A stretch of DNA of 64,000 bases, taken from the NCBI GenBank assembly GCA_038503065.1, contig JBCAMK010000016.1, forward strand, positions 1,240,001 to 1,304,000, given 5' to 3'. Within the stretch, counting starts at the first letter, position 1. Each line of letters opens with the position of its first letter. Below the pieces are notes generated by a model that did no database searches, was not told where the DNA came from, and was given only the letters and a program-made list of their open reading frames with translations. Source of the stretch: Paragyromitra xinjiangensis (Eukaryota; Ascomycota; Pezizomycetes; Pezizales; Discinaceae). This document shows positions 1 through 64,000 of the stretch, piece by piece. The position numbers and the translations under genes are program-made.

Positions 1-36
1 ATCAATCAATCAATCTATCAATCGATTGATAGCTAG
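1..36. repeat. ATCA/ATTGAT simple repeat
   Basis: Tetranucleotide repeat of ATCA units running into an ATTGAT stretch at the window edge. Nothing else is attached to it. Confidence 0.7.
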
Positions 37-2440
37 ATGGGTTAGGGTTGTCGCGCTTGGAGGGTGGTCTGCTCAACAAGAGCCAACAACCAACCTACAA
101 AAACCATCCATCAACAACACCTGAAGGTAATCACATTTACCATCATTTATCACCTCTGGAAAGATACGGTGCTTTGGGTTATTACCCCACCCGATCTACC
201 AGTTTATCGAGACGATTCCTTGATGAAATTCACAATCTCGAATCATCACCGGTGACGGACGCTGACGCATCCTCACAAACACGGAATTTCCTCTTATCAC
301 AGTGCATAGTTACTCATTAAGCTAATCCATTCCAGCCTTAGAGCATATTCAGCAAAACCGAGCAGGATCCCGAGATATGTGGGATGACTCTGCATCAAAT
401 GCGAAGCAGCGTCATGAATCGGAAATACGAGGATCAAAATGCAAGAGATATATTAGTTGAAGGTTAACCTTCGTCGGCCAGTCTCCTAAGTCAGGTCGAT
501 ATGAAGGCTACATTGTTTCTGGCATGTGCAACGAAAAAGGTACACACATGATGAGACTGCTTTAGTTACACAGGAAGCTTAAGATATCATGGAAATCCGC
601 AGAAAAGTATCATCAACAATCAGTATTCTATCTCCTTCTTCCCCGTCCAATTAATCATGATTGACTATTAGAGAGTATCTTGCTGATCTGAACTATCTAG
701 CAAACAAAGTGGAAGGCTTTTATGAGACAACTGTCATTTTTCCGGATGATCTGGGTTACTTATTATGCACTAGCTTGCACGACAGCTAACTATTCCGCCT
801 ACTCTTGCTGGTTGCTAGCAATATTCTTTGCAGCCTGTCCAATTTCTGGAGGAGGACGAAAATGCTACGGATTTTACATTCAAAACGCCGGTAATACATG
901 ATCTGAACGAGCTAGGTTTATTAAAGAAATGATTAACTTGATACTCGCTTGTTACATGAGAAAAGTCTGGCTGCCATTCTCAATTACCAAGTCTCAGGAA
1001 TGAAAGTTTATTCGTGGGTTTTACACATGTTTATTCTACTCGGAACTGACTCAACAATTCTACACAACAACCATCCGCTGTATTCAAGTCAATAGACGAT
1101 ACTAGGATTGTGCACCGCCTAAGCGATCCGAAGTAATATTGGGGACGTTCGGCTGTGGAATACATTTAAACATCGCGAGGTCCAGCATACACTTCAAAGC
1201 AATATTCAACCCCTCCTAGGAGCCAAACCACGAAAGATATTCAGTGTCTCCAACAACCAGCAAATACTGAGTCATATAATATCATGTTCCAAGAAACAAT
1301 CCTTCCTTCGGGGGCTCTGTAGGCTCGCTCTCATTTCTGCGGCTCCCAAATTCCGGGGAAAACCACGGCGGGAGCATGCACTTGCAATACTATTCAATTG
1401 GGTTGCCTTGAGTAAAACCAGCAGCATCCATCCAGCTATTCGATGATGGAGAAACGATGATACATGAGCCGCATTTCGGGGGATTGTGCCATGTAAGTTC
1501 AACTCTTGCCTACTATAGTACAGCTACTAACCTCAGGGTTCACATAGTAGACGTGATTGTATGGTTCTCCTTGATAGGCTTCTAGATATCGTTGATACGT
1601 TGATGCATGGGAAATGCAAACAGTCAATATACTAGGGCAGATAGAACTCATGTCTACAGAAGGATTACAGAAGTCTCAAATCATCAGTACCTAGGTCTCG
1701 CTATCTATTGAGACAGTTTACACCAAAATTCCCCAAGAAAATGGTCTCCACTAAGAACATGACCGAAGAATTCCGTGGATGGACTCATTGGACCGGCGGA
1801 CCTAGTCCCACCTTTCTTCCCGGGTGGGCCAGTGATATTGACTTACCCTTGAATCACTTGGTCTTGGCAGCCTGACAACTTCCAGTCGGGATAAATTGAT
1901 AGTAATCATGACAGGAGGGAACTGCAGCTCACGGCATTCGCCTCTACAGTCCTGAGCGCCTGGAGGGCTGGGGTTGTGTTATTTTTCCTTGCTTGTGGTG
2001 CTTGACAAACCTCAATATTCTAAAGGCCCTAGAGGATCGATGGGAGCGGTGTGGATGGTTCGTGTCATTGCCATCCCTCAGTCTAGGCCCGACTCTAGCT
2101 CCCAGAAATCCCTGCGAATGGGGTCTTAAAAGGCATTCCAAGATAAGCATGTAACAAGCGCTCGTTCCAGATGTCCAAATGTGAAGCACATTTAACGGAG
2201 GGCCAATAACACACACATTGCAGACATGGGAAAAATTACACCTCACGGACGGAGCGACGTGTTGGGCATCGCTTCATATTCTTCGCTACCTACCAATATG
2301 AACTTCGCATGTTTATGATTGATTCCTCTATCAAGCCGCTTTCCGCTGACAAATGGGAATACGCAACGTGTATTAAAGTAGAAAGCAACTATAGCTATAG
2401 CCAGGGATAAAGTACTTGTAATCGCAGGGAACAGGAACTG
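37..2440. other. Left flank with no recognisable gene
   Basis: About 2.4 kb of mixed-composition DNA. All open frames are short (104 codons or less), overlap on both strands and show no domain I recognise. I see no tRNA, no long repeat and no convincing exon chain. It is the host DNA to the left of the transposon stack. Confidence 0.5.
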
Positions 2441-2442
2441 TA

Positions 2443-2565
2443 CTTGGGTAGAACCGGAAAACATGGGGTGTGTGGCTTTCTATGTGACGATATCTGTGCG
2501 CTATTCCGTAGCATACGAAGCCACACCCCCTTGTTTTCCGGTTCTTATGGTTCTAGGTACCCAAG
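2443..2565. mobile_element. 123-bp MITE with TA target duplication
   Basis: The left end starts CTTGGGTAGAACCGGAAAAC. The right end is its reverse complement, apart from an 11-bp interruption near the tip (CTTGGGTAC...GAACCGGAAAAC read inward). The copy of GGTGTGTGGCTT on the left and AAGCCACACC on the right extends the repeat to about 45 bp per arm. TA flanks both ends (2441-2442, 2566-2567), as for Tc1/mariner-type elements. It has no coding capacity. Confidence 0.75.
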
Positions 2566-2660
2566 TACGGTAGCATTAATACATGTATTCATTATGAACC
2601 GAAGATATAAATTATGGTTATGATCACCGATAAACTCCCTTGCGCATAATTGTCAGCCAG

Positions 2661-2669
2661 TATATTAAA
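2661..2669. repeat. Left 9-bp target-site duplication of the MULE
   Basis: TATATTAAA lies directly before the left TIR and is repeated exactly at 50247-50255 after the right TIR. A 9-bp duplication is the hallmark length for Mutator-like elements. Confidence 0.95.
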
Positions 2670-2726
2670 GGGAAAACGTTCAGGATACCATGTTTCTAGT
2701 AGTTTTGCCTGCCGGATACCACAACC
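2670..2726 (+). repeat. Left 57-bp TIR of the MULE
   Basis: Perfect inverted copy of 50190-50246. Similarity continues more weakly inward, with motifs such as CTCAGTGCAC on both sides at shifted spacing. Confidence 0.95.
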
Positions 2727-3803
2727 TCAGTGCACAACCCGCATGTCAGTGCACCCAAGTGTGTCACCCCACCAACAACCACCACCACCTCACGGTCCCC
2801 AGCTGCAGTCTCCCACAGCAAAGCAATTTCTCCTCTAAGTAAGTGATAATCTATCTCAATTCATCCAGAAACTGATGCTGTTTACAGATTACCAAGCGAA
2901 AACGCCGAGAACACCGAGAACGCCAAGCCTCCGCTTCCTGAATACCTTTTGTTTCGTTCCTGAGGATGTTTCAACCACCAGGCATCCAATTCCAGCGGTT
3001 TTAACCTCTTATTTTATTCTCTAGGATCATTCCATCTAAATACATCTACTATTAACACCTACCGGTACTTGTTTCGTTTCTCGGGATGTTTCAACCGCAA
3101 AACATCACTTTTAGAAGGTTTTTGACGGCTGAAACCTTCTGCTTGGTTTCCAGGAATGATTCATCGATAAAACCTCCGCTTCTAGTTGCTTTCTACGGTT
3201 TTGGCTAGTGCTGCTGCTGCTGGAGTGGGTTGAGAATATACTGACAATTTTTCGGAAAAAAATTACTTTATCATGAATCATGTGTGCTTTCATCTCGAAA
3301 GCGCTTGATGGCTATTCATTGAATAGTCATATGAGGGCCAGGTATCTGGAACAGGGTTGTCCACGTCAAGTGTAATTCCCCGGCGTGTCGGTAGAGATGA
3401 GTCTGAAAGGGCAAATAGCACATATGATTCATGACTTATTTTAGGTTTCAGTACTATTTTAGGATTGCGGCAACGGAAATTTGAATGCACAGAGCTTTGT
3501 TTCCCTGGATACGACAATGGATTGCCAGCTGGTAAGAATTTGGAAAAACAATAACAAATAAAGCAGTGTGATGGAGGATGGAATGAAAATGAACTGTACA
3601 TCAAATCTTGTGAGTTCTTACTTTAAATATAGCATGAACTTGAAGTGATCGCTAATATCATATAACTCAGTACAGTCGCTTTACAACTTCCTACCACACG
3701 GCATTAACTTTTCACATCCACTCCCGCATTCACCTTCCATCACTCGTTTACCTATACCTTTTCTCCTCCCAAAAGTCTCTCCCGATTTCCACCAGAACAT
3801 ATT
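2727..3803 (+). other. MULE 5' region with short imperfect repeats
   Basis: Non-coding leader between the left TIR and the transposase start. It holds four imperfect copies, near 2946, 3008, 3068 and 3138, of a unit around TTTCGTTCC...GGATGTTTCAACC. They are spaced about 60-70 bp apart. They could be binding sites for the transposase or simple tandem decay; the sequence alone cannot tell. Confidence 0.5.
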
Positions 3804-3948
3804 ATGGCTTTTACTCCACTCATTGTCGGTCAACTGTTTCTCCAATTTTCGGACCTAAAAGATGCAGTCCAAGACTGGGCTGTAGTTGGACGATTTGAAT
3901 TTCGACTTCAATGTAAAGATAAATCACGAGCCGATTATAGATGCAAAA
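3804..3948 (+). pseudogene. MULE transposase, exon 1 (N-terminus, cut by Gypsy A)
   Basis: ATG at 3804 opens a frame beginning MAFTPLIVGQLF. It runs 48 codons plus one base to the CAAAA duplicated at the Gypsy A insertion. After the insertion the same frame resumes at 48391 and gives a continuous FAR1/MuDR-type zinc-binding region: residues RLQCKDKSRADYRCK on the left of the break, KCGWRVYAARTKDG and a later SEHTC on the right. The start is chosen because it is the only ATG in this frame that leads across the junction. The gene is broken only by the insertion in this part. Confidence 0.85.
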
Positions 3949-4352
3949 TGTCACGGCTCGGGTAGTTTAGTTGTTTTTGTTTGGGTTCTATGTGTTCGGT
4001 TGTTAGGATTATGCGTCGCGGGATTAGTGTTGGGATTTCCTTATTCGGTTATGGGTTTATGTCGGTCAGAAGGTTTCGGTTGCGTTGTGTTTCTTTGTTT
4101 GGTAATGCTTGTTCGGATGTGAGTCATGTTGACGAGAAGGAAGGGTTTAGGGTTGATGGATTCAGGGGGATAAATAGGCGAGCTGTTGGCGAGTGTTGGT
4201 GGTTTCTTTCCTTTCTTCTCTATCCTGTATCTTGTTCAATACACCTCGTACCATCCTTGACCCACGTCCAAACCACGTCCGTAGCAATCCCTCGAACTTA
4301 GAGTATATTGTGTGACGGATAGTCACCGTGCACTAAGTACCTGGTTGAGTTA
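3949..4352 (+). repeat. Gypsy A 5' LTR, left part
   Basis: First 404 bp of the 446-bp LTR, interrupted by the 11-kb CATCAG element; the remaining 42 bp are at 15400-15441. Compared by eye with the 3' LTR at 47940-48385 the full LTR differs at four positions, all transitions. Confidence 0.95.
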
Positions 4353-4870
4353 CATCAGTAAAAAAAAAAAGGCATCCAGAAGGGTAACATTGTATAATGG
4401 CATTTTGACCCTCTGGAAGAGGGGCATTGCCTCTCAAACCCCTCCTGACAGCCTGCCTGCGCCCGTGCTGCATCTAGATGCGCTCTGACTAACTCTTACC
4501 GCCAGCCAACACCCGAGCGCCCTTCCTGAAGCCCGTGCTTTCACCGACCGACCTGTGTGCGTCCGACACCCTCCCGATGCGTATAGCTGCCGGATCTTTT
4601 TTTTTTATTTCGCTGCTCAAAACCCCGACTCCTAAGACTTAATGATTTTCAAAATCTTCAAGTTTTCACAGGTGTCGCCAAGAACGCCTACTAAGACACC
4701 TCCCTATTCCTTCCCATCTCGCTTCCCCTATTCTCTCCCACCCATTCCCTACTAACATCGCGAGATTTAGCTCGAGCAATAAGCTCGCTTCCGGCTAACC
4801 TCCTGCTAACGTCTTGCTTCCGTTTATTTGACTCCCGCTGATATGCCTCCTAGACTCGGTTCGATTCACA

Positions 4871-4902
<32 letters not shown>

Positions 4903-4943
4903 CTGCTTCCGCCCAAGTGAGCTCAGGAGGCAACTAAATTCGC
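4353..4943. other. CATCAG-1 left subterminal region, C/T-rich
   Basis: No gene. The segment from about 4680 to 4860 (GCCTACTAAGACACC..., CCCACCCATTC..., GATATGCCTCCTAGACTCG) is clearly homologous to 42730-42950 in CATCAG-4, which ties the two elements to one non-autonomous family. A CTGC/GCCTG short tandem repeat lies at about 4872-4900. Confidence 0.6.
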
Positions 4944-5425
4944 TGCCAGCCTCTGGCAGGTCGCCGATTCGCTGCCTGTGCTTCCTCCGCTTCCGCCATA
5001 TGGTCAATTCGCTGCAGCAGCTTCCGCTGCCTGCGCCAATAGGTCAATTCGCTGCCTGCGCTTCCGCCGCTTCCGCCATATGGTCAATTCGCTGCCTGCG
5101 CCATATGGTCGATCGGCTGACTGAGCTTCCGCCGCCGCCTCCGCCACAGCTGCTGCAGCTTCTGCTGCCTGCGCCAATAGGTCGATTCGCTGCCTGAGCT
5201 TCCGCCGCCTCTGCCACAGCTGCTGCTGCTTCTGCTGCCTGCGCCAATAGGTTGATTCGCTGCCTGCGCTGCCTGCGCCTGCGCCATATGGTTGATTCGC
5301 TGCTGCAGCTTCCGCCGCTTCCTCCGCTTCCGCCATATGGTCAATTCGCTGCTGCAGCTTCCGCTGCCTGCGCCAATAGGTCAATTCACTGCTGCAGCTT
5401 CCGCTCCCTGCGCCAATTGATTGAT
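4944..5425. repeat. About 40-bp satellite (GGTCAATTCGCTGC cores), about 10 copies
   Basis: Repeated cores GGTC(A/G)ATTCGCTGC are preceded by either CCATATG or CCAATAG and separated by CTGAGCTTCCGCC-type spacers, with period about 40 bp and irregular copies. The same satellite is larger in CATCAG-4 (42955-43880). Long open frames here, rich in Ala, Glu, Arg and Gln, are by-products of the repeat. Confidence 0.85.
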
Positions 5426-5947
5426 TCTCTGTGGGTAGTAAATGTTTGTACATATCTAAATAATATAAAATGATACAAGCGATATGCACTGTTAGTTTAA
5501 TCAATTCTGATTGGTCTTCAGATGTTAATGTGAATAAACCCCACTTTTTTGATTAGTTTACAATGCCACTGACGATTCTCATGTCTTAGTCCAAGCGCCA
5601 CCTACTTCATACATACAATTTTTTACTTTTTCTCACTCCGTCATATGTATTATGACTCATGGAGATCTGTTTTAGCAATACGAGAAAAAAAACAGGTTTA
5701 TTTAAAGAATTGATGCATGTCATTTGAGGTGCACGTCATTTTGATCATCAGTATTTGATATTTTTCTATATAGGATTGGATATTCTACTGCTCATTCACC
5801 CCCATTTCACATCGCGACAACCCAAGAATTCTATATAGCCAAGACAATTTCTATTTTTTTATTATACTACTACTCTGTCTTTAACAGACAATCATTCAAG
5901 ACATTTGACGTGTATCCTTGAGTTCTCAGTCAAATCGAGCCAACTCA
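5426..5947. other. AT-rich spacer before the Helitron genes
   Basis: No gene, hairpin or repeat that I can support. The 5' end of the Helitron (expected TC at an A/T site) probably lies here but cannot be placed. Confidence 0.4.
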
Positions 5948-6744
5948 ATGGCGTCGCTCTATGAAACATCTTTATACTCAGTAATGGCAGGGTCAGCAGA
6001 CATCGATTATATGCCATTGCCTCTCGGCGACCAAGACATTCCATGCACAGTGATATCCTTCGTTAATGACTATCAAGCGTGACATTGCAGTAAGGAGTGT
6101 GGCACTTTACTTTGGTCATTTGTACGATATGGGTCCAAATGAAGGAATCAGATATACTGTTCAACGCAGTTGAGTTAGTATTATCCTTAAAAATATAACT
6201 ATATTTAATAAATCAATTATTGACATTCAATAGGTTCATGGGTGATCCTAATCATTCCTCCTTTGCTGAGAATGCACCACCACCAACATGTGGAAACGTT
6301 TCCTGTGTTGGAAGAGTAGTTTCACAATCACGAACAGCTCCACTATCTACATATGGTGGCTGGCGTTGTTTCAACCTCCGTACAAGCTCTTATGACAATC
6401 AAGAAAAACAAAAACAATCCTTTCTTTTGCGGTGTTTTTTTCCATTGGGTAAAAGATTTGAAAAAACAATTTTACCAACAAGTGGATCTATTGTACAGCT
6501 TGCTGGTCAACTATTGGGAAGATTGAACGGTACATCTGATTCTGATCGTTTATTGGCTTTAAAGGTAGAGGGCGTAGAATATCTTTCTATTAGAGGTGGA
6601 AGTGGTAGTACAGGCTCTGGTGAAGGGGCAAATGCAATAGTTGGACCAAAAACACCACGAAAGTCAGCATGGGGAAAAAGCAGGGGTACTCCTTCAAAAC
6701 GTACAAGAAGTGGTACTGTCATTCAAGTTGAGTACATATTTTAA
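5948..6744 (+). pseudogene. Helitron-linked accessory gene, possible OB-fold single-strand DNA-binding protein
   Basis: ATG at 5948 starts a short exon beginning MASLYETSLYSVMAG. The frame is broken near 6090 (two stops), then continues with a segment reading WHFTLVICTIWVQMKESD. A 60-bp intron (6174-6233, GTTAGT..ATAG) leads into FMGDPNHSSF and on to a basic tail ending near 6744, possibly with a further intron at 6727-6810. The middle, with CGNVSCVGRVV, GWRCFNLR, FPLGKRFEKT and GSIVQLAGQLLGR, has the strand-rich spacing and Gly pattern of an OB fold. Plant and animal Helitrons are known to carry RPA-like genes. That assignment is inference, not a clear family match. Confidence 0.4.
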
Positions 6745-7257
6745 ATACTAATATATATTATATTTGTTGTTCATTACTAACTATAATCTTAAATACAATC
6801 AGGACACACATTCTACTACCAACGAAAAAGACACTGCCAGTTCGGATTTTTTGTCCTCTCCTTCTTCCTCTCAAATGTAAGGTCTTTAACTTTAAATTTT
6901 GTGACGTTTTCAAATATTAATTGTTAATTAGTATATAAGCAAGCACAATCTTTCTACTAGTTGAGCTTCGTATGATACGACTCAGATTTGTTTTTTTAGG
7001 ACTTTAGTTTGGGGGTATATATTTTTGGTTTTGGGTCCGTGTGTATGTGGGGGAAATATAGTGTATTAACCAACTAAATCCTATCCAAGTTTTTGTTCCA
7101 ACGTCATCATACAAATCATCACCTGTTATTTTAATCGAATTGACTTATATATCTCTCTTTCGCATCCTTGGATCAACTACATACTTGATAATTCAGTATA
7201 TCTCTGTGTTAATTAAAACTCTATATCCCTAGAAAAACACCATTATATCTACCTATC

Positions 7258-10200
7258 ATGCCACGAGTATCACCAAAAAACCAACCACGAACACGTGAAC
7301 AAATTTTAGACTCTCAACGACTTTTAATGCGTCGACGACGAGCTCAAATTGCTGCACAAAACACAAGTCACGATATAACTGATCTATCACTAAACTCACA
7401 CTTCACCTCTTCTTCATCGTATAAACATGAACCAACATGGTACGAAACTCTATCAAACATCAATCCAAGACAACCCAAGGCAATTTCACATACATGGTCA
7501 CGTAATTGTACCTTTTGTGGAATAGCACTACTCTCTACTGAACTCAACGGATGGTGTTGTAATAAAGGCAAAGCAATGCTTCCATCACTTCCACCATTTC
7601 CTCCTGAGATTGCTGATACAATGGTTGAGGTTGGCCCTTTATTAAGTCATATATCCAGAAAATTAAACAATTTATTTTGTTTTTCCATCATCGGAGTTAC
7701 AGGTGGATTTCGACAATTACCTACACCTTCCAATGTAGCTATATCTGGTCGAGTTTATCACCAACTACTAGATATCAATGAAGGCCAGCATTCAATTCGT
7801 TGGTTTTTATATGACGAACAAGAAAGACTCAACCGAGCTGTTCAACAAAGAGTCCCGCAATCTTTAGTAATCTCTTTTCGACAATTTTTGGATGCAGTTA
7901 ATCCTTATGTCCACCATCTTAGAAATGCTTTTTCCATGCCGTCTCTTGAATCTCAAGTTTTAGAACTTGAAGCTTCAACTATAGGAAATGAGATAGCAGC
8001 TATTATTCATACTGAGAATTTGAATAATTTACAACCACGAAATATACTTTTCTGGCGAAACGGACAACAACACCCTCATCCCCGAAAAGTTAATATCCTG
8101 TCAGCTCAATATGAACCTCTTCAATATCCAGTTTTTTTTCCTCATGGAACTACTGGCTGGCACGCTAACGCACCCTTATCCCAAATACGCTGGTATCGCA
8201 GTCGTTTGTTACAGGAGGAACGGTTTTTGGTTTTTGGTAGATTAACTTGTGAATATTTGGTAGACATGTATTTACGAGTAGAAGAAGAGCGGTTGGACTA
8301 TATTCGGAGAGGGCGAGAAAAACAGAGAATTCAACTACAAGATCAGCAAACAGAAAGTGCCAGTGGAGCAGAAGTTGAAGAGAGCGATGAAAATCAAAAT
8401 AACATTACCTTACCCTCTTCATTTTTGGGCTCCCGTGCATGGGCTTCAGAACAAGTAGCTGATTCTCTTGCTATTTGTCGACGATTTGGAAAGCCATCCT
8501 TTTTTATCACCATCACAACAAATCCTCAATGGCCAGAAATTGTTTCTCGATTACAGCCAGGTCAAAATGCATCTGATATTCCAATAATTGTGTGTCGAGT
8601 ATTTAAAGCAAGGCTTCGTGGGGCTATGAACTACATAAAAAAAGCATTTGGGCAAATTCTATATACTATTAGTGTTATTGAATTTCAGAAACGGGGCTTA
8701 CCACATGCTCACATCGTTCTCAAGGTTAGTTAATTCATTTATTTCATTTATATTCAGTTATATATTCTAAAAGTATTAGGTGTACCCAGATATCCCTCTG
8801 GAATATGTTGACTCCATTGTTTCGGCGGAATTACCTCTTGAACAAGATGACTCCCGGTTACGAGCATTGATCCTCAAATTTAACATGCATCCACTCAATC
8901 ATCTTGATAATCCAAACAGCCGGTGCAATCGAGGTGGTAGATGTGTTTGGAATTTTCCATTACCGCTCAATCAATCAACATCTCTCAATCAGCATGGACG
9001 ATTAGAGTATCGTCGTCGAAAAGAAGAAGACCGATGGGTAGTATCTTATATGCCCTGTTTGACTCGATTGTTAGAGTGTCATGTTAATGTTGACATATGT
9101 TTCACTGTCAATGTTTTCATGTATCTTTACAAGTACCTTTTTAAAGGTCCTGATCGAGCAATGTTTAATGTTAATTCTGTGGATGAAGCTCAAATTAATG
9201 AGATTGATGACTATATCAACGGAAGATATCTTTCCTCATCGGAGGCAGCTTGGAGAATTTTGCAGTTTAATGTTACTCAAAAATCACCTTCCGTTACAAC
9301 GCTTTCAGTTCACCTGCCAAATCAAAACCTTCGTCAAATGTATAGAAAAAATGGGACAGAATCAGAAGGATCAACACTTGCAAGATATTTTGCCCGTCCA
9401 GTATTACCTCAGTTTGCTTCTCTTCTATACACAGATTATTATCAGCAATATCGATTTTTGCCATATGTTGCAGGAAGTCAACCTCAACAAGGTCATTTTT
9501 TAGAAGTCTTATCATCATTTCCTCAACGTTTGGTTGTTAAACGAACTACAAAAGATACAGTTGCACGTATTGTAACTGTTCCTCCACGATTTGGCGAATT
9601 ATTTTACCTCCGAGCATTGCTACTACGAATACCAGGAAAGGACTTCACAGATATTCAGATCGCGAATTCGTAATATCCATTCCACTTTTCAGCAAGCAGC
9701 AATAGCGTTAGGCCTTTTTCAAAATGGTGAAGAAGCGGAGAATGTACTGCAGGAGGCAGTAGAATCATACACTACACCATCACAACTTAGATTTTTGTTT
9801 GCTCATATACTTTTAAATACACCATGTCCTGCAATCAATCTCTTCGAAAAGTATCAAGAAAATCTTTCAGCAGACTATCTTGATAAATACGACAGCCCTG
9901 CAGAAAGTTTACAACATACCTTATTAGACTTATCAAGACACCTGGTTCTCAATGGAGGACAACTGAAGGATTTTGGGTTACCTGAGCCTGAGGAGCGTAT
10001 GAATGAGTTGTATTTGGAGGATAATGCATTTTCCCACCGACGTGATGAGTTGGTTGAGCTATCTATAGCAATGCAATTACATCTCCTTCCAAAGACAACT
10101 GTACGTGTTTCAAACGATACTTCAAGCAATTCAAAAATAATCAACCAACAAACCAATGTTTTTTTTGGATGGCAAAAGGACGTGGAAAAACCTATACAGT

Positions 10201-11608
10201 GAATGCAATTGTGAACTACATTCATGGGCAAGGAAATATTGTGGTTATAGCAGGATCAACTGCACTTAGTGTGACACTTTACGAGCGTGGAAAAACGGCT
10301 CATTCAACATTTGGATTCCCGTTGTGGAGGTAAATTATCCTGTTGCCTACTTAAAATTTTATGTGGATTGGATATAACTATGTATATTCTTTAGAACAAT
10401 TCAGAGCTACAGTCAACTATCGGATTGAAATCTAATCGTGCTAAATTTCTCGAAGCGGCCCACTTATTAATATGGGAGGAGATGCCAATGGCTAATAAAG
10501 CTGCAATTGAATGTGCCGACTCCTTAATGAAAATGATCATGAAAAATGATTATTTATTTGGAGGGAAAGTGCTTTTGGGATTGGGTGACTTTCGTCAGGT
10601 TGCGCCAATAGTTAGTGGAACAGGACCGACATCAAGCTATCAAGCCTCTATTCACTCTTCTTTTTTATGGTCAGCCTTTCAAATTTTAAGGCTTCATGAT
10701 CCTATTCGCAATGTTTCAGATCTGGAATATTCAGAATGGATTGATCTTATAGGAGAAGGATCACATAATGACGAAGAGGTTTCACTTGATTTAATTGCAA
10801 CCGTCAACAACCTTGATGAAGTCATTCAATTTCTTTTTCCACCTGAAATATTGTTTTACGATAACAAAACTCTTTTGGCTCAACGAGCATTTCTTAAATT
10901 TCACTTAACATTTATGCGATGATTTCAATGACCAAATATTAAACCATATTTCAGATGACAAAGGTAACTCATAAAACTATAGTCGATAGAGTATTTTATA
11001 ATATCTTGCTAACTTATGGTAGCCACAACTTATTTCAAATTTCTGATTATATTAAAGAAGATGACGGAACACTAAAAACACCATCACCGGAGACAGCTGA
11101 ATTTCTTGCATTAGCCACCGAACCAGGAATTCCAGCTCACACTTTAAAGCTTAAACCTGGATGCCTTTGTTCAATTATGCGAAATCTATCCATTGAGCAG
11201 GGTTTGGTCAAAAATGTAAGAGTTTTTATAAAAAACTTACATCGTACCTTCATCGAGGTTGAGTGTTGTTCAATCACCGCTCATCTACCTTAAGAACAAA
11301 ATTTTCTGTCTTCCACGAATCAATTTCGAATTTTCACCACGCTTTCTGTCCCTGGACTATACAACGAAAACAGTATCCTCTACGTTTAAAGATATTCAAC
11401 AACTTTTAATAGTTGTCAAGGCTTGACATTAGAACGTGCTGTTCTTGATCTCCGTACTCCAGTTTTTGCACATGGTCAACTTTATACAGCAATCTCTCGT
11501 GTTCGTCATAGAGATTCTATTCGTGCACTTTTTACAGAAGATAATATACTCACCGTCGTACAAAAAATGTTGTTCATAAAAGTTTGTTATTGTAAATATT
11601 ATGTATGA
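7258..11608 (+). pseudogene. Helitron Rep/helicase polyprotein, decayed
   Basis: Exon 1 (7258-8724) carries the Rep part: CTFCG...GWCCNKGK zinc-like cysteines, FFITITTNPQWPEI (motif 1) and FQKRGLPHAHIVLK (HUH motif). A 55-bp intron (8725-8779) is followed by VYPDIPLEY and the tyrosine motif YLYKYLFKG. A frameshift near 9660 separates this from the TFQQAAIALGLF...NLFEKYQE region. Helicase motifs follow: a Walker A segment GRGKTYTVNAIV reached by another frameshift near 10170, an intron near 10330-10394, a Walker B-like IWEEMPM, GDFRQVAPI, and motif VI QLYTAISRV near 11480. Further stops lie near 10920 and 11290. It encodes rolling-circle Rep/PIF1-type helicase functions, now inactive. Confidence 0.9.
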
Positions 11609-11689
11609 AAGATAATTTATGTTGTGATTGAGCATGCGGGAAGTAGAAGGAAACAATGGGTAATTTGTATACAATAATGTGCGTGAAAC

Positions 11690-12200
11690 GGTTAAAGGCA
11701 GGAGGCAGGAGGTGAGAAGCGGGAAGCAAGTTGGAGATGGAGTATGTAGTCGATAAAATAAGAATTGCTAGATAGGTTGATAGATAGGTTGATAGATAGA
11801 TAGAAAAAATAGGAATTGGCAGGAAGGCGTGGAGGTGTGGAGGCACGGAGACACGGAGACATAGAGGTGTGGAGGCGTGAAGGCATAGAGGCATAAAGGT
11901 GTGGAGATGTGGAGGCGTGGAGGCGTGAAGGTATGGAGGCGTGGAGATGCGAAGGCATGGAGACATGGAGGTGTGGAGGCGTGGAGGTACAGCGGCGTGA
12001 AGATGCGAAGGCATGGAGGCTGGAGGCGTGAAGGCGTGGAGACACAAAGACACAGAGGCGTGGAGGTGTGAAGGCGTGGAGGCTTGGAGCGTAGAGGCAC
12101 GAAGGCGTGGAGGTGCGGAGGCATGGAGGCAAGGAGGCGTGGAGGCTTGAGACTTAAAGGCGTGAAGGCGTAGAGGCGTGGAGGCGTGGAGGCCAGTAAC
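11690..12200. repeat. Minisatellite of GGAGGCGTG units
   Basis: About 500 bp of 8-10-bp units built on GGAGGCGTG, with variants such as GGAGGTGTGG, GAAGGCGTG and GGAGACACG. Open frames on the minus strand reading LHAS/TPPRLH repeats are by-products. It starts just after the Helitron coding region, so it may mark material captured at the Helitron 3' side. Confidence 0.85.
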
Positions 12201-12617
12201 ATAATAGACGTAGTGAGAAGTACAATAGAGCTATGGTATGAACATATTAGTACAGCTACACAAGTGGGTGTATATAGACGTATGAAGACAAAAAAAAGTT
12301 GAGCTTTACATCCAGGCCTTTACCTACATGTCCAGACATGATTCTACTTTTCCTGATGAAGTAAGAGATATATGATATCCTTTAACTACCGCACACTTAA
12401 TTCTTTTACGCATGTGACTATATATGTGGAGTTCATATCAACGCAGCTTTTTCTGCACAACGCAAAGATAGTAAATATCAAATCTTCATATCAAACCAGT
12501 AGAATTTCACTACATTACACTAACGAGAACACATATAGATCAAGATATTTTATATTTTTTTAAAAAAACACAAACGAACAACAAAAAAAATAAGAGAAAA
12601 AGTACAAATAAAAAAAA
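12201..12617. other. AT-rich spacer
   Basis: No gene seen. It ends in A-rich tracts (12558-12616) immediately downstream of the minus-strand gene. Confidence 0.4.
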
Positions 12618-13886
12618 CTAGTTATGTTTAACAGATATATTTATAGGGTCAGCCACCAATTTCAACGCCTTTTTAATCCTGTTGACCAAATGCTGACTGG
12701 TTTGGCAACTACTTCCCCACGTTTCATATCCTTTAGTAACACTTCCATCAACAGTGGCGTGAGCATCAGAAGCCCCTCTCCAAATCAGCTCCACAACTCC
12801 GTCAACAGCAGCAAAGTCAATCAATATTTTATAAGGAGCGACATAGAAAAACCCATCTTTTTTCTCAAAACCTGTTAATTCCTTCTCAGCCAGTACGCCA
12901 TACTTATTACATGGGGCCCAAATGCCATATGTGACATCACTAGCGTCATGGTCATGATGTGCTTCGTTGAAAAAATTCTCTATTAGACATGTTAGCATTG
13001 TTCGTAGAAGCATGTAAATGGTTAAACTTACTGATGGTATAAGTTTGAGATTTGACGCGAAAAGATAGTGAGTCGAGTTTTCAGGTAGAGATTCATCGTA
13101 ACGGTAACCAATAAATGGAAGGGAATTGAGAGCCAGAAATTCTCACGCGTTGTCATACAAAGAGGGGCAAGTGAGCAGAACCGTCTACCATAGATGTCGG
13201 ACTATTTTTTCCTGTTTTTTCAATATTTTCCACTGGCGTTGCATGTTTTCCTTCTCCAAAACAGTTGATTTTGCTGCATAAGTCGCCTATCAATATCCTC
13301 GTCATAGCCGCCTCTCCATCCCAAATTTCAAACATTTTGCCATTTAACATCGTCTGCTATGCGTAATATTGTATTTGAATTTAGAGTCCTCTCCCAAGTG
13401 AGAAAAAAACAGTCTGAAATTCACACGATCTTGTGTGGACATGGAGGAGAATGGAGTAATGCGCTACTGCATTTAACATCCAGAGTGGCTTTGTCTACCA
13501 CATAAACAATACGCGTGATGATAGACGTTTGTAGGTGACTCAAAGATAGGATCTTTGGACTTTTATATGTACCAAGACTCTCTTCTTCATGAAAGGCGGG
13601 GGTCACGGGTACGGAATAGGACAGATAGTTGACTAGGGGATATGTCACTATTGTCTTCTTCAAATCCCATGGCCTCAAAAATCTCGGATTTTTGTGAGGC
13701 TAACTCATCACGTCTTGCTTGAGCTCTTCTACTGCGTTGAAGTCTTTTTCTTTTGGAGATAGAGGAGCCAGTAGAGGAAGAAGCCTTGCCACCAATATCT
13801 GCGTTAGAGAGATTGCCAGAGCCCCCAGCCTGGGGTATATAGGACTTAATATCTGATCCCTCAGCTTCAACATGGGAGGAGGACAT
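12618..13886 (-). CDS. Unknown multi-exon gene inside CATCAG-1 (probably captured, partly decayed)
   Basis: Read on the minus strand. A first exon begins at 13886 with MSSSHVEAEGSD and a Ser-rich, then basic region (SISKRKRLQRSRRAQ) continuing to about 13590. An open segment at 13350-13153 (MLNGKMFEIWDGE...) and a segment at about 13130-13060 (LPFIGYRYDESLPEN) follow. A good intron (GTAAGT donor at about 13032, TAG acceptor near 12983) leads to the last exon. That exon contains AHHDHDASDVTYGIWAP, KDGFFYVAPYKILIDF and GVVELIWRGASDAH, and ends at 12618. The last exon looks like a conserved folded domain, but I do not recognise the family. The intermediate splice sites are not all clear and at least one stop must be spliced out. 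It is flanked by minisatellites on both sides. Confidence 0.45.
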
Positions 13887-13929
13887 GGTAAAAAGTGGGC
13901 AAGTGAAAGATAAAAGTAGGGGAAAAATT

Positions 13930-14515
13930 AAAGTAAAAAAAATATCGAGAATTGTGGCTGAGGAAGTGGCTAAGTGTGCGGCTGGTGTGGCAAATCGGAA
14001 TGTGGCTGATGTGGCTAAGTGTGCGGCTGGTGTGGCTAAATCGGAATGAGGCTGATGTGGCTAAGTGTGCGGCTGGTGTGGCTAAATCTGAGTGCGGCTG
14101 AAAGGAAAAGAGTGGCTATATGAGGGTGCGGCTAATGTGGCTTAATCGGAATGCGGCTGGGGTAAAAGATGTGGCTTAAAAGGATGCGGCTGAAGGATAT
14201 GTGGCTAAAAAAGATGTGGCTGAAAGGAGTGCGGCTGAGAGGAATGTGGCTTAAAGGGGATGCGGCTAAAAAATGTGCGGCTGAAAGGAGTGCGGCTGAG
14301 GCTAAATAGGGATGTGGCTTAAAGGGGATGCGGCTTAAAGGGGATGCGGCTAAAAAAATGTGCGGCTGGGGCTAAAGAGGGATGTGGCTAAAAGAAAAAT
14401 ATGCGGCTGAGAGGAATGCGGCTTAAAGAGGATGCGGCTTAAAAAAGATACGGCTTAAAAGGGATGGGGCTGAGACTAAAAAAGGTGCGGCTGAGAGAAG
14501 ATGTGGCTGAAGGTG
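13930..14515. repeat. Minisatellite of GTGCGGCTGA units
   Basis: About 550 bp of irregular 10-25-bp units built on GTGGCTGATGTGGCTAAG and GTGCGGCTGA/AAAGG. It lies directly upstream of the minus-strand gene start at 13886, that is, where its promoter should be. Confidence 0.85.
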
Positions 14516-15397
14516 CGAAAATGATGAGGATGAGGAAAACAAAAGATGGTGCAGATTTGAGACTGTTATATAGAATTTTATGTGTAGTATCTCCAAGATT
14601 GCTTTACAATTTTCCGGTTATAATTCGGGTTTAAAGTCATCCGAAATTAATTAATTACTATAATGCTTATTTGCGCTTCTGCTAATATCATAACCGGATT
14701 AATATACCTTGTTACGCTCTACCACGCTTATAATAAATTTTAGCTTCACTAATATACCTTGATACTACTCAAGACCACTCCTACTTACACCGATAATAGT
14801 TTACTTTTCCCGATATACCCTAAGATTCTCAAGATTTCTCAAAGATTTCTCGGAATTTCTCGGCGCTGCTTGGCTCACCCTATTAATAGCATTGCATCAC
14901 TAATATCTCTTGGTATTAACTTTATTTCTCAGCATTTATTGATTTAAATTATACTGCGGCTCTTTTGAGTACCAGCCTCTAGATCCCGAAAGATCTAAAT
15001 GCGCGCATATTTTTGCACCGGCCGAAGGCCGGACGTGACTTGTATATAGATAGATAGATTCATGTATAGTAGTGAGATGTATCAATAGAAAGAATCTGAA
15101 ACATACTAAGAAAGCGCAATTCCAAACCTACCAAAATGCGTTGGCTCTGCAAGGGTTCCCCCGGACGTACAGAGGTCAACAGGCTTCGTCCGATTTAACA
15201 GAGCTCGTCTGCAACAACCAGGGCCTACAGCGCTGCCTTTCAGACGGCTAGAGCTTTCCACGCCTTCCGATACGACTGTAGCCCTACCCCACGTCTTCCT
15301 GACGACATGTAGTACCACGCCGCATCCGTAGGTATGTTTCCGCCATGGCATTTTGGCGTCCAGAGGGACTTTATGGCATTTCCGTTTTATGCTGATG
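14516..15397. other. CATCAG-1 right end region
   Basis: 14516-14960 is AT-rich with no gene. A GC hairpin CCGGCC-GAA-GGCCGG lies at 15018-15032, followed by a GATA-type short repeat (15040-15060). It is possibly the Helitron 3' hairpin, but no CTRR end follows at the usual distance. 15100-15397 is the right subterminal part ending in GCTGATG. Confidence 0.4.
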
Positions 15398-15399
15398 TA

Positions 15400-15441
15400 C
15401 GTGATATCTATATTCCCTCGTCTCGCATCCCGACCGTAACA
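15400..15441 (+). repeat. Gypsy A 5' LTR, right part
   Basis: Last 42 bp of the 5' LTR, ending CGACCGTAACA. It matches 48344-48385 with one transition. The internal region begins at 15442 with TTATACAGGATCTCC, which I do not recognise as a standard tRNA primer site. Confidence 0.9.
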
Positions 15442-15665
15442 TTATACAGGATCTCCTGCTTTCACCTAACTCACCACGACCAAACGATAAATGAGCTGGA
15501 CTTTAATCTGGACATTTATCACCTCCTGCGTAACACGTTCGAAAGTTAGGAACACAAACCCTAACGTCGTCAGTATCCCCGAGTGGACACCCGAGTGGTT
15601 AGACTCTGAATACTTAGCTTCCTCGTGCAGACCTTCGCCTGCAACCACCCAAGAATTCTAGGACC
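15442..15665 (+). other. Gypsy A leader between LTR and gag
   Basis: Non-coding leader; the gag ATG is at 15666 in the context ACCATGG. Confidence 0.6.
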
Positions 15666-16873
15666 ATGGCCTCATCGTCAGGCACTACAAACCAACCCAC
15701 CGTCTTCGAACAAGCCAATCTCTGGCTTGCCTTGGACCTACCCACCGATCCCACTGATTCCGCCAACGTACAGACAGGACGAGAAATCGTCCGCAATCTG
15801 ATCAAGGCATGTAACGATTGGCAAGCTTGGGGGAATAAACAAGTGGAAGAAGTAACCGTCATGATCGATGCCAATGCTGCCCTGAGCCAAGAGATCGAAG
15901 ACCTCAAAGCAAAGGACAAAGGAAAAGGAGTAGAGAAGCCCATCGTACCTGTTCAAACGTCATCCAGCTCCGCCCCACTTCCTCTAGCACCAACGACCAA
16001 GTCTCACCGATCGGAAAAAATCCCTGATCCTCCTGAGTTCACCGGTACCCGTTCTCAACTACGTCCCTTTGTTGCCCAACTTCGTCTCAAATTCATTGCA
16101 AATGCCGATCGGTTCCCTGATTCCCAATCCGTCTTGCTTTCACCATCAATAAGCTAAAGGGTGATGCTCTTGCCCAAGTCCTGCCCTATATCTCTGACGA
16201 TAAGGTTGAACTCGGTGACTTTGCGGATATCATCAAGATCCTGGAAGACGCTTTCGGAGACCCGGATAGGATTGCGACAGCTGAGAGAGCGATCCAGAGC
16301 TTGTATCAACGAAACAAGAAGTTCTCCCTGTACTTCGCCGAGTTCCAAAGATACATGGCAGACTTGAAATGGGATGACCGTGCTAAGAAAGCCGCACTAA
16401 CCCGTGGCCTTTCCACTGAGCTCCAAGATGCTCTCGTATACCTCGACCCAGCTGACCGCTTCTCCGATTACGTTGCCCAATTGCAGAAACTGGACAACAG
16501 GATCAAAGCCAGAAGATCCGACACCAGCAAGAATTCTTTCCGTCCTGCCGCCAGTAGCCGACCATCCCAGTCCGTTACCCCAGCCGCTAGAACTGTTCAA
16601 ATTCCTGCCACCGTCCCACTTGCTCCCGTTGCCCCTGCACACCCCTCGCATGTCCCTGGAGGATTGGCCCCGATGGACTTATCAAGAGCACAACCAAGAG
16701 GTCCTTTGACCCCTCTAGAAAGAGAACGTCGCGCCCGAGCAGGGCTTTGTTTTTATTGTGGACAAAGCGGACACTCTGTCAAAGAATGCCCAAATAAACG
16801 CCCAGCTAGGATAGCCGCAGCCAGAGTGGAGGAAATGGAAGAAGTGGAGGAAATCGAGTCGGGAAAAGAGTAA
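15666..16873 (+). pseudogene. Gypsy A gag (capsid/nucleocapsid), one frameshift
   Basis: The frame from 15666 (MASSSGTTNQPTVFEQ) reads to about 16130. A one-base shift there produces a stop at 16155-16157, and the homologous capsid continues in another frame (FTINKLKGDALAQVLPYISD...) to 16873. The capsid region has the PEFTG...F..QL...F pattern of retrotransposon gag. The nucleocapsid has one CCHC zinc knuckle, CFYCGQSGHSVKEC, followed by an acidic tail ending EIESGKE. The stop TAA is at 16871-16873, five bases before the Gypsy B insertion. Confidence 0.9.
16861..16867 (+). promoter_or_regulatory. Candidate -1 frameshift site at the gag/pol overlap
   Basis: The heptamer GGGAAAA lies in the gag frame as G GGA AAA, two codons before the gag stop, so it fits the X XXY YYZ slippery pattern. 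The pol frame is open in -1 from 16810 and runs through the target site into the protease at 32705 once Gypsy B is removed. The overlap is 64 nt. Downstream stimulatory structure, if any, was displaced by Gypsy B. Confidence 0.6.
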
Positions 16874-16878
16874 ACCAT

Positions 16879-17924
16879 TGTAAGACCGGTACTTCGCACC
16901 ACTACTGAATTCTAAGCGAAGCTTTAGATAGCTCTCTAGACTCTGTAACTCGACCGGCTACTATCCGTAGCACAATACCCGAGCGCACGTCCTGACAACT
17001 TCTTATGAACCGCACAGCGCAACGATAGTTTAAGCGAGATAAGGTCGGCTGTTCCGTTGAAAGAACTTTCAATAGGAAGCGACACGAGTGTTGAAGCGCT
17101 ATGCTAAACAACTCGATACGATGGAGAATTTATCACGGAACAAAGTATGTTGAGAACAAAATAATATTGATAAGCGCTCGTTCTTCCTCGACGACGATCG
17201 ACTCGTAATTGACGTCCAATGCAAAGAGTATTTATATCCCGTCCTCTTTACTACTGTGTGTTCTTTGTAGCTTGGGTCGACGGACTAAACTATCTACTAT
17301 TACAAATTGAACTAACTCGCTTATCCATTTATCCGACATCCTATCTATGCCAGTTCGATATCTCCAACTTCCGACGCTTACCCCTCGTTCAGTAATCCTC
17401 AGATCGCCTCGGTTCGACGTGGCGATGATACGGTTGCGACGGTTGCGTTCGCCCGATCGAGTAGGTGGTTACACGATATCGTTTTGTTGCGACAGCTGGT
17501 GTTTGGAGCCCCGTAGCGCGGGCAGGAGACCTCTGATGACTAATCCGAATAGCCCACGTGACTCGGCGCCCCAAGTTGCCCTATGAAGACCTCTCATACA
17601 TACCCTCCGGGTCACGTTCCGCGGGAAGGGCGCCGTTGACGACCAAAGGGTTACTTTTAGTCTCCGGGACGCGGATATTTTGCGGGTGTCCCCCCTTCTC
17701 GATCCAGCGCTGCCAGCAGCGCAAGCGAAGGCAGGGTAACGGCCGGGTAACCGGGGAAGGCAGGGTAACTGCCTGGGAATAGGCTGGGAAGGCCAATATC
17801 ACAACAGGCAGCCACAGAGGGGTCCAACGAAGACGGGAAGGTGACCAAATGGAAGGTAGGGTAACTCCCTACGTAGGTAGGGTAACAGGGAGACCACTGC
17901 ACGCCTATAGCCATAGGTATAACA
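16879..17924 (-). repeat. Gypsy B LTR 1 (outer left)
   Basis: 1,046 bp on the plus strand from TGTAAGACCGGTAC to GGTATAACA. It serves as the 3' LTR of body B1. The adjoining polypurine tract is decayed (CACAGGAGGATAC on the minus strand at 17925-17937). Confidence 0.95.
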
Positions 17925-18163
17925 GTATCCTCCTGTGCTAGTCGCCCCGAATAACAGTATGAAAAAATACAAATGAATCTGTGATACAGCGAGTCCCTTA
18001 GCGTCTTGGGTACATAAAATCCACTGCGTTTGCTTGGCCACAGTGGTAAAAGTTTCCCCGCATCTAAGGACGTTCAGTAGAAAAATACAACATCTAAAAC
18101 GCAAAGAAAATAAATTTGCAAACAGCTTACGCTTGCGCTGTCGTGTGTAGAGTCTATGAAAAT

Positions 18164-21100
18164 CTAAGAACAGCCTTCCTGCGGCATTCCCCACCCGTCT
18201 CCCGGTTCCCAAGAGTTTTCATCATCCGAATATCCCACCCATTTGACAAGGTAGAACATCCTAAAGCCACGGCGGCGGCCACTTCCAGTAGGTCGTTTTT
18301 CGCTTCTGACTATATATTCCACCTCATACTCGAGTTGTCCTTCAATGTCGTCTGGCGGCGGTCTGTCTTGATTTCGTCCGGCCCGTATGCTGTGTCGGTA
18401 AGGTTCTAATAGGGAGACATGAAAGGTGGGAAATATTTTCCACCGTCCCCCAAGATCGAGGGTGCATGCTCTGGTTCCGACACGGGTAATGGGAAAGGGG
18501 CCATAGGATTTTGGTGCTAGTTTCCGAGTTGGACGCTTGGTTTTGATGTTACGTGCGTCCAGCATTACTAGATCGCCGACCTTGAATGAAGGTTCTTCTT
18601 GTCGCTTTTTATCGAAGTATTTGTTCATGGTTGCTCGAGTTGCTTTGAGGGAGGAAGTTGCGAAATCGTTAACTGTTTGAAGCCAGTGGGCGTAAAGTTT
18701 GGATGCAGGGTTCTTGACTTCCCTGTCTACTGTGAAGGTGGTTCGTGGATGGAATCCGTGGTTTGCAAAGAAGGGACTGATGCCAGTTGCAGAGGCTTCT
18801 GCATTGTTGTATGCAAACTCCGCCAAAGGTAAAAGGTCATACCAGTCGTCCTGATCGTAATTAACAAAATTTCTGTGAGGCTCCGAGTACTTGGTTGACT
18901 CGTTCGGTTTGTCCATCAGTCTGGGGGTGGAAGGCCGATGATTTGCTGGACTTGATCTCTAAAAGTTTGCATAGTGAGGTCCAGAATTCGCCAGTAAATT
19001 TTGCGTCTCGATCAGAAACTATCTCCTTCGGCAGTCCATGCAGCTTCCATACTTTATCCACAAACGCCTTCGCCACGTCACTTGCCGTTGCTCTTTCTTC
19101 TAATGGGATGAAATGCGCCATCTTGGTGAACCGGTCGACCACTACACAGATCTGGGTATATCCTCGGGACTCAGGTAACTGGACAATGAAATCGGTTGAT
19201 ATCGACACCCATGGGGCGTACGGGGTCTCCAGTGGCTGCAGGAGACCATACTTCTTGTGACGAACTGATTTGTTATGTTGACACGGGTCGCATGAACGGA
19301 CATAATCCGTTATCCAGGCGGTCATTCGGGGCCAGTAAAAGTTTCTCTGGACTAGCTCTATTGTTTTGTCTATGCCGAAGTGCCCAGCGACTTTCGAGTC
19401 GTTGTTCGTTTCTCTGGGATCAACGTTTTTAATTCTTCATTGTCTGGTACCGTCAACCTGTTTTTCCAAAAGAGGAGTCCATCCTTCACTGTGTAATGTT
19501 GGAATTTCTTGTCTGTGCTGCTCTTGCGTTACCGATTGAAGGACTTCCTCAGATCCTTCATCCAACTCTACTTGCGAACTAACTTGCTCCAGGAAATCCG
19601 TGTCGAATTTTAGAACCTGAAGCGCGGTGAGGAGGCTGTAGAAATGAGTAGCTCCTCACGAGGTGTATTAGGATTAGAATTATAGTGGTGGTGGTTGCCA
19701 TTGGAGGCCAGCTCCGAATAGCTCGTTCGTTTACCGTTTTCATAATTTACACCTGCCATCATCGTCTCTATGAATTAAGCGATACGACAATTGACTTACT
19801 CGGGCGGCCAGTCATATCGAGCTGGCCGGTGCGGAACATAGCTTCAACAGGCTGTGTTGTATCCCCTCCTTAGTGGCGATACTCCGGACGCCTAGACAGT
19901 GCATCGGGCTTTCCTCCTGATGATCCCGGTCGATAAATTATTTTAAAGTCGAATGACGACAAATATTCCGCCCATCTGGCCTGTCGACGATTGAGAATTC
20001 GGGTTTCCTTCATAAAGTACTCGAGATTCTTGTGGTCAGTGTAGACAATGGCCTGAAGTTTACTTCCCTCGAGGTAATGTCGCCATTAAGCTTAAGGCGG
20101 TCACTATTGCTAGTAACTCCTTGTCGTGTACTTCATAATTCAATTCGCTTTATTGAATTTTCGGGAGTGGAAAGCCACAGGGTGTAGCTTTTTATCGATG
20201 ATTTCAGAGAGGACGCCTCAAGCAGATAATCTGAGTGCTGGCCGGTTTCAACGACAGTCCTGCGTTCCGGCCAGCAAAAATGGCAAAGGACGCGGTCGTG
20301 AAGTGCTACTTTAAGGGATTCGAAGGCGATCGCTTGTTTATCTCCCCAGTGGAATTGTTTGGGGTCGCCTTTGGTGAGCGAGGTCAGGGGACTGGCGACT
20401 TGCGAGAAGGTTTCGATGAAACGTCGGGACAAATTGGCAAAACCGATAAAAACTTGTATCGTCGCGAACGCTCTTCTGTTTCCCACGATAGGATTGATTC
20501 AACCTTTGCCAACGACATGGCCACACCTTTGTCTGAGATAATGTAGCCCAAGAATTCAACTTCCTTGGTATGAAAGATACTCTTGTTTATGGCTACAGCT
20601 AGTCCCTCATCTTGCAACCGCTGCAAGACTTTGGTTACCGTGACCTCATGTTCCTCCTGGGAGCTAGAGTAAATGAGGATATCATCGATGTAAACAACGA
20701 CACCCTGGTCCAAGACCACTTGGAGAACCTGTTGCATCATATCTCGAAGGAAGCTGGCGCGTGCTACCCAACCCGAAAGCGCATAACGGTGTACTCAAAG
20801 TGGCCATAACGAGTGCGGAATGCAGTTTTCCACTCGTCTCCTTCTTTAATCCTGATCAGGTGAAAACCGTCCTTGAGGTCCAGTTTGGTGAAGACTTTCG
20901 CCCCGTTCACCCTCTCACGGTTTCTGACATTAGCGGCAGGGGGTACCGGTTCTTCACTGTTACCTTATTCAAGCCACGGTAGTCTACGCATAAGCGTAGG
21001 CCTCCATTTGGTTTCGGCGCGAACAATATGGGAGATCCTGCAGGTGACTTGCTGGGTCTGATTTTCCCTTCGGCCACCATTTTGTCCAAGTACTTACGGA

Positions 21101-24100
21101 GAACCTCGAGTTCCTTCTCCGAAAGCTTATATATTGGACCCCACGGGGCGGTTGTCCCGGGTTCGAGGTCGATCGCATGATCAAATGGCCTGTGCTCAGG
21201 TAGGCTTCGCTGGAGAGGGGTACCAAAAAGATCCACAAATCGGTGGTAGGGAGCCGGGAGTGCTTGAGTACCTCTAATTCTTCTTCGACCGCGGTTACCA
21301 TTCCGATTATCTTTGCATTTTCATCCAGCCCAAGCCATTCATCATACTCGATATGATCGAACTCATTAAGAGGAGCCGTCGTCACCGAGCACTGGTCACA
21401 GCAACCAGGAGATTCAAACTTCCAGTTTGCGTGGTCGTAAGGGTTGCTCAACCGATGATCCGTCAACCACCAACCCCCTGGCACTATTATGTCTAACCCA
21501 GCCTCGACAGGTCCAATCTCACACGCTATCGTGCTTGTATGATTATTGCCCATAATCATGGTAATACTATTAGTAAAGCGCTTGTCCCGCGCCTGCCACA
21601 ACTCCGCCTGCGAAGTTCTTCACTGCAACCGGACGTCTCTTTTCACCTGCGGACCGACCATTTTTCAACAAACAAAGGAGACATGAGAAATACATTACTT
21701 CCAGAATCCAGCAAAACATTGGCCACTACCTTCCGGCCATTCAACACTAGGAAAACCTGGCCACGCGCCTGACGAACACTGTGGGTTCGACACACTTCTT
21801 TTTGTTGGAGGTTCCCGAGGAATCCGCCGTTTTGCGCTTTAAATTGTTTTTGGGTTTTCGGTCTCCAGGACAGAGACAATTCTATCTTCGATTTTCAGGC
21901 TTTCGAATGTTTGGTTAACGTCTGCTACTTCCTGAACAGGTAGTCGACTTAAGGAAAATCCCCCGACATTTCTTCGTCGTAGTCCATGTTGGTGTTCAAG
22001 TTAAGAGGGGTTTAGGAGCTCTGTCCTTTTGGAACAGAGACTCCGCTCACGGTCCTCTCCGCGAAGACACTGTCGCGGTCCTCGTCTTGGGCACTACCTT
22101 CATCGGCTTTTCTAAGGCTGTGGTGGCCTCCTCGTTGGGTTTGACCCACTTCCGTTTGCGAGTCAATTCGACTGCCGAGACTGTTCTCGGTTCCTTCATG
22201 TCGCAAGTCTTCCAGTGGCACTCGGTGCGTCCGCAGCGGGCGCAGGCTTTGCTTTTCGCCTTTTCTGGATTAGATCCTCGGGACACCGTAGTGGAGCTTC
22301 TTCCAATCCGGTGGGCTTCCCTGAGTGTTAGTGGGTTTTTCCTCCTTGGGGGGCTTGTCCTTAGATGGTCCAGCACTGCCAGTGGACTCCTTCTTAAAGC
22401 GGCTATTGAAACCCTTTTCCCTACGACTCTCCTTTTCTTTTCCTCCGCTTTCCTCGGCTGTCTGTGGCCGGGAGTCCACGGTTCTCTAGTTTGACATGGT
22501 AATCAAACTCTTCTCTTGCCCTTCCAACCTCCCGCAACTGCTCTATCCACTCGCTCATCGTCATAGATCTTACCAAAGGGAGCATCATCTCCCGGATCTT
22601 CACAGGACCTTCGATTCCACCTTCATCCTCCACAAAATTCCTGTCATCCTGACCTTAAGGTTAAGACTACTCATCTTCAGTAGGTAGTCTTCGATGGTGG
22701 TGTAGGTGACCTTGTCCATAGCATGGACTGCGTCACGTTGTTCGTCCGGGGATCCGAAAATTTCGGTCATCTTTTCGACGAAGTTCACCCAGTACGAATA
22801 TGCGGGGATACGGGCGTATCCTTCCGCTCCATCCATCTTGTTAGTATACATGATGACGTAGGGTCTAACCTTGGGTCCATCGCAACGCCCTGCTGCATAG
22901 TGGATTTTATACTCATCCGAGTCCACATAAAGCTGTTTACCTTGAAGTAAACTTCGAGGCTTCGAATCCAGGTTTTCAGATCCTGGTTGGTGGCGGCGGT
23001 GAACTTTTCTGGTTCACTGATAGGGATTTTGTGATGTCTGGCGCCACTAGGAGCGGCTGCGTAATAGTGGTTGTGGACCGCTGGGCCTTGTGGGTCCACT
23101 GGGGGAGGTGGAGGTTGGTGATTGGGGGCAGGGGTTTGGCTTATACTACGCCGTCTCTGGTTTTCTTCCCAGGCTAGTTTTCCGGCGGCTAAGCGTCTTC
23201 TATCCTCACGCATTCTGGCTAGCATGGCTGCTTGTTCGGCTGGACTTAGTCCTACCACAACATCTCCTCCGTCTTGCGAACTGTGAGAACTTGCTGGTGC
23301 AATGGGAACCCATGGGGATCTCGGTGGTCCTCGTCCTCCGTTCCCTTGGGTCCCTGATGGACCTGCGGTAGTTTGGGGTTCCCGATCCTTTCCTTTCTCA
23401 CTCCTTGTGAGACGTCGGGTTGCTTCCGCCGGGTGGGAGTCGTCCCGTTGTGAGCGAGCACGTTGAGCTTCACTGATTCTGCTGTCAATGACGTCGACGA
23501 GGGTAGTAGTGAGGTATTCGTCCACTTTTCGCTGGGTATGAGCAATCTCTGCATCCAGCCCGTGCTTGACCTGCTCAGTGACTCTACGGTGTTCCTGTTC
23601 ACGTTGTTCAAAATGGGTGGCAACGCTTGCGAGACGTTGGATGTTTCGGATTTCCATCTCATCGATCGCCTCTTGAGCCGCTACCTCAAGACCTTGGACA
23701 CGTCCAAGCATCTCGGTTAACTCGCCATCGGCGTATTGGTAGCCCTGCTCGATGTTCCTCTGAACCTCGGCTAACTGAATGTAGAGCGCTTGATTCTCTT
23801 CGCAAGAGCCTCCACTCCTACACTAAAGCCTACTGCTGCTTGGTCTTGTCTTTCGACTATGAACTCGAATGCCGCTGGATTGCGTGCATGACCTCCACCT
23901 GACGTGGGGGAGTCGTTTATGGTCAACCGTGGAATTTCCGTAGCTCGCTTCGATTTGGATCGGCCGGCTGGCTGATCCTTGAGTCGATGGTTGGGCGAGG
24001 AGAGTGTTCCAAAGGCCTGTCAGACCTGGACGCGTACGGCTGTGGGCCGGTGCAGCATATGAAGTGTTATGGCGTGGCTGATTGCGGCTATTTGTGAGGA

Positions 24101-24208
24101 TGTGATACTTGCTACTCGGCCAGTTGACCTAGTAGTAAGTTGATGAGGGGTCTCCGTCTTGGAGAATGTCAAGGTGGTCGACATCTCCGTATCGTGGTGA
24201 CTACTCAT
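18164..24208 (-). pseudogene. Gypsy B body 1: gag-pro-pol remnants with many frameshifts
   Basis: Minus-strand order is gag (24208 to about 22050, coiled region at 23711-22785, CCHC-like CARCGRTECHWKTC near 22230), protease (VLLDSGSNVFLMS near 21690), RT N-terminus with [18 protein letters not shown] (21236-20907), RT YIDD at about 20690, RNase H fragments, integrase (19325-18861 with STDFIVQLPES and SDRDAKFTGEFW) and chromodomain (near 18300). Open pieces change frame at least ten times relative to body 2 because of 1-4-bp indels. It is clearly homologous to 25511-31603 throughout and cannot encode a full polyprotein. Confidence 0.9.
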
Positions 24209-24250
24209 GGTGTCGAGTGTATCCCGGTATTGATATGCCTATCAATATAC

Positions 24251-25305
24251 TGTAAGACCGGTACTTCGCACCACTACTGAATTCTAAGCGAAGCTTTAGA
24301 TAGGTCTCTAGACTCTGTAACTCGACCGGCTACTATCCGTAGCACAATACCCGAAATATACGTCCTCCGACAACTTCTACGAACCGCACAAAGCGCAACG
24401 ATAGTTTAAGCGAGATAAGGGTCGCTGTTCCGTTGAAAGAACTTTCTCAATAGGAAGGACACGAGTGTTGAAGTCACGAAGCCTATCTTTAAACAACTCG
24501 ATACGATGTAGAATTTATCACGGAACAAAGTATGGTGGTAAGAAAATAATATTGATAAGGCTCGTTCTTCCTCGATGATGATCGACTCAGAATTGACGTC
24601 CAATGCAAGAGTATTTATATCCCGTCCTCTTTACTACTGTGTGTTCTTTGTAGCTTGGGTCGACGGACTAAACTATCTACTATTACAAATTGAACTAACT
24701 CGCTTATCCATTTATCCGACATCCTATCGGCGAAGCCGATATCTCCAACTTCCGACGCTTACCCCTCGTTCAGTAATCCTCAGATCGCCTCGGTTCGACG
24801 TGGCGATGATACGGTTGCGACGGTTGCGTTCGCCCGATCGAGTAGGTGGTTACACGATATCGTTTTGTTGCGACAGCTGGTGTTTGGAGCCCCGTAGCGC
24901 GGGCAGGAGACCTCTGATGACTAATCCGAATAGCCCACGTGACTCGGCGCCCCAAGTTGCCCTATGAAGACCTCTCATACATACCCTCCGGGTCACGTTC
25001 CGCGGGAAGGGCGCCGTTGACGACCAAAGGGTTACTTTTAGTCTCCGGGACGCGGATATTTTGCGGGTGTCCCCCCTTCTCGATCCAGCGCTGCCAGCAG
25101 CGCAAGCGAAGGCAGGGTAACGGCCGGGTAACCGGGGAAGGCAGGGTAACTGCCTGGGAATAGGCTGGGAAGGCCAATATCACAACAGGCAGCCACAGAG
25201 GGGTCCAACGAAGACGGGAAGGTGACCAAATGGAAGGTAGGGTAACTCCCTACGTAGGTAGGGTAACAGGGAGACCACTGCACGCCTATAGCCATAGGTA
25301 TAACA
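24251..25305 (-). repeat. Gypsy B LTR 2 (shared middle LTR)
   Basis: 1,055 bp, serving both as 5' LTR of body 1 and 3' LTR of body 2. It differs from LTRs 1 and 3 at several short stretches where those two agree with each other, for example CGAAATATACG versus CGAGCGCACG near the left end. Confidence 0.95.
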
Positions 25306-25318
25306 GTATCCCCCTCCT
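25306..25318 (-). other. Polypurine tract of Gypsy B body 2
   Basis: On the minus strand AGGAGGGGGATAC abuts the 3' LTR (LTR 2), the usual position for priming plus-strand DNA synthesis in LTR retrotransposons. Confidence 0.75.
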
Positions 25319-25510
25319 AGGTTAGTCGTCCCGAATAACAGTATGAAAAAATACAAATGAATCTGTGATACAGCGAGTCCCTTAGCGTCTTGGGTACATA
25401 AAATCCACTGCGTTTGCTTGGCCACAGTGGTAAAAGTTTCCCCGCATCTAAGGACGTTCAGTAGAAAAATACAACATCTAAAACGCAAAGAAAATAAATT
25501 TGCAAACAGC

Positions 25511-28291
25511 TTATGGCTTAGGCTGTTGGGGGTAGAGTCTATGAAAATCGGCAACAGCTTCTGCGGCATTCCCCAATTCGTCTCCCGGTTCCCAAGAGTT
25601 TTCATCATCCGAATATCCCACCCATTTGACAAGGTAGAACATCCTAAAGCCACGGCGGCGGCCACTTCCAGTAGGTCGTTTTTCGCTTCTGACTATATAT
25701 TCCACCTCATACTCGAGTTGTCCTTCAATGTCGTCTGGCGGCGGTCTGTCTTGATTTCGTCCGGCCCGTATGCTGTGTCGGTAAGGTTCTAATAGGGAGA
25801 CATGAAAGGTGGGAAATATTTTCCACCGTCCCCCAAGATCGAGGGTGCATGCTCTGGTTCCGACACGGGTAATGGGAAAGGGGCCATAGGATTTTGGTGC
25901 TAGTTTCCGAGTTGGACGCTTGGTTTTGATGTTACGTGCGTCCAGCATTACTAGATCGCCGACCTTGAATGAAGGTTCTTCTTGTCGCTTTTTATCGAAG
26001 TATTTGTTCATGGTTGCTCGAGTTGCTTTGAGGGAGGAAGTTGCGAAATCGTTAACTGTTTGAAGCCAGTGGGCGTAAAGTTTGGATGCAGGGTTCTTGA
26101 CTTCCCTGTCTACTGTGAAGGTGGTTCGTGGATGGAATCCGTGGTTTGCAAAGAAGGGACTGATGCCAGTTGCAGAGGCTTCTGCATTGTTGTATGCAAA
26201 CTCCGCCAAAGGTAAAAGGTCATACCAGTCGTCCTGATCGTAATTAACAAAATTTCTTAGGTAGGCTTCGAGTACTTGGTTGACTCGTTCGGTTTGTCCA
26301 TCAGTCTGGGGGTGGAAGGCCGATGATTTGCTGGACTTGATCTCTAAAAGTTTGCATAGTGAGGTCCAGAATTCGCCAGTAAATTTTGCGTCTCGATCAG
26401 AAACTATCTCCTTCGGCAGTCCATGCAGCTTCCATACTTTATCCACAAACGCCTTCGCCACGTCACTTGCCGTTGCTCTTTCTTCTAATGGGATGAAATG
26501 CGCCATCTTGGTGAACCGGTCGACCACTACACAGATCTGGGTATATCCTCGGGACTCAGGTAACTGGACAATGAAATCGGTTGATATCGACACCCATGGG
26601 GCGTACGGGGTCTCCAGTGGCTGCAGGAGACCATACTTCTTGTGACGAACTGATTTGTTATGTTGACACGGGTCGCATGAACGGACATAATCCGTTATCC
26701 AGGCGGTCATTCGGGGCCAGTAAAAGTTTCTCTGGACTAGCTCTATTGTTTTGTCTATGCCGAAGTGCCCAGCGACTTTCGAGTCGTGTTCGTTCTCTAG
26801 GATCAACGTTTTTAATTCTTCATTGTCTGGTACCGTCAACCTGTTTTTCCAAAAGAGGAGTCCATCCTTCACTGTGTAATGTTGGAATTTCTTGTCTGTG
26901 CTGCCTTGCGTTACCGATTGAAGGACTTCCTTGTATCCTTCATCCAACTCTACTTGCGAACTAACTTGCTCCAGGAAATCCGTGTCGAATTTTAGAACCT
27001 GAAGCGCGGTGAGGGAGGCTGTAGAAATGAGTAGCTCCTCACGAGGTGTATTAGGATTAGAATTATAGTGGTGGTGGTTGCCATTGGAGGCCAGCTCCGA
27101 ATAGCTCGTTCGTTTACCGTTTTCATAATTTACACCTGGGTCATCATCGTCTCTATGAATTAAGGATACGACAATTGACTTACTCGGGCGGCCAGTCATA
27201 TCGAGCTGGCCGGTGCGGAACATAGCTTCAACAGGCTGTGTTGTATCCCCCTCCTTAGGGCGATACTCCGGACGCCTAGACAGTGCATCGGGCTTTCCTC
27301 CTGATGTTCCCGGTCGATAAATTATTTTAAAGTCGAATGACGACAAATATTCCGCCCATCTGGCCTGTCGACGATTGAGAATTCGGGTTTCCTTCATAAA
27401 GTACTCGAGATTCTTGTGGTCAGTGTAGACAATGGCCTGAAGTTTACTTCCCTCGAGGTAATGTCGCCATTCCTTAAAGGCGGTCACTATTGCTAGTAAC
27501 TCCTTGTCGTGTACTTCATAATTCAATTCGGCTTTATTGAATTTTCGGGAGTGGAAAGCCACAGGGTGTAGCTTTTTATCGATAATTTGGGAGAGGACGC
27601 AGCCCAAGGCATAATCTGAGGCGTCGGTTTCAACGACAGTCTGGCGTTCCGGCGCAAAATGGCAAAGGATGGGGGCGGTCGTGAAGGCTACTTTAAGGTA
27701 TTCGAAGGCGATCGCTTGTTTATCTCCCCAGTGGAATTGTTTGGGGTCGCCTTTGGTGAGCGAGGTCAGGGGACTGGCGACTTGCGAGAAGTTTTCGATG
27801 AAACGTCGGTAGAAATTGGCAAAACCGATAAAAACTTGTACGTCGCGAACGCTCTTCGGGGTTTCCCACGATAGGATTGATTCAACCTTTGCCAACGACA
27901 TGGCCACACCTTTGTCTGAGATAATGTAGCCCAAGAATTCAACTTCCTTGGTATGAAAGATACTCTTGTTTATGGCTACAGCTAGTCCCTCGTCTTGCAA
28001 CCGCTGCAAGACTTTGGTTACCAGGACCTCATGTTCCTCCTGACTGCTAGAGTAAATGAGGATATCATCGATGTAAACAACGACACCCTGGTCCAAGAAT
28101 TCACGGAGAACCTGTTGCATCATATCTTGGAAGGAAGCTGGCGCGTTAGCCAACCCGAAAGGCATAACGGTGTACTCAAAGTGGCCATAACGAGTGCGGA
28201 ATGCAGTTTTCCACTCGTCTCCTTCTTTAATCCTGATCAGGTGAAAACCGTCCTTGAGGTCCAGTTTGGTGAAGACTTTCGCCCCGTTCAC
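25511..28291 (-). CDS. Gypsy B body 2 pol: reverse transcriptase, RNase H, integrase, chromodomain
   Basis: A 926-residue open frame. [13 protein letters not shown] near residue 8, MPFGLANAPASFQ at 43-55 and the catalytic YIDD at 73-76. RNase H: VVETDASDYALG and TDHKNLEYF. Integrase: an N-terminal zinc region (HFGIDKTIELVQ...CDPCQHNK), then DDE residues in STDFIVQLPES, SDRDAKFTG and HPQTDGQTERVNQ. The C-terminus has a chromodomain, EYEVEYIVRSEK...FYLVKWVGYSDDENSWEP, which in chromoviruses directs integration to heterochromatin. The start of RT is cut off from the upstream frame by small deletions at about 28295-28400, so the polyprotein is not contiguous. Confidence 0.92.
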   Translation of the reverse strand: MNGAKVFTKLDLKDGFHLIRIKEGDEWKTAFRTRYGHFEYTVMPFGLANAPASFQDMMQQVLREFLDQGVVVYIDDILIYSSSQEEHEVLVTKVLQRLQDEGLAVAINKSIFHTKEVEFLGYIISDKGVAMSLAKVESILSWETPKSVRDVQVFIGFANFYRRFIENFSQVASPLTSLTKGDPKQFHWGDKQAIAFEYLKVAFTTAPILCHFAPERQTVVETDASDYALGCVLSQIIDKKLHPVAFHSRKFNKAELNYEVHDKELLAIVTAFKEWRHYLEGSKLQAIVYTDHKNLEYFMKETRILNRRQARWAEYLSSFDFKIIYRPGTSGGKPDALSRRPEYRPKEGDTTQPVEAMFRTGQLDMTGRPSKSIVVSLIHRDDDDPGVNYENGKRTSYSELASNGNHHHYNSNPNTPREELLISTASLTALQVLKFDTDFLEQVSSQVELDEGYKEVLQSVTQGSTDKKFQHYTVKDGLLFWKNRLTVPDNEELKTLILENEHDSKVAGHFGIDKTIELVQRNFYWPRMTAWITDYVRSCDPCQHNKSVRHKKYGLLQPLETPYAPWVSISTDFIVQLPESRGYTQICVVVDRFTKMAHFIPLEERATASDVAKAFVDKVWKLHGLPKEIVSDRDAKFTGEFWTSLCKLLEIKSSKSSAFHPQTDGQTERVNQVLEAYLRNFVNYDQDDWYDLLPLAEFAYNNAEASATGISPFFANHGFHPRTTFTVDREVKNPASKLYAHWLQTVNDFATSSLKATRATMNKYFDKKRQEEPSFKVGDLVMLDARNIKTKRPTRKLAPKSYGPFPITRVGTRACTLDLGGRWKIFPTFHVSLLEPYRHSIRAGRNQDRPPPDDIEGQLEYEVEYIVRSEKRPTGSGRRRGFRMFYLVKWVGYSDDENSWEPGDELGNAAEAVADFHRLYPQQPKP

Positions 28292-29329
28292 CCTATCACG
28301 GCTCGGACATTAGCGGCAGTGGTACCGGTTCTTCACTGTTACCTTATTCAAGCCACGGTAGTCTACGCATGTCGTAGGCCTCCATTGGTTTCGGAGCTAA
28401 CAATATGGGAGACGCTGCAGGTGACTTGCTGGGTCTGATTTTCCCTTCGGCCACCATTTTGTCCAAGTACTTACGGAGAACCTCGAGTTCCTTCTCCGAA
28501 AGCTTATATATTGGACCCCACGGGGCGGTTGTCCCGGGTTCGAGGTCGATCGCATGATCAAATGGCCTGTGCTCAGGTAGGCTTCGCTGGAGAGGGGGAC
28601 GAAAAAGATCCACAAATGGGTGGTAGGGGGTCGGGAGCTGCTTGAGTAACTCTAATTCTTCTTCGACCGCGGTTACCATTCCGATTATCTTTGCATTTTC
28701 ATCCAGCCCAAGCCATTCATCATACTCGATATGATCGAACTCATTAAGAGGAGCCGTCGTCACCGAGCACTGGTCACAGCAACCAGGAGATTCAAACTTC
28801 CAGTTTGCGTGGTCGTAAGGGTTGCTCAACCGATGATCCGTCAACCACCAACCCCCTGGCACTATTATGTCTAACCCAGCCTCGACAGGTCCAATCTCAC
28901 ACGCTATCGTGCTTGTATGATTATTGCCCATAATCATGGTAATACTATTAGTAAAGGCTTGTCCCGCGCCTGCCACAACTCCGCCTGCGAAGTTCTTCAC
29001 TGCAACCGGGACGTCTCTTTTCACCTGTGGGACCGACCATTTTTCAACAAACAAAGGAGACATGAGAAATACATTACTTCCAGAATCCAGCAAAACATTG
29101 GCCACTACCTTCCGGCCATTCAACACTAGGAAAACCTGGCCACGCGGCCTGACGAACACTGTGGGTTCGACACACTTCTTTTTGTTGGAGGTTTCCGAGG
29201 AGTCCGCCGTTTTGCGCTTTAAATTGTTTTTGGGTTTTTCGGTCTCCAGGACAGAGACAATTCTATCTTCGATTTTCAGGCTTTCGAATGTTTGGTTAAC
29301 GTCTGCTACTTCCTGAACAGGTAGTCGAC
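28292..29329 (-). pseudogene. Gypsy B body 2 protease and RT N-terminus
   Basis: The frame is open from just after the gag stop (SRLPVQEVADVNQTF...) through a Lys-rich linker, the aspartic protease motif VLLDSGSNVFLMS, a central domain with GGWWLTDHRLSNP, and the RT entry (PFDHAIDLEPGTTAPWG, IRPSKSPAASPIL). It then stops at 28344 where body 1 instead reads [11 protein letters not shown]. At least two small deletions are needed to explain the loss between 28291 and 28400. Pol lies in -1 relative to gag. Confidence 0.85.
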
Positions 29330-31603
29330 TTAAGGAAAATCCCCCGACATTTCTTCGTCGGAGTCCATGTTGGTGTACAAGTTAATAGGGGTTTTGGAGC
29401 TCTGTCCTTTTGGAACAGAGACTCCGCTCACGGTCCTCTCCGCCGAAGACACTGTCGCGGTCCTCGTCTTGGGCACTAACTTCATCCGCTTTTCTAAGGC
29501 TGTGGTGGCCTCCTCGTTGGGTTTGACCCACTTCCGTTTGCGAGTCAATTCGGCTGCCGAGACTGTTCTCGGTTCCTTCATGTCGCAAGTCTTCCAGTGG
29601 CACTCGGTGCGTCCGCAGCGGGTGCAGGCTTTTGCTTTTCGCCTTTTCTGGATTAGATCCTCGGGGACACCGTAGTGGAGCTTCTTCCAATCCGGTGGGC
29701 TTCCCTGAGTGTTAGTGGGTTTTTCCTCCTTGGGGGGCTTGTCCTTAGATGGTCCAGCACTGCCAGTGGACTCCTTCTTAAAGCGGCTATTGAAACCCTT
29801 TTCCCTACGACTCTCCTTTTTCTTTTCCTCCGCTTTCCCTCGGCTGTCTGTGGCCGGGAGTCCACGGTTCTCTAGTTTGACATGGTAATCAAACTCTTCT
29901 CTTGCCCTTCCAACCTCCCGCAACTGCTCTATCCACTGCTCATCGTCATAGATCTTACCAAAGGGGAGCATCATCTCCCGGATCTTCACAGGGACCTTCG
30001 ATTCCACCTTCATCCTCCACAAAATTCCTGTCATCCTGACCTTAAGGTTAAGACTACTCATCTTCAGTAGGTAGTCTTCGATGGTGGTGTAGGTGACCTT
30101 GTCCATAGCATGGACTGCGTCACGTTGTTCGTCCGGGGATCCGAAAATTTCGGTCATCTTTTCGACGAAGTTCACCCAGTACGAATATGCGGGGATACGG
30201 GCGTATCCTTCCGCTCCATCCATCTTGTTAGTATACATGATGACGTAGGGTCTAACCTTGGGTCCATCGCAACGCCCTGCTGCATAGTGGATTTTATACT
30301 CATCTGAGGTCCACATAAAGCTGTTTACCTTGAAGTAAACTTCGAGGCTTCGAATCCAGGTTTTCAGATCCTGGTTGGTGGCGGCGGTGAACTTTTCTGG
30401 TTCACTGATAGGGATTTTGTGATGTCTGGCGCCACTAGGAGCGGCTGCGTAATAGTGGTTGTGGACCGCTGGGCCTTGTGGGTCCACTGGGGGAGGTGGA
30501 GGTTGGTGATTGGGGGCAGGGGTTTGGCTTATACTACGCCGTCTCTGGTTTTCTTCCCAGGCTAGTTTTCCGGCGGCTAAGCGTCTTCTATCCTCACGCA
30601 TTCTGGCTAGCATGGCTGCTTGTTCGGCTGGACTTAGTCCTACCACAACATCTCCTCCGTCTTGCGAACTGTGAGAACTTGCTGGTGCAATGGGAACCCA
30701 TGGGGATCTCGGTGGTCCTCGTCCTCCGTTCCCTTGGGTCCCTGATGGACCTGCGGTAGTTTGGGGTTCCCGATCCTTTCCTTTCTCACTCCTTGTGAGA
30801 CGTCGGGTTGCTTCCGCCGGGTGGGAGTCGTCCCGTTGTGAGCGAGCACGTTGAGCTTCACTGATTCTGCTGTCAATGACGTCGACGAGGGTAGTAGTGA
30901 GGTATTCGTCCACTTTTCGCTGGGTATGAGCAATCTCTGCATCCAGCCCGTGCTTGACCTGCTCAGTGACTCTACGGTGTTCCTGTTCACGTTGTTCAAA
31001 ATGGGTGGCAACGCTTGCGAGACGTTGGATGTTTCGGATTTCCATCTCATCGATCGCCTCTTGAGCCGCTACCTCAAGACCTTGGACACGTCCAAGCATC
31101 TCGGTTAACTCGCCATCGGCGTATTGGTAGCCCTGCTCGATGTTCCTCTGAACCTCGGCTAACTGAATGTAGAGCGCTTGATTCTCTTCGCTAAGAGCCT
31201 CCACTCCTACACTAAAGCCTACTGCTGCTTGGTCTTGTCTTTCGACTATGAACTCGAATGCTGCTTGGATTGCGTGCATGACCTCCACCTGACGTGGGGA
31301 GTCGTTTATGGTCAACCGTGGAATTTCCGTAGCTCCTTCGATTTGGATCGGCCGGCTGGCTGATCCTTGGTCGATGGTTGGGCGAGGAGAGTGTTCCGAA
31401 AGGCCTGTCAGACACTGGACGCGCGTACGGCTGTGGCTTCGGAAGCCGACATATGAAGTGTTATGGCGTGGCTGATTGCGACGCTGTGAGGATGTGATAC
31501 TTGCTACTCGGCCAGTTGACCTAGTAGTAAGTTGATGACGGGGGTCTCCGTCTTGGAGAATGTCAAGGTGGTCTGACATCTCCGTATCGTGGTGACTACT
31601 CAT
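29330..31603 (-). CDS. Gypsy B body 2 gag, 757 residues
   Basis: ATG at 31603 (MSSHHDTEMSDHLDIL), 43 bases inside the 5' LTR boundary. It has a long coiled-coil region with heptad-like stretches (MLGRVQGLEVAAQEAIDEM...), a Pro-rich linker (NHQPPPPPVDPQGP), the capsid core (EPEKFTAATNQDLKTWIRSL, SPDEQRDAVHAMDKVTY), a basic segment and a knuckle-like CTRCGRTECHWKTC (C-x2-C-x5-H-x3-C). It ends DEEMSGDFP. It is long for gag, which suits the coiled-coil extension. It is intact, unlike its body 1 copy. Confidence 0.88.
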   Translation of the reverse strand: MSSHHDTEMSDHLDILQDGDPRHQLTTRSTGRVASITSSQRRNQPRHNTSYVGFRSHSRTRVQCLTGLSEHSPRPTIDQGSASRPIQIEGATEIPRLTINDSPRQVEVMHAIQAAFEFIVERQDQAAVGFSVGVEALSEENQALYIQLAEVQRNIEQGYQYADGELTEMLGRVQGLEVAAQEAIDEMEIRNIQRLASVATHFEQREQEHRRVTEQVKHGLDAEIAHTQRKVDEYLTTTLVDVIDSRISEAQRARSQRDDSHPAEATRRLTRSEKGKDREPQTTAGPSGTQGNGGRGPPRSPWVPIAPASSHSSQDGGDVVVGLSPAEQAAMLARMREDRRRLAAGKLAWEENQRRRSISQTPAPNHQPPPPPVDPQGPAVHNHYYAAAPSGARHHKIPISEPEKFTAATNQDLKTWIRSLEVYFKVNSFMWTSDEYKIHYAAGRCDGPKVRPYVIMYTNKMDGAEGYARIPAYSYWVNFVEKMTEIFGSPDEQRDAVHAMDKVTYTTIEDYLLKMSSLNLKVRMTGILWRMKVESKVPVKIREMMLPFGKIYDDEQWIEQLREVGRAREEFDYHVKLENRGLPATDSRGKAEEKKKESRREKGFNSRFKKESTGSAGPSKDKPPKEEKPTNTQGSPPDWKKLHYGVPEDLIQKRRKAKACTRCGRTECHWKTCDMKEPRTVSAAELTRKRKWVKPNEEATTALEKRMKLVPKTRTATVSSAERTVSGVSVPKGQSSKTPINLYTNMDSDEEMSGDFP

Positions 31604-31646
31604 GGTGTCGAGTGTATCCTCGGTATTGATATGCCTATCAATATAC

Positions 31647-32699
31647 TGTAAGACCGGTACTTCGCACCACTACTGAATTCTAAGCGAAGCTTTAGATAGC
31701 TCTCTAGACTCTGTAACTCGACCGGCTACTATCCGTAGCACAATACCCGAGCGCACGTCCTGACAACTTCTTATGAACCGCACAAAGGCAACGATAGTTT
31801 AAGCGAGATAAGGGTCGGGGCTGTTCCGTTGAAAGAACTTTCTCAATAGGAAGGACACGAGTGTTGAAGCGCGAAGCTATGCTAAACAACTCGATACGAT
31901 GGAGAATTTATGACGAACAAAGTATGTTGGTAACAAAATAATATTGATAAGGCTCGTTAACTTCCTCGATGATGATCGACTCAGAATTGACGTCCAATGC
32001 AAAGAGTATTTATATCCCGTCCTCTTTACTACTGTGTGTTCTTTGTAGCTTGGGTCGACGGACTAAACTATCTACTATTACAAATTGAACTAACTCGCTT
32101 ATCCATTTATCCGACATCCTATCTGGCGCTGCTCGATATCTCCAACTTCCGACGCTACCCCTCGTTCAGTAATCCTCAGATCGCCTCGGTTCGACGTGGC
32201 GATGATCTGATGCGACGGTTGCGTTCGCCGATCGAGTAGGTGGTTACATCGATATCGTTTGTTGCGACAGCTGGTGTTTGGAGCCCCGTAGCGCGGGCAG
32301 GAGACCTCTGATGACTAATCCGAATAGCCCACGTGACTCGGCGCCCCAAGTTGCCCTATGAAGACCTCTCATACATACCCTCCGGGTCACGTTCCGCGGG
32401 AAGGGCGCCGTTGACGACCAAAGGGTTACTTTTAGTCTCCGGGACGCGGATATTTTGCGGGTGTCCCCCCTTCTCGATCCAGCGCTGCCAGCAGCGCAAG
32501 CGAAGGCAGGGTAACGGCCGGGTAACCGGGGAAGGCAGGGTAACTGCCTGGGAATAGGCTGGGAAGGCCAATATCACAACAGGCAGCCACAGAGGGGTCC
32601 AACGAAGACGGGAAGGTGACCAAATGGAAGGTAGGGTAACTCCCTACGTAGGTAGGGTAACAGGGAGACCACTGCACGCCTATAGCCATAGGTATAACA
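31647..32699 (-). repeat. Gypsy B LTR 3 (outer right)
   Basis: 1,053 bp from TGTAAGACCGG to GGTATAACA, followed by the ACCAT duplication. It is the 5' LTR of body 2. Confidence 0.95.
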
Positions 32700-32704
32700 A
32701 CCAT

Positions 32705-33412
32705 GGCCTATTGAGTGGCCTAGCCCATGGTTTTTCCAATGTTTTTTCTTTGTCTGCCTTTTCAGCTTTTGGTTTTTCAGTGTCCGATGTGTTGTTGGAA
32801 AAGAAACTTGATAACAAACATTTTTTGATTTCTTGTATTTTGTCTACCGAAAATAAATCAGTTTCTACCTTCGCACTCGTTGACACTGGAGCCTCTGCTT
32901 ATGCATTCATTGATGAATCTTTTGCGCGCCACCATTCCTTTGATCTTTTACCTTTAAAAATTCCTCGCCAAGTTGAAGTCATCGATGGAACCCCTATTTC
33001 CTCTGGGAAAGTGAAACATATGGTTAAATTAGACATGGATATAGGAGGACACCATGAGTTCTCCCCTTTCTTCGTCACTTCGCTAGGAGCATACCCTGTT
33101 GTCCTTGGGTTACCCTGGCTCCAACTTCACGATGTTCACCTACAATTTGCTCAACGAACCCTTACGTTTGATTCCCCTTTCTGTCACCAACGCTGTCACA
33201 AGGAAAACCACCCCGTCACCGTTAAGGGTATCTCTGTCGAACTAGGAAAAACCGATATTTGTGCTATCAAAGTGGGGAATATGAAACGACTCCTGAAACG
33301 TAAAGGAGTCCAAATCTTTTCAGTTACCCTAAAAGACATTGAACTTGCCCTAAAAAAAAAGGACACTTTAGACCCCAGAGAAGTGGTGCCTAACCAGTAC
33401 CACGATTACCTG
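32705..33412 (+). pseudogene. Gypsy A pol, protease segment
   Basis: Directly after the ACCAT duplication the pol frame continues (GLLSGLAHGFSNVFS). The aspartic protease active site is FALVDTGASAYAF, with the later hydrophobic-Gly motif YPVVLGLPWLQLHDV. It runs to DYL at 33412, where the 245-bp MITE interrupts; the frame resumes at 33660 with [11 protein letters not shown], exactly in frame after removing MITE and duplication. In gag-relative terms this is the -1 frame. Confidence 0.9.
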
Positions 33413-33657
33413 CATCAGCAAAAACAAACGACATTCCTCTGTGGCCTATTTGACCTCTGTGGCCTATTTGGCTCCTATTTGGCCTCTGTGGCCTCTGCAG
33501 AGGTCAACATTCCTCTGTGGAGGTTTCCGAGGAAATTTTGATATTTGCCTCTGCAGAGGCCACAGAGGCCACAGAGGTCCAAATAGGAGCCAAATAGGTC
33601 ACAGAGGTAAGAACATGATCCTAATTTCAAATAGGTCATTTTTTGTTCTTGCTGATG
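33413..33657. mobile_element. 245-bp CATCAG MITE in Gypsy A pol
   Basis: Starts CATCAGCAAAAAC and ends GTTCTTGCTGATG, with TG duplicated at 33411-33412 and 33658-33659. The interior is a large hairpin: CCTCTGTGGCC and GGCTCCTATTTGG units on the left are repeated inverted on the right, meeting around CCTCTGCAGAGG. It has no coding capacity. Removing it plus one TG restores an uninterrupted pol frame, which proves the boundaries. Confidence 0.92.
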
Positions 33658-33659
33658 TG

Positions 33660-35690
33660 GACATCTTCTCAGAGGAGAAAGCTAACATTCTTGCCTCCCA
33701 CCGACCCTACGATCATAAAATCATCCTGCAGGAAGGAACAACTCCACCGTTTAGTCCTTTATATGGCATGTCACGAGGAGAATTGGAAGTAATGAAGGAA
33801 AGCCTGGAAATCGACCTGAAACGACAATTCATTGAACCCAGTTCCTCACCCGCCGGTGCACCAGTTCTCTTTGTCAGAAAACCAGGAGGAGGCCTCAGGT
33901 TTTGCGTCGATTACCGAGGACTTAATACCATCACTGTAAAAGATCGGTATCCCCTACTGTTGATCAAGGAAACCCTCGACCGGTTATGCAAAGCTCGCTG
34001 GTTTACCAAACTTGACCTGAAGCACGCTTATCATTTGGTAAGAATCGCAGAAGGAGACGAGTGGAAAACCGCCTTTAGAACCAGATATGGTCACTTCCAG
34101 TACAATGTCATGCCGTTCGGTCTTACCAACGCCCCCGCCACGTTTCAACGGTTTATTAATGACACCCTTCGAGACCACCTGGACCTGTTTTGTACAGCAT
34201 ACCTTGATGACATCCTTATTTATAGCGATTCGTTAGAAGAACATGAGGAACACGTAAGAAAAGTCCTAGAATCACTAAGAAAGGCTGGATTATACTTGGA
34301 ACCACGGAAGTGCCATTTTCATGCCACCGAAACAACCTATCTCAACTTAATTATTACCCGTGATGGCATCAAGATGGATCCTAAGAAAGTACAAGCCATT
34401 CTAGAATGGGAAACCCCACAATCAGTAAAAGACATTCAAGGATTCCTAGGCTTTGCAAATTTCTATCGACGTTTCATCCTCAACTATTCTAGAATAGTAT
34501 CCCCACTGACAGCGCTAACGAAAAAGACATTAAATTCTTATGGTCCCCAGAATGTCAAAAAGCCTTCGATAGATTGAAACGCATGTTCTCTTCTGCCCCA
34601 ATCCTGATACACTTCGATCCGGAAAAAGATATCATAGTAGAAACGGATGCATCAGATTATGTCTCTGGAGGAATCCTATCACAATACGGTCCAGATGGTA
34701 TCCTTCACCCCATCGCGTTTTATTCCAAAAAATATTCACCAGCTGAATGTAACTATGAAATCTACGACAAAGAATTACTCGCGATAGTTCAAGCCTTCGA
34801 AGAATGGAGACCAGAACTGGAAGCAACCAAAGAACCCATTGCAGTACTTTGCGACCACAGAAACCTGGAATACTTCATGTCAACAAAACTTCTTAACCGT
34901 CGACAAGCCCGCTGGTCTGAATTTTTATCCCGTTTTAATTTCAAAATTATTTATCGACCAGGAAAACAAAGCGGAAAACCAGACGCATTAACAAGAAGGT
35001 CAGGAGACCTACCTAAAGAGTGGGATGAACGCCTGTCAAGTCAGATTCAGACGGTGCTGAAAAAAGAAAATCTTGATCCTAAGCTAAGTTTGTTCGCGGG
35101 TTCTTTGTCAAACGAATCCGTTGAAGGAATGTCCACGTTGGAAAAGCTGTTCGAAGATACCTATAAAGCTGACCCGTTCCCAAAAAAGGTACTCAAGATG
35201 CTCAACGATAAAGTTCAACAGTCCAAGGAAATTTCTTTAGCAGAATGTTCCGATGATGAAGGAAGACTTCGTTACCGAGACCGATTTTTTGTCCCTGATC
35301 ATTCTGATCTTCAACTTTATTTAGTTAAACAACATCACGATACACCCGCAGCAGGACATCCCGGAAGAACAAAGACCTTTGACCTCCTTGCTAGGAAGTA
35401 TTATTGGCCAAAGATGAGACAATATGTCGAAAGATATGTCCGAAACTGCCATACCTGTAGCCGAAGTAAAGCGCCTCGCCATGCACCCTACGGAGTGTTA
35501 CGCCGCTACCCATCCCAGAACGACCCTGGAAGGACATTTCAATGGATTTTGTTACAGGACTACCAGAAAGCAATGGGTTTGATGCTATATTGGTAGTAGT
35601 AGACCGATTATCCAAAATGCGACACTTGATCCCATGCCATACTACTACAGGATCCGAAGACCTCGTTCAATTGTATCTCGATTACGTTTG
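33660..35690 (+). pseudogene. Gypsy A pol: RT, RNase H and first part of integrase
   Basis: RT begins [11 protein letters not shown] and includes [29 protein letters not shown] and the catalytic YLDD (about 34200). One base is lost in an A-run near 34525, shifting the frame into RNase H (VETDASDYVSGG, DHRNLEYF). The integrase zinc domain (HHDTPAAGHPG...CHTCSRSK) follows. A second shift near 35505 leads into [10 protein letters not shown] and VVVDRLSKM, and the segment ends at LYLDYV, where the 11.3-kb CATCAG-3 element interrupts a codon. The remainder is at 46986-47928. Confidence 0.9.
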
Positions 35691-36134
35691 CATCAGCAAA
35701 AAAAAAATGTCGCCCCGACACTTTCTTGTCTTCCAGAAGGCCATATTCCGCCAGATTAGTTTCGGGCCTTCCAAAGCGCTTGGAAGACCGTTGCGAGCTG
35801 AAAGAACCTCCTGACGACCTCTCTCAGGTCGTCATCTTCCAGTGGCTGTATCCATGCCGTGCCTTCTGAACGGTCCCCTTGCCTTTTGACCTTCTTCAGG
35901 ACACCACCACTGCTGCAGCCTGCTGCCAGGTGGCATTGTTCCTTGGTGCTGGAGACACTTTCCGACCCGAATTACTATTCATTGACGACCTCTAGTAGGT
36001 CGTCGCCACGTTCTATGTACAGGTCCACCTTCCGACTCCACGTGAATTGGATCGACTTTTGTTGTGTGAGCCCTTCATTTTGACCCGCCAGCGACTACCC
36101 TCTTGAATCGACTCTCGTTGTGTAAGCCCTTCAT

Positions 36135-36640
36135 GTCGACCTCTAGTAGGTCGTCGCCACGTTCTATATACAGGTCCACCTTCCGACTCCACGTGAATTG
36201 GATCGACTTTTGTTGTGTGAACCCTTCATTTTGACCCGCCAGCGACTCCACGTGAATTGGATCGACTTTTGCTGTGTGAGCCCTTCATTTTGACCCGCCA
36301 GCGACTCCACGTGAATTGGATCGACTTTTGCTGTGTGAGCCCTTCATTTTGACCCGCCAGCGACTCCACGTGAATTGGATCGACTTTTGCTGTGTGAGCC
36401 CTTCATTTTGACCCGCCAGCGACTCCACGTGAATTGGATCGACTTTTGCTGTGTGAGCCCTTCATTTTGACCCGCCAGCGACTACCCTCTTGAATCGACT
36501 CTCGTTGTGTAAGCCCTTCATGTCGACCTCTAGTAGGTCGTCGCCACGTTCTATATACAGGTCCACCTTCCGACTCCACGTGAATTGTATCGACTTTTGT
36601 TGTGTGAGCCCTTCATTTTGACCCGCCAGCGACTACCCCT
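36135..36640. repeat. Tandem repeat with 59-bp unit near the CATCAG-3 left end
   Basis: A unit beginning CGACTCCACGTGAATTGGAT and ending GACCCGCCAG recurs at exact 59-bp spacing (starts 36243, 36302, 36361, 36420). Longer composite units that also include the 21-bp palindrome and GCCACGTTCTATATACAGG flank them (about 35984, 36135, 36522). Position near the element end suggests subterminal transposase-binding repeats, as in CACTA elements; that role is inference. Confidence 0.85.
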
Positions 36641-36721
36641 TTGAATCGACTTTCGTTCTGTAAGATTCATGTCGACCTGCAGTAGGTCGGTAATGGATTC
36701 TTGCTGTAAGTTCCAGCCTCT

Positions 36722-39700
36722 CTAGTATATGTCATTGAATGTCTCAAGATCCACCCTGCTATTTACATACCAATAGCCCTCTTCTAGATCCTGCACTAGA
36801 TGCGCCATCCCTGTAATCGAAGCTACACTCACAACCCACTCGTCATTACCAGGAATCCGCACATTACGAAGGCCAACTCTAATTAAGCTGCTGTTGGCCT
36901 CCAAGAGGCCGGCACCATCCAATCGAAGCATTTTGACGAGCGCAAGCCGATGGGTACGTCCCGAGCTCGGATCGCGGAGCTTAAACAAGCATCTCAATCG
37001 GCCAGGTAAGCGCCCACGCAAGGCACCATATTCGGTCTCGTTTCCTACCATAACCCAAACCCAGTCATTCCTTGCAGCCCCTCCTCGAAATGGCATATTG
37101 ATCGTGCATCGAAGGCGGTGTATGGTATAGATATCGGTCTCTTGGAATTTGAGCATGGGGACCTGAAGCTGTGTAAAACGCTCCGCTGGGCACAGCCTTA
37201 GTTTGACGTTGTCGGTTGGCAACCTCTGGGAGTCCGGCAAAGTACTGTTATATGACTCTACCTTCTGCACTAATAGACCCTTGGTATCACCAATATCCAG
37301 CATCACATCTTCGAGGGATTGAGTCAAACGGGCGCTTATACGCCCTCGGAGGTAAGATGGGGGCTTTCTTTCCGCTCTGATATCTGGCTCGCACCAAGCT
37401 GGAACCCTTTCCTTCTCTAGGAGATCTCTTACATCTTTTGGGAGTGACCCCGCCGGCCTCTCACGAGTCGCCTCCCGAATGGATATGATACGCATGGCCA
37501 TCAAGTGTCGACGAGAATAGTGCTCTAAGATCTGCTTGGTTGCATTGATCTTATTCGAGGCGCGATAACCGACTTTGATCTGTTCTTGATGTGAGGCTTC
37601 GCCGACCTCTGTGGAGTAGGCAACAATATTACCGAACTGCCTGACATGTGCGCTGAAGTGGCTCAATAGATGCATCTTGATGAAGTTGAAGTGAGATTCT
37701 TGGCGGTAGATATCCTGGCGCTGCTCTGACCTCTCCAATCTATCTTCTACCACCACCTTTCGCCTCTTCGCCGTACCCTGAGAGGCCGTCAACAGTTCCT
37801 CCTGAGCTTGCCGCATGGCTTTGTTGGCTCTCTTTGCTTTCGCATTCGTCGCCTTTGATTTGCGGAATTCGAGGAAGATATCCTTATGCTCGTGGAAGTC
37901 CTTCAAATAGCCTTCCATATAGTCAATAGTCTGTTCGGTGTGGCTGCGATATTGAGCCATTAGGTGGAAATCGATCAAGGCTTGGATACAGTCCAGAGCT
38001 CTCTTGAATGCCGGCCTTTCAGAGGTCGTCGGCTTCCGCAGAGCAACTGTCACTGCTACTAGGAGGAATCGACCAAGGTTCCGCATCTCTTTCCTCTGCC
38101 ACTGAGTCACCTCTCGATAGGCCCTTTTGGGAACTGTGATGCCCGTATCAGGAGGAATGGACTTCCATACTTTGTCGAATTGGTCGAGTCGGTTGTATTT
38201 GCCAAGGAAGCCTTGGATCCATTCCATCATATGCTTCAAAAAGACCTAAATAGACTGTATGTAAAAGGTCAGGCTTCCATAGAGCTTCTGGCCGGACTCT
38301 AAGCCGCCAAAAGCTGTTCATGAGTGCTTTTATACCCCTCTGCTGCAGCCAGTCTAGATCCCCGACCGAGCCTGTCTCTTGGTAGCGTTTTACTCGAGCC
38401 TTATAGCAATCGTGATTGCGTACTGGAAAGGGCTGCGTACAAAGCTGACCTAGACTAGGCGTCAATTTCGCAGACGGGGCAAGCATTATTCTTTAGGTGT
38501 TGGAGGGTGACGTGCTTTCTAAAAATGGTCTGCCAACCAGCCGCAGACTACTGGAAAGCAGAATCGCAGCTGACCATCAGCACATGGAAGCTGAACACCG
38601 CTTGTTGCCGGCTCGTGGAGGGTTGACATAGTCCTTTCCATGGCAAGATCTGGGACCGCGCGATTTCTTGACCTTTGTCTTCAGCAGCCTTGACCTTCAA
38701 CTTGCCGACCTTTGGCGGGACGGGAAGCAGTGCCAACAGTAACGATGCCATTGCGGAAGGTTTGTTTCGAAGTGTGGATTTGATATTGCCTATCGTCAAA
38801 TAGATGGGCCAAGCCTTTTATCGCCTGAGAAGTTGGTAAGATGTGTTTGATCCGACGAGCAAGAATTGGAATCAATGTGGAGCCAGCGGGGAGGGTTTTC
38901 ACCTGGCTGATTAGCAAACTCTGACGGCTCCTGTGAGGTCGGGAGCTAACCTGGAGATCCCACCACCAATCACTGTATGCATTTCTGAATACATTCTTTC
39001 ACCGGCAGGGTTGAATTCCTTCACCGGAGTGTAGACCATTTCCCCTGAATATGCTGTTTGGGCTAGCAAATATCGTATACAAACCATAGGATCGCGATGA
39101 CAGAATACAAAAGGCTCCCCATCAATCTCCTCCTCGATGAAGGTCCAGCTTGGCTCTCACAGGTCGTCGGCAGGTTCTCAATCACCTTGTAGAGGGTGTA
39201 GGCGGACCGATAGGAGCCGGCACCAAGGTAAAGACCTTTCTTGAAGTATTCCTCGATGCCAGTCTTCGTCGTTTTGGTATCAATAAACCATTTGGCTAAA
39301 TGGAAGTCATAAGCAGTGTGGAAGGGGAATAAAGGGAATTGGAGCAAGCTTTCCTGAGCTTCTAGGAAGCCTGGCACGCTTCCTGCCGGCCTCCCTGCAT
39401 CCGGTAAGAAGCTTTGACTGATCTTTGGGGACTTCGGCTGCACCATTATCGTTGTCTTCAGCATCAGAGGCTGTAGCTGGTTCTTCATCTGAATTATTGT
39501 CCGAATCGTAAATTGATGATCTATCACTCCTTCTATCGAGGTAGTCCTCTGCCGGCTCTTCTTGGTCCGTCAGTGGATCGTCAAGATAAACTTCTGCTTG
39601 CTCAGGGTGCTTGGTCAAGATATGGGTTATCAAAGCTGAGCTGTAGTCGTAGGAATATCGACAGAAGGGGCAGCGGTCTGGCATGTTTGGAGGTTTGGTA

Positions 39701-39786
39701 GTAAAAGGGGTAGCGAGGTGTTGTGGAATAATAGGGGACTGATGGTCCGGCATTGACGACCTACGAAGAGCGGAGAAGAGGCTCAT
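36722..39786 (-). pseudogene. Plavaka-type transposase, interrupted
   Basis: Start at 39786 (MSLFSALRRSSMPDH). Order: a C2H2 zinc finger CPFCRYSYDYSSALITHILTKH, an acidic linker, then FPFHTAYDFHLAKWFID (39300), YRSAYTLYKVIENLP, EPFVFCHRDPMVCIRYLLAQ, ERMYSEMHT...DWWWDLQ, and TLPAGSTLIPIL with THLTNFSGDK and LTIGNIKSTLRNKPSA (38780). Next come a CPVCEIDA cysteine pair, ALWKPDLLHTVYLGL, and an uninterrupted 505-codon C-terminal part (38239-36722) with HFNFIKMHLLSHFSAHVRQFG and STEVGEASHQEQIKVGYRAS. This order is typical of fungal Plavaka transposases. One intron is clear (38903-38950) and holds a palindrome copy. Other breaks (about 39430, 39130, 38860, 38480 and a T-run at 38240) look like frameshifts, so it is probably inactive. 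Confidence 0.85.
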
Positions 39787-40575
39787 CGCACTCCCAGCCG
39801 TGTCTTGGGGTTGAGATCAGGGGTTGAGCCTGACGTCGGGGTTGATATGGCGCCTGATTCAAAGATAAGAGCCGCAACGCAACAGGCTTGGACCTTTGCA
39901 GCCACGCAGTCTGTCTTTGAAGCTTGACGACCAGCTCAATTGCAGCTCAACAGCAGCAGGATCCTCAAAAAAAAAGTTGCTCTAAATCCTGAGATTTTCT
40001 GGCGTGTGGATCCTCCACCGGCCTACAGGAGGTCGGCAGGTTCCTTTCACAACTTTTGCGCATATTGAAATAGCGCTAGTGCTGTATAACCCTAACCCTG
40101 AGTCCTTTAAGAGTTTCGGATTTGCTAACTCTTACGTCAACCCTCCACCCCCTCACCTTCCAACCTCCAACCTCCACCTCCTCGCACTATTCACACCACC
40201 ACCTCCTCCCTCGCAGCCTCCTTCAACGCAGCGTTTCAAGCTGCAGCTGCTATTCAGCTCAACGTTTCAAGTTGCTGCTCTCGCAATCTTGCCTTCCAGC
40301 TTGAATAGCCAGCAAAGGCTATAAAATGGCAGATATGGCGCCTCCAACCGAGTCAGAACCAAGCAGAGCAAACAAAACCCCCCCGCCCAATCTAAACAAT
40401 CAAACAACCCCACCAAACAGTGTACCGACCTCTCGCAAGCCGTCGCAAACAGATCCATCCTGACGACGAATATCACGAGCCTTAACCCCCGCGACAAAAA
40501 ACTCCAGTATATCGATCACCCCGGCAATCATCAACCCAACTGACCTCCCCCAAGCCGGCAAGCACCCCTACCAAG

Positions 40576-41991
40576 ATGCCGCCCCGCGCCAGAGCGACTG
40601 AAATGACTGCAGCAGATCTCAAAATAGTGTTGGGCTTCAGCGCAACCAACAATCAAGCCTATTTGATCGTTCGTGATGATATTGTTTCCTACGCTATTCA
40701 GCACGGTATCACAGGCGTCGACACCCTGGAAAGGCTGCCTGGACTGCTTGTGAGGAGCACGCAGTCAGCCACAAATACCTGAGCCGCTTCAAGGAAGCCT
40801 ACGAAGGAGCAGGGCCAAAGGAGAATACCGCAGTCGTTCGAAGGCTATCAAATGCCTTTGCCTCGACGCTATCAAGAAGAAGAACGCTGCCAGAGCAGCA
40901 GCGGATAAGCAGATGGCAGATAATGGTGACTTTGACGGGCCTGCTGCCGGCCTCACTAGAGCTGTCGCCGCCGCTGGTGCTGCTGGCGCTGCTGCACCTT
41001 CACCTTCCCGCATCATTCAGGTCCGCATCGTCGATCCTGACATAATTGGTGCCTACGACAGCGATGCACCTCTACCACGCCAGACAAGCGGATATGGCTG
41101 GGACCCAGCTAATACCATCTTCCAGAAGCTGACGACCTTCCCAGAGCCGGTCACGCACCGTGATATCTTGACATACGCAGCAAAGCATGTCGCTGAGAAT
41201 CGTCGCGCTCGCGCAGTTTGAGAGCTCTTGTCCCCATACCTGAAGACTTTCGGATATCTACTAACGATGAGATGATTCTCAGCGAGGATGACGAGGTGAC
41301 GGCCTGGCTGAGGTCGACAACGGCTAACCCCCCGGTTGTGAACGTTATTCTTCATCGGGTTACTGCCAAAGGAATGCGATCGCGCCAAACCCCGCCGCCC
41401 TCTGGCGAGCGGGCACATATCTCCAAGCGCTATTTCGCCTCTCTTCTCGAGGACCCTGCCGAGGATTCTGACGAGGACGACCGCCCGCTTCGGAAGAAGT
41501 TTAAGCCGCTGCCGCGTACAGATAGGGGCTTCCAAGCTCGCGAAAGGAAGATTCGGGCACGAATCTTGCGCCAGCAAGAGCTCCTGGAGTCAGTCAAAGA
41601 GCATCACAAGGAGATAACGCCAGACGCCATATTTTCTGACGAGGAAGGGTTTGAGAACAGGTATATGTCGGCCGCTCAGAGGCGGGCAGCTAGGGAAGCG
41701 GTTAAGGCAGCAGCTGAAGCGGAGGAGGACGAGGAGTTGGAGGAGGAGGAGGAGAAGCAGGAGGAGGAGAAGGGGGAGGAGGAGGAGGATAAAGAGGAGG
41801 AGAACGACGGAGGGGATGGGAAGGGTGGGGCTGACGAGGATGTTGGAGCTACCGCGCTTACTGCGGCCATTTCGTCCTCGATTTCCTATTTTCTTCAGTT
41901 TTGTAGTTGTGGCAACCCCCTCGGCCTCCTGAGGCCGGCAAATTTCTTTATCCGTTTCTTTATCCGTTTCTTTTTGTTTTCTTTTGGTTGA
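40576..41991 (+). pseudogene. CATCAG-3 accessory gene 1, acidic/coiled-coil protein
   Basis: Starts MPPRARATEMTAADLKIVLGF at 40576. It is followed in shifted frames by an Ala-rich segment (DAIKKKNAARAAADKQ, 40870-41221: TSGYGWDPANTIFQKL, THRDILTYAAKHVAENRR) and by 41218-41991. That last frame has a charged helix (RERKIRARILRQQELLESVKEHH) and an extreme Glu-rich tract (41720-41810). Frame changes near 40760 and 41215 may be introns or decay. I do not recognise a family. It is divergently placed relative to the transposase (39786 and 40576), so the two could share the promoter region 39787-40575. Confidence 0.5.
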
Positions 41992-42376
41992 TATATGATG
42001 GATACGCATGATTATTTTTTGGTAGGTCAAACCTTCTCCTATCCGGTTACCTAAATACTGACTGGCTTGTCAAGGTTTATGTATAGCGCTTACCGACCTC
42101 CCAGAGGTTGGCGGTCTTGGGTTTCCTATTCTTATTATTATACCGGATTCTTTATATGTTTTATATCCTTTTCTTTATATGTCGTTTTAGAGGGTAGAGG
42201 GTAGAGGGGGCAGCAAGGCATGGATGAGTGCTGGTACGTTCCTTCCTGCCAATCGTTTGAGATCTAAAGCTGACTCTTAGGTAGCACCCAACGACCTTCA
42301 GGAGGCCGGCAGGATCTTTGTATTATCTTATTATCTGTATTATCTGTATTATTCCTATTATTCCTACTATTCCTAG

Positions 42377-43207
42377 CATCAGCAAAAAAAAAATTGCGCC
42401 CAATAGGTACATATTCCGCCCGACCGCCTGCCGCGCCTGGGCGACACTGGCTGCCTGCTGCGATTCCCCCGGGCGTCGCTTGCTGCCTGCAGCGCTTCCC
42501 GGCGACCTCCCACCATCCGGCAGCGCTGGGCGGCAGCTTGAGTACTTAGCAAATTTTCGATCGAATTTGCGATCGAATTTTTCTAAGTCCCTGAGAACTC
42601 GGGACTTAGCAAATTTCACTTTACTCGCCTCCCAGGCACTTAGCGATTTCCAAAAATCTGGAGGTCGCTTAGTCATCACTTTGTAGTCGCCAAGTCGTCG
42701 CCAAGTCGTCGCTTAGTCGTCGCCAAAGCAACGCCTAGTAAGACACCAATCTCCACCTCCCCCTATTCCTTCCCGTCCTTCCTTCTATTGCTTCCCCCTA
42801 TTCCCTCCCACCCATTCTCAACCTCGCTGTACCACTGACATCGTGACTTTTAGGCTCGAAGTACTAAGCTCTGTTTGCAAAGAAACTCCTAGGTAACGTC
42901 TCGCTTCTGTTTATATGATTCCCGCTGATATGCCTCCTAGACTCGCTTTGATCCGCTGCTTCAACTTCCGCTGCCTCCGCTGGCTGCTTGCTTCCGCCTA
43001 AGCGAGCTCAGCAAACAGCTCAATTCGCTGCCTCAGCTTCCTGAGCTTCCGCCGCCTCCTAGAGGTCGTCGATCCGCTGCCTGAGCTTCCGCTGCCTCCG
43101 CCATATGGTCGATTCGCTGCCTGAGCTTCCGCCGCCTCCGCCACATGGTCGATCTGCTGCTGCAGCTTCCGCTGCTTCCTCCGCTTCCGCCATATGGTCA
43201 ATTCGCT

Positions 43208-43248
<41 letters not shown>

Positions 43249-44275
43249 CGCCTGCGCCAATAGGTCGATTCGCTGCCTGAGCTTCCGCCGCTTCCGCCAT
43301 ATGGTCAATTCGCTGCCTGAGCTTCCTCCGCTTCCGCCATATGGTCGATTCGCTGCCTGAGCCTGAGCCTGAGCCTGCGCCTGCGCCAATAGGTCAATTC
43401 GCTGCCTGAGCCTGAGCCTGAGCCTGAGCCTGCGCCAATAGGTCGATTCGCTGCCTGAGCTTCCGCCACTTCCGCCATATGGTCAATTCGCTGCCTGAGC
43501 TTCCTCCGCTTCCACCATATGGTCGATTCGCTGCCTGAGCTTCCGCTGCCTCCGCCACATGGTCGATTCGCTGCAGCAGCCTCCGCTGCCTGCGCCATAT
43601 GGTCAATTCGCTGCCTGAGCTTCTGCCGCCTCAGTCAATTGGTCGATCCGCTGCCTGCCTCTGGCAGGTCGTCGATTCGCTGCTGCCGCTTCTGCCGCTT
43701 CCTCCGCTTCCGCCATATGGTCAATTCGCTGCCTGAGCCTGAGCCTGCGCCTGCGCCAATAGGTCAATTCGCTGCCTGAGCTTCCTGCGCCTGCGCCAAT
43801 AGGTCGATTCGCTGCCTGAACCTGAGCCTGAGCCTGCGCCAATAGGTCAATTCGCTGCCTGCCTCTGGCAGGTCGTCGACTCGCTGCTGCAGCTTCCACA
43901 GAAGCTAGTTTAGCTGCGCCCTCGATATTTGTACATAGATAGATATATAGATAGATACATAGAATAAAGCAATTGTCAATGATATTGGTTCCATACAAGT
44001 GATTCCCGAATATTCCAGGCCCTACTGCACAAATCCATTCTACAGGGCGAACTGCTGCCAAAATCCTGCGGCAGCGAGGGACCACCCACGCCCAGAAGCA
44101 GCCCACTACACCACTTGCTACAGGATGAAACGACCTCCTCCAGGCGGTCAAAGGTCTAGAAACTATGCCTCCCGGGCGCGCCGAGGTGCTGCAGCAACCT
44201 AGCAGAAGGGTAACATTCCGCCCGACCGCCTAGACCTCCAGGCGGCCAGGGCGGCTTTATCGATTTTTGCTGATG
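42377..44275. mobile_element. 1.9-kb non-autonomous CATCAG element nested in CATCAG-3 (CATCAG-4)
   Basis: Starts CATCAGCAAAAAAAAAATTG and ends GATTTTTGCTGATG. Both subterminal regions contain CCGCCCGACCGCCT-type sequence in inverted arrangement. The flanks are one interrupted TATTATTCC microsatellite (42320-42376, 44276-44320). The 2-bp duplication is not clean (TAG on the left, TAC on the right). Layout is TIR, C/T-rich homology to CATCAG-1, satellite, 3' region; no transposase. Confidence 0.8.
42955..43880. repeat. About 40-bp satellite (GGTCAATTCGCTGC cores), about 20 copies
   Basis: Cores GGTC(A/G)ATTCGCTGC recur near 43107, 43195, 43262, 43303, 43344, 43392, 43441, 43481, 43520, 43561, 43601, 43718, 43762, 43801 and 43846. 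They follow either CATATG or CAATAG alternately. Internal GAGCCT hexamer expansions lie at about 43209-43250, 43365-43380 and 43412-43432. It is homologous to the array at 4944-5425. Confidence 0.9.
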
Positions 44276-44781
44276 TACTATTTGTATTATTCCTATTATT
44301 TGTATTATTCGTATTATTATGGCGGTAGCGATTAGATGTTAGATATCTTGGCGTTTCTATTATTGGCCTTGGGGCAGCAAGACATTGGCTGTTGCAGGTA
44401 CCCTACTACCCTATCAATCTTTTATAGCTAAACGCTAACGTCTATGAGACAGTATTTGCCGACCTTCAGTGGGCTGGTAGAAGGTCTTACTATCTTTATG
44501 GCGTCATTTGACCGGATTCGCTTAATTACTAATCATTTTTATGTATCTACAAATATATCTACTAGCCGCTGCTGCTAGGTGTGGCAGCAGAGCTGAGGAT
44601 CCGGTCATTTCCAGTCATAGCGTGCTTCCGTGGTAACCAATGTTTTGCGAGTCCGTGCAAAGCCCCTTTACTTATTCCCCCAAGCAGACGCCGACCTCTC
44701 TCAGGCCGGTCAATACCTTACCTCTCATCCAAAAAGCTGTCGACTCCCTACTGAACAAACTCCTTTACCACTACAGAAAAA
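43881..44781. other. Right end of CATCAG-4 and following CATCAG-3 spacer
   Basis: 43935-43965 is a GATA-type simple repeat; 44276-44325 a TATTATTC microsatellite. No gene is supported. Palindrome copies are at about 44460 and 44690. Confidence 0.45.
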
Positions 44782-46402
44782 ATGATCAGAAATTCAGGTA
44801 AGAAAGCTAGCACTTCAAAACGCCGTTCGATGCAGATAACAAAGCCTTTCCTACCACCCCCCCCCTCCACCAGGAATCTGCCGTCTCGTGAGAGGTCGGT
44901 GGAAGAATATAGGGGGACGCAAAGCTATGAAGACGCAGCAGAAGACGAAGACGAAGATGAAGACGAAGATGACGAAGACGAAGATGACGAAGATGAAGAG
45001 GAAGAGGAAGAAGGAGAAGGGGGAGAAGACAATAACGATGAGAATCTACGGGCTTTTCGTAGAACCTACGAGAGTGACGATTCAGATTATGAATCACCTC
45101 CGACCTTGGAGAGGCCGGCAGGCCCTTCCAAAAAGCCTACTGCGAGGCATCGAGAGATGATACAGGCAAACCTCATTCGCAAAAAACTGGCAAGTACAAT
45201 TAATTCTCACTGGCAAGTCATTTTTAATAGCCTACTAATGAGTGTGATAGGGCATGAATTTGGAGCCGGTACCGAGCAGCACCATGCCGACTCCTCTGCA
45301 GCTGGCACATGGTAGCACTGTAGTATGATCAACACGACTCATAGTCGCAATCGAGACCGGCGTGTTCTGCGCAGAAGACTCCCTGCAGCCTGTTGCTCGG
45401 CCTGCAAAGCTGTATATTGCTTCTTTCACCTACTTCAGGCATCCCTTTCCTGACGGAATCGAGATGGCCAAATGGACGAAAAGAGCACTGCAAGAATCAA
45501 GCTGAGAAGGATATGGGCGTAGTATGCCCTATCAATGAGTGTGCTTCAACTTGGTATGTTGCCGGCCTCTGTGAAGCCGATTGAGTATTCTAACAGCTCT
45601 AAGCTAAAAGCAAAGCAATGGAGCACACGGTCCCAATTTCTCGCTCACATCAAAAGAACGTGTTGACTGCCTACAATCTTACGGATCTGGAAGGAGGAAG
45701 AGCGCCAGAAGAAGATCGAATATCTGTTGGATGACGACAGGTTCACCTGTCACCCTGATGCATATGAGGTCAGTACAAACTCCTACTAGTATATGACGAC
45801 CGCTGACGAGCCGGCAGAGTCTAGAGGGTAGATTCCTTGCTCCACAAATTCCCTTCCTGATATTTAGTAAGTTTTATGAAGGTAAGAAGGCTCTCGGAAG
45901 GTCGGATAGAACCTTCATCGGGAGTATCAATACCGTATTCATTGCAACGACTGCAGCAATGATATATCACTGTCTTTCTGCTTGGAAAACAGGCGCCTAT
46001 GAAGACCCCAAGGACTTCAACACCACAAACGCTCTCTGTAAGTTATGGACGACCTACGGGAGGCCGGTATTCTCTGCTGACAAGATGATAGATCCTTGGC
46101 ACCGTCAGCTGAACACAATACAGATCATAGATGTCGAGATTCGGGAAATGTTACTAAATGATATCTGCCGCCAGATCAATGATCTTGTAGGGTATCTTCC
46201 CCCTTACAACGTGATACTAGCTAATGATATTAGCGAGCGAAAGGCAAGACGTTGGCCCGTATATCGAGTCGCAGGATGCCTTCCGGGGAGATCAGGACGA
46301 CTAAAAGCAATACTAGAGCTGTGGAAGAGAAGGCTCGTCGACGACCCTCCAGCAGCCGTATGCTCGGCGGGCTCGGCAGTCAAGCTCCAGCCCAAACCCT
46401 AG
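44782..46402 (+). CDS. CATCAG-3 accessory gene 2, DUF6532-like protein with acidic N-terminus
   Basis: ATG at 44782 (MIRNSGKKASTSKRRS), then a long Asp/Glu tract (44935-45025) and a segment with ERPAGPSKKPTARHREMIQANLIRKKL. Further exons read TYFRHPFPDGIEMAKWTKRAL (about 45430) and IWKEEERQKKIEYLLDDDRFTCHPDAYE (45685-45768). After an intron, SLEGRFLAPQIPFLIFSKFYEGK...IATTAAMIYHCLSAWKTGAY (45818-46000) resembles the DUF6532 domain found beside Plavaka-type elements in fungi. Clear introns are 45554-45596 and 45769-45817, each containing a palindrome copy. Splicing between 45200 and 45420 is unclear and a frameshift lies near 45660, so decay is possible. Confidence 0.55.
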
Positions 46403-46983
46403 TGACCCGATTGAAGAAGTGGCTGCCATCCTGGCGGCAATCCCTGCCTCGGAGGGAAATGGCACCTAGGAGCTTGCTGACGACCTCGCACGAGCCGACA
46501 AGAAGAACTGGAAAGGCGTTGGGGGTCGAGTAAGAGGAAGGATAGGGAAGGGAAGAGAGAGGTGAGGTGAGCGGAAGGAGGAGAGGCAGCCAAGGATATA
46601 TGTAATAGTAGAGTAATAGACTAGAGCGTTTCAAGGAATATATAGCCATTTTACCACACGCCCGAATATAAGCCTCCTAAAGATAAGGCTACACGATCAT
46701 GAGCATCCGTGATCTTCAGAACGTCAGATCCAGAAAGAATGCGTCCGGACTGTAGGAGGTCGTCAAGGTCTCCGAGAAGAACGATGTCGAAGCAGAGCCA
46801 TCCAGAGGCTGGGCTACCACAATAGTTGCGAAAGGGGTCATCAGGACTGACGACCTCCCAAAGGTCGCCTCCGGGCGCAGAGAGCAGAGTTTACAACCTG
46901 AGGGAGGGCTATATTCCGCCCCGACCACCCGAAGCGTCTGATGCATTGGGCGCACCGGGCGACATTTCAATTTTTTGCTGATG
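46403..46983. other. CATCAG-3 right end region
   Basis: Purine-rich stretch 46520-46600 (GGAAGGAGGAGAGG), then the right subterminal part with palindromes at about 46752 and 46849-46869 and GCCC-rich sequence before the tip. No gene is supported. Confidence 0.45.
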
Positions 46984-46985
46984 TG

Positions 46986-47928
46986 GAAACTCCACGGCTT
47001 ACCAAAATCCATTGTATCGGATCGCGGTACCCAGTTTGTTTCGAAGTTTTGGAAATCCCTTTGCGCCCGTCTGAAAATTGATGTCAGGTTATCTACGGCT
47101 TTCCACCCTCAAACTGATGGACAAACAGAAAATGCCAATGCTGTCATGGAACAGTACCTTCGAGCGTTTGTATCATATCAACAAGATGACTGGGCCCAAT
47201 GGTTATTGTCGGCAGAATTTGCAGCCAATAACGCCACCTCCGAATCCACGCGATTATCACCTTTTTTTGTGAATTATGGATTTGACCCCGATTTTGATGC
47301 GAAACTCCCGGAAAACTACGGACCAAGCAATACGCATGCAGCGGACATAGCAGACAAGATGAAAGAACTTCATGAAACCTTGGTCTTGGAAATGCAGTAT
47401 GCCCAAGCAAGATATGAAGAATATGCTAATCGAACCCGAATCCCTGCACCTAAGTATAATGTCGGTGATGAAGTTTGGTTATCTACCAAAAATCTTAGAA
47501 CCAAACGACCTTCACGTAAGCTGGACCATAAACGAATCGGCAAGTTCAAAGTTAAGCGTGTGGTTAGCCCTTATGTTTATGAACTCGAACTCCCCGATAC
47601 CATGAACGTGCACCCTGTATTCCATGTATCGTTGATGGACCCCGCACCTAACGATCCTGTTCCTGGCCAAGAGATGCTTCCTCCACCCCTGGTTGAAATC
47701 GAAGGAGAACAGGAATGGGAAGTTGAAGAAGTCCTGGATTCCAGGAAACGAGGGAGAGGAGTTCAATATTTGGTAAAATGGACTGGGTATCCCCAAGCGG
47801 AATGGAGACCATCTTCAATCTTCGACCTTGACGAATCACAATCTGTCGATGATTTCCATCGTCGCTATCCTAACAAACCTCGCCCGTCCGGCTATTCAAC
47901 TGAGTCCTCGGAGGACCTCGGACCTTGA
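46986..47928 (+). pseudogene. Gypsy A integrase C-terminal half and chromodomain
   Basis: Resumes exactly after the TG duplication with WKLHGLPKSIVSDRG. It includes the second Asp (SDRGTQF) and the Glu region HPQTDGQTENANAVMEQ, the GPY-like segment (RPSRKLDHKRIGKFKV, HPVFHVSLMDP) and a chromodomain EWEVEEVLDSRK...YLVKWTGYPQAEWRP. It ends SSEDLGP at 47928. This frame is open throughout; it is separated from its start by CATCAG-3. Confidence 0.92.
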
Positions 47929-47939
47929 GGAGGGGCTAC
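47927..47939 (+). other. Polypurine tract of Gypsy A
   Basis: GAGGAGGGGCTAC immediately before the 3' LTR, the expected plus-strand primer position. Confidence 0.75.
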
Positions 47940-48385
47940 TGTCACGGCTCGGGTAGTTTAGTTGTTTTTGTTTGGGTTCTATGTGTTCGGTTGTTAGGAT
48001 TATGCGTCGCGGGATTAGTGTTGGGATTTCCTTATTCGGTTATGGGTTTATGTCGGTCGGAAGGTTTCGGTTGCGTTGTGTTTCTTTGTTTGGTAATGCT
48101 TGTTCGGATGTGAGTCATGTTGACGAGAAGGAAGGGTTTAGGGTTGATAGATTCAGGGGGATAAATAGGCGAGCTGTTGGCGAGTGTTGGTGGTTTCTTT
48201 CCTTTCTTCTCTATCCTGTATCTTGTTCAATACACCTTGTACCATCCTTGACCCACGTCCAAACCACGTCCGTAGCAATCCCTCGAACTTAGAGTATATT
48301 GTGTGACGGATAGTCACCGTGCACTAAGTACCTGGTTGAGTTACGTGATATCTATATTCCCTCGTCTCGCATCCTGACCGTAACA
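47940..48385 (+). repeat. Gypsy A 3' LTR
   Basis: 446 bp, uninterrupted, TGTCACGG...CGTAACA, followed by the CAAAA duplication at 48386-48390. It shows the unoccupied target sequence for CATCAG-1. Confidence 0.97.
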
Positions 48386-48390
48386 CAAAA

Positions 48391-50094
48391 CCAGTAACAG
48401 CAGCAAAAACAGAGAGAAGTGTGGATGGAGAGTGTATGCAGCACGAACAAAGGATGGAGATATTAGGATTGGAAAACTTGTTAGCGAGCACACTTGTTTG
48501 GGTCACGCTCCAACACCACGTCCTACCTGCAATCATCAAAGTTGGCTCCATCATCATATTCCTGAACACCTAATTGTTACGAGACAAACCACTGCTCGGG
48601 AAATACAACAAACCATGCAATTACATCACAATGTACAAGTCAATTATCAAGCTGCCCAGGAAGCTTACTCGGCACTCGCTAATGACAATATCCAATATGA
48701 GCGAGATTCATACCATCAACTACCTGCCTACCTCAAACGCCTACATGACCAAAACCCCGATGCCTACACAAATCTTGAGTTACAAGATGATTTTGATGTG
48801 GATGATAACGTTATTAAACGATTTCGACGGATTTTTATTTCACCTGCACCTGCACGACACTCTTTTCAGTACTGCAGAAAGTTAATTGCTGTTGATGGTA
48901 CATTTTGCAAAGCTCAGTTTACTCAAGTCTTGTTACTTGCTGTTACTATTGATGCAAATGGACATGTGGTTCTGCTTGCATGGGCAATTGTGGAAGGAGA
49001 AAATACTGAGTCTTGGTCATACTTTATGACACATTTAAAAGCAGCAATTCCGGAGATAATGGTCAAGTGTACGATAATTAGCGATCGTGAAAAGGGACTT
49101 TTAGTTGCTACCAATATTCTTGGACCTCACATTACTCGCGCCCACTGCACCTTTCATCTTCGAGAAAACTTCAAAAAGTTTGGAAAGGGTATTACCGATC
49201 AATATTTTGCGAAAATTGCCAATGCAAAGACGAAAGAAGTATATGACCATTACATGCTACTATTTCAAACCGAAAAGCCAGCAGCTGCTGAATATTTACG
49301 GGGGATTGATAAGGCTTTGTGGGTTACTGCATTTTTTCCAGGAGATCGTTATGGGCATACCACATCAAATATTGTGGAATCGCTCAACAAAACTTTTAAG
49401 TTAGCTCGTGAAATGCCAATCCTAGATTTGCTAAATACTATTTGGCATTCACACATGAAGTTGCGGTTTGAACGGTTACAGCAAGCTAGTAATCAAAGCC
49501 AAGGCTACTTTACCCCGCTTTGTAAAACAGTTGCCCAAACAAGCAGTATTTGGGCGCCGAGCAACATTGTGAGAATGGCAAGCCGGAAATCAGGTGAAGT
49601 AAAACAGCAAAATGATGTTGAATGTGGACGTGATCATGTGTTTTTGGTAAATTGTAAGTTTTTTCCCCTGGATGATAAAGATTAAGCTTACATGATAATT
49701 AGTGGAAACCAAAACATGTACTTGTTTAAAATTTCAAGAGAATGGAATACCATGTTCACATGCATGGGCATGTATTACTACTATATGTGAAGCTCCTAAC
49801 AAATTTTTCCCCTCCACATTATCTACCGAAACATGGAAAGAAATATATAAAATTAATTGGAATCCTGTAAATATTGATGATTTAGCACATGGAGCTTGTT
49901 ATCCGCCTGTAACACGTCGATTACCAGGTCGGCCAAAGATAAAGCGTGCTGTAAAGGGTGATCGGGGATTAGCTGCTCTTTTGTATGCACGCCGAGCAAA
50001 TGGTGGGGAAATTCCGGACCGTATGCAAAAGTGTGGTAATTGTGGGCAATCAACTCATCATAATAGGCGAACATGTAATACTACACACAGTTAG
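48391..50094 (+). pseudogene. MULE transposase, exons 2 and 3 (catalytic and SWIM domains)
   Basis: Continues the frame opened at 3804. The DDE catalytic residues are visible as D in LIAVDGTFCK (residue 217 of the joined frame), D in CTIISDREKGL (280) and E in TSNIVESLN (378). Exon 2 ends at 49653. A 49-bp intron (49654-49702, GTAAGT..TTAG) leads to exon 3 with the SWIM zinc motif CTCLKFQENGIPCSHA and a C-terminal knuckle CGNCGQSTHHNRRTC; the stop is at 50092-50094. Exons 3804-3948, 48391-49653 and 49703-50094 sum to 1,800 nt, 599 residues with no other lesion. It catalysed cut-and-paste transposition of the MULE before Gypsy A disrupted it. Confidence 0.92.
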
Positions 50095-50189
50095 TTCATT
50101 TTTTCAGTTCAATTTTAATTTTTTTAGTTTTTCTTTATGTTGGTTGTCATAGCGGGTATGTGCACTGAGGTTTTAGAGGTGCGCACTGT

Positions 50190-50246
50190 GGTTGTGGTAT
50201 CCGGCAGGCAAAACTACTAGAAACATGGTATCCTGAACGTTTTCCC
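50190..50246 (-). repeat. Right 57-bp TIR of the MULE
   Basis: Perfect inverted copy of 2670-2726, followed by the TATATTAAA duplication at 50247-50255. Confidence 0.95.
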
Positions 50247-50255
50247 TATATTAAA

Positions 50256-50612
50256 ACCTATGATTGCCGTGACATGAAAATCATTTGTTATTACGCTGCT
50301 GTTGTTGCGCATGCTCTGGTGATTGATTTATGGAGGCTTAGGGTTTGGCAGGAGGATTTCATGGCTAAGGTTGGCCCCAGCCTGTGGTAACAAGACCACT
50401 ATACACACTCTCAAAGCCTGGAGCGCCATCAATTGTGGGGAATATCCACCCGCTGATCCTTACCCCGGCATCGTGCATGCAGCCGCCACCACGGATCCTT
50501 ATCGCATTTAGTACCTGCATGACATCGCCAACGCCATAGCCCACCACCCCGATACAAAAGGCGTGTTGTCCCATCCCTCAACTCCCAAACGAAGAGTTTT
50601 TCCATAGCTACA
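50256..50612. other. Interval between MULE and dipeptidase gene
   Basis: 357 bp, no gene of its own. It must contain the dipeptidase promoter unless this was displaced by the MULE; I see no clear TATA box. Confidence 0.5.
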
Positions 50613-52015
50613 ATGGAGAAATCTGAGTCTGAATATATACCCCGCGTGCCCCGAACCCAGCGCTCTCGGGCGAGAACCCGCATAACCGCCGCGCTGATAT
50701 CGCTAAGCGTTGTCAGCTTCGTCTTCTTCCTCCCTCTCCCATACGCCGGCCGTTCAATCGCATCGCTATTCTCAACCCGCCAATGCTCGCGCCACCGATC
50801 AATAGACCAACGAGTTGAACAGATCCTAAAATCTACCCCCTTGATCGATGGACACGATGACCTCCCATTCTTAATCCGTATGCTCTACCACAACAACATC
50901 TACAGCTGTAACTTCACATTCGACAAATCCCTCAAAGGCCACGTCGACATCCCACGGCTTCACGAGGGTCGCGTAGGTGGTACCTTCTGGAGCATCTTTA
51001 CTATCTGTCCCGGCACCGATAACAACTTCACCGATGCCGTCTACGCTGAAAACGTACACGACACCTTGCAGCAGATTGACCTTGTGCACCGCCTTGTGGA
51101 CGCGTACCCGGGCGATCTGGAACTTGCACTGAAACCGTGTGCTGCACGTAAAGCTCATGCGCATGGGAAGGTGGCGAGCATGATGGGGGTTGAGGGGTTG
51201 CATATGATTGGGAACTCGGTGTCGACGTTGAGACTGTACTATCAGTTGGGGGTGCGATACGTCACGTTGAACCATAACTGCAATAATAAGTACTCCGATG
51301 GTGCTCTTCCTGCTGATGAGCCGTACTGGAACGGGTTGAGTGAGGATGGAGTCAAGATTGTGAAGGAGATGAATAGGCTAGGAATGATAGTCGATCTCGC
51401 GCATACTTCGAAGGAAACAATGCTACATACACTAAGAGTGACGAGAGCTCCAGTCATGTTCAGCCATTCTTCAGCGTGAGTTTCGTCCGCTTTACTAATA
51501 CACTGGAGCGCTGGCTGATTTGTGTTCAAGATTCGCGATCTGTCCTCACCCCCGTAACGTCCCCGACGACGTCCTACACCTCGTCAAAGCCAACAACGGC
51601 GTCGTCATGGTCAACTTCTACCCCAAATTTGTGCACTGCGGTCCCGGCAAAGAACCGAAAGATGCAACTCTTTCCGACGTCGCAGACCATATCGAACATA
51701 TCGGCCACTTGATTGGGTGGGAACATGTTGGTATTGGCTCGGATTTTGACGGTACTTCCTCCCTCCATTGTTTGCATAGACAGACACTGACTGTAATCAG
51801 GGATTGATATCGTTCCGGCTGGTCTGGAGGATGTTTCTAAGTTCCCTGCATTGTTTGCGGAGCTGCTGAAGAGGGGTGTGACGAATGAGCAGGCGAGGGG
51901 GATTGCGGGTGAGAATGTTTTGAGGGTTTGGAGCAAGGTTGAGGAGGTGGCGAGGGAGATGGCGAGGGAGGGTGTTAGGCCGTTGGAGGATGGGGTGAAG
52001 AGGATTGAGTTTTAG
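50613..52015 (+). CDS. Membrane dipeptidase, peptidase family M19
   Basis: Three exons (50613-51475, 51531-51751, 51801-52015) with GT..AG introns of 55 and 49 bp give 432 residues. Residues about 26-46 form a transmembrane or signal-anchor segment (AALISLSVVSFVFFLPLPYA) after a basic N-terminus, so the enzyme is probably membrane-anchored with the catalytic domain lumenal or extracellular. Zinc ligands of the renal-dipeptidase fold are present: H81 and D83 in IDGHDDLPF, E194 in GVEGLH, H264 in DLAHTS and H285 in FSHSSA; the conserved GSDFDG is near residue 357. The family hydrolyses dipeptides using two zinc ions. The frame is intact and the length normal. The transposon stack ends about 360 bp upstream. 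Confidence 0.93.
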
Positions 52016-52319
52016 GATTTGGTGGATGGGGTCAATTTGAGGTAGTATGGTGGTATTTCTTTCGGTGTTGGATGGCTGATGGAATGGGTTGGATGGAGAC
52101 TGCATATGGTTGTCGGGTGGGAATCTGTGGAGGGATGTATTGGGATTGGGATTTTGCATTTCGTTTCTGATAACGAGGTTTAGTTAGTGAGACTATGATA
52201 TCACTTTGCGATCCAAGATAGTTACGGATTTGCCTTTCCTTTGTTACAGCGAGCATAAGTTGATGGTTCCAAAGAGAGCGCTAGATTATGAAAATATGAT
52301 AGTATGAATACAGAGCCAA
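52016..52319. other. Dipeptidase 3' flank
   Basis: No gene seen; contains the presumed 3' end of the dipeptidase transcript. Confidence 0.4.
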
Positions 52320-52322
52320 AAT

Positions 52323-52680
52323 TTACGCAAAGCACATCTCCCTACCGGTCAATCCAACGTACCTGCAATACTTTTTGTACCTCGGGTCAGCTTGATCGTT
52401 CTCCCAATTGTATCTGTCTGGTGAGATTTTCTCTCTCGTGGACGGGACCACCGCTTCTGCGACGACAACTTGGACAAAGTCTCTAGACTCCTTATTAAAT
52501 TTAAGAGGGAAGTGCTCGGTCATGTTCCGCCAGACCACATCCCCGCGCCGCGGGACACAGTATCACGTCTCCCGTCGGCTACCATTATCTATGCTATCCT
52601 CACTGAAAACCGGTAGCCTTCGGCGAGGTATATCATGTCTGGAACCTCCACTTCTAGCGCGCTGAACTCACGCTGCATAG
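52323..52680 (-). pseudogene. Hypothetical gene remnant
   Basis: On the minus strand the last segment (52560-52323) reads RRGDVVWRNMTEHFPLKF, RDFVQVVVAEAVVPSTRE and YVGLTGREMCFA, with codon use and hydrophobic spacing of a real protein end. Upstream, a possible exon from about 52680 (MQREFSALEVEVPDMIYLAE) is separated by stops that a short intron might remove. I do not recognise the family. It may be a truncated relic, since only about 100 residues can be assembled. Confidence 0.35.
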
Positions 52681-52905
52681 TTTCAGACACAGACGATCTC
52701 CTCATCAGAAATTATTACATAGAAAACATTTCCTCTAGCCCATATTGCAAGGCAGACCGCTTTCAAAATGATTGGTCCATTTACAAATGTAACCACTTTT
52801 GAACATCAGCTAGACTACCTGCGAAGGTAAACTAAAAGATAACAAATATCCAAAACTCCCACTAAGGTAAAAAATTATCTTTTCCAAAGCCACCGCCCCT
52901 TGAAA
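52681..52905. other. Intergenic, no feature seen
   Basis: No gene or repeat recognised. Confidence 0.4.
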
Positions 52906-52907
52906 TA

Positions 52908-53021
52908 CAAGCGTATGGGGGTGAAGTTGGAACGGCAAGGGTACTGAAAAACCATTTTTTTGTAGCTTAATAGTTATAACTGAACATCCTGGCCGTTCCA
53001 ACTTCACCCCCCATACGCTTG
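52908..53021. mobile_element. 114-bp MITE with TA target duplication
   Basis: The left arm begins CAAGCGTATGGGGGTGAAGT and continues TGGAACGGC. The right arm is its inverse apart from one inserted C (in CCCCCC). TA flanks at 52906-52907 and 53022-53023. The loop of about 55 bp is AT-rich and has no coding capacity. Confidence 0.88.
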
Positions 53022-53023
53022 TA

Positions 53024-53430
53024 TCGACTCTAAACCACGAGTAACATGCCTAGTTATCCTATAACGCAGTACAGCCTGTGGTATACGATAGTGTGTTGGG
53101 CCCAATACATACGCTTATGTTTCTTTTTTTTTGTCAAATTTTCTAGAGCCGAAAAGATGTGCTGAAATGATGTTTTCAATCGACAGTGCATTCTTTGAAT
53201 CCCGAACATCTCTTAGTTCTGCTTTGTAGATAGGCTAACCAACGTTCGTTTGTCAATGGGCCGAGCTGTTTTAAATGGGAATTCTTCCAATACGGCCTTT
53301 GGCCAAAAGTTTTCAGACACATTCATATTCAGCCCAATCTATAGAGTATTTTACAGCATCTAGGGCTAGCAATTGCCTCTAAACCCGAGAAAATAAAATC
53401 AACACACCGCACGCTAGGCCAACTCTCCAC
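53024..53430. other. Upstream region of the F-box/ankyrin gene
   Basis: No gene recognised between the MITE and the TATA box. Confidence 0.4.
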
Positions 53431-53438
53431 TATATAAA
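53431..53438 (+). promoter_or_regulatory. TATA box of the F-box/ankyrin gene
   Basis: TATATAAA lies 71 bp before the ATG at 53509 and is followed by a C-rich, pyrimidine-rich stretch, a common layout for fungal core promoters. Confidence 0.5.
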
Positions 53439-53508
53439 CCCACATATCCCTCCCACGATCCCCAACTTACAAGTAAAGAAAAGCTCTCAGTCCTCCGCCC
53501 CCCAAAAA

Positions 53509-54510
53509 ATGTTCCAACACACCCCAAACACACCCCCCGAACTCCCCCCATACAAATGGGACCCCAAGCTCACCTCCCTCCCCAACGAACTCCTCCTCGA
53601 AATAGCCAACCACCTCACCTCCCTGAAAGTCCTAAACTCCCTCCTAAAATGCAACCGCCACCTCTCAACCCTCCTAACCCCTCTCCTCCACAAGAAAATC
53701 CTAACAAGAGTCGGCACTCCCCCTCTCCACCTCGCCGCCAAAGGTGGCCACCTCCCACTCGCGAAATTAGCCATATCCAATAACCACCCTATTGATAGAA
53801 TCCACCGCTGTAAGCGATCCAAAACCCGCCGGGAATGGATGCCAGACCACAACCCCAAATTCACCTACTATCGAGAACCGGCTCTGTCCTACGCTGTCAG
53901 GTTCGGGCATAGGGATGTTGTTGCGTTTCTGCTCGAGAATGGAGCTTCGACTGATATCGTGAATGGGCAGGGGGATCGTCTCCTCCATGTTGCTATGAAA
54001 TTAGGTCACATAGAGGTTATTCAGCTACTACTCGAGGCTGGCGCGCGTACCTAGGTTGAGAGGTTGAAGTATCCTATCCCGTTGGCTGTAGCGACGATGA
54101 ATAGACGGGGCGATATCGTGCGTGCGTTACTGGTGAAAGGCGCGGTTAGTGATTCGGCAAATAGGGATTTTGAGACTGCGTTGCATGTAGCTACGAGGAA
54201 GGGGTATGAGGAGATTGTGGCGCAGTTGTTAGAGATGAGACCGTATGCGGTTAATAAACACCGTTGGCATTTTGGTGGATGGGCGACGGTACATCTTGCG
54301 AGTATCATCGGGCATACAGGGATGGTTAGGAACTTGAAGTTGTTGGCGGAAGGGGTGGATGTGCATTGTTTGGATAGTTGTGGGCTGGCGCCATTGCATC
54401 ATGCAGTGGAGAAGGCGGATGCGGTGTTGGTTGAGCTTTTGAAGAGGATGGGTGCGAGGAGGTGGGATGATATACCCGTGGGGTGTAAACCAGTGCCGCC
54501 GTTTGGGTGA
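53509..54510 (+). pseudogene. F-box/ankyrin-repeat protein gene with one in-frame TAG
   Basis: ATG at 53509 (MFQHTPNTPPELPPYK). Residues about 21-65 (LTSLPNELLLEIANHL...LLHKKIL) form an F-box, which would bind Skp1 in SCF ubiquitin ligases. Ankyrin repeats follow: TPPLHLAAKGGHLPLAKLA, PALSYAVRFGHRDVVAFLL and RLLHVAMKLGHIEVIQLLLE. TAG at 54052-54054 (codon 182) ends the frame, but the same frame continues without further stops to 54510 with more repeats (TALHVATRKGYEEIVAQLLE, GLAPLHHAVEKADAVLVELL). It could be a nonsense allele, a sequencing error or readthrough. Total would be 333 residues. Confidence 0.8.
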
Positions 54511-55413
54511 CCTGATAGGTGATGATGGGGGGGAACGGCGTTCGCTGGTTTGAGATATCTCTTGGTTTTGGTTTTTAATATTCTCCTCATCTTGACTCTT
54601 TATTACACAGTTCTGGGATCTTCAATGGTTGTAGTTAACCCCCCATCGTCATTGTTACCTTCTAGTTGGACTCTTCCATCTGGTTTTAGAATGATTGCCC
54701 TTTCGTTTTTTCTTTATCTACCACTCAGGATGTTTTTGTCGGCTCCAATGTGCTGGATAGTCATATTTATATTTCAACCTGTATCTAGAGCTTTGCTTCT
54801 GTTCAATCAGACAGCCTTTCCCTCTCCCTAGACCCAGAGCTATAATTCTAAATGATAGCCCTAGCCCGCTGCTTGAGTGAGAATTTGTGAACCTTGGCAT
54901 GCAGCTAGCCTTGCTAGGGCCGGGTAAACGATATGCTTTATTTAACCTTACTTCGACGAGGTTATAAGTGAGATTGGCTTAGGCTTGTTATCTAGAATGT
55001 GCTTTCATTCATAGTTGTGCTAAGAGACACCAAGAACGGAATTCTGTTCATATTGCTAGAGAGCTCTTTGCTATGGAAATCACTAGAGTTTGCACCCATT
55101 GACTAAATTCGCTTGAGGTTAATCTCCTCTGGGGTCTGATATTCTTGAATCAGCGATACTAAGATGATTCTTGTGACCACCAACGCATGTTTCTATTTGT
55201 CTCCTTCTCACGATATCATAAACGAGTGACATCTAGTGAATATTAGTTACCCGGCCTCCCACCCCACGCATGAATTTTCGTCCCCTCCAAAACACCATCA
55301 CGAACCTCCGATCGGCGCCGGACCTCACCTCACGTCTCTGGGCGCAGTTCTCCAGAGCCCTCGTATCCAATTGAGCATCAATCCCCACAGCCCAATTGGA
55401 CCCCAACTCCACC
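54511..55413. other. Intergenic region
   Basis: About 0.9 kb with no gene I can support. The one longer frame (54550-54831) is hydrophobic but has no recognisable pattern. The last 180 bp are C-rich and serve as promoter/leader of the Mrp51 gene. Confidence 0.45.
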
Positions 55414-56709
55414 ATGTCGGTCGCCAAACGCCTCTCCCCCGCGGCCTCCCTCCTCCGCCAATCCCGACTCATGGCCATGCCAGCACCTGTCCCTTCACCA
55501 CCCTCTTACTTCCTCAATAACCCAGACGTCTCACCGTACCCCACTGTCCAAGCTATCACAACCCCTAAATCCTCCCACGCCCGCGGAAACTGGGGTCTCA
55601 AGCGCGACCTTCCTACGAAAACCAAATACCCGTTTCTACGCTACACCTCCCTCGACACACTCGAGCACTTCATGGACTACGAGTCTGCAGCTGACGACGT
55701 CCTAACCCTTAAGAAATGGCAAGAAATGGATATCCCAATCCTAAAAGGCCCCGCAGCAGACCACGCCCTCAACTTATACGGCTACGCGAAGAAAGAAACC
55801 GTATTCGACAGCACCCAAGCGCAAGGCACAGAAGAATACAAATGGCGCTACGAAGGCCCCTACCTCCCCGACATGCCAGCCGGTGAATTCCAAAACTACA
55901 TCGAAACCAAAATCAAACCCCGTCGCAAAGAATTCCTCATATTCGTTGCGAAATACCAAAATGAATTCGCGCAAGCCCACAACACCAACAACCCAGACGG
56001 ACTCGAAGGGAGATCACCCGCGGAGCTGAAACGGGCTGCAGATGAAAAGGCTGCCGCGAGGCCAGGACATGAGATTGATCCGGCTGATGTTGATATTCTT
56101 GCGTTACGCGCTGATACGTTCTTGCTTGAGAAGTTGGTTCTTGCGTTCCTGGATATCCCGTTCTATTCCCGCCCCCATCGGACCCACCCTTCTGCTGGAC
56201 TACACTATACTCGGTCTTCCGCCCATATCCGGAATGATCCCACTGAGGGCCCAATGTCGATGCCGAAACCCGTGCAGGGGCGATCCATCAACTACTATGG
56301 TGCCTCCGGCTCTCTCGTCGGTATCGGTGGTATCGTCGCGAAAGCGACCGACGCGGGTCGTCTTGATGAAACCAGCAGGGTCCATAACAACCGCTACAAC
56401 GTGAGGAAGTTCACCCCGGGCAGGGCTAAACTCGATGCGCTTGGTCGGGTGTTGTTGGAGGTGGATATGGTGAATGAAGATGGGTCACAGGGGGGGAATT
56501 TTGCTGGATATCGATCGGGGATGTATAGTAGGCCTGGAGACACGGGTGGAGAGACCGCGGCGGAGTTACTAGGTACGGTGCCGCGGAATTATGGTAGTAT
56601 GTATGATTCCTCTGGAGCATCGGGGATGAGTTCGCCGAAACGGAAGGCGCCACAGATGGGACAAACGCAGGATGTTATGGATTTGCTTAGAGGGTTTGTT
56701 AGTAGATAG
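55414..56709 (+). CDS. MRP51: Mitochondrial small-subunit ribosomal protein Mrp51 (bS1m)
   Basis: ATG at 55414 opens 431 residues without introns; the in-frame codons upstream lack an ATG. The N-terminus MSVAKRLSPAASLLRQSRLM is a basic, Ser/Leu-rich amphipathic leader typical of mitochondrial import. It is followed by the family-like NWGLKRDLPTKTKYPFLRYTSLDT and later NPDGLEGRSPAELKRAA, then THPSAGLHYTRSSAHIRNDP in the C-terminal half. Fungal Mrp51 is a mitoribosomal small-subunit protein linked in yeast to recognition of mitochondrial mRNA 5' leaders. It is convergent with the mL41 gene, 174 bp apart. Confidence 0.85.
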   Translation: MSVAKRLSPAASLLRQSRLMAMPAPVPSPPSYFLNNPDVSPYPTVQAITTPKSSHARGNWGLKRDLPTKTKYPFLRYTSLDTLEHFMDYESAADDVLTLKKWQEMDIPILKGPAADHALNLYGYAKKETVFDSTQAQGTEEYKWRYEGPYLPDMPAGEFQNYIETKIKPRRKEFLIFVAKYQNEFAQAHNTNNPDGLEGRSPAELKRAADEKAAARPGHEIDPADVDILALRADTFLLEKLVLAFLDIPFYSRPHRTHPSAGLHYTRSSAHIRNDPTEGPMSMPKPVQGRSINYYGASGSLVGIGGIVAKATDAGRLDETSRVHNNRYNVRKFTPGRAKLDALGRVLLEVDMVNEDGSQGGNFAGYRSGMYSRPGDTGGETAAELLGTVPRNYGSMYDSSGASGMSSPKRKAPQMGQTQDVMDLLRGFVSR

Positions 56710-56883
56710 AGTTTTTTTCTTAGTATAGGATTGTACATTTTAGGTTGCGATTGTATATACGGTCCGCTATACGGACATGCAGCTGGGAAAAATAACCGGT
56801 TCTATCGTGTTGTACATTGCATATTTACAATCTCCCTCCCTCCTCCCCGTGTAACCCTCCTACCGCCCTACCAACTCCTTCTC

Positions 56884-57238
56884 CTAATCCTCCCCATTCT
56901 CATCTTTCCACCTCTTTAAGTACAACTCCCCACTCATAGGACTAGACCCCGGATACCTCAATGCTCCCGAAGTGCGCTCCATCTTCCGTGTTACGAACGG
57001 CGTTAACTACCCTCGTTAGCACCCTACCCTCTCTTCAAGTAAACCAACTCACCTTAAACCCGGATAAGTCAGGTACGACATAAGTCCGCACTTTCTCCCA
57101 ATCAATGATGTATCCTCCGTGCTTCGTATGTCTTCCCATTGACCCGGTTCGTGTGCCCTTGTAGTATCCGCCATTCACTTGTTTGGTTGTGAGCGCGAGG
57201 CGCCGGATCGAGCGCTGGAGGACGGCGGTGGGCTGCAT
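56884..57238 (-). CDS. MRPL27: Mitochondrial large-subunit ribosomal protein mL41 (Mrpl27)
   Basis: Two exons on the minus strand: 57238-57053 (62 codons) and 57006-56884 (40 codons plus stop), with a 46-bp intron (57052-57007, GTGAGT..TAG). The product of 102 residues begins MQPTAVLQRSIRRLALTTKQ, a mitochondrial leader. It contains the family signature YYKGTRTGSMGRHTKHGGY, then IDWEKVRTYVVPDLSGFK across the splice site into LTPFVTRKM. It is a component of the 54S mitoribosomal subunit. Length and intron position give a continuous family-like protein, so the model is well supported. Confidence 0.92.
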
Positions 57239-57794
57239 GATTGGTGTGGTGGGGGTGCTTGAGGGTGGTGGAGGTGAGGTCGTGGTAGGGGGTTACCCGG
57301 ATTTTAGTGGGTAGGTTGTGTTGGTGCGAATTTACTGTGCAAACGATAAACTTTAATGTAGTTTTTCTCAACTTCGGTCACCAACCCTTAGGGGAAGTTT
57401 TCGCTGAATGATACCCATGTACAAGTATTTCAATTAGGGTAGTATGGCGCACGAAGTCTTAAGTGTCGACCAATCAAATCTATGGGTGGAACGCCACTGT
57501 CTTACCGAGAGTGCCAAAAACCCCACCAAACTCAGTGCTTTTCTTCTCCTAAAATCTTCAATCTTGATATTTTCACAGCCAGTCCTTCTAAACATATTTC
57601 CATCTAAATATGTGTTTCTTATCACTGAAAATACACTAATTAACCTTCAAAATTAAATTATCATGTATGTCTCCCCCTGCGTATATTTCATCACTTACAG
57701 GGTATCTCTTGGAACGTTCCATTTCACACTTTTCACAGCCAAAAATGAGGTTTTATTCCACAACAACCACTGGGATCCATAGTCTATAAAAAGC
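57239..57794. other. Upstream region of mL41
   Basis: No gene recognised; contains the mL41 promoter near 57240-57330. Confidence 0.4.
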
Positions 57795-57796
57795 TA

Positions 57797-58270
57797 CAGT
57801 AGAATCGCCCTATAAGAATTCTGTTTATAAGAATAAACAGCCTATAAGAATATGGCCAGCGGAACCAGAGAATTTTGTATGCAAAAGTAAGAATATCGCT
57901 ACAAAAGAATATTCTTAGCAGCCTGCTGCTTTTGTTAGTATATTCTCATATGACGGTCAGGGTTAGGGGTTATTTATTGGGAGGCCTCTGATTCAGATAG
58001 ATCACCCCTAGCTTCTTGCTCCTGTTTAAGTTACACTGTGGCAGAGATAGTGGGCCAGGAGCAGAAAAAGATCACTATGGGTTTTAAAGATCAGTCTGCG
58101 TGGTTATATAAGGTATATATGTAGGTAGATAGAGAGACATTAATAATACAATCGATCAAGGAGCCGCAAAGCGAGGTCATGAAAAATCACTCGGTTTTTC
58201 TATAAGAATACCCCCCTTATAAGAATATGGTGTCGCTGCAAAATCATATTCTTATAGGGCGATTGTACTG
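57797..58270. mobile_element. 474-bp pogo-like MITE (CAGTA ends, TA duplication)
   Basis: The left end is CAGTAGAATCGCCCTATAAG and the right end GGGCGATTGTACTG, an inverted copy with one mismatch. TA at 57795-57796 and 58271-58272. TATAAGAATA is repeated several times near both ends (57826-57860, 58200-58230). No transposase frame remains. CAGT ends with TA duplication are typical of the pogo branch of Tc1/mariner. Confidence 0.88.
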
Positions 58271-58272
58271 TA

Positions 58273-60694
58273 TCAAGCTTTATCACTATCATCCTAGACT
58301 TGTTAGCTTTTCTTGGGCAATTCTGTCGGGTGTGAGTGTCGGAATATCAGCCCAAAATTCATGGTCTACGTTTAAGAGTGCGTGCGCCATAGATTGACAA
58401 TAGATCTCACTAATTCAGGTACTTATCAAACCCCTGTATGCCAATAAAACTTCAGCCAAAAGGGTGAGTGGTTACCTGGGTGCGCGACTGGCCCGGGAAT
58501 CTCAGTAACAATACTATTTTAGGCTACATAGAGAATTAAGATATTGGGGCACCCCCAGGAATCGTGGATTCCCGTGAACGATTTCGGGTTGCATGTGTCA
58601 CTTCTCGCGGCTTTGGAAATCATAAACTCTAGGAATGCAAATGAGTTGGGACCCACCAGTGGTAAAGGCACGTATCACGGTACTAGATTCTAGCACACAT
58701 CCAAACCGCTTGCATGAATCCAGTGCCGGATACATACAAACTGGCCGCCAGTGGTAATAGTGGACTAGCTAGATTCAGTACCTGTAATTTATACAGTACG
58801 GTGATTCTCTGCTGCGCATCCAATCTTCGGCATCTCTATACCAAATGCCAAAGGTCGCGGAAAAATATGTACTCATAGAATATCACTCAGATTCTTCGCT
58901 TCTCAACATCTTGAAATTGCTTCCTCTCATACTTATTTTCGATAGGCTTTCCCCTGTTCGTTTATTTCCAAACTCTTCTCAATTGAATGCACATATTTCG
59001 GTTGCGTTCCCCACATATATCGATTGGTGTCGACTTTAATCCCCCAACCTGAACCCATTTGACTATCTGAAAACCATACCGCTGAGTTTTTAAATTAAAC
59101 TGTGTTAGGATTATGAGCCTGCCCACTGTAAAATGAATACAAATTCAGACCAACCACTAAGCCTAGAACCAGATTATTCACCACAGGCCTAGAATACAAC
59201 GGAGGCTAACGTTCAGTATTACTTGCAGTCGAAACGCCTCTAGAGAAGTAGGAAAAACAAATTAAAAAGCAGCTACATTCTTATAGTAGCAGGAATCGCA
59301 AGAATGATGGCCGGATATTGTTGCAATCGACTCGAAGCCTTGAGAAGAAAAGAATCACCAAGCCTACCCCCCTATACCCTTAGTCGTACAAGACAAAGGA
59401 CAATGACTAAAGAAACCGTTAGTCATACAGCATAGTGCTAGCATATAGGCCAAGAACATTGAATACAAACATAGCATGCGATGCCCAAATTTACCCTTCC
59501 TTCTTGGCTCTTGCAAAAACTATCATCGGCTCCTCCTCTATATCCTGACGAAGGTATCTATCCAGCATTTCTTGCCCGTGATTATTCACTAGCTGAAGTG
59601 TATCCGTAGTTATCGGAGTAACTGCTTGTCATATCAGCAACCATGAACCGTACGGAGCTCGCGATACACACCGGATGTTTCTCTCTCTCCAGGAGGGGCG
59701 GATGCCGATGAAGAGGGTAAAAGGGAGTTCTGAACCTTTTTTGACTCATTTGTGACCTTTGGAGCAGACATCGGGATACAGGAAATAGAACAGTGAAATC
59801 AAGGTATTCGTAGGCGTTAGCCGCTAAAACTATGTAGAAGAATAGTCTCGTGCCCACGTTGCAGTCGCCCAGTTTTTCTTCAATATTTGGTGTTTAAAAT
59901 CCGGATTCTCCTCACACGAGAAATCGCGTCAACCACCCAAAATAGATAGCGATTTTCCCAAAAGGTCTGGAATCGATATTAGTAGAAACCCGCTGACCAT
60001 TTTTAATCCGACTTAAAGTCGGAGACAAATCCGTTTTATGTTCCTCTAGATGACCTATTGGTAACTATGCAGGCTGCAATCAAATACAAGCCCCTACAAA
60101 ACCTCCGCGTATTATAACGCATCCGGGTCCTCTTTCGGAGCCCGATGACTCCTGCCGATATCGTTCTTGTATCAAGCCACCGGTCGTTCATATCGGCAAT
60201 CGCGCTTAATAGAATAATTGTCTCTCCCGCGATAGATGGTATCGCGTGGCCGAGCGTAGGACCGAATCTCCCGTACCATCAATGAGGCCTAACGCTAGCT
60301 CGCTCTAGCACAGCTAAGCAAGGTCACACTAGAACCTGATGACTAGGTATTGTGCAACCTATCGATCCCGTATAATTCTTTTTGTAAGCCTAGGAGCTGT
60401 GTCCCGACAGCTATGATCTTTTCAATAAGTTAGCTTAGGTAGGTGGCGTCTAAACACGTATCAAAAATAGGCCTATTTATGATCAGCCCCAACCAGGCCG
60501 CGCAATAGAAACTGCATCTAGTACCCGCAAGAAAGAACTCCCAGTTAGAATACTTGATGACAATAGCTCGCAAAAAGTCCCTATCCCCTGCATCGTGCTC
60601 GGGGATTTTCGTGTGCCCAAGCGCATAAAATTAGAATGACAGCCTAGCATTTAAAACCTATTCAATTGTCACTTTTTACCGGCCTCTAAGGGCT
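58273..60694. other. Gene-poor region
   Basis: 2.4 kb with only short open frames on both strands and no motif or repeat that I recognise. Confidence 0.45.
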
Positions 60695-60696
60695 TA

Positions 60697-61190
60697 CAGT
60701 AGGAGGCGAAAGTTCTGCAAACCTTTGCTTAGCAACGGGGATGGAACACCAATTTTCGAGATCAAAAAACAGGTGATATAGCCACCAAAGTCAATTGGAA
60801 AAATCCCCTAAGTTTTGTTAAAATAGCAGAAGGCATAGGCTAAGATGTTTATCAAACTTATTAGGCACTCACCAGTACCATTGTTGAAAGATCCCGAAAA
60901 TGTGATTTTTCATGATGGTTGACAAGCCACCTGCTGCTGGCAAAAGTTCTGCAAATTGGCGCCAAGTCTTGCCAAGGCGGTAAGCTCTGGGCAACAACAT
61001 CTAATTTTCCCCCCAAAACTACCTCAAAGAAGGCCAGAAAATATAGAACCATATTCCAAAGTATAACACTGCTTTCTTGATCAGTTAACAGGTGTTCATA
61101 CCCCCTGGTTATTGTGTTGTGTGGTGATAGAAAAAAAGGCGATCCTTTTCATTGCTATCTGCAGATTTGTAGAACTTTCGCCTCCTACTG
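60697..61190. mobile_element. 494-bp pogo-like MITE (CAGTA ends, TA duplication)
   Basis: The left end is CAGTAGGAGGCGAAAGTTCT followed by GCAAA. The right end is its inverse with one or two mismatches (AACTTTCGCCTCCTACTG). TA at 60695-60696 and 61191-61192. A further AAAGTTCTGCAAA copy lies inside at about 60943-60956. It shares the CAGTA tip with the element at 57797 but is otherwise a different family. Confidence 0.88.
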
Positions 61191-61192
61191 TA

Positions 61193-62450
61193 TTAGCAAG
61201 AAAATAAAATCTATTATCTCCCATCGTTTTTCCTTTCATATTATAGGTTCTCTAGGGGTAAAGATAGGTATGATGCAGGAATCTAAATCATCAATACAGT
61301 TGCAATTGATCATGAGGCATTTACAGACTCATGCTTAGACAACCTTTGGCTCTTCGATTCAGTGATGGTCGTCTCTCACTCCAAATGGCTCAGCGGGTCT
61401 ACAGGGCCCTTGGCATTTTCTGCACTATACCATTCTAATGATAATGCCGACCTACTTCTGTCTTACCTGGTTGGCTTCTGATGCAAGTAGATAAGAGTTA
61501 TATGTGGATTAATAGTAACCAATCTTAGGTTGCGCCCTGAAGCGGGGAAAGAACGATGGTATTTGTAATATAGTAGCATCTAGTTTTCAATTTTCTCATT
61601 GCTTTACGCTTTCTGCAAGTCGTCGTGATGTCACATAGATATTCATCAAAGAACTAATAACATGCAACTTAATTGGTACGCGGCCACGGGCTCACAGGCT
61701 CCGGTAAGTCTCAGATCCTGTTCCTCGGCAACATACATGAAATCTGAGACAAAAACGACTTCGTATCGAACTCACCTTGCATGAACCTGCACCATGGGAC
61801 TTGGAAGAACCTTGCGGGCACTTTCATCAAGTAGATCTGCTTAGGTGGCAGTTAATACCCGCTGGCTAAGGTTAATTGAAACTCTAGATCCCCGCCGTGG
61901 GCCTAGCTATAGGCAGCCCCTTCGAGTCCTTTCAATATCAGAAACTTAGCGCAGCCGGAAAACTCTCGGTTGAGGGGCGCGTCATATGCTAATGCGTTCT
62001 CAGTCTCAGCTTGGGCTTAATTCTGACACGACGCGCTTTACTTAATCATCTTCACGACTAGTCTTGTAAAACACGGTCCCGGTTTCTATCTAACGGTATT
62101 GCGCTTTTTATGAGAAAATTATAACCCACCATAACTATGTTATTAGGGATCCAATTAACACGTTTAATCTATGCCTTCGATATCTGGGGTACCTGACTGA
62201 TCATGATAGTATGCAGATCGACGGGACTGCACGGGTTGCACTAGCTGTTCTAGTATTGTTCACTCATCGTATATATAAAACCCTATATTCGTACAATCTC
62301 TACAGCCACCGCATCATGAACGCCCTTGGTCACCACAGGAGTTCCCTGGCCTTTCCCTTATGTTTCACATCAGCCAATATGCCATCGCCAAAACCAGAAT
62401 TCCAAACAGAGTCGCTCACTCAGATATACGTAGCAATTGTACTACGGGTG
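61193..62450. other. Gene-poor region
   Basis: No gene, RNA or repeat recognised. Confidence 0.45.
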
Positions 62451-62665
62451 TAGGAGAAAGTCTGTCACTAGGTGGCGGTGCTAGCGCTGGTTCTTCCCTT
62501 CACCCTTAACACTCTGGGGCTCTTCTTTCGTTAAACCTTAATTTTCTTTATCTCTGAAGCCTCTCTACTTTCTGTAAGGTTTCTGTAAAATCTTAAGTCT
62601 TGAGTTGAGTTGACGGTCAAGTTTCGCACTACCAACACGGCCACCTGGTGACAGACTTTTCCCCA
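62451..62665. mobile_element. Possible MITE, about 215 bp
   Basis: AAAGTCTGTCACTAGGTGGC at 62457-62476 is matched by the inverted GCCACCTGGTGACAGACTTT at 62640-62659 with one mismatch. Target duplications are not clear, so the exact ends are uncertain. Confidence 0.55.
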
Positions 62666-64000
62666 CCCCCGGAGTAGATACGCAGGCGTTGCTCTATGGC
62701 TTCTTCAGTGTGCCCACCAAAAACTTGAAATTAGCCATACCCCCTATAGGCGCTATGCTATACACTCTGGGTGACTGTTGGTGCCCTCCTTGTTATTGAG
62801 ACATCACCTAGGCACTTGCTCTCGTATTTTCGTGTGCGATTGGATGTCAAATTGAAATATATGTCTTACTAGGCGCCATTATAGATCCGCCCGGAATGGT
62901 CGACCGGCGAGTGAGCTATGATGAAATTTGAAGGAATAAATCACTTTGCCTATTTCTAATCATGCAGGCCGAATTCGGAAAGCCGGCCAAGCGTCCCAGC
63001 GGGAGGTCTCACTGGTAAAGATCTGCCCGAGGGTTCGATTCGGGTGCAGCCAATACCCAAATTTCCTAAAGCACTCCGGATCCAAGCATCTTGCATCAGT
63101 TGTGGTCCGCCTCATCACAAGATTTACGACCACCGATTCCCACCCCAATCTACCAACAGCACGCTAAACCAGTTTGATTGCGAAATTTACATTTCTCTTG
63201 GGATACCACGTGGTACCATGAATCTAGCACCCTATCCCTACGTAGCGTGCTTCTAATATCAACAACTCCTGTTCATATTACCATGTTAGGTCCCAGCACT
63301 GCAAAAGCCGAGTAAGACATTAGCTTCAAAGGAAATACTTGGCCCACTGAGAATTAACAAAGAAGAAAAGGTGAAAACCTGGAATTTCATCTCGCAGGCT
63401 AGATTCCCCCTGGCACTTTATAGCTACTCCAAAATATAGAAACGTTGAAGAAGAATCAAATACAGAATTAAGTCCGGGACCCAAAGACCCTTTAGTTTCT
63501 AAATAATCACGCGTAGACCTTCCCAACGGATGAATTCCGCCATAGATAGAACAAAATCTTGAATGAAGATGGATATATATGCCATTACTGGGAAATCATC
63601 TATTCCGGTACGATCGCATATCAGCAGTAGTCGCGAGTAGGCTACGTCTACAAACCGCCCATATAGCAAATTGGACCCTTACCAGGCTGGTAGGGCTACA
63701 TATATATATACATAATTACACTATCCCTTGAATTATCCACGATACTTATAGATCTCCTAAACTTATGATTATTCCAAATTAGATCTCTGAACCATTAGCC
63801 CCAGTCATCGGTAAATCATATTGCTACCCGAGGTGAAAGTGGAGGGGACTCCAATACTAGGGCCGACGTCTGGGGTATGAAAATGGTACGGGTCTCACAT
63901 TATTTCTATTGTGGCCCCATAGATCGGATAAGCCTGCTATCCTATCTTCACACCCCAACCCCTAGTAATTCATACTATACCCTATCACGAGTATGTTGAT
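62666..64000. other. Right end of window, no recognisable gene
   Basis: Only short frames. A TA microsatellite lies at about 63698-63712. A B-box-like GGTTCGATTC at 63030-63045 is discussed under rejected items. Confidence 0.45.

Follow-up and report, generated by a model that had tools for sequence, protein, structure and literature searches.

An evenly spaced interrupted palindrome dispersed through the genes, introns and noncoding DNA of a PlavakaB-like transposon in Paragyromitra xinjiangensis

A PlavakaB-like element and its genes

The window, by which we mean the whole 64-kb stretch of DNA analysed, contains a DNA transposon inserted within a Gypsy pol gene. The features are listed below, with the strand given for genes only.

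35691..46983, Plavaka (PlavakaB-like) DNA transposon of family A, CATCAGC at 35691 and GCTGATG ending at 46983, with paralogues elsewhere in the genome
35689..35690, left target-site duplication TG (CGTTTG/CATCAG)
46984..46985, right target-site duplication TG (GCTGATG/TGGAAA)
36722..39816, minus strand, transposase gene, frame-broken, limits approximate, with palindromes in exons and intron
40326..41860, plus strand, orf2 gene, end approximate, broken in the window and open as 505 aa in L036
44782..46402, plus strand, orf3 gene, limits approximate, containing short introns and encoding a DUF6532 domain
42377..44275, nonautonomous CATCAG element nested in the transposon and carrying palindromes of its own, missing from all 7 paralogues whose alignment covers this point

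The element resembles PlavakaB as set out in the consulted part of its description (Kojima 2025, PMC12730594), having 5'-CATCA..TGATG-3' termini, a target-site duplication of 2 bp where 2 or 3 bp are expected, and a Plavaka transposase. The transposase domain is recognized through paralogue C15:1733565 (243.8 bits); the window fragment by itself scores 15.3 bits against a cut-off of 26.3 bits, but over residues 221–726 its exon shares 92% identity with the open 726-aa exon of that paralogue. A C2H2-like zinc finger, scoring below the Pfam cut-off, lies near the transposase N-terminus. A loss of the transposase frame near 39170 had been described as coinciding with a palindrome in an earlier note on this DNA; the break fits a local change of CTA to AC at 39159 in the window copy, where paralogues C17a, C15a and C7 have CTA, and not the arrival of a palindrome.

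No clear domain was found in orf2 (best Pfam E value 0.028, below cut-off), its best PDB sequence match reaches only E 0.022, and the protein search gave no relatives at E ≤ 1e-3 among 7989 scored candidates. Its AlphaFold model, with a mean pLDDT of 41, is unusable. The nested element contains a 40-bp minisatellite sequence, and both C17a and C15a have an uninterrupted site at the point where it is inserted.

The palindromic motif and its distribution

The motif consists of two 9-bp halves that face each other across a 5-bp spacer, TGMCGRCCT-N5-AGGYCGKCA (TGMCGRCCTNNNNNAGGYCGKCA). The whole 64-kb window was scanned for TGMCGRCCTNNNNNAGGYCGKCA with mismatches, and the element was compared with the 52.7 kb of flank and with 50 first-order Markov simulations of the element. 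With up to 2 mismatches, 15 matches were found in the element and none in the flank (simulation mean 0.0); with up to 3, 27 and 1 (0.02); with up to 4, 36 and 2 (0.4); and with up to 5, 45 and 8 (2.98). The scattered interrupted palindrome reported in the earlier note is thus real. The note had counted about 25 copies in one transposon; a half-site matrix, trained on the element's own sites with up to 3 mismatches, yields more, 41 at ≥9.5 bits, with 36 in the element proper and 5 in the nested element. Since the matrix derives from this very element, the independent figures come from the scan with mismatches and from pattern counts across the genome. The sites and their matrix scores are as follows.

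35812..35834, left noncoding end, 27.7 bits
35983..36005, left end, tandem-repeat unit, 26.0 bits
36134..36156, left end, tandem-repeat unit, 24.5 bits
36521..36543, left end, tandem-repeat unit, 24.5 bits
36670..36692, left end, 24.2 bits
36892..36914, transposase exon, 20.0 bits
37217..37239, transposase exon, 16.2 bits
37451..37473, transposase exon (ERPAG), 12.0 bits
37600..37622, transposase exon, 15.4 bits
37769..37791, transposase exon, 13.6 bits
38009..38031, transposase exon (SERPA), 25.5 bits
38606..38628, transposase exon, 12.1 bits
38703..38725, transposase exon, 16.0 bits
38922..38944, transposase intron, 16.4 bits
39384..39406, transposase exon (GRPAG), 12.8 bits
39550..39572, transposase exon, 12.5 bits
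39754..39776, near transposase 5' end, 10.4 bits
40016..40038, intergenic, 23.5 bits
40423..40445, orf2, 20.1 bits
40538..40560, orf2, 13.0 bits
40945..40967, orf2, 14.5 bits
41130..41152, orf2, 15.1 bits
41297..41319, orf2, 25.5 bits
41666..41688, orf2, 16.4 bits
42091..42113, intergenic, 20.5 bits
42289..42311, intergenic, 23.4 bits
42500..42522, nested element, 10.6 bits
43049..43071, nested element, 12.0 bits
43652..43674, nested element, 21.2 bits
43856..43878, nested element, 21.2 bits
44128..44150, nested element, 16.8 bits
44457..44479, intergenic, 18.3 bits
44689..44711, upstream of orf3, 20.1 bits
44879..44901, orf3 exon, 13.1 bits
45098..45120, orf3 exon (ERPAG), 21.5 bits
45560..45582, orf3 intron 45554-45596, 15.7 bits
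45794..45816, orf3 intron 45769-45817, 16.4 bits
46047..46069, orf3, possible intron 46038-46084, 21.7 bits
46478..46500, near orf3 end, 18.9 bits
46743..46765, right end, 15.5 bits
46848..46870, right end, 20.8 bits

The spacer is strict in length: a spacer of 5 gives 39 sites at ≥11 bits, and every other length from 0 to 11 gives 0–8. Its content, described earlier as varying between copies, is not free, the first two bases being pyrimidines in 33 and 37 of the 41 sites, respectively. The halves occur nearly always as inverted pairs, with 49 of the 51 strong half-sites paired at threshold 9. Lone halves number 2 at that threshold, where 4.5 are expected from the flank, and 2 each at thresholds 10, 11 and 12 (1.5, 0.9 and 0.6 expected). 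Generic 8-bp inverted repeats, with 7 of 8 bases matching across a spacer of 5, differ little in density between the element and the flank, at 8.0 and 6.8 per 10 kb; therefore the enrichment concerns the specific motif and not palindromes overall. The flank, where no comparable copy had been seen earlier, has four matches at ≥9 bits, a single one of them strong (4944, 18.7 bits) and located inside a 40-bp minisatellite sequence resembling that of the nested element. No sign of CpG protection was seen in the non-palindrome DNA of the element, whose observed/expected CpG is 0.89 against 0.88 in the flank.

The two arms of a site vary independently. Among 37 unique sites, the arms of a site match each other at 200 of 333 positions, compared with 213.5 when partners are shuffled; this below-chance complementarity may stem from thresholding on the summed score. 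The independence bears on whether the palindromes act as RNA hairpins in transcripts, a role that might be suggested by the presence of inverted repeats in introns and in transcribed DNA. With pairing not above that of shuffled partners, A.C mismatches as common as G.U pairs at half position 6 (12 and 9 in the 37 unique sites) and terminal sites lying outside genes, such a role is very unlikely.

Equal density across the genome, raised in the earlier note as grounds for rejecting the motif, is not seen. With up to 1 mismatch there are 246 places genome-wide versus 4 for the reversed pattern, and 86 of the 88 places of one exact form lie within 9 kb of families A and B. The remaining 2 are no more than the reversed pattern gives (5). 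Of the more distant Plavaka-type places, 29 of 30 are without the one exact form searched, and the exception is near a family A fragment. The motif thus marks two related Plavaka families, A and B. This restriction weighs against sites for a host protein, be it silencing nucleation or a host transcription factor, as does the expectation that a selfish element should not keep silencing targets through its codons. Sites of that kind are improbable, even with a CpG within each half and an element-encoded binder that is itself putative.

Palindromes of the type found in the nested element occupy 94 places genome-wide, against 0 for the reversed pattern. No site at ≥9 bits was found in three CATCAG elements of 247–249 bp, of which the one in copy C15b has TGTCTTCCAGAAGGCCATATT in common with the left end of the window element. 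Another Plavaka element, nested in copy C17b, showed no other motif of comparable strength; its best dyad significance is 7.4, compared with 22.1 for the window element and 5.0–5.1 for two shuffles, so a weaker motif is possible there.

Spacing, coding context and conservation of the sites

The palindromes spread across the 11.3 kb, in noncoding ends, intergenic DNA, exons and introns, and are not concentrated at the ends. The sites of the element are evenly spaced, a feature that the earlier note had missed. The median gap is 227 bp with a coefficient of variation of 0.46, versus 0.94 at random, and only 3 of 34 gaps are below 145 bp where 14.7 are expected. The family B stretch L040 has 11 sites with a coefficient of 0.37, an evenness that 0.2% of random placements attain. 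Strict periodicity was not found, since the distances between all pairs of sites form no clean multiples; even spacing with a minimum is what the data support.

Copies within coding sequence, with their recurring ERPAG/GRPAG residues, had been described earlier and are confirmed. The three putative introns named there, one in the transposase gene and two in orf3, each begin with GT, end with AG and hold a site, and the possible intron 46038-46084 is alike. Coding stretches from paralogues C15b and C2b were subjected to 1000 synonymous-codon shuffles with sites counted at ≥12 bits, by an element-trained matrix that favours natural sequence. Transposase exon 2 has 7 sites versus 0.33 in the shuffles, the exon-1 stretch of the transposase 2 versus 0.07, and orf2 5 versus 0.21; none of the 1000 shuffles matched the observed count in any of the three stretches. 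The coding sites use all three reading frames. Codon bias, which had also been proposed as a refutation, therefore fails to explain the coding sites. The GC-rich sequence of the sites and the location of some in tandem repeats might suggest a by-product of such bias or of the element's repeats; Markov simulations and codon shuffles yield almost none, and this explanation can be practically dismissed.

The positions of the sites are fixed among paralogues. When the window sites were scored against the paralogues, the site was kept in 244 of 282 site-by-paralogue cells, and a clean empty site was found in none of the 282. Opposite 7 of the 8 sites in the transposase exon 2 of a paralogue, 12–14 of 14 homologues are gapless; the eighth, with 8 of 14 gapless, lies in a stretch of variable length. 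The arms, as the earlier note held, are more conserved than the spacers, in 5 of 5 pairwise comparisons. Against random placements they are more conserved in 2 of the 5, both of the right block (3 and 68 of 2000 placements), and the other three are not significant (330, 308 and 1161 of 2000).

Among close copies the density of SNVs is 33.5 per kb in arms, 20.9 in spacers and 18.8 elsewhere. The denser arm SNVs are a point against simple constraint, and the arm CpGs may explain part of them. In spacers widened by one base on each side, unique multi-base substitutions amount to 27.9 per kb versus 6.6 elsewhere, and indels to 52.3 versus 23.6 per kb. Such changes might be cleavage scars, but the close copies throughout contain more indels than SNVs (224 versus 187), plus 68 multi-base changes, which assembly error could also produce.

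Tandem duplication multiplies sites locally, at 35983/36134/36521 in the window and at 854/1069/1300 in L040. The tandem-repeat part of C2b and C15b has at least one additional site that is missing from the window copy. The flanks of the orf2 site 41666 match those of the family B site L040:200 at 31 of 60 positions, compared with a random maximum of 25. The many copies, the local multiplication and the extra site might recall a miniature palindromic unit able to transpose or to make copies of itself in this family, the second reading offered in the earlier note. The precise presence or absence between copies that such a unit predicts was not seen, at least one tandem-repeat unit apart; arms are no more complementary within sites than between them, most homologues are gapless opposite nearly all exon-2 sites, and every reading frame is used. 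A mobile unit is thus highly improbable.

Proposed function and comparison with known systems

The other reading in the earlier note, dispersed binding sites, agrees with the fixed positions, the arms conserved above the spacers, the strict spacer, the inverted pairs, the codon test and the restriction to two families. Together with the enrichment and the even spacing, these point to an array of putative sites that a dimeric protein in the service of this transposon clade would bind sequence-specifically, a reading to which we give a probability of roughly 0.7. Judging from sequence, a protein probably binds the sites and is probably element-encoded, and we infer its function by analogy. One subunit would read each 9-bp half TGMCGRCCT, the two halves facing over the fixed 5-bp spacer. 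The sites would have arisen in place through point substitution, with local tandem duplication adding copies in noncoding parts, and selection would hold them in exons and introns as well as in noncoding DNA, mostly at a density of one per 150–280 bp. The candidate binders are, in order, the orf2 product, the transposase with its C2H2-like finger and the DUF6532 protein.

The sites might instead serve the transposase in excision and integration, like CACTA subterminal motifs spread further inward. Plavaka transposases relate to EnSpm/CACTA, according to the part of PMC12730594 consulted, and transposition of EnSpm/CACTA depends on subterminal motifs, repeated and in part palindromic, to which TNPA binds, according to that of PMC2613891. 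The finger at the transposase N-terminus, although below cut-off, and the retention of sites by the nested nonautonomous element fit this as well. The sites are not concentrated at the ends, and the 247–249 bp relatives moved without sites, unless other families moved them; sites for the transposase are possible but doubtful.

For the protein of the proposed array, the function that we favour, though at slightly less than even odds, would be a VANC-like self-recognition that protects the element over its whole length from silent chromatin or DNA methylation. A chromatin role is preferred over end pairing since even coverage on a nucleosome scale suits chromatin better. A TNPA-like role in transposition or self-repression is a weaker candidate. 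More speculatively than the VANC-like role itself, the element may have rewritten its genes, introns and noncoding DNA to place one dimer site in each nucleosome-scale interval, allowing its own protein to coat all of it sequence-specifically and ward off silencing. No described equivalent of such a whole-element self-label was found in the literature searched. Selection appears to place sites within codons and introns, and the cis part of the system is thereby readable from the sequence. The motif is a marker of the Plavaka clade carrying it, and offers a precise and testable way into the question of how silencing is evaded by DNA transposons of fungi.

Family-specific protein-binding motifs are known in plant transposons (VANC, TNPA), where they are noncoding or close to the ends. 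In the consulted part of the PlavakaB description (PMC12730594), a dispersed palindrome is not among the features given, whereas the window element has an array. VANDAL/VANC of Arabidopsis (PMC5735166) is similar in having a multi-copy family-specific motif in a DNA transposon, introns included, and multiplication by tandem repeats, which is also found here. However, the VANC21 motif YAGTATTAY is noncoding, and two tested coding-region probes were without it (PMC5735166); the present motif occurs in noncoding DNA but also in exons, beyond codon shuffles. No Pfam match to a VANC-type domain (DUF1985, DUF287) was found in 9 window ORFs and 4 paralogue proteins.

CACTA/EnSpm elements with TNPA (maize En/Spm; soybean Tgm, PMC2613891), as far as the consulted part of that source describes them, also have many short family-specific motifs, some in inverted pairs, and a related transposase class; in these known systems the DNA-binding protein is a separate, element-encoded one. 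Repeated motifs near the ends are present in the window element too (5 sites at the left end and 2 at the right). Nevertheless, the Tgmt motifs are subterminal, within 159 and 732 bp of the ends in the part consulted (PMC2613891), whereas the present sites extend throughout the element at even intervals, their halves almost always inverted and paired across a spacer of 5 bp. What differs from the plant systems is that the sites lie inside exons and introns and spread much more widely than the known plant transposon signals.

The element and its palindromes

The element, a family A Plavaka (PlavakaB-like) DNA transposon, lies within a Gypsy reading frame, which we take to be that of pol. It comprises the following features.

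35691 (CATCAGC) to 46983 (GCTGATG): the element, with TG on either side
Minus strand: transposase gene with a broken frame, whose window fragment scores below the Pfam cut-off for Plavaka
In the element: orf2, with an open frame of 505 aa in the paralogous copy C2
In the element: DUF6532 gene
42377-44275: nested nonautonomous CATCAG element, missing from all 7 paralogues aligned across that point

The window transposase is 92% identical to an open paralogous exon over residues 221-726. Among the 120 homologues listed, the closest relatives are metagenome proteins, and the named ones come from Morchella, Maublancomyces, Kalaharituber and Dactylella.

The palindrome consists of two inverted 9-bp arms around a 5-bp spacer. 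With up to 3 mismatches, TGMCGRCCTN5AGGYCGKCA occurs 27 times in the element and once in the 52.7 kb flanking it, with a mean of 0.02 per simulated element, which bears out the earlier note's claim of about 25 palindromes concentrated in the transposon and not in the flank. The sole strong flank match, at 4944, is the one palindrome in a stretch of 40-bp minisatellite sequence (4700-5500) resembling that of the nested element. A half-site matrix trained on the ≤3-mismatch sites of the window element identifies 41 sites at ≥9.5 bits, 5 of them inside the nested element. Spacer-length comparison by the matrix demonstrates that the 5-base spacer is essential for the motif, and 49 of 51 strong half-sites (threshold 9) are paired. 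The element shows no notable excess of inverted repeats irrespective of sequence; therefore, the enriched feature is the motif itself.

Outside the nested element the gaps between sites have a median of 227 bp and a CV of 0.46, compared with 0.94 under random placement, and gaps below 145 bp number 3 of 34 where 14.7 are expected. All-pair distances display no clean multiples, thus even spacing is claimed and strict periodicity is not. A 3-kb stretch of the related family B (L040) carries 11 sites of ≥11 bits with a median gap of 198 bp and a CV of 0.37. Four short probable introns (38903-38950, 45554-45596, 45769-45817 and 46038-46084) harbor one palindrome apiece; in 45769-45817 the palindrome provides CTGAC and also overlaps the terminal CAG.

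Origin and variation of the sites

As one of two readings, the earlier note offered a palindromic unit multiplying within the family, which the paralogue alignments do not support. The 36 sites of the window that lie beyond the nested element were followed in 10 paralogues (three of them spanning the right-hand block only). Of 282 cells, 244 retain the site, either exactly where the alignment puts it or no more than 12 bases away; 14 cells fell in larger gaps or truncations, 13 were weak and 11 had an altered spacer length, leaving no clean absence of these window sites. Among the sites listed, the left tandem-repeat region of copies C2b and C15b has one that the window lacks. Transposase exon 2 of C15b holds eight sites, representing all three reading frames, and for these 14 homologues out of the 120 listed were aligned. 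Opposite seven of the sites, 12-14 of the 14 align without a gap; opposite the eighth, where the stretch varies in length, 8 of 14 do. Insertion was rejected on the 0/282 clean absences and these mostly ungapped homologues.

Codon bias alone does not explain the coding sites, contrary to another possibility raised in the earlier note. Synonymous-codon shuffling of stretches from C15b and C2b (1000 times, ≥12 bits) gave 0.33 sites against 7 observed in transposase exon 2, 0.07 against 2 in the exon-1 stretch and 0.21 against 5 in orf2, and no shuffle attained the observed number in any of the three, in a test biased toward the natural sequence by a matrix trained on the window element. A hairpin reading was rejected as well: arms match within a site at 200 of 333 positions, versus 213.5 with shuffled partners, a deficit that may stem from selection on summed score.

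In each of five pairwise comparisons, conservation is higher in the arms than in the spacers. Against randomly placed windows, the arms stand out clearly in one comparison (matched by 3 of 2000 placements) and moderately in a second (68 of 2000), both of the right-hand block, but not in the other three (330, 308 and 1161 of 2000). Between the closest copies, SNVs per kb are 33.5 in arms, 20.9 in spacers and 18.8 in other DNA. The higher density in arms speaks against simple constraint, and CpGs in the arms may account for part of it. Close copies (35691-46983 and L020-L029) display 224 unique indels, exceeding 187 single substitutions, and 68 adjacent multi-base changes, including CT>AC and GC>AG (8 each); GACCT[CT>AC] is seen repeatedly, in spacers from different copies. 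These changes may reflect footprints, relaxed spacers or errors of long-read assembly.

Distribution in the genome

Genome-wide, the 21-base pattern with ≤1 mismatch occurs at 246 places, versus 4 for the reversed pattern, and the exact asymmetric form CGACCTN5AGGCCG at 88, versus 5. By distance alone, 76 of the 88 lie ≤9 kb from a family A anchor, 10 from a family B anchor and 2 from neither; with 86 of 88 so placed, the equal density that the earlier note regarded as fatal does not exist. Counted from the anchors, an exact-form site lies within 9 kb of 14/15 family A orf2 places, 8/8 family A fragments and 6/7 family B orf2 places; none lies within 9 kb of a B-like transposase piece (C6:1386637-1388825). 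This one exact form is absent within 9 kb of 29 of 30 distant orf2 places, and the thirtieth is near a family A fragment. Transposase identity to the query is 85-100% for most of family A (54-63% for damaged pieces in C7, C9 and the window), 61-71% for family B and 38-52% for other Plavaka copies; for orf2, most values are 62-100% in family A, 51-58% in family B and 25-34% in distant copies.

The family A copy C17b (L038/L039) contains a nested Plavaka element of distant kinship (C17b 2709-12014) that lacks the motif at strength: it has one site of 11.8 bits, near chance level, and no alternative motif of like strength was found in it.

The nested element's palindrome type (≤2 mismatches) occurs at 94 places, versus 0 for the reversed control. 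Places examined in sequence were the nested element, window 4944, and insertions or neighbours of C15a and C9; we infer that the rest belong to the same nonautonomous family. Three CATCAG elements of 247-249 bp carry no sites; the one in C15b has 21 bases in common with the element's left end. In the left flank, a 245-bp CATCAG...CTGATG miniature element (33413-33657) has no palindrome of ≥9 bits. The CATCAGC end of another element is inserted in orf3 of the family B copy (L040:2402-3021), and these 620 bases hold no palindrome of ≥11 bits.

A putative binding protein and known systems

The fixed spacer, the inverted independent halves, the presence in codons and introns of sites that arose by substitution, and the clade restriction jointly point to a dimeric DNA-binding protein, which would act on the transposon clade carrying the motif. 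The first candidate binder is the orf2 product, since family-specific repeats of CACTA and VANDAL elements are recognised by accessory proteins of this kind. A structure model of the orf2 product was unusable, and among 7989 candidates no relative outside the P. xinjiangensis genome scored. Sites covering the element from end to end at nucleosome-like intervals would suit a chromatin or anti-silencing role more than end pairing.

The literature searched, with subscription papers mostly outside its coverage, yielded no described equivalent of the array. In the portions of the sources available, PlavakaB has CATCA..TGATG ends, 2-3 bp duplications and kinship to EnSpm (PMC12730594). The soybean CACTA element Tgmt has TNPA-bound subterminal repeats, some palindromic, within 159 and 732 bp of its ends (PMC2613891). 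VANC21 of VANDAL21 binds YAGTATTAY in noncoding regions, and its targets multiply via tandem repeats (PMC5735166; PMC10398659). As those portions describe them, the TNPA repeats are subterminal and the VANC21 motif is noncoding, whereas the sites of the window element also fill its exons and introns throughout.
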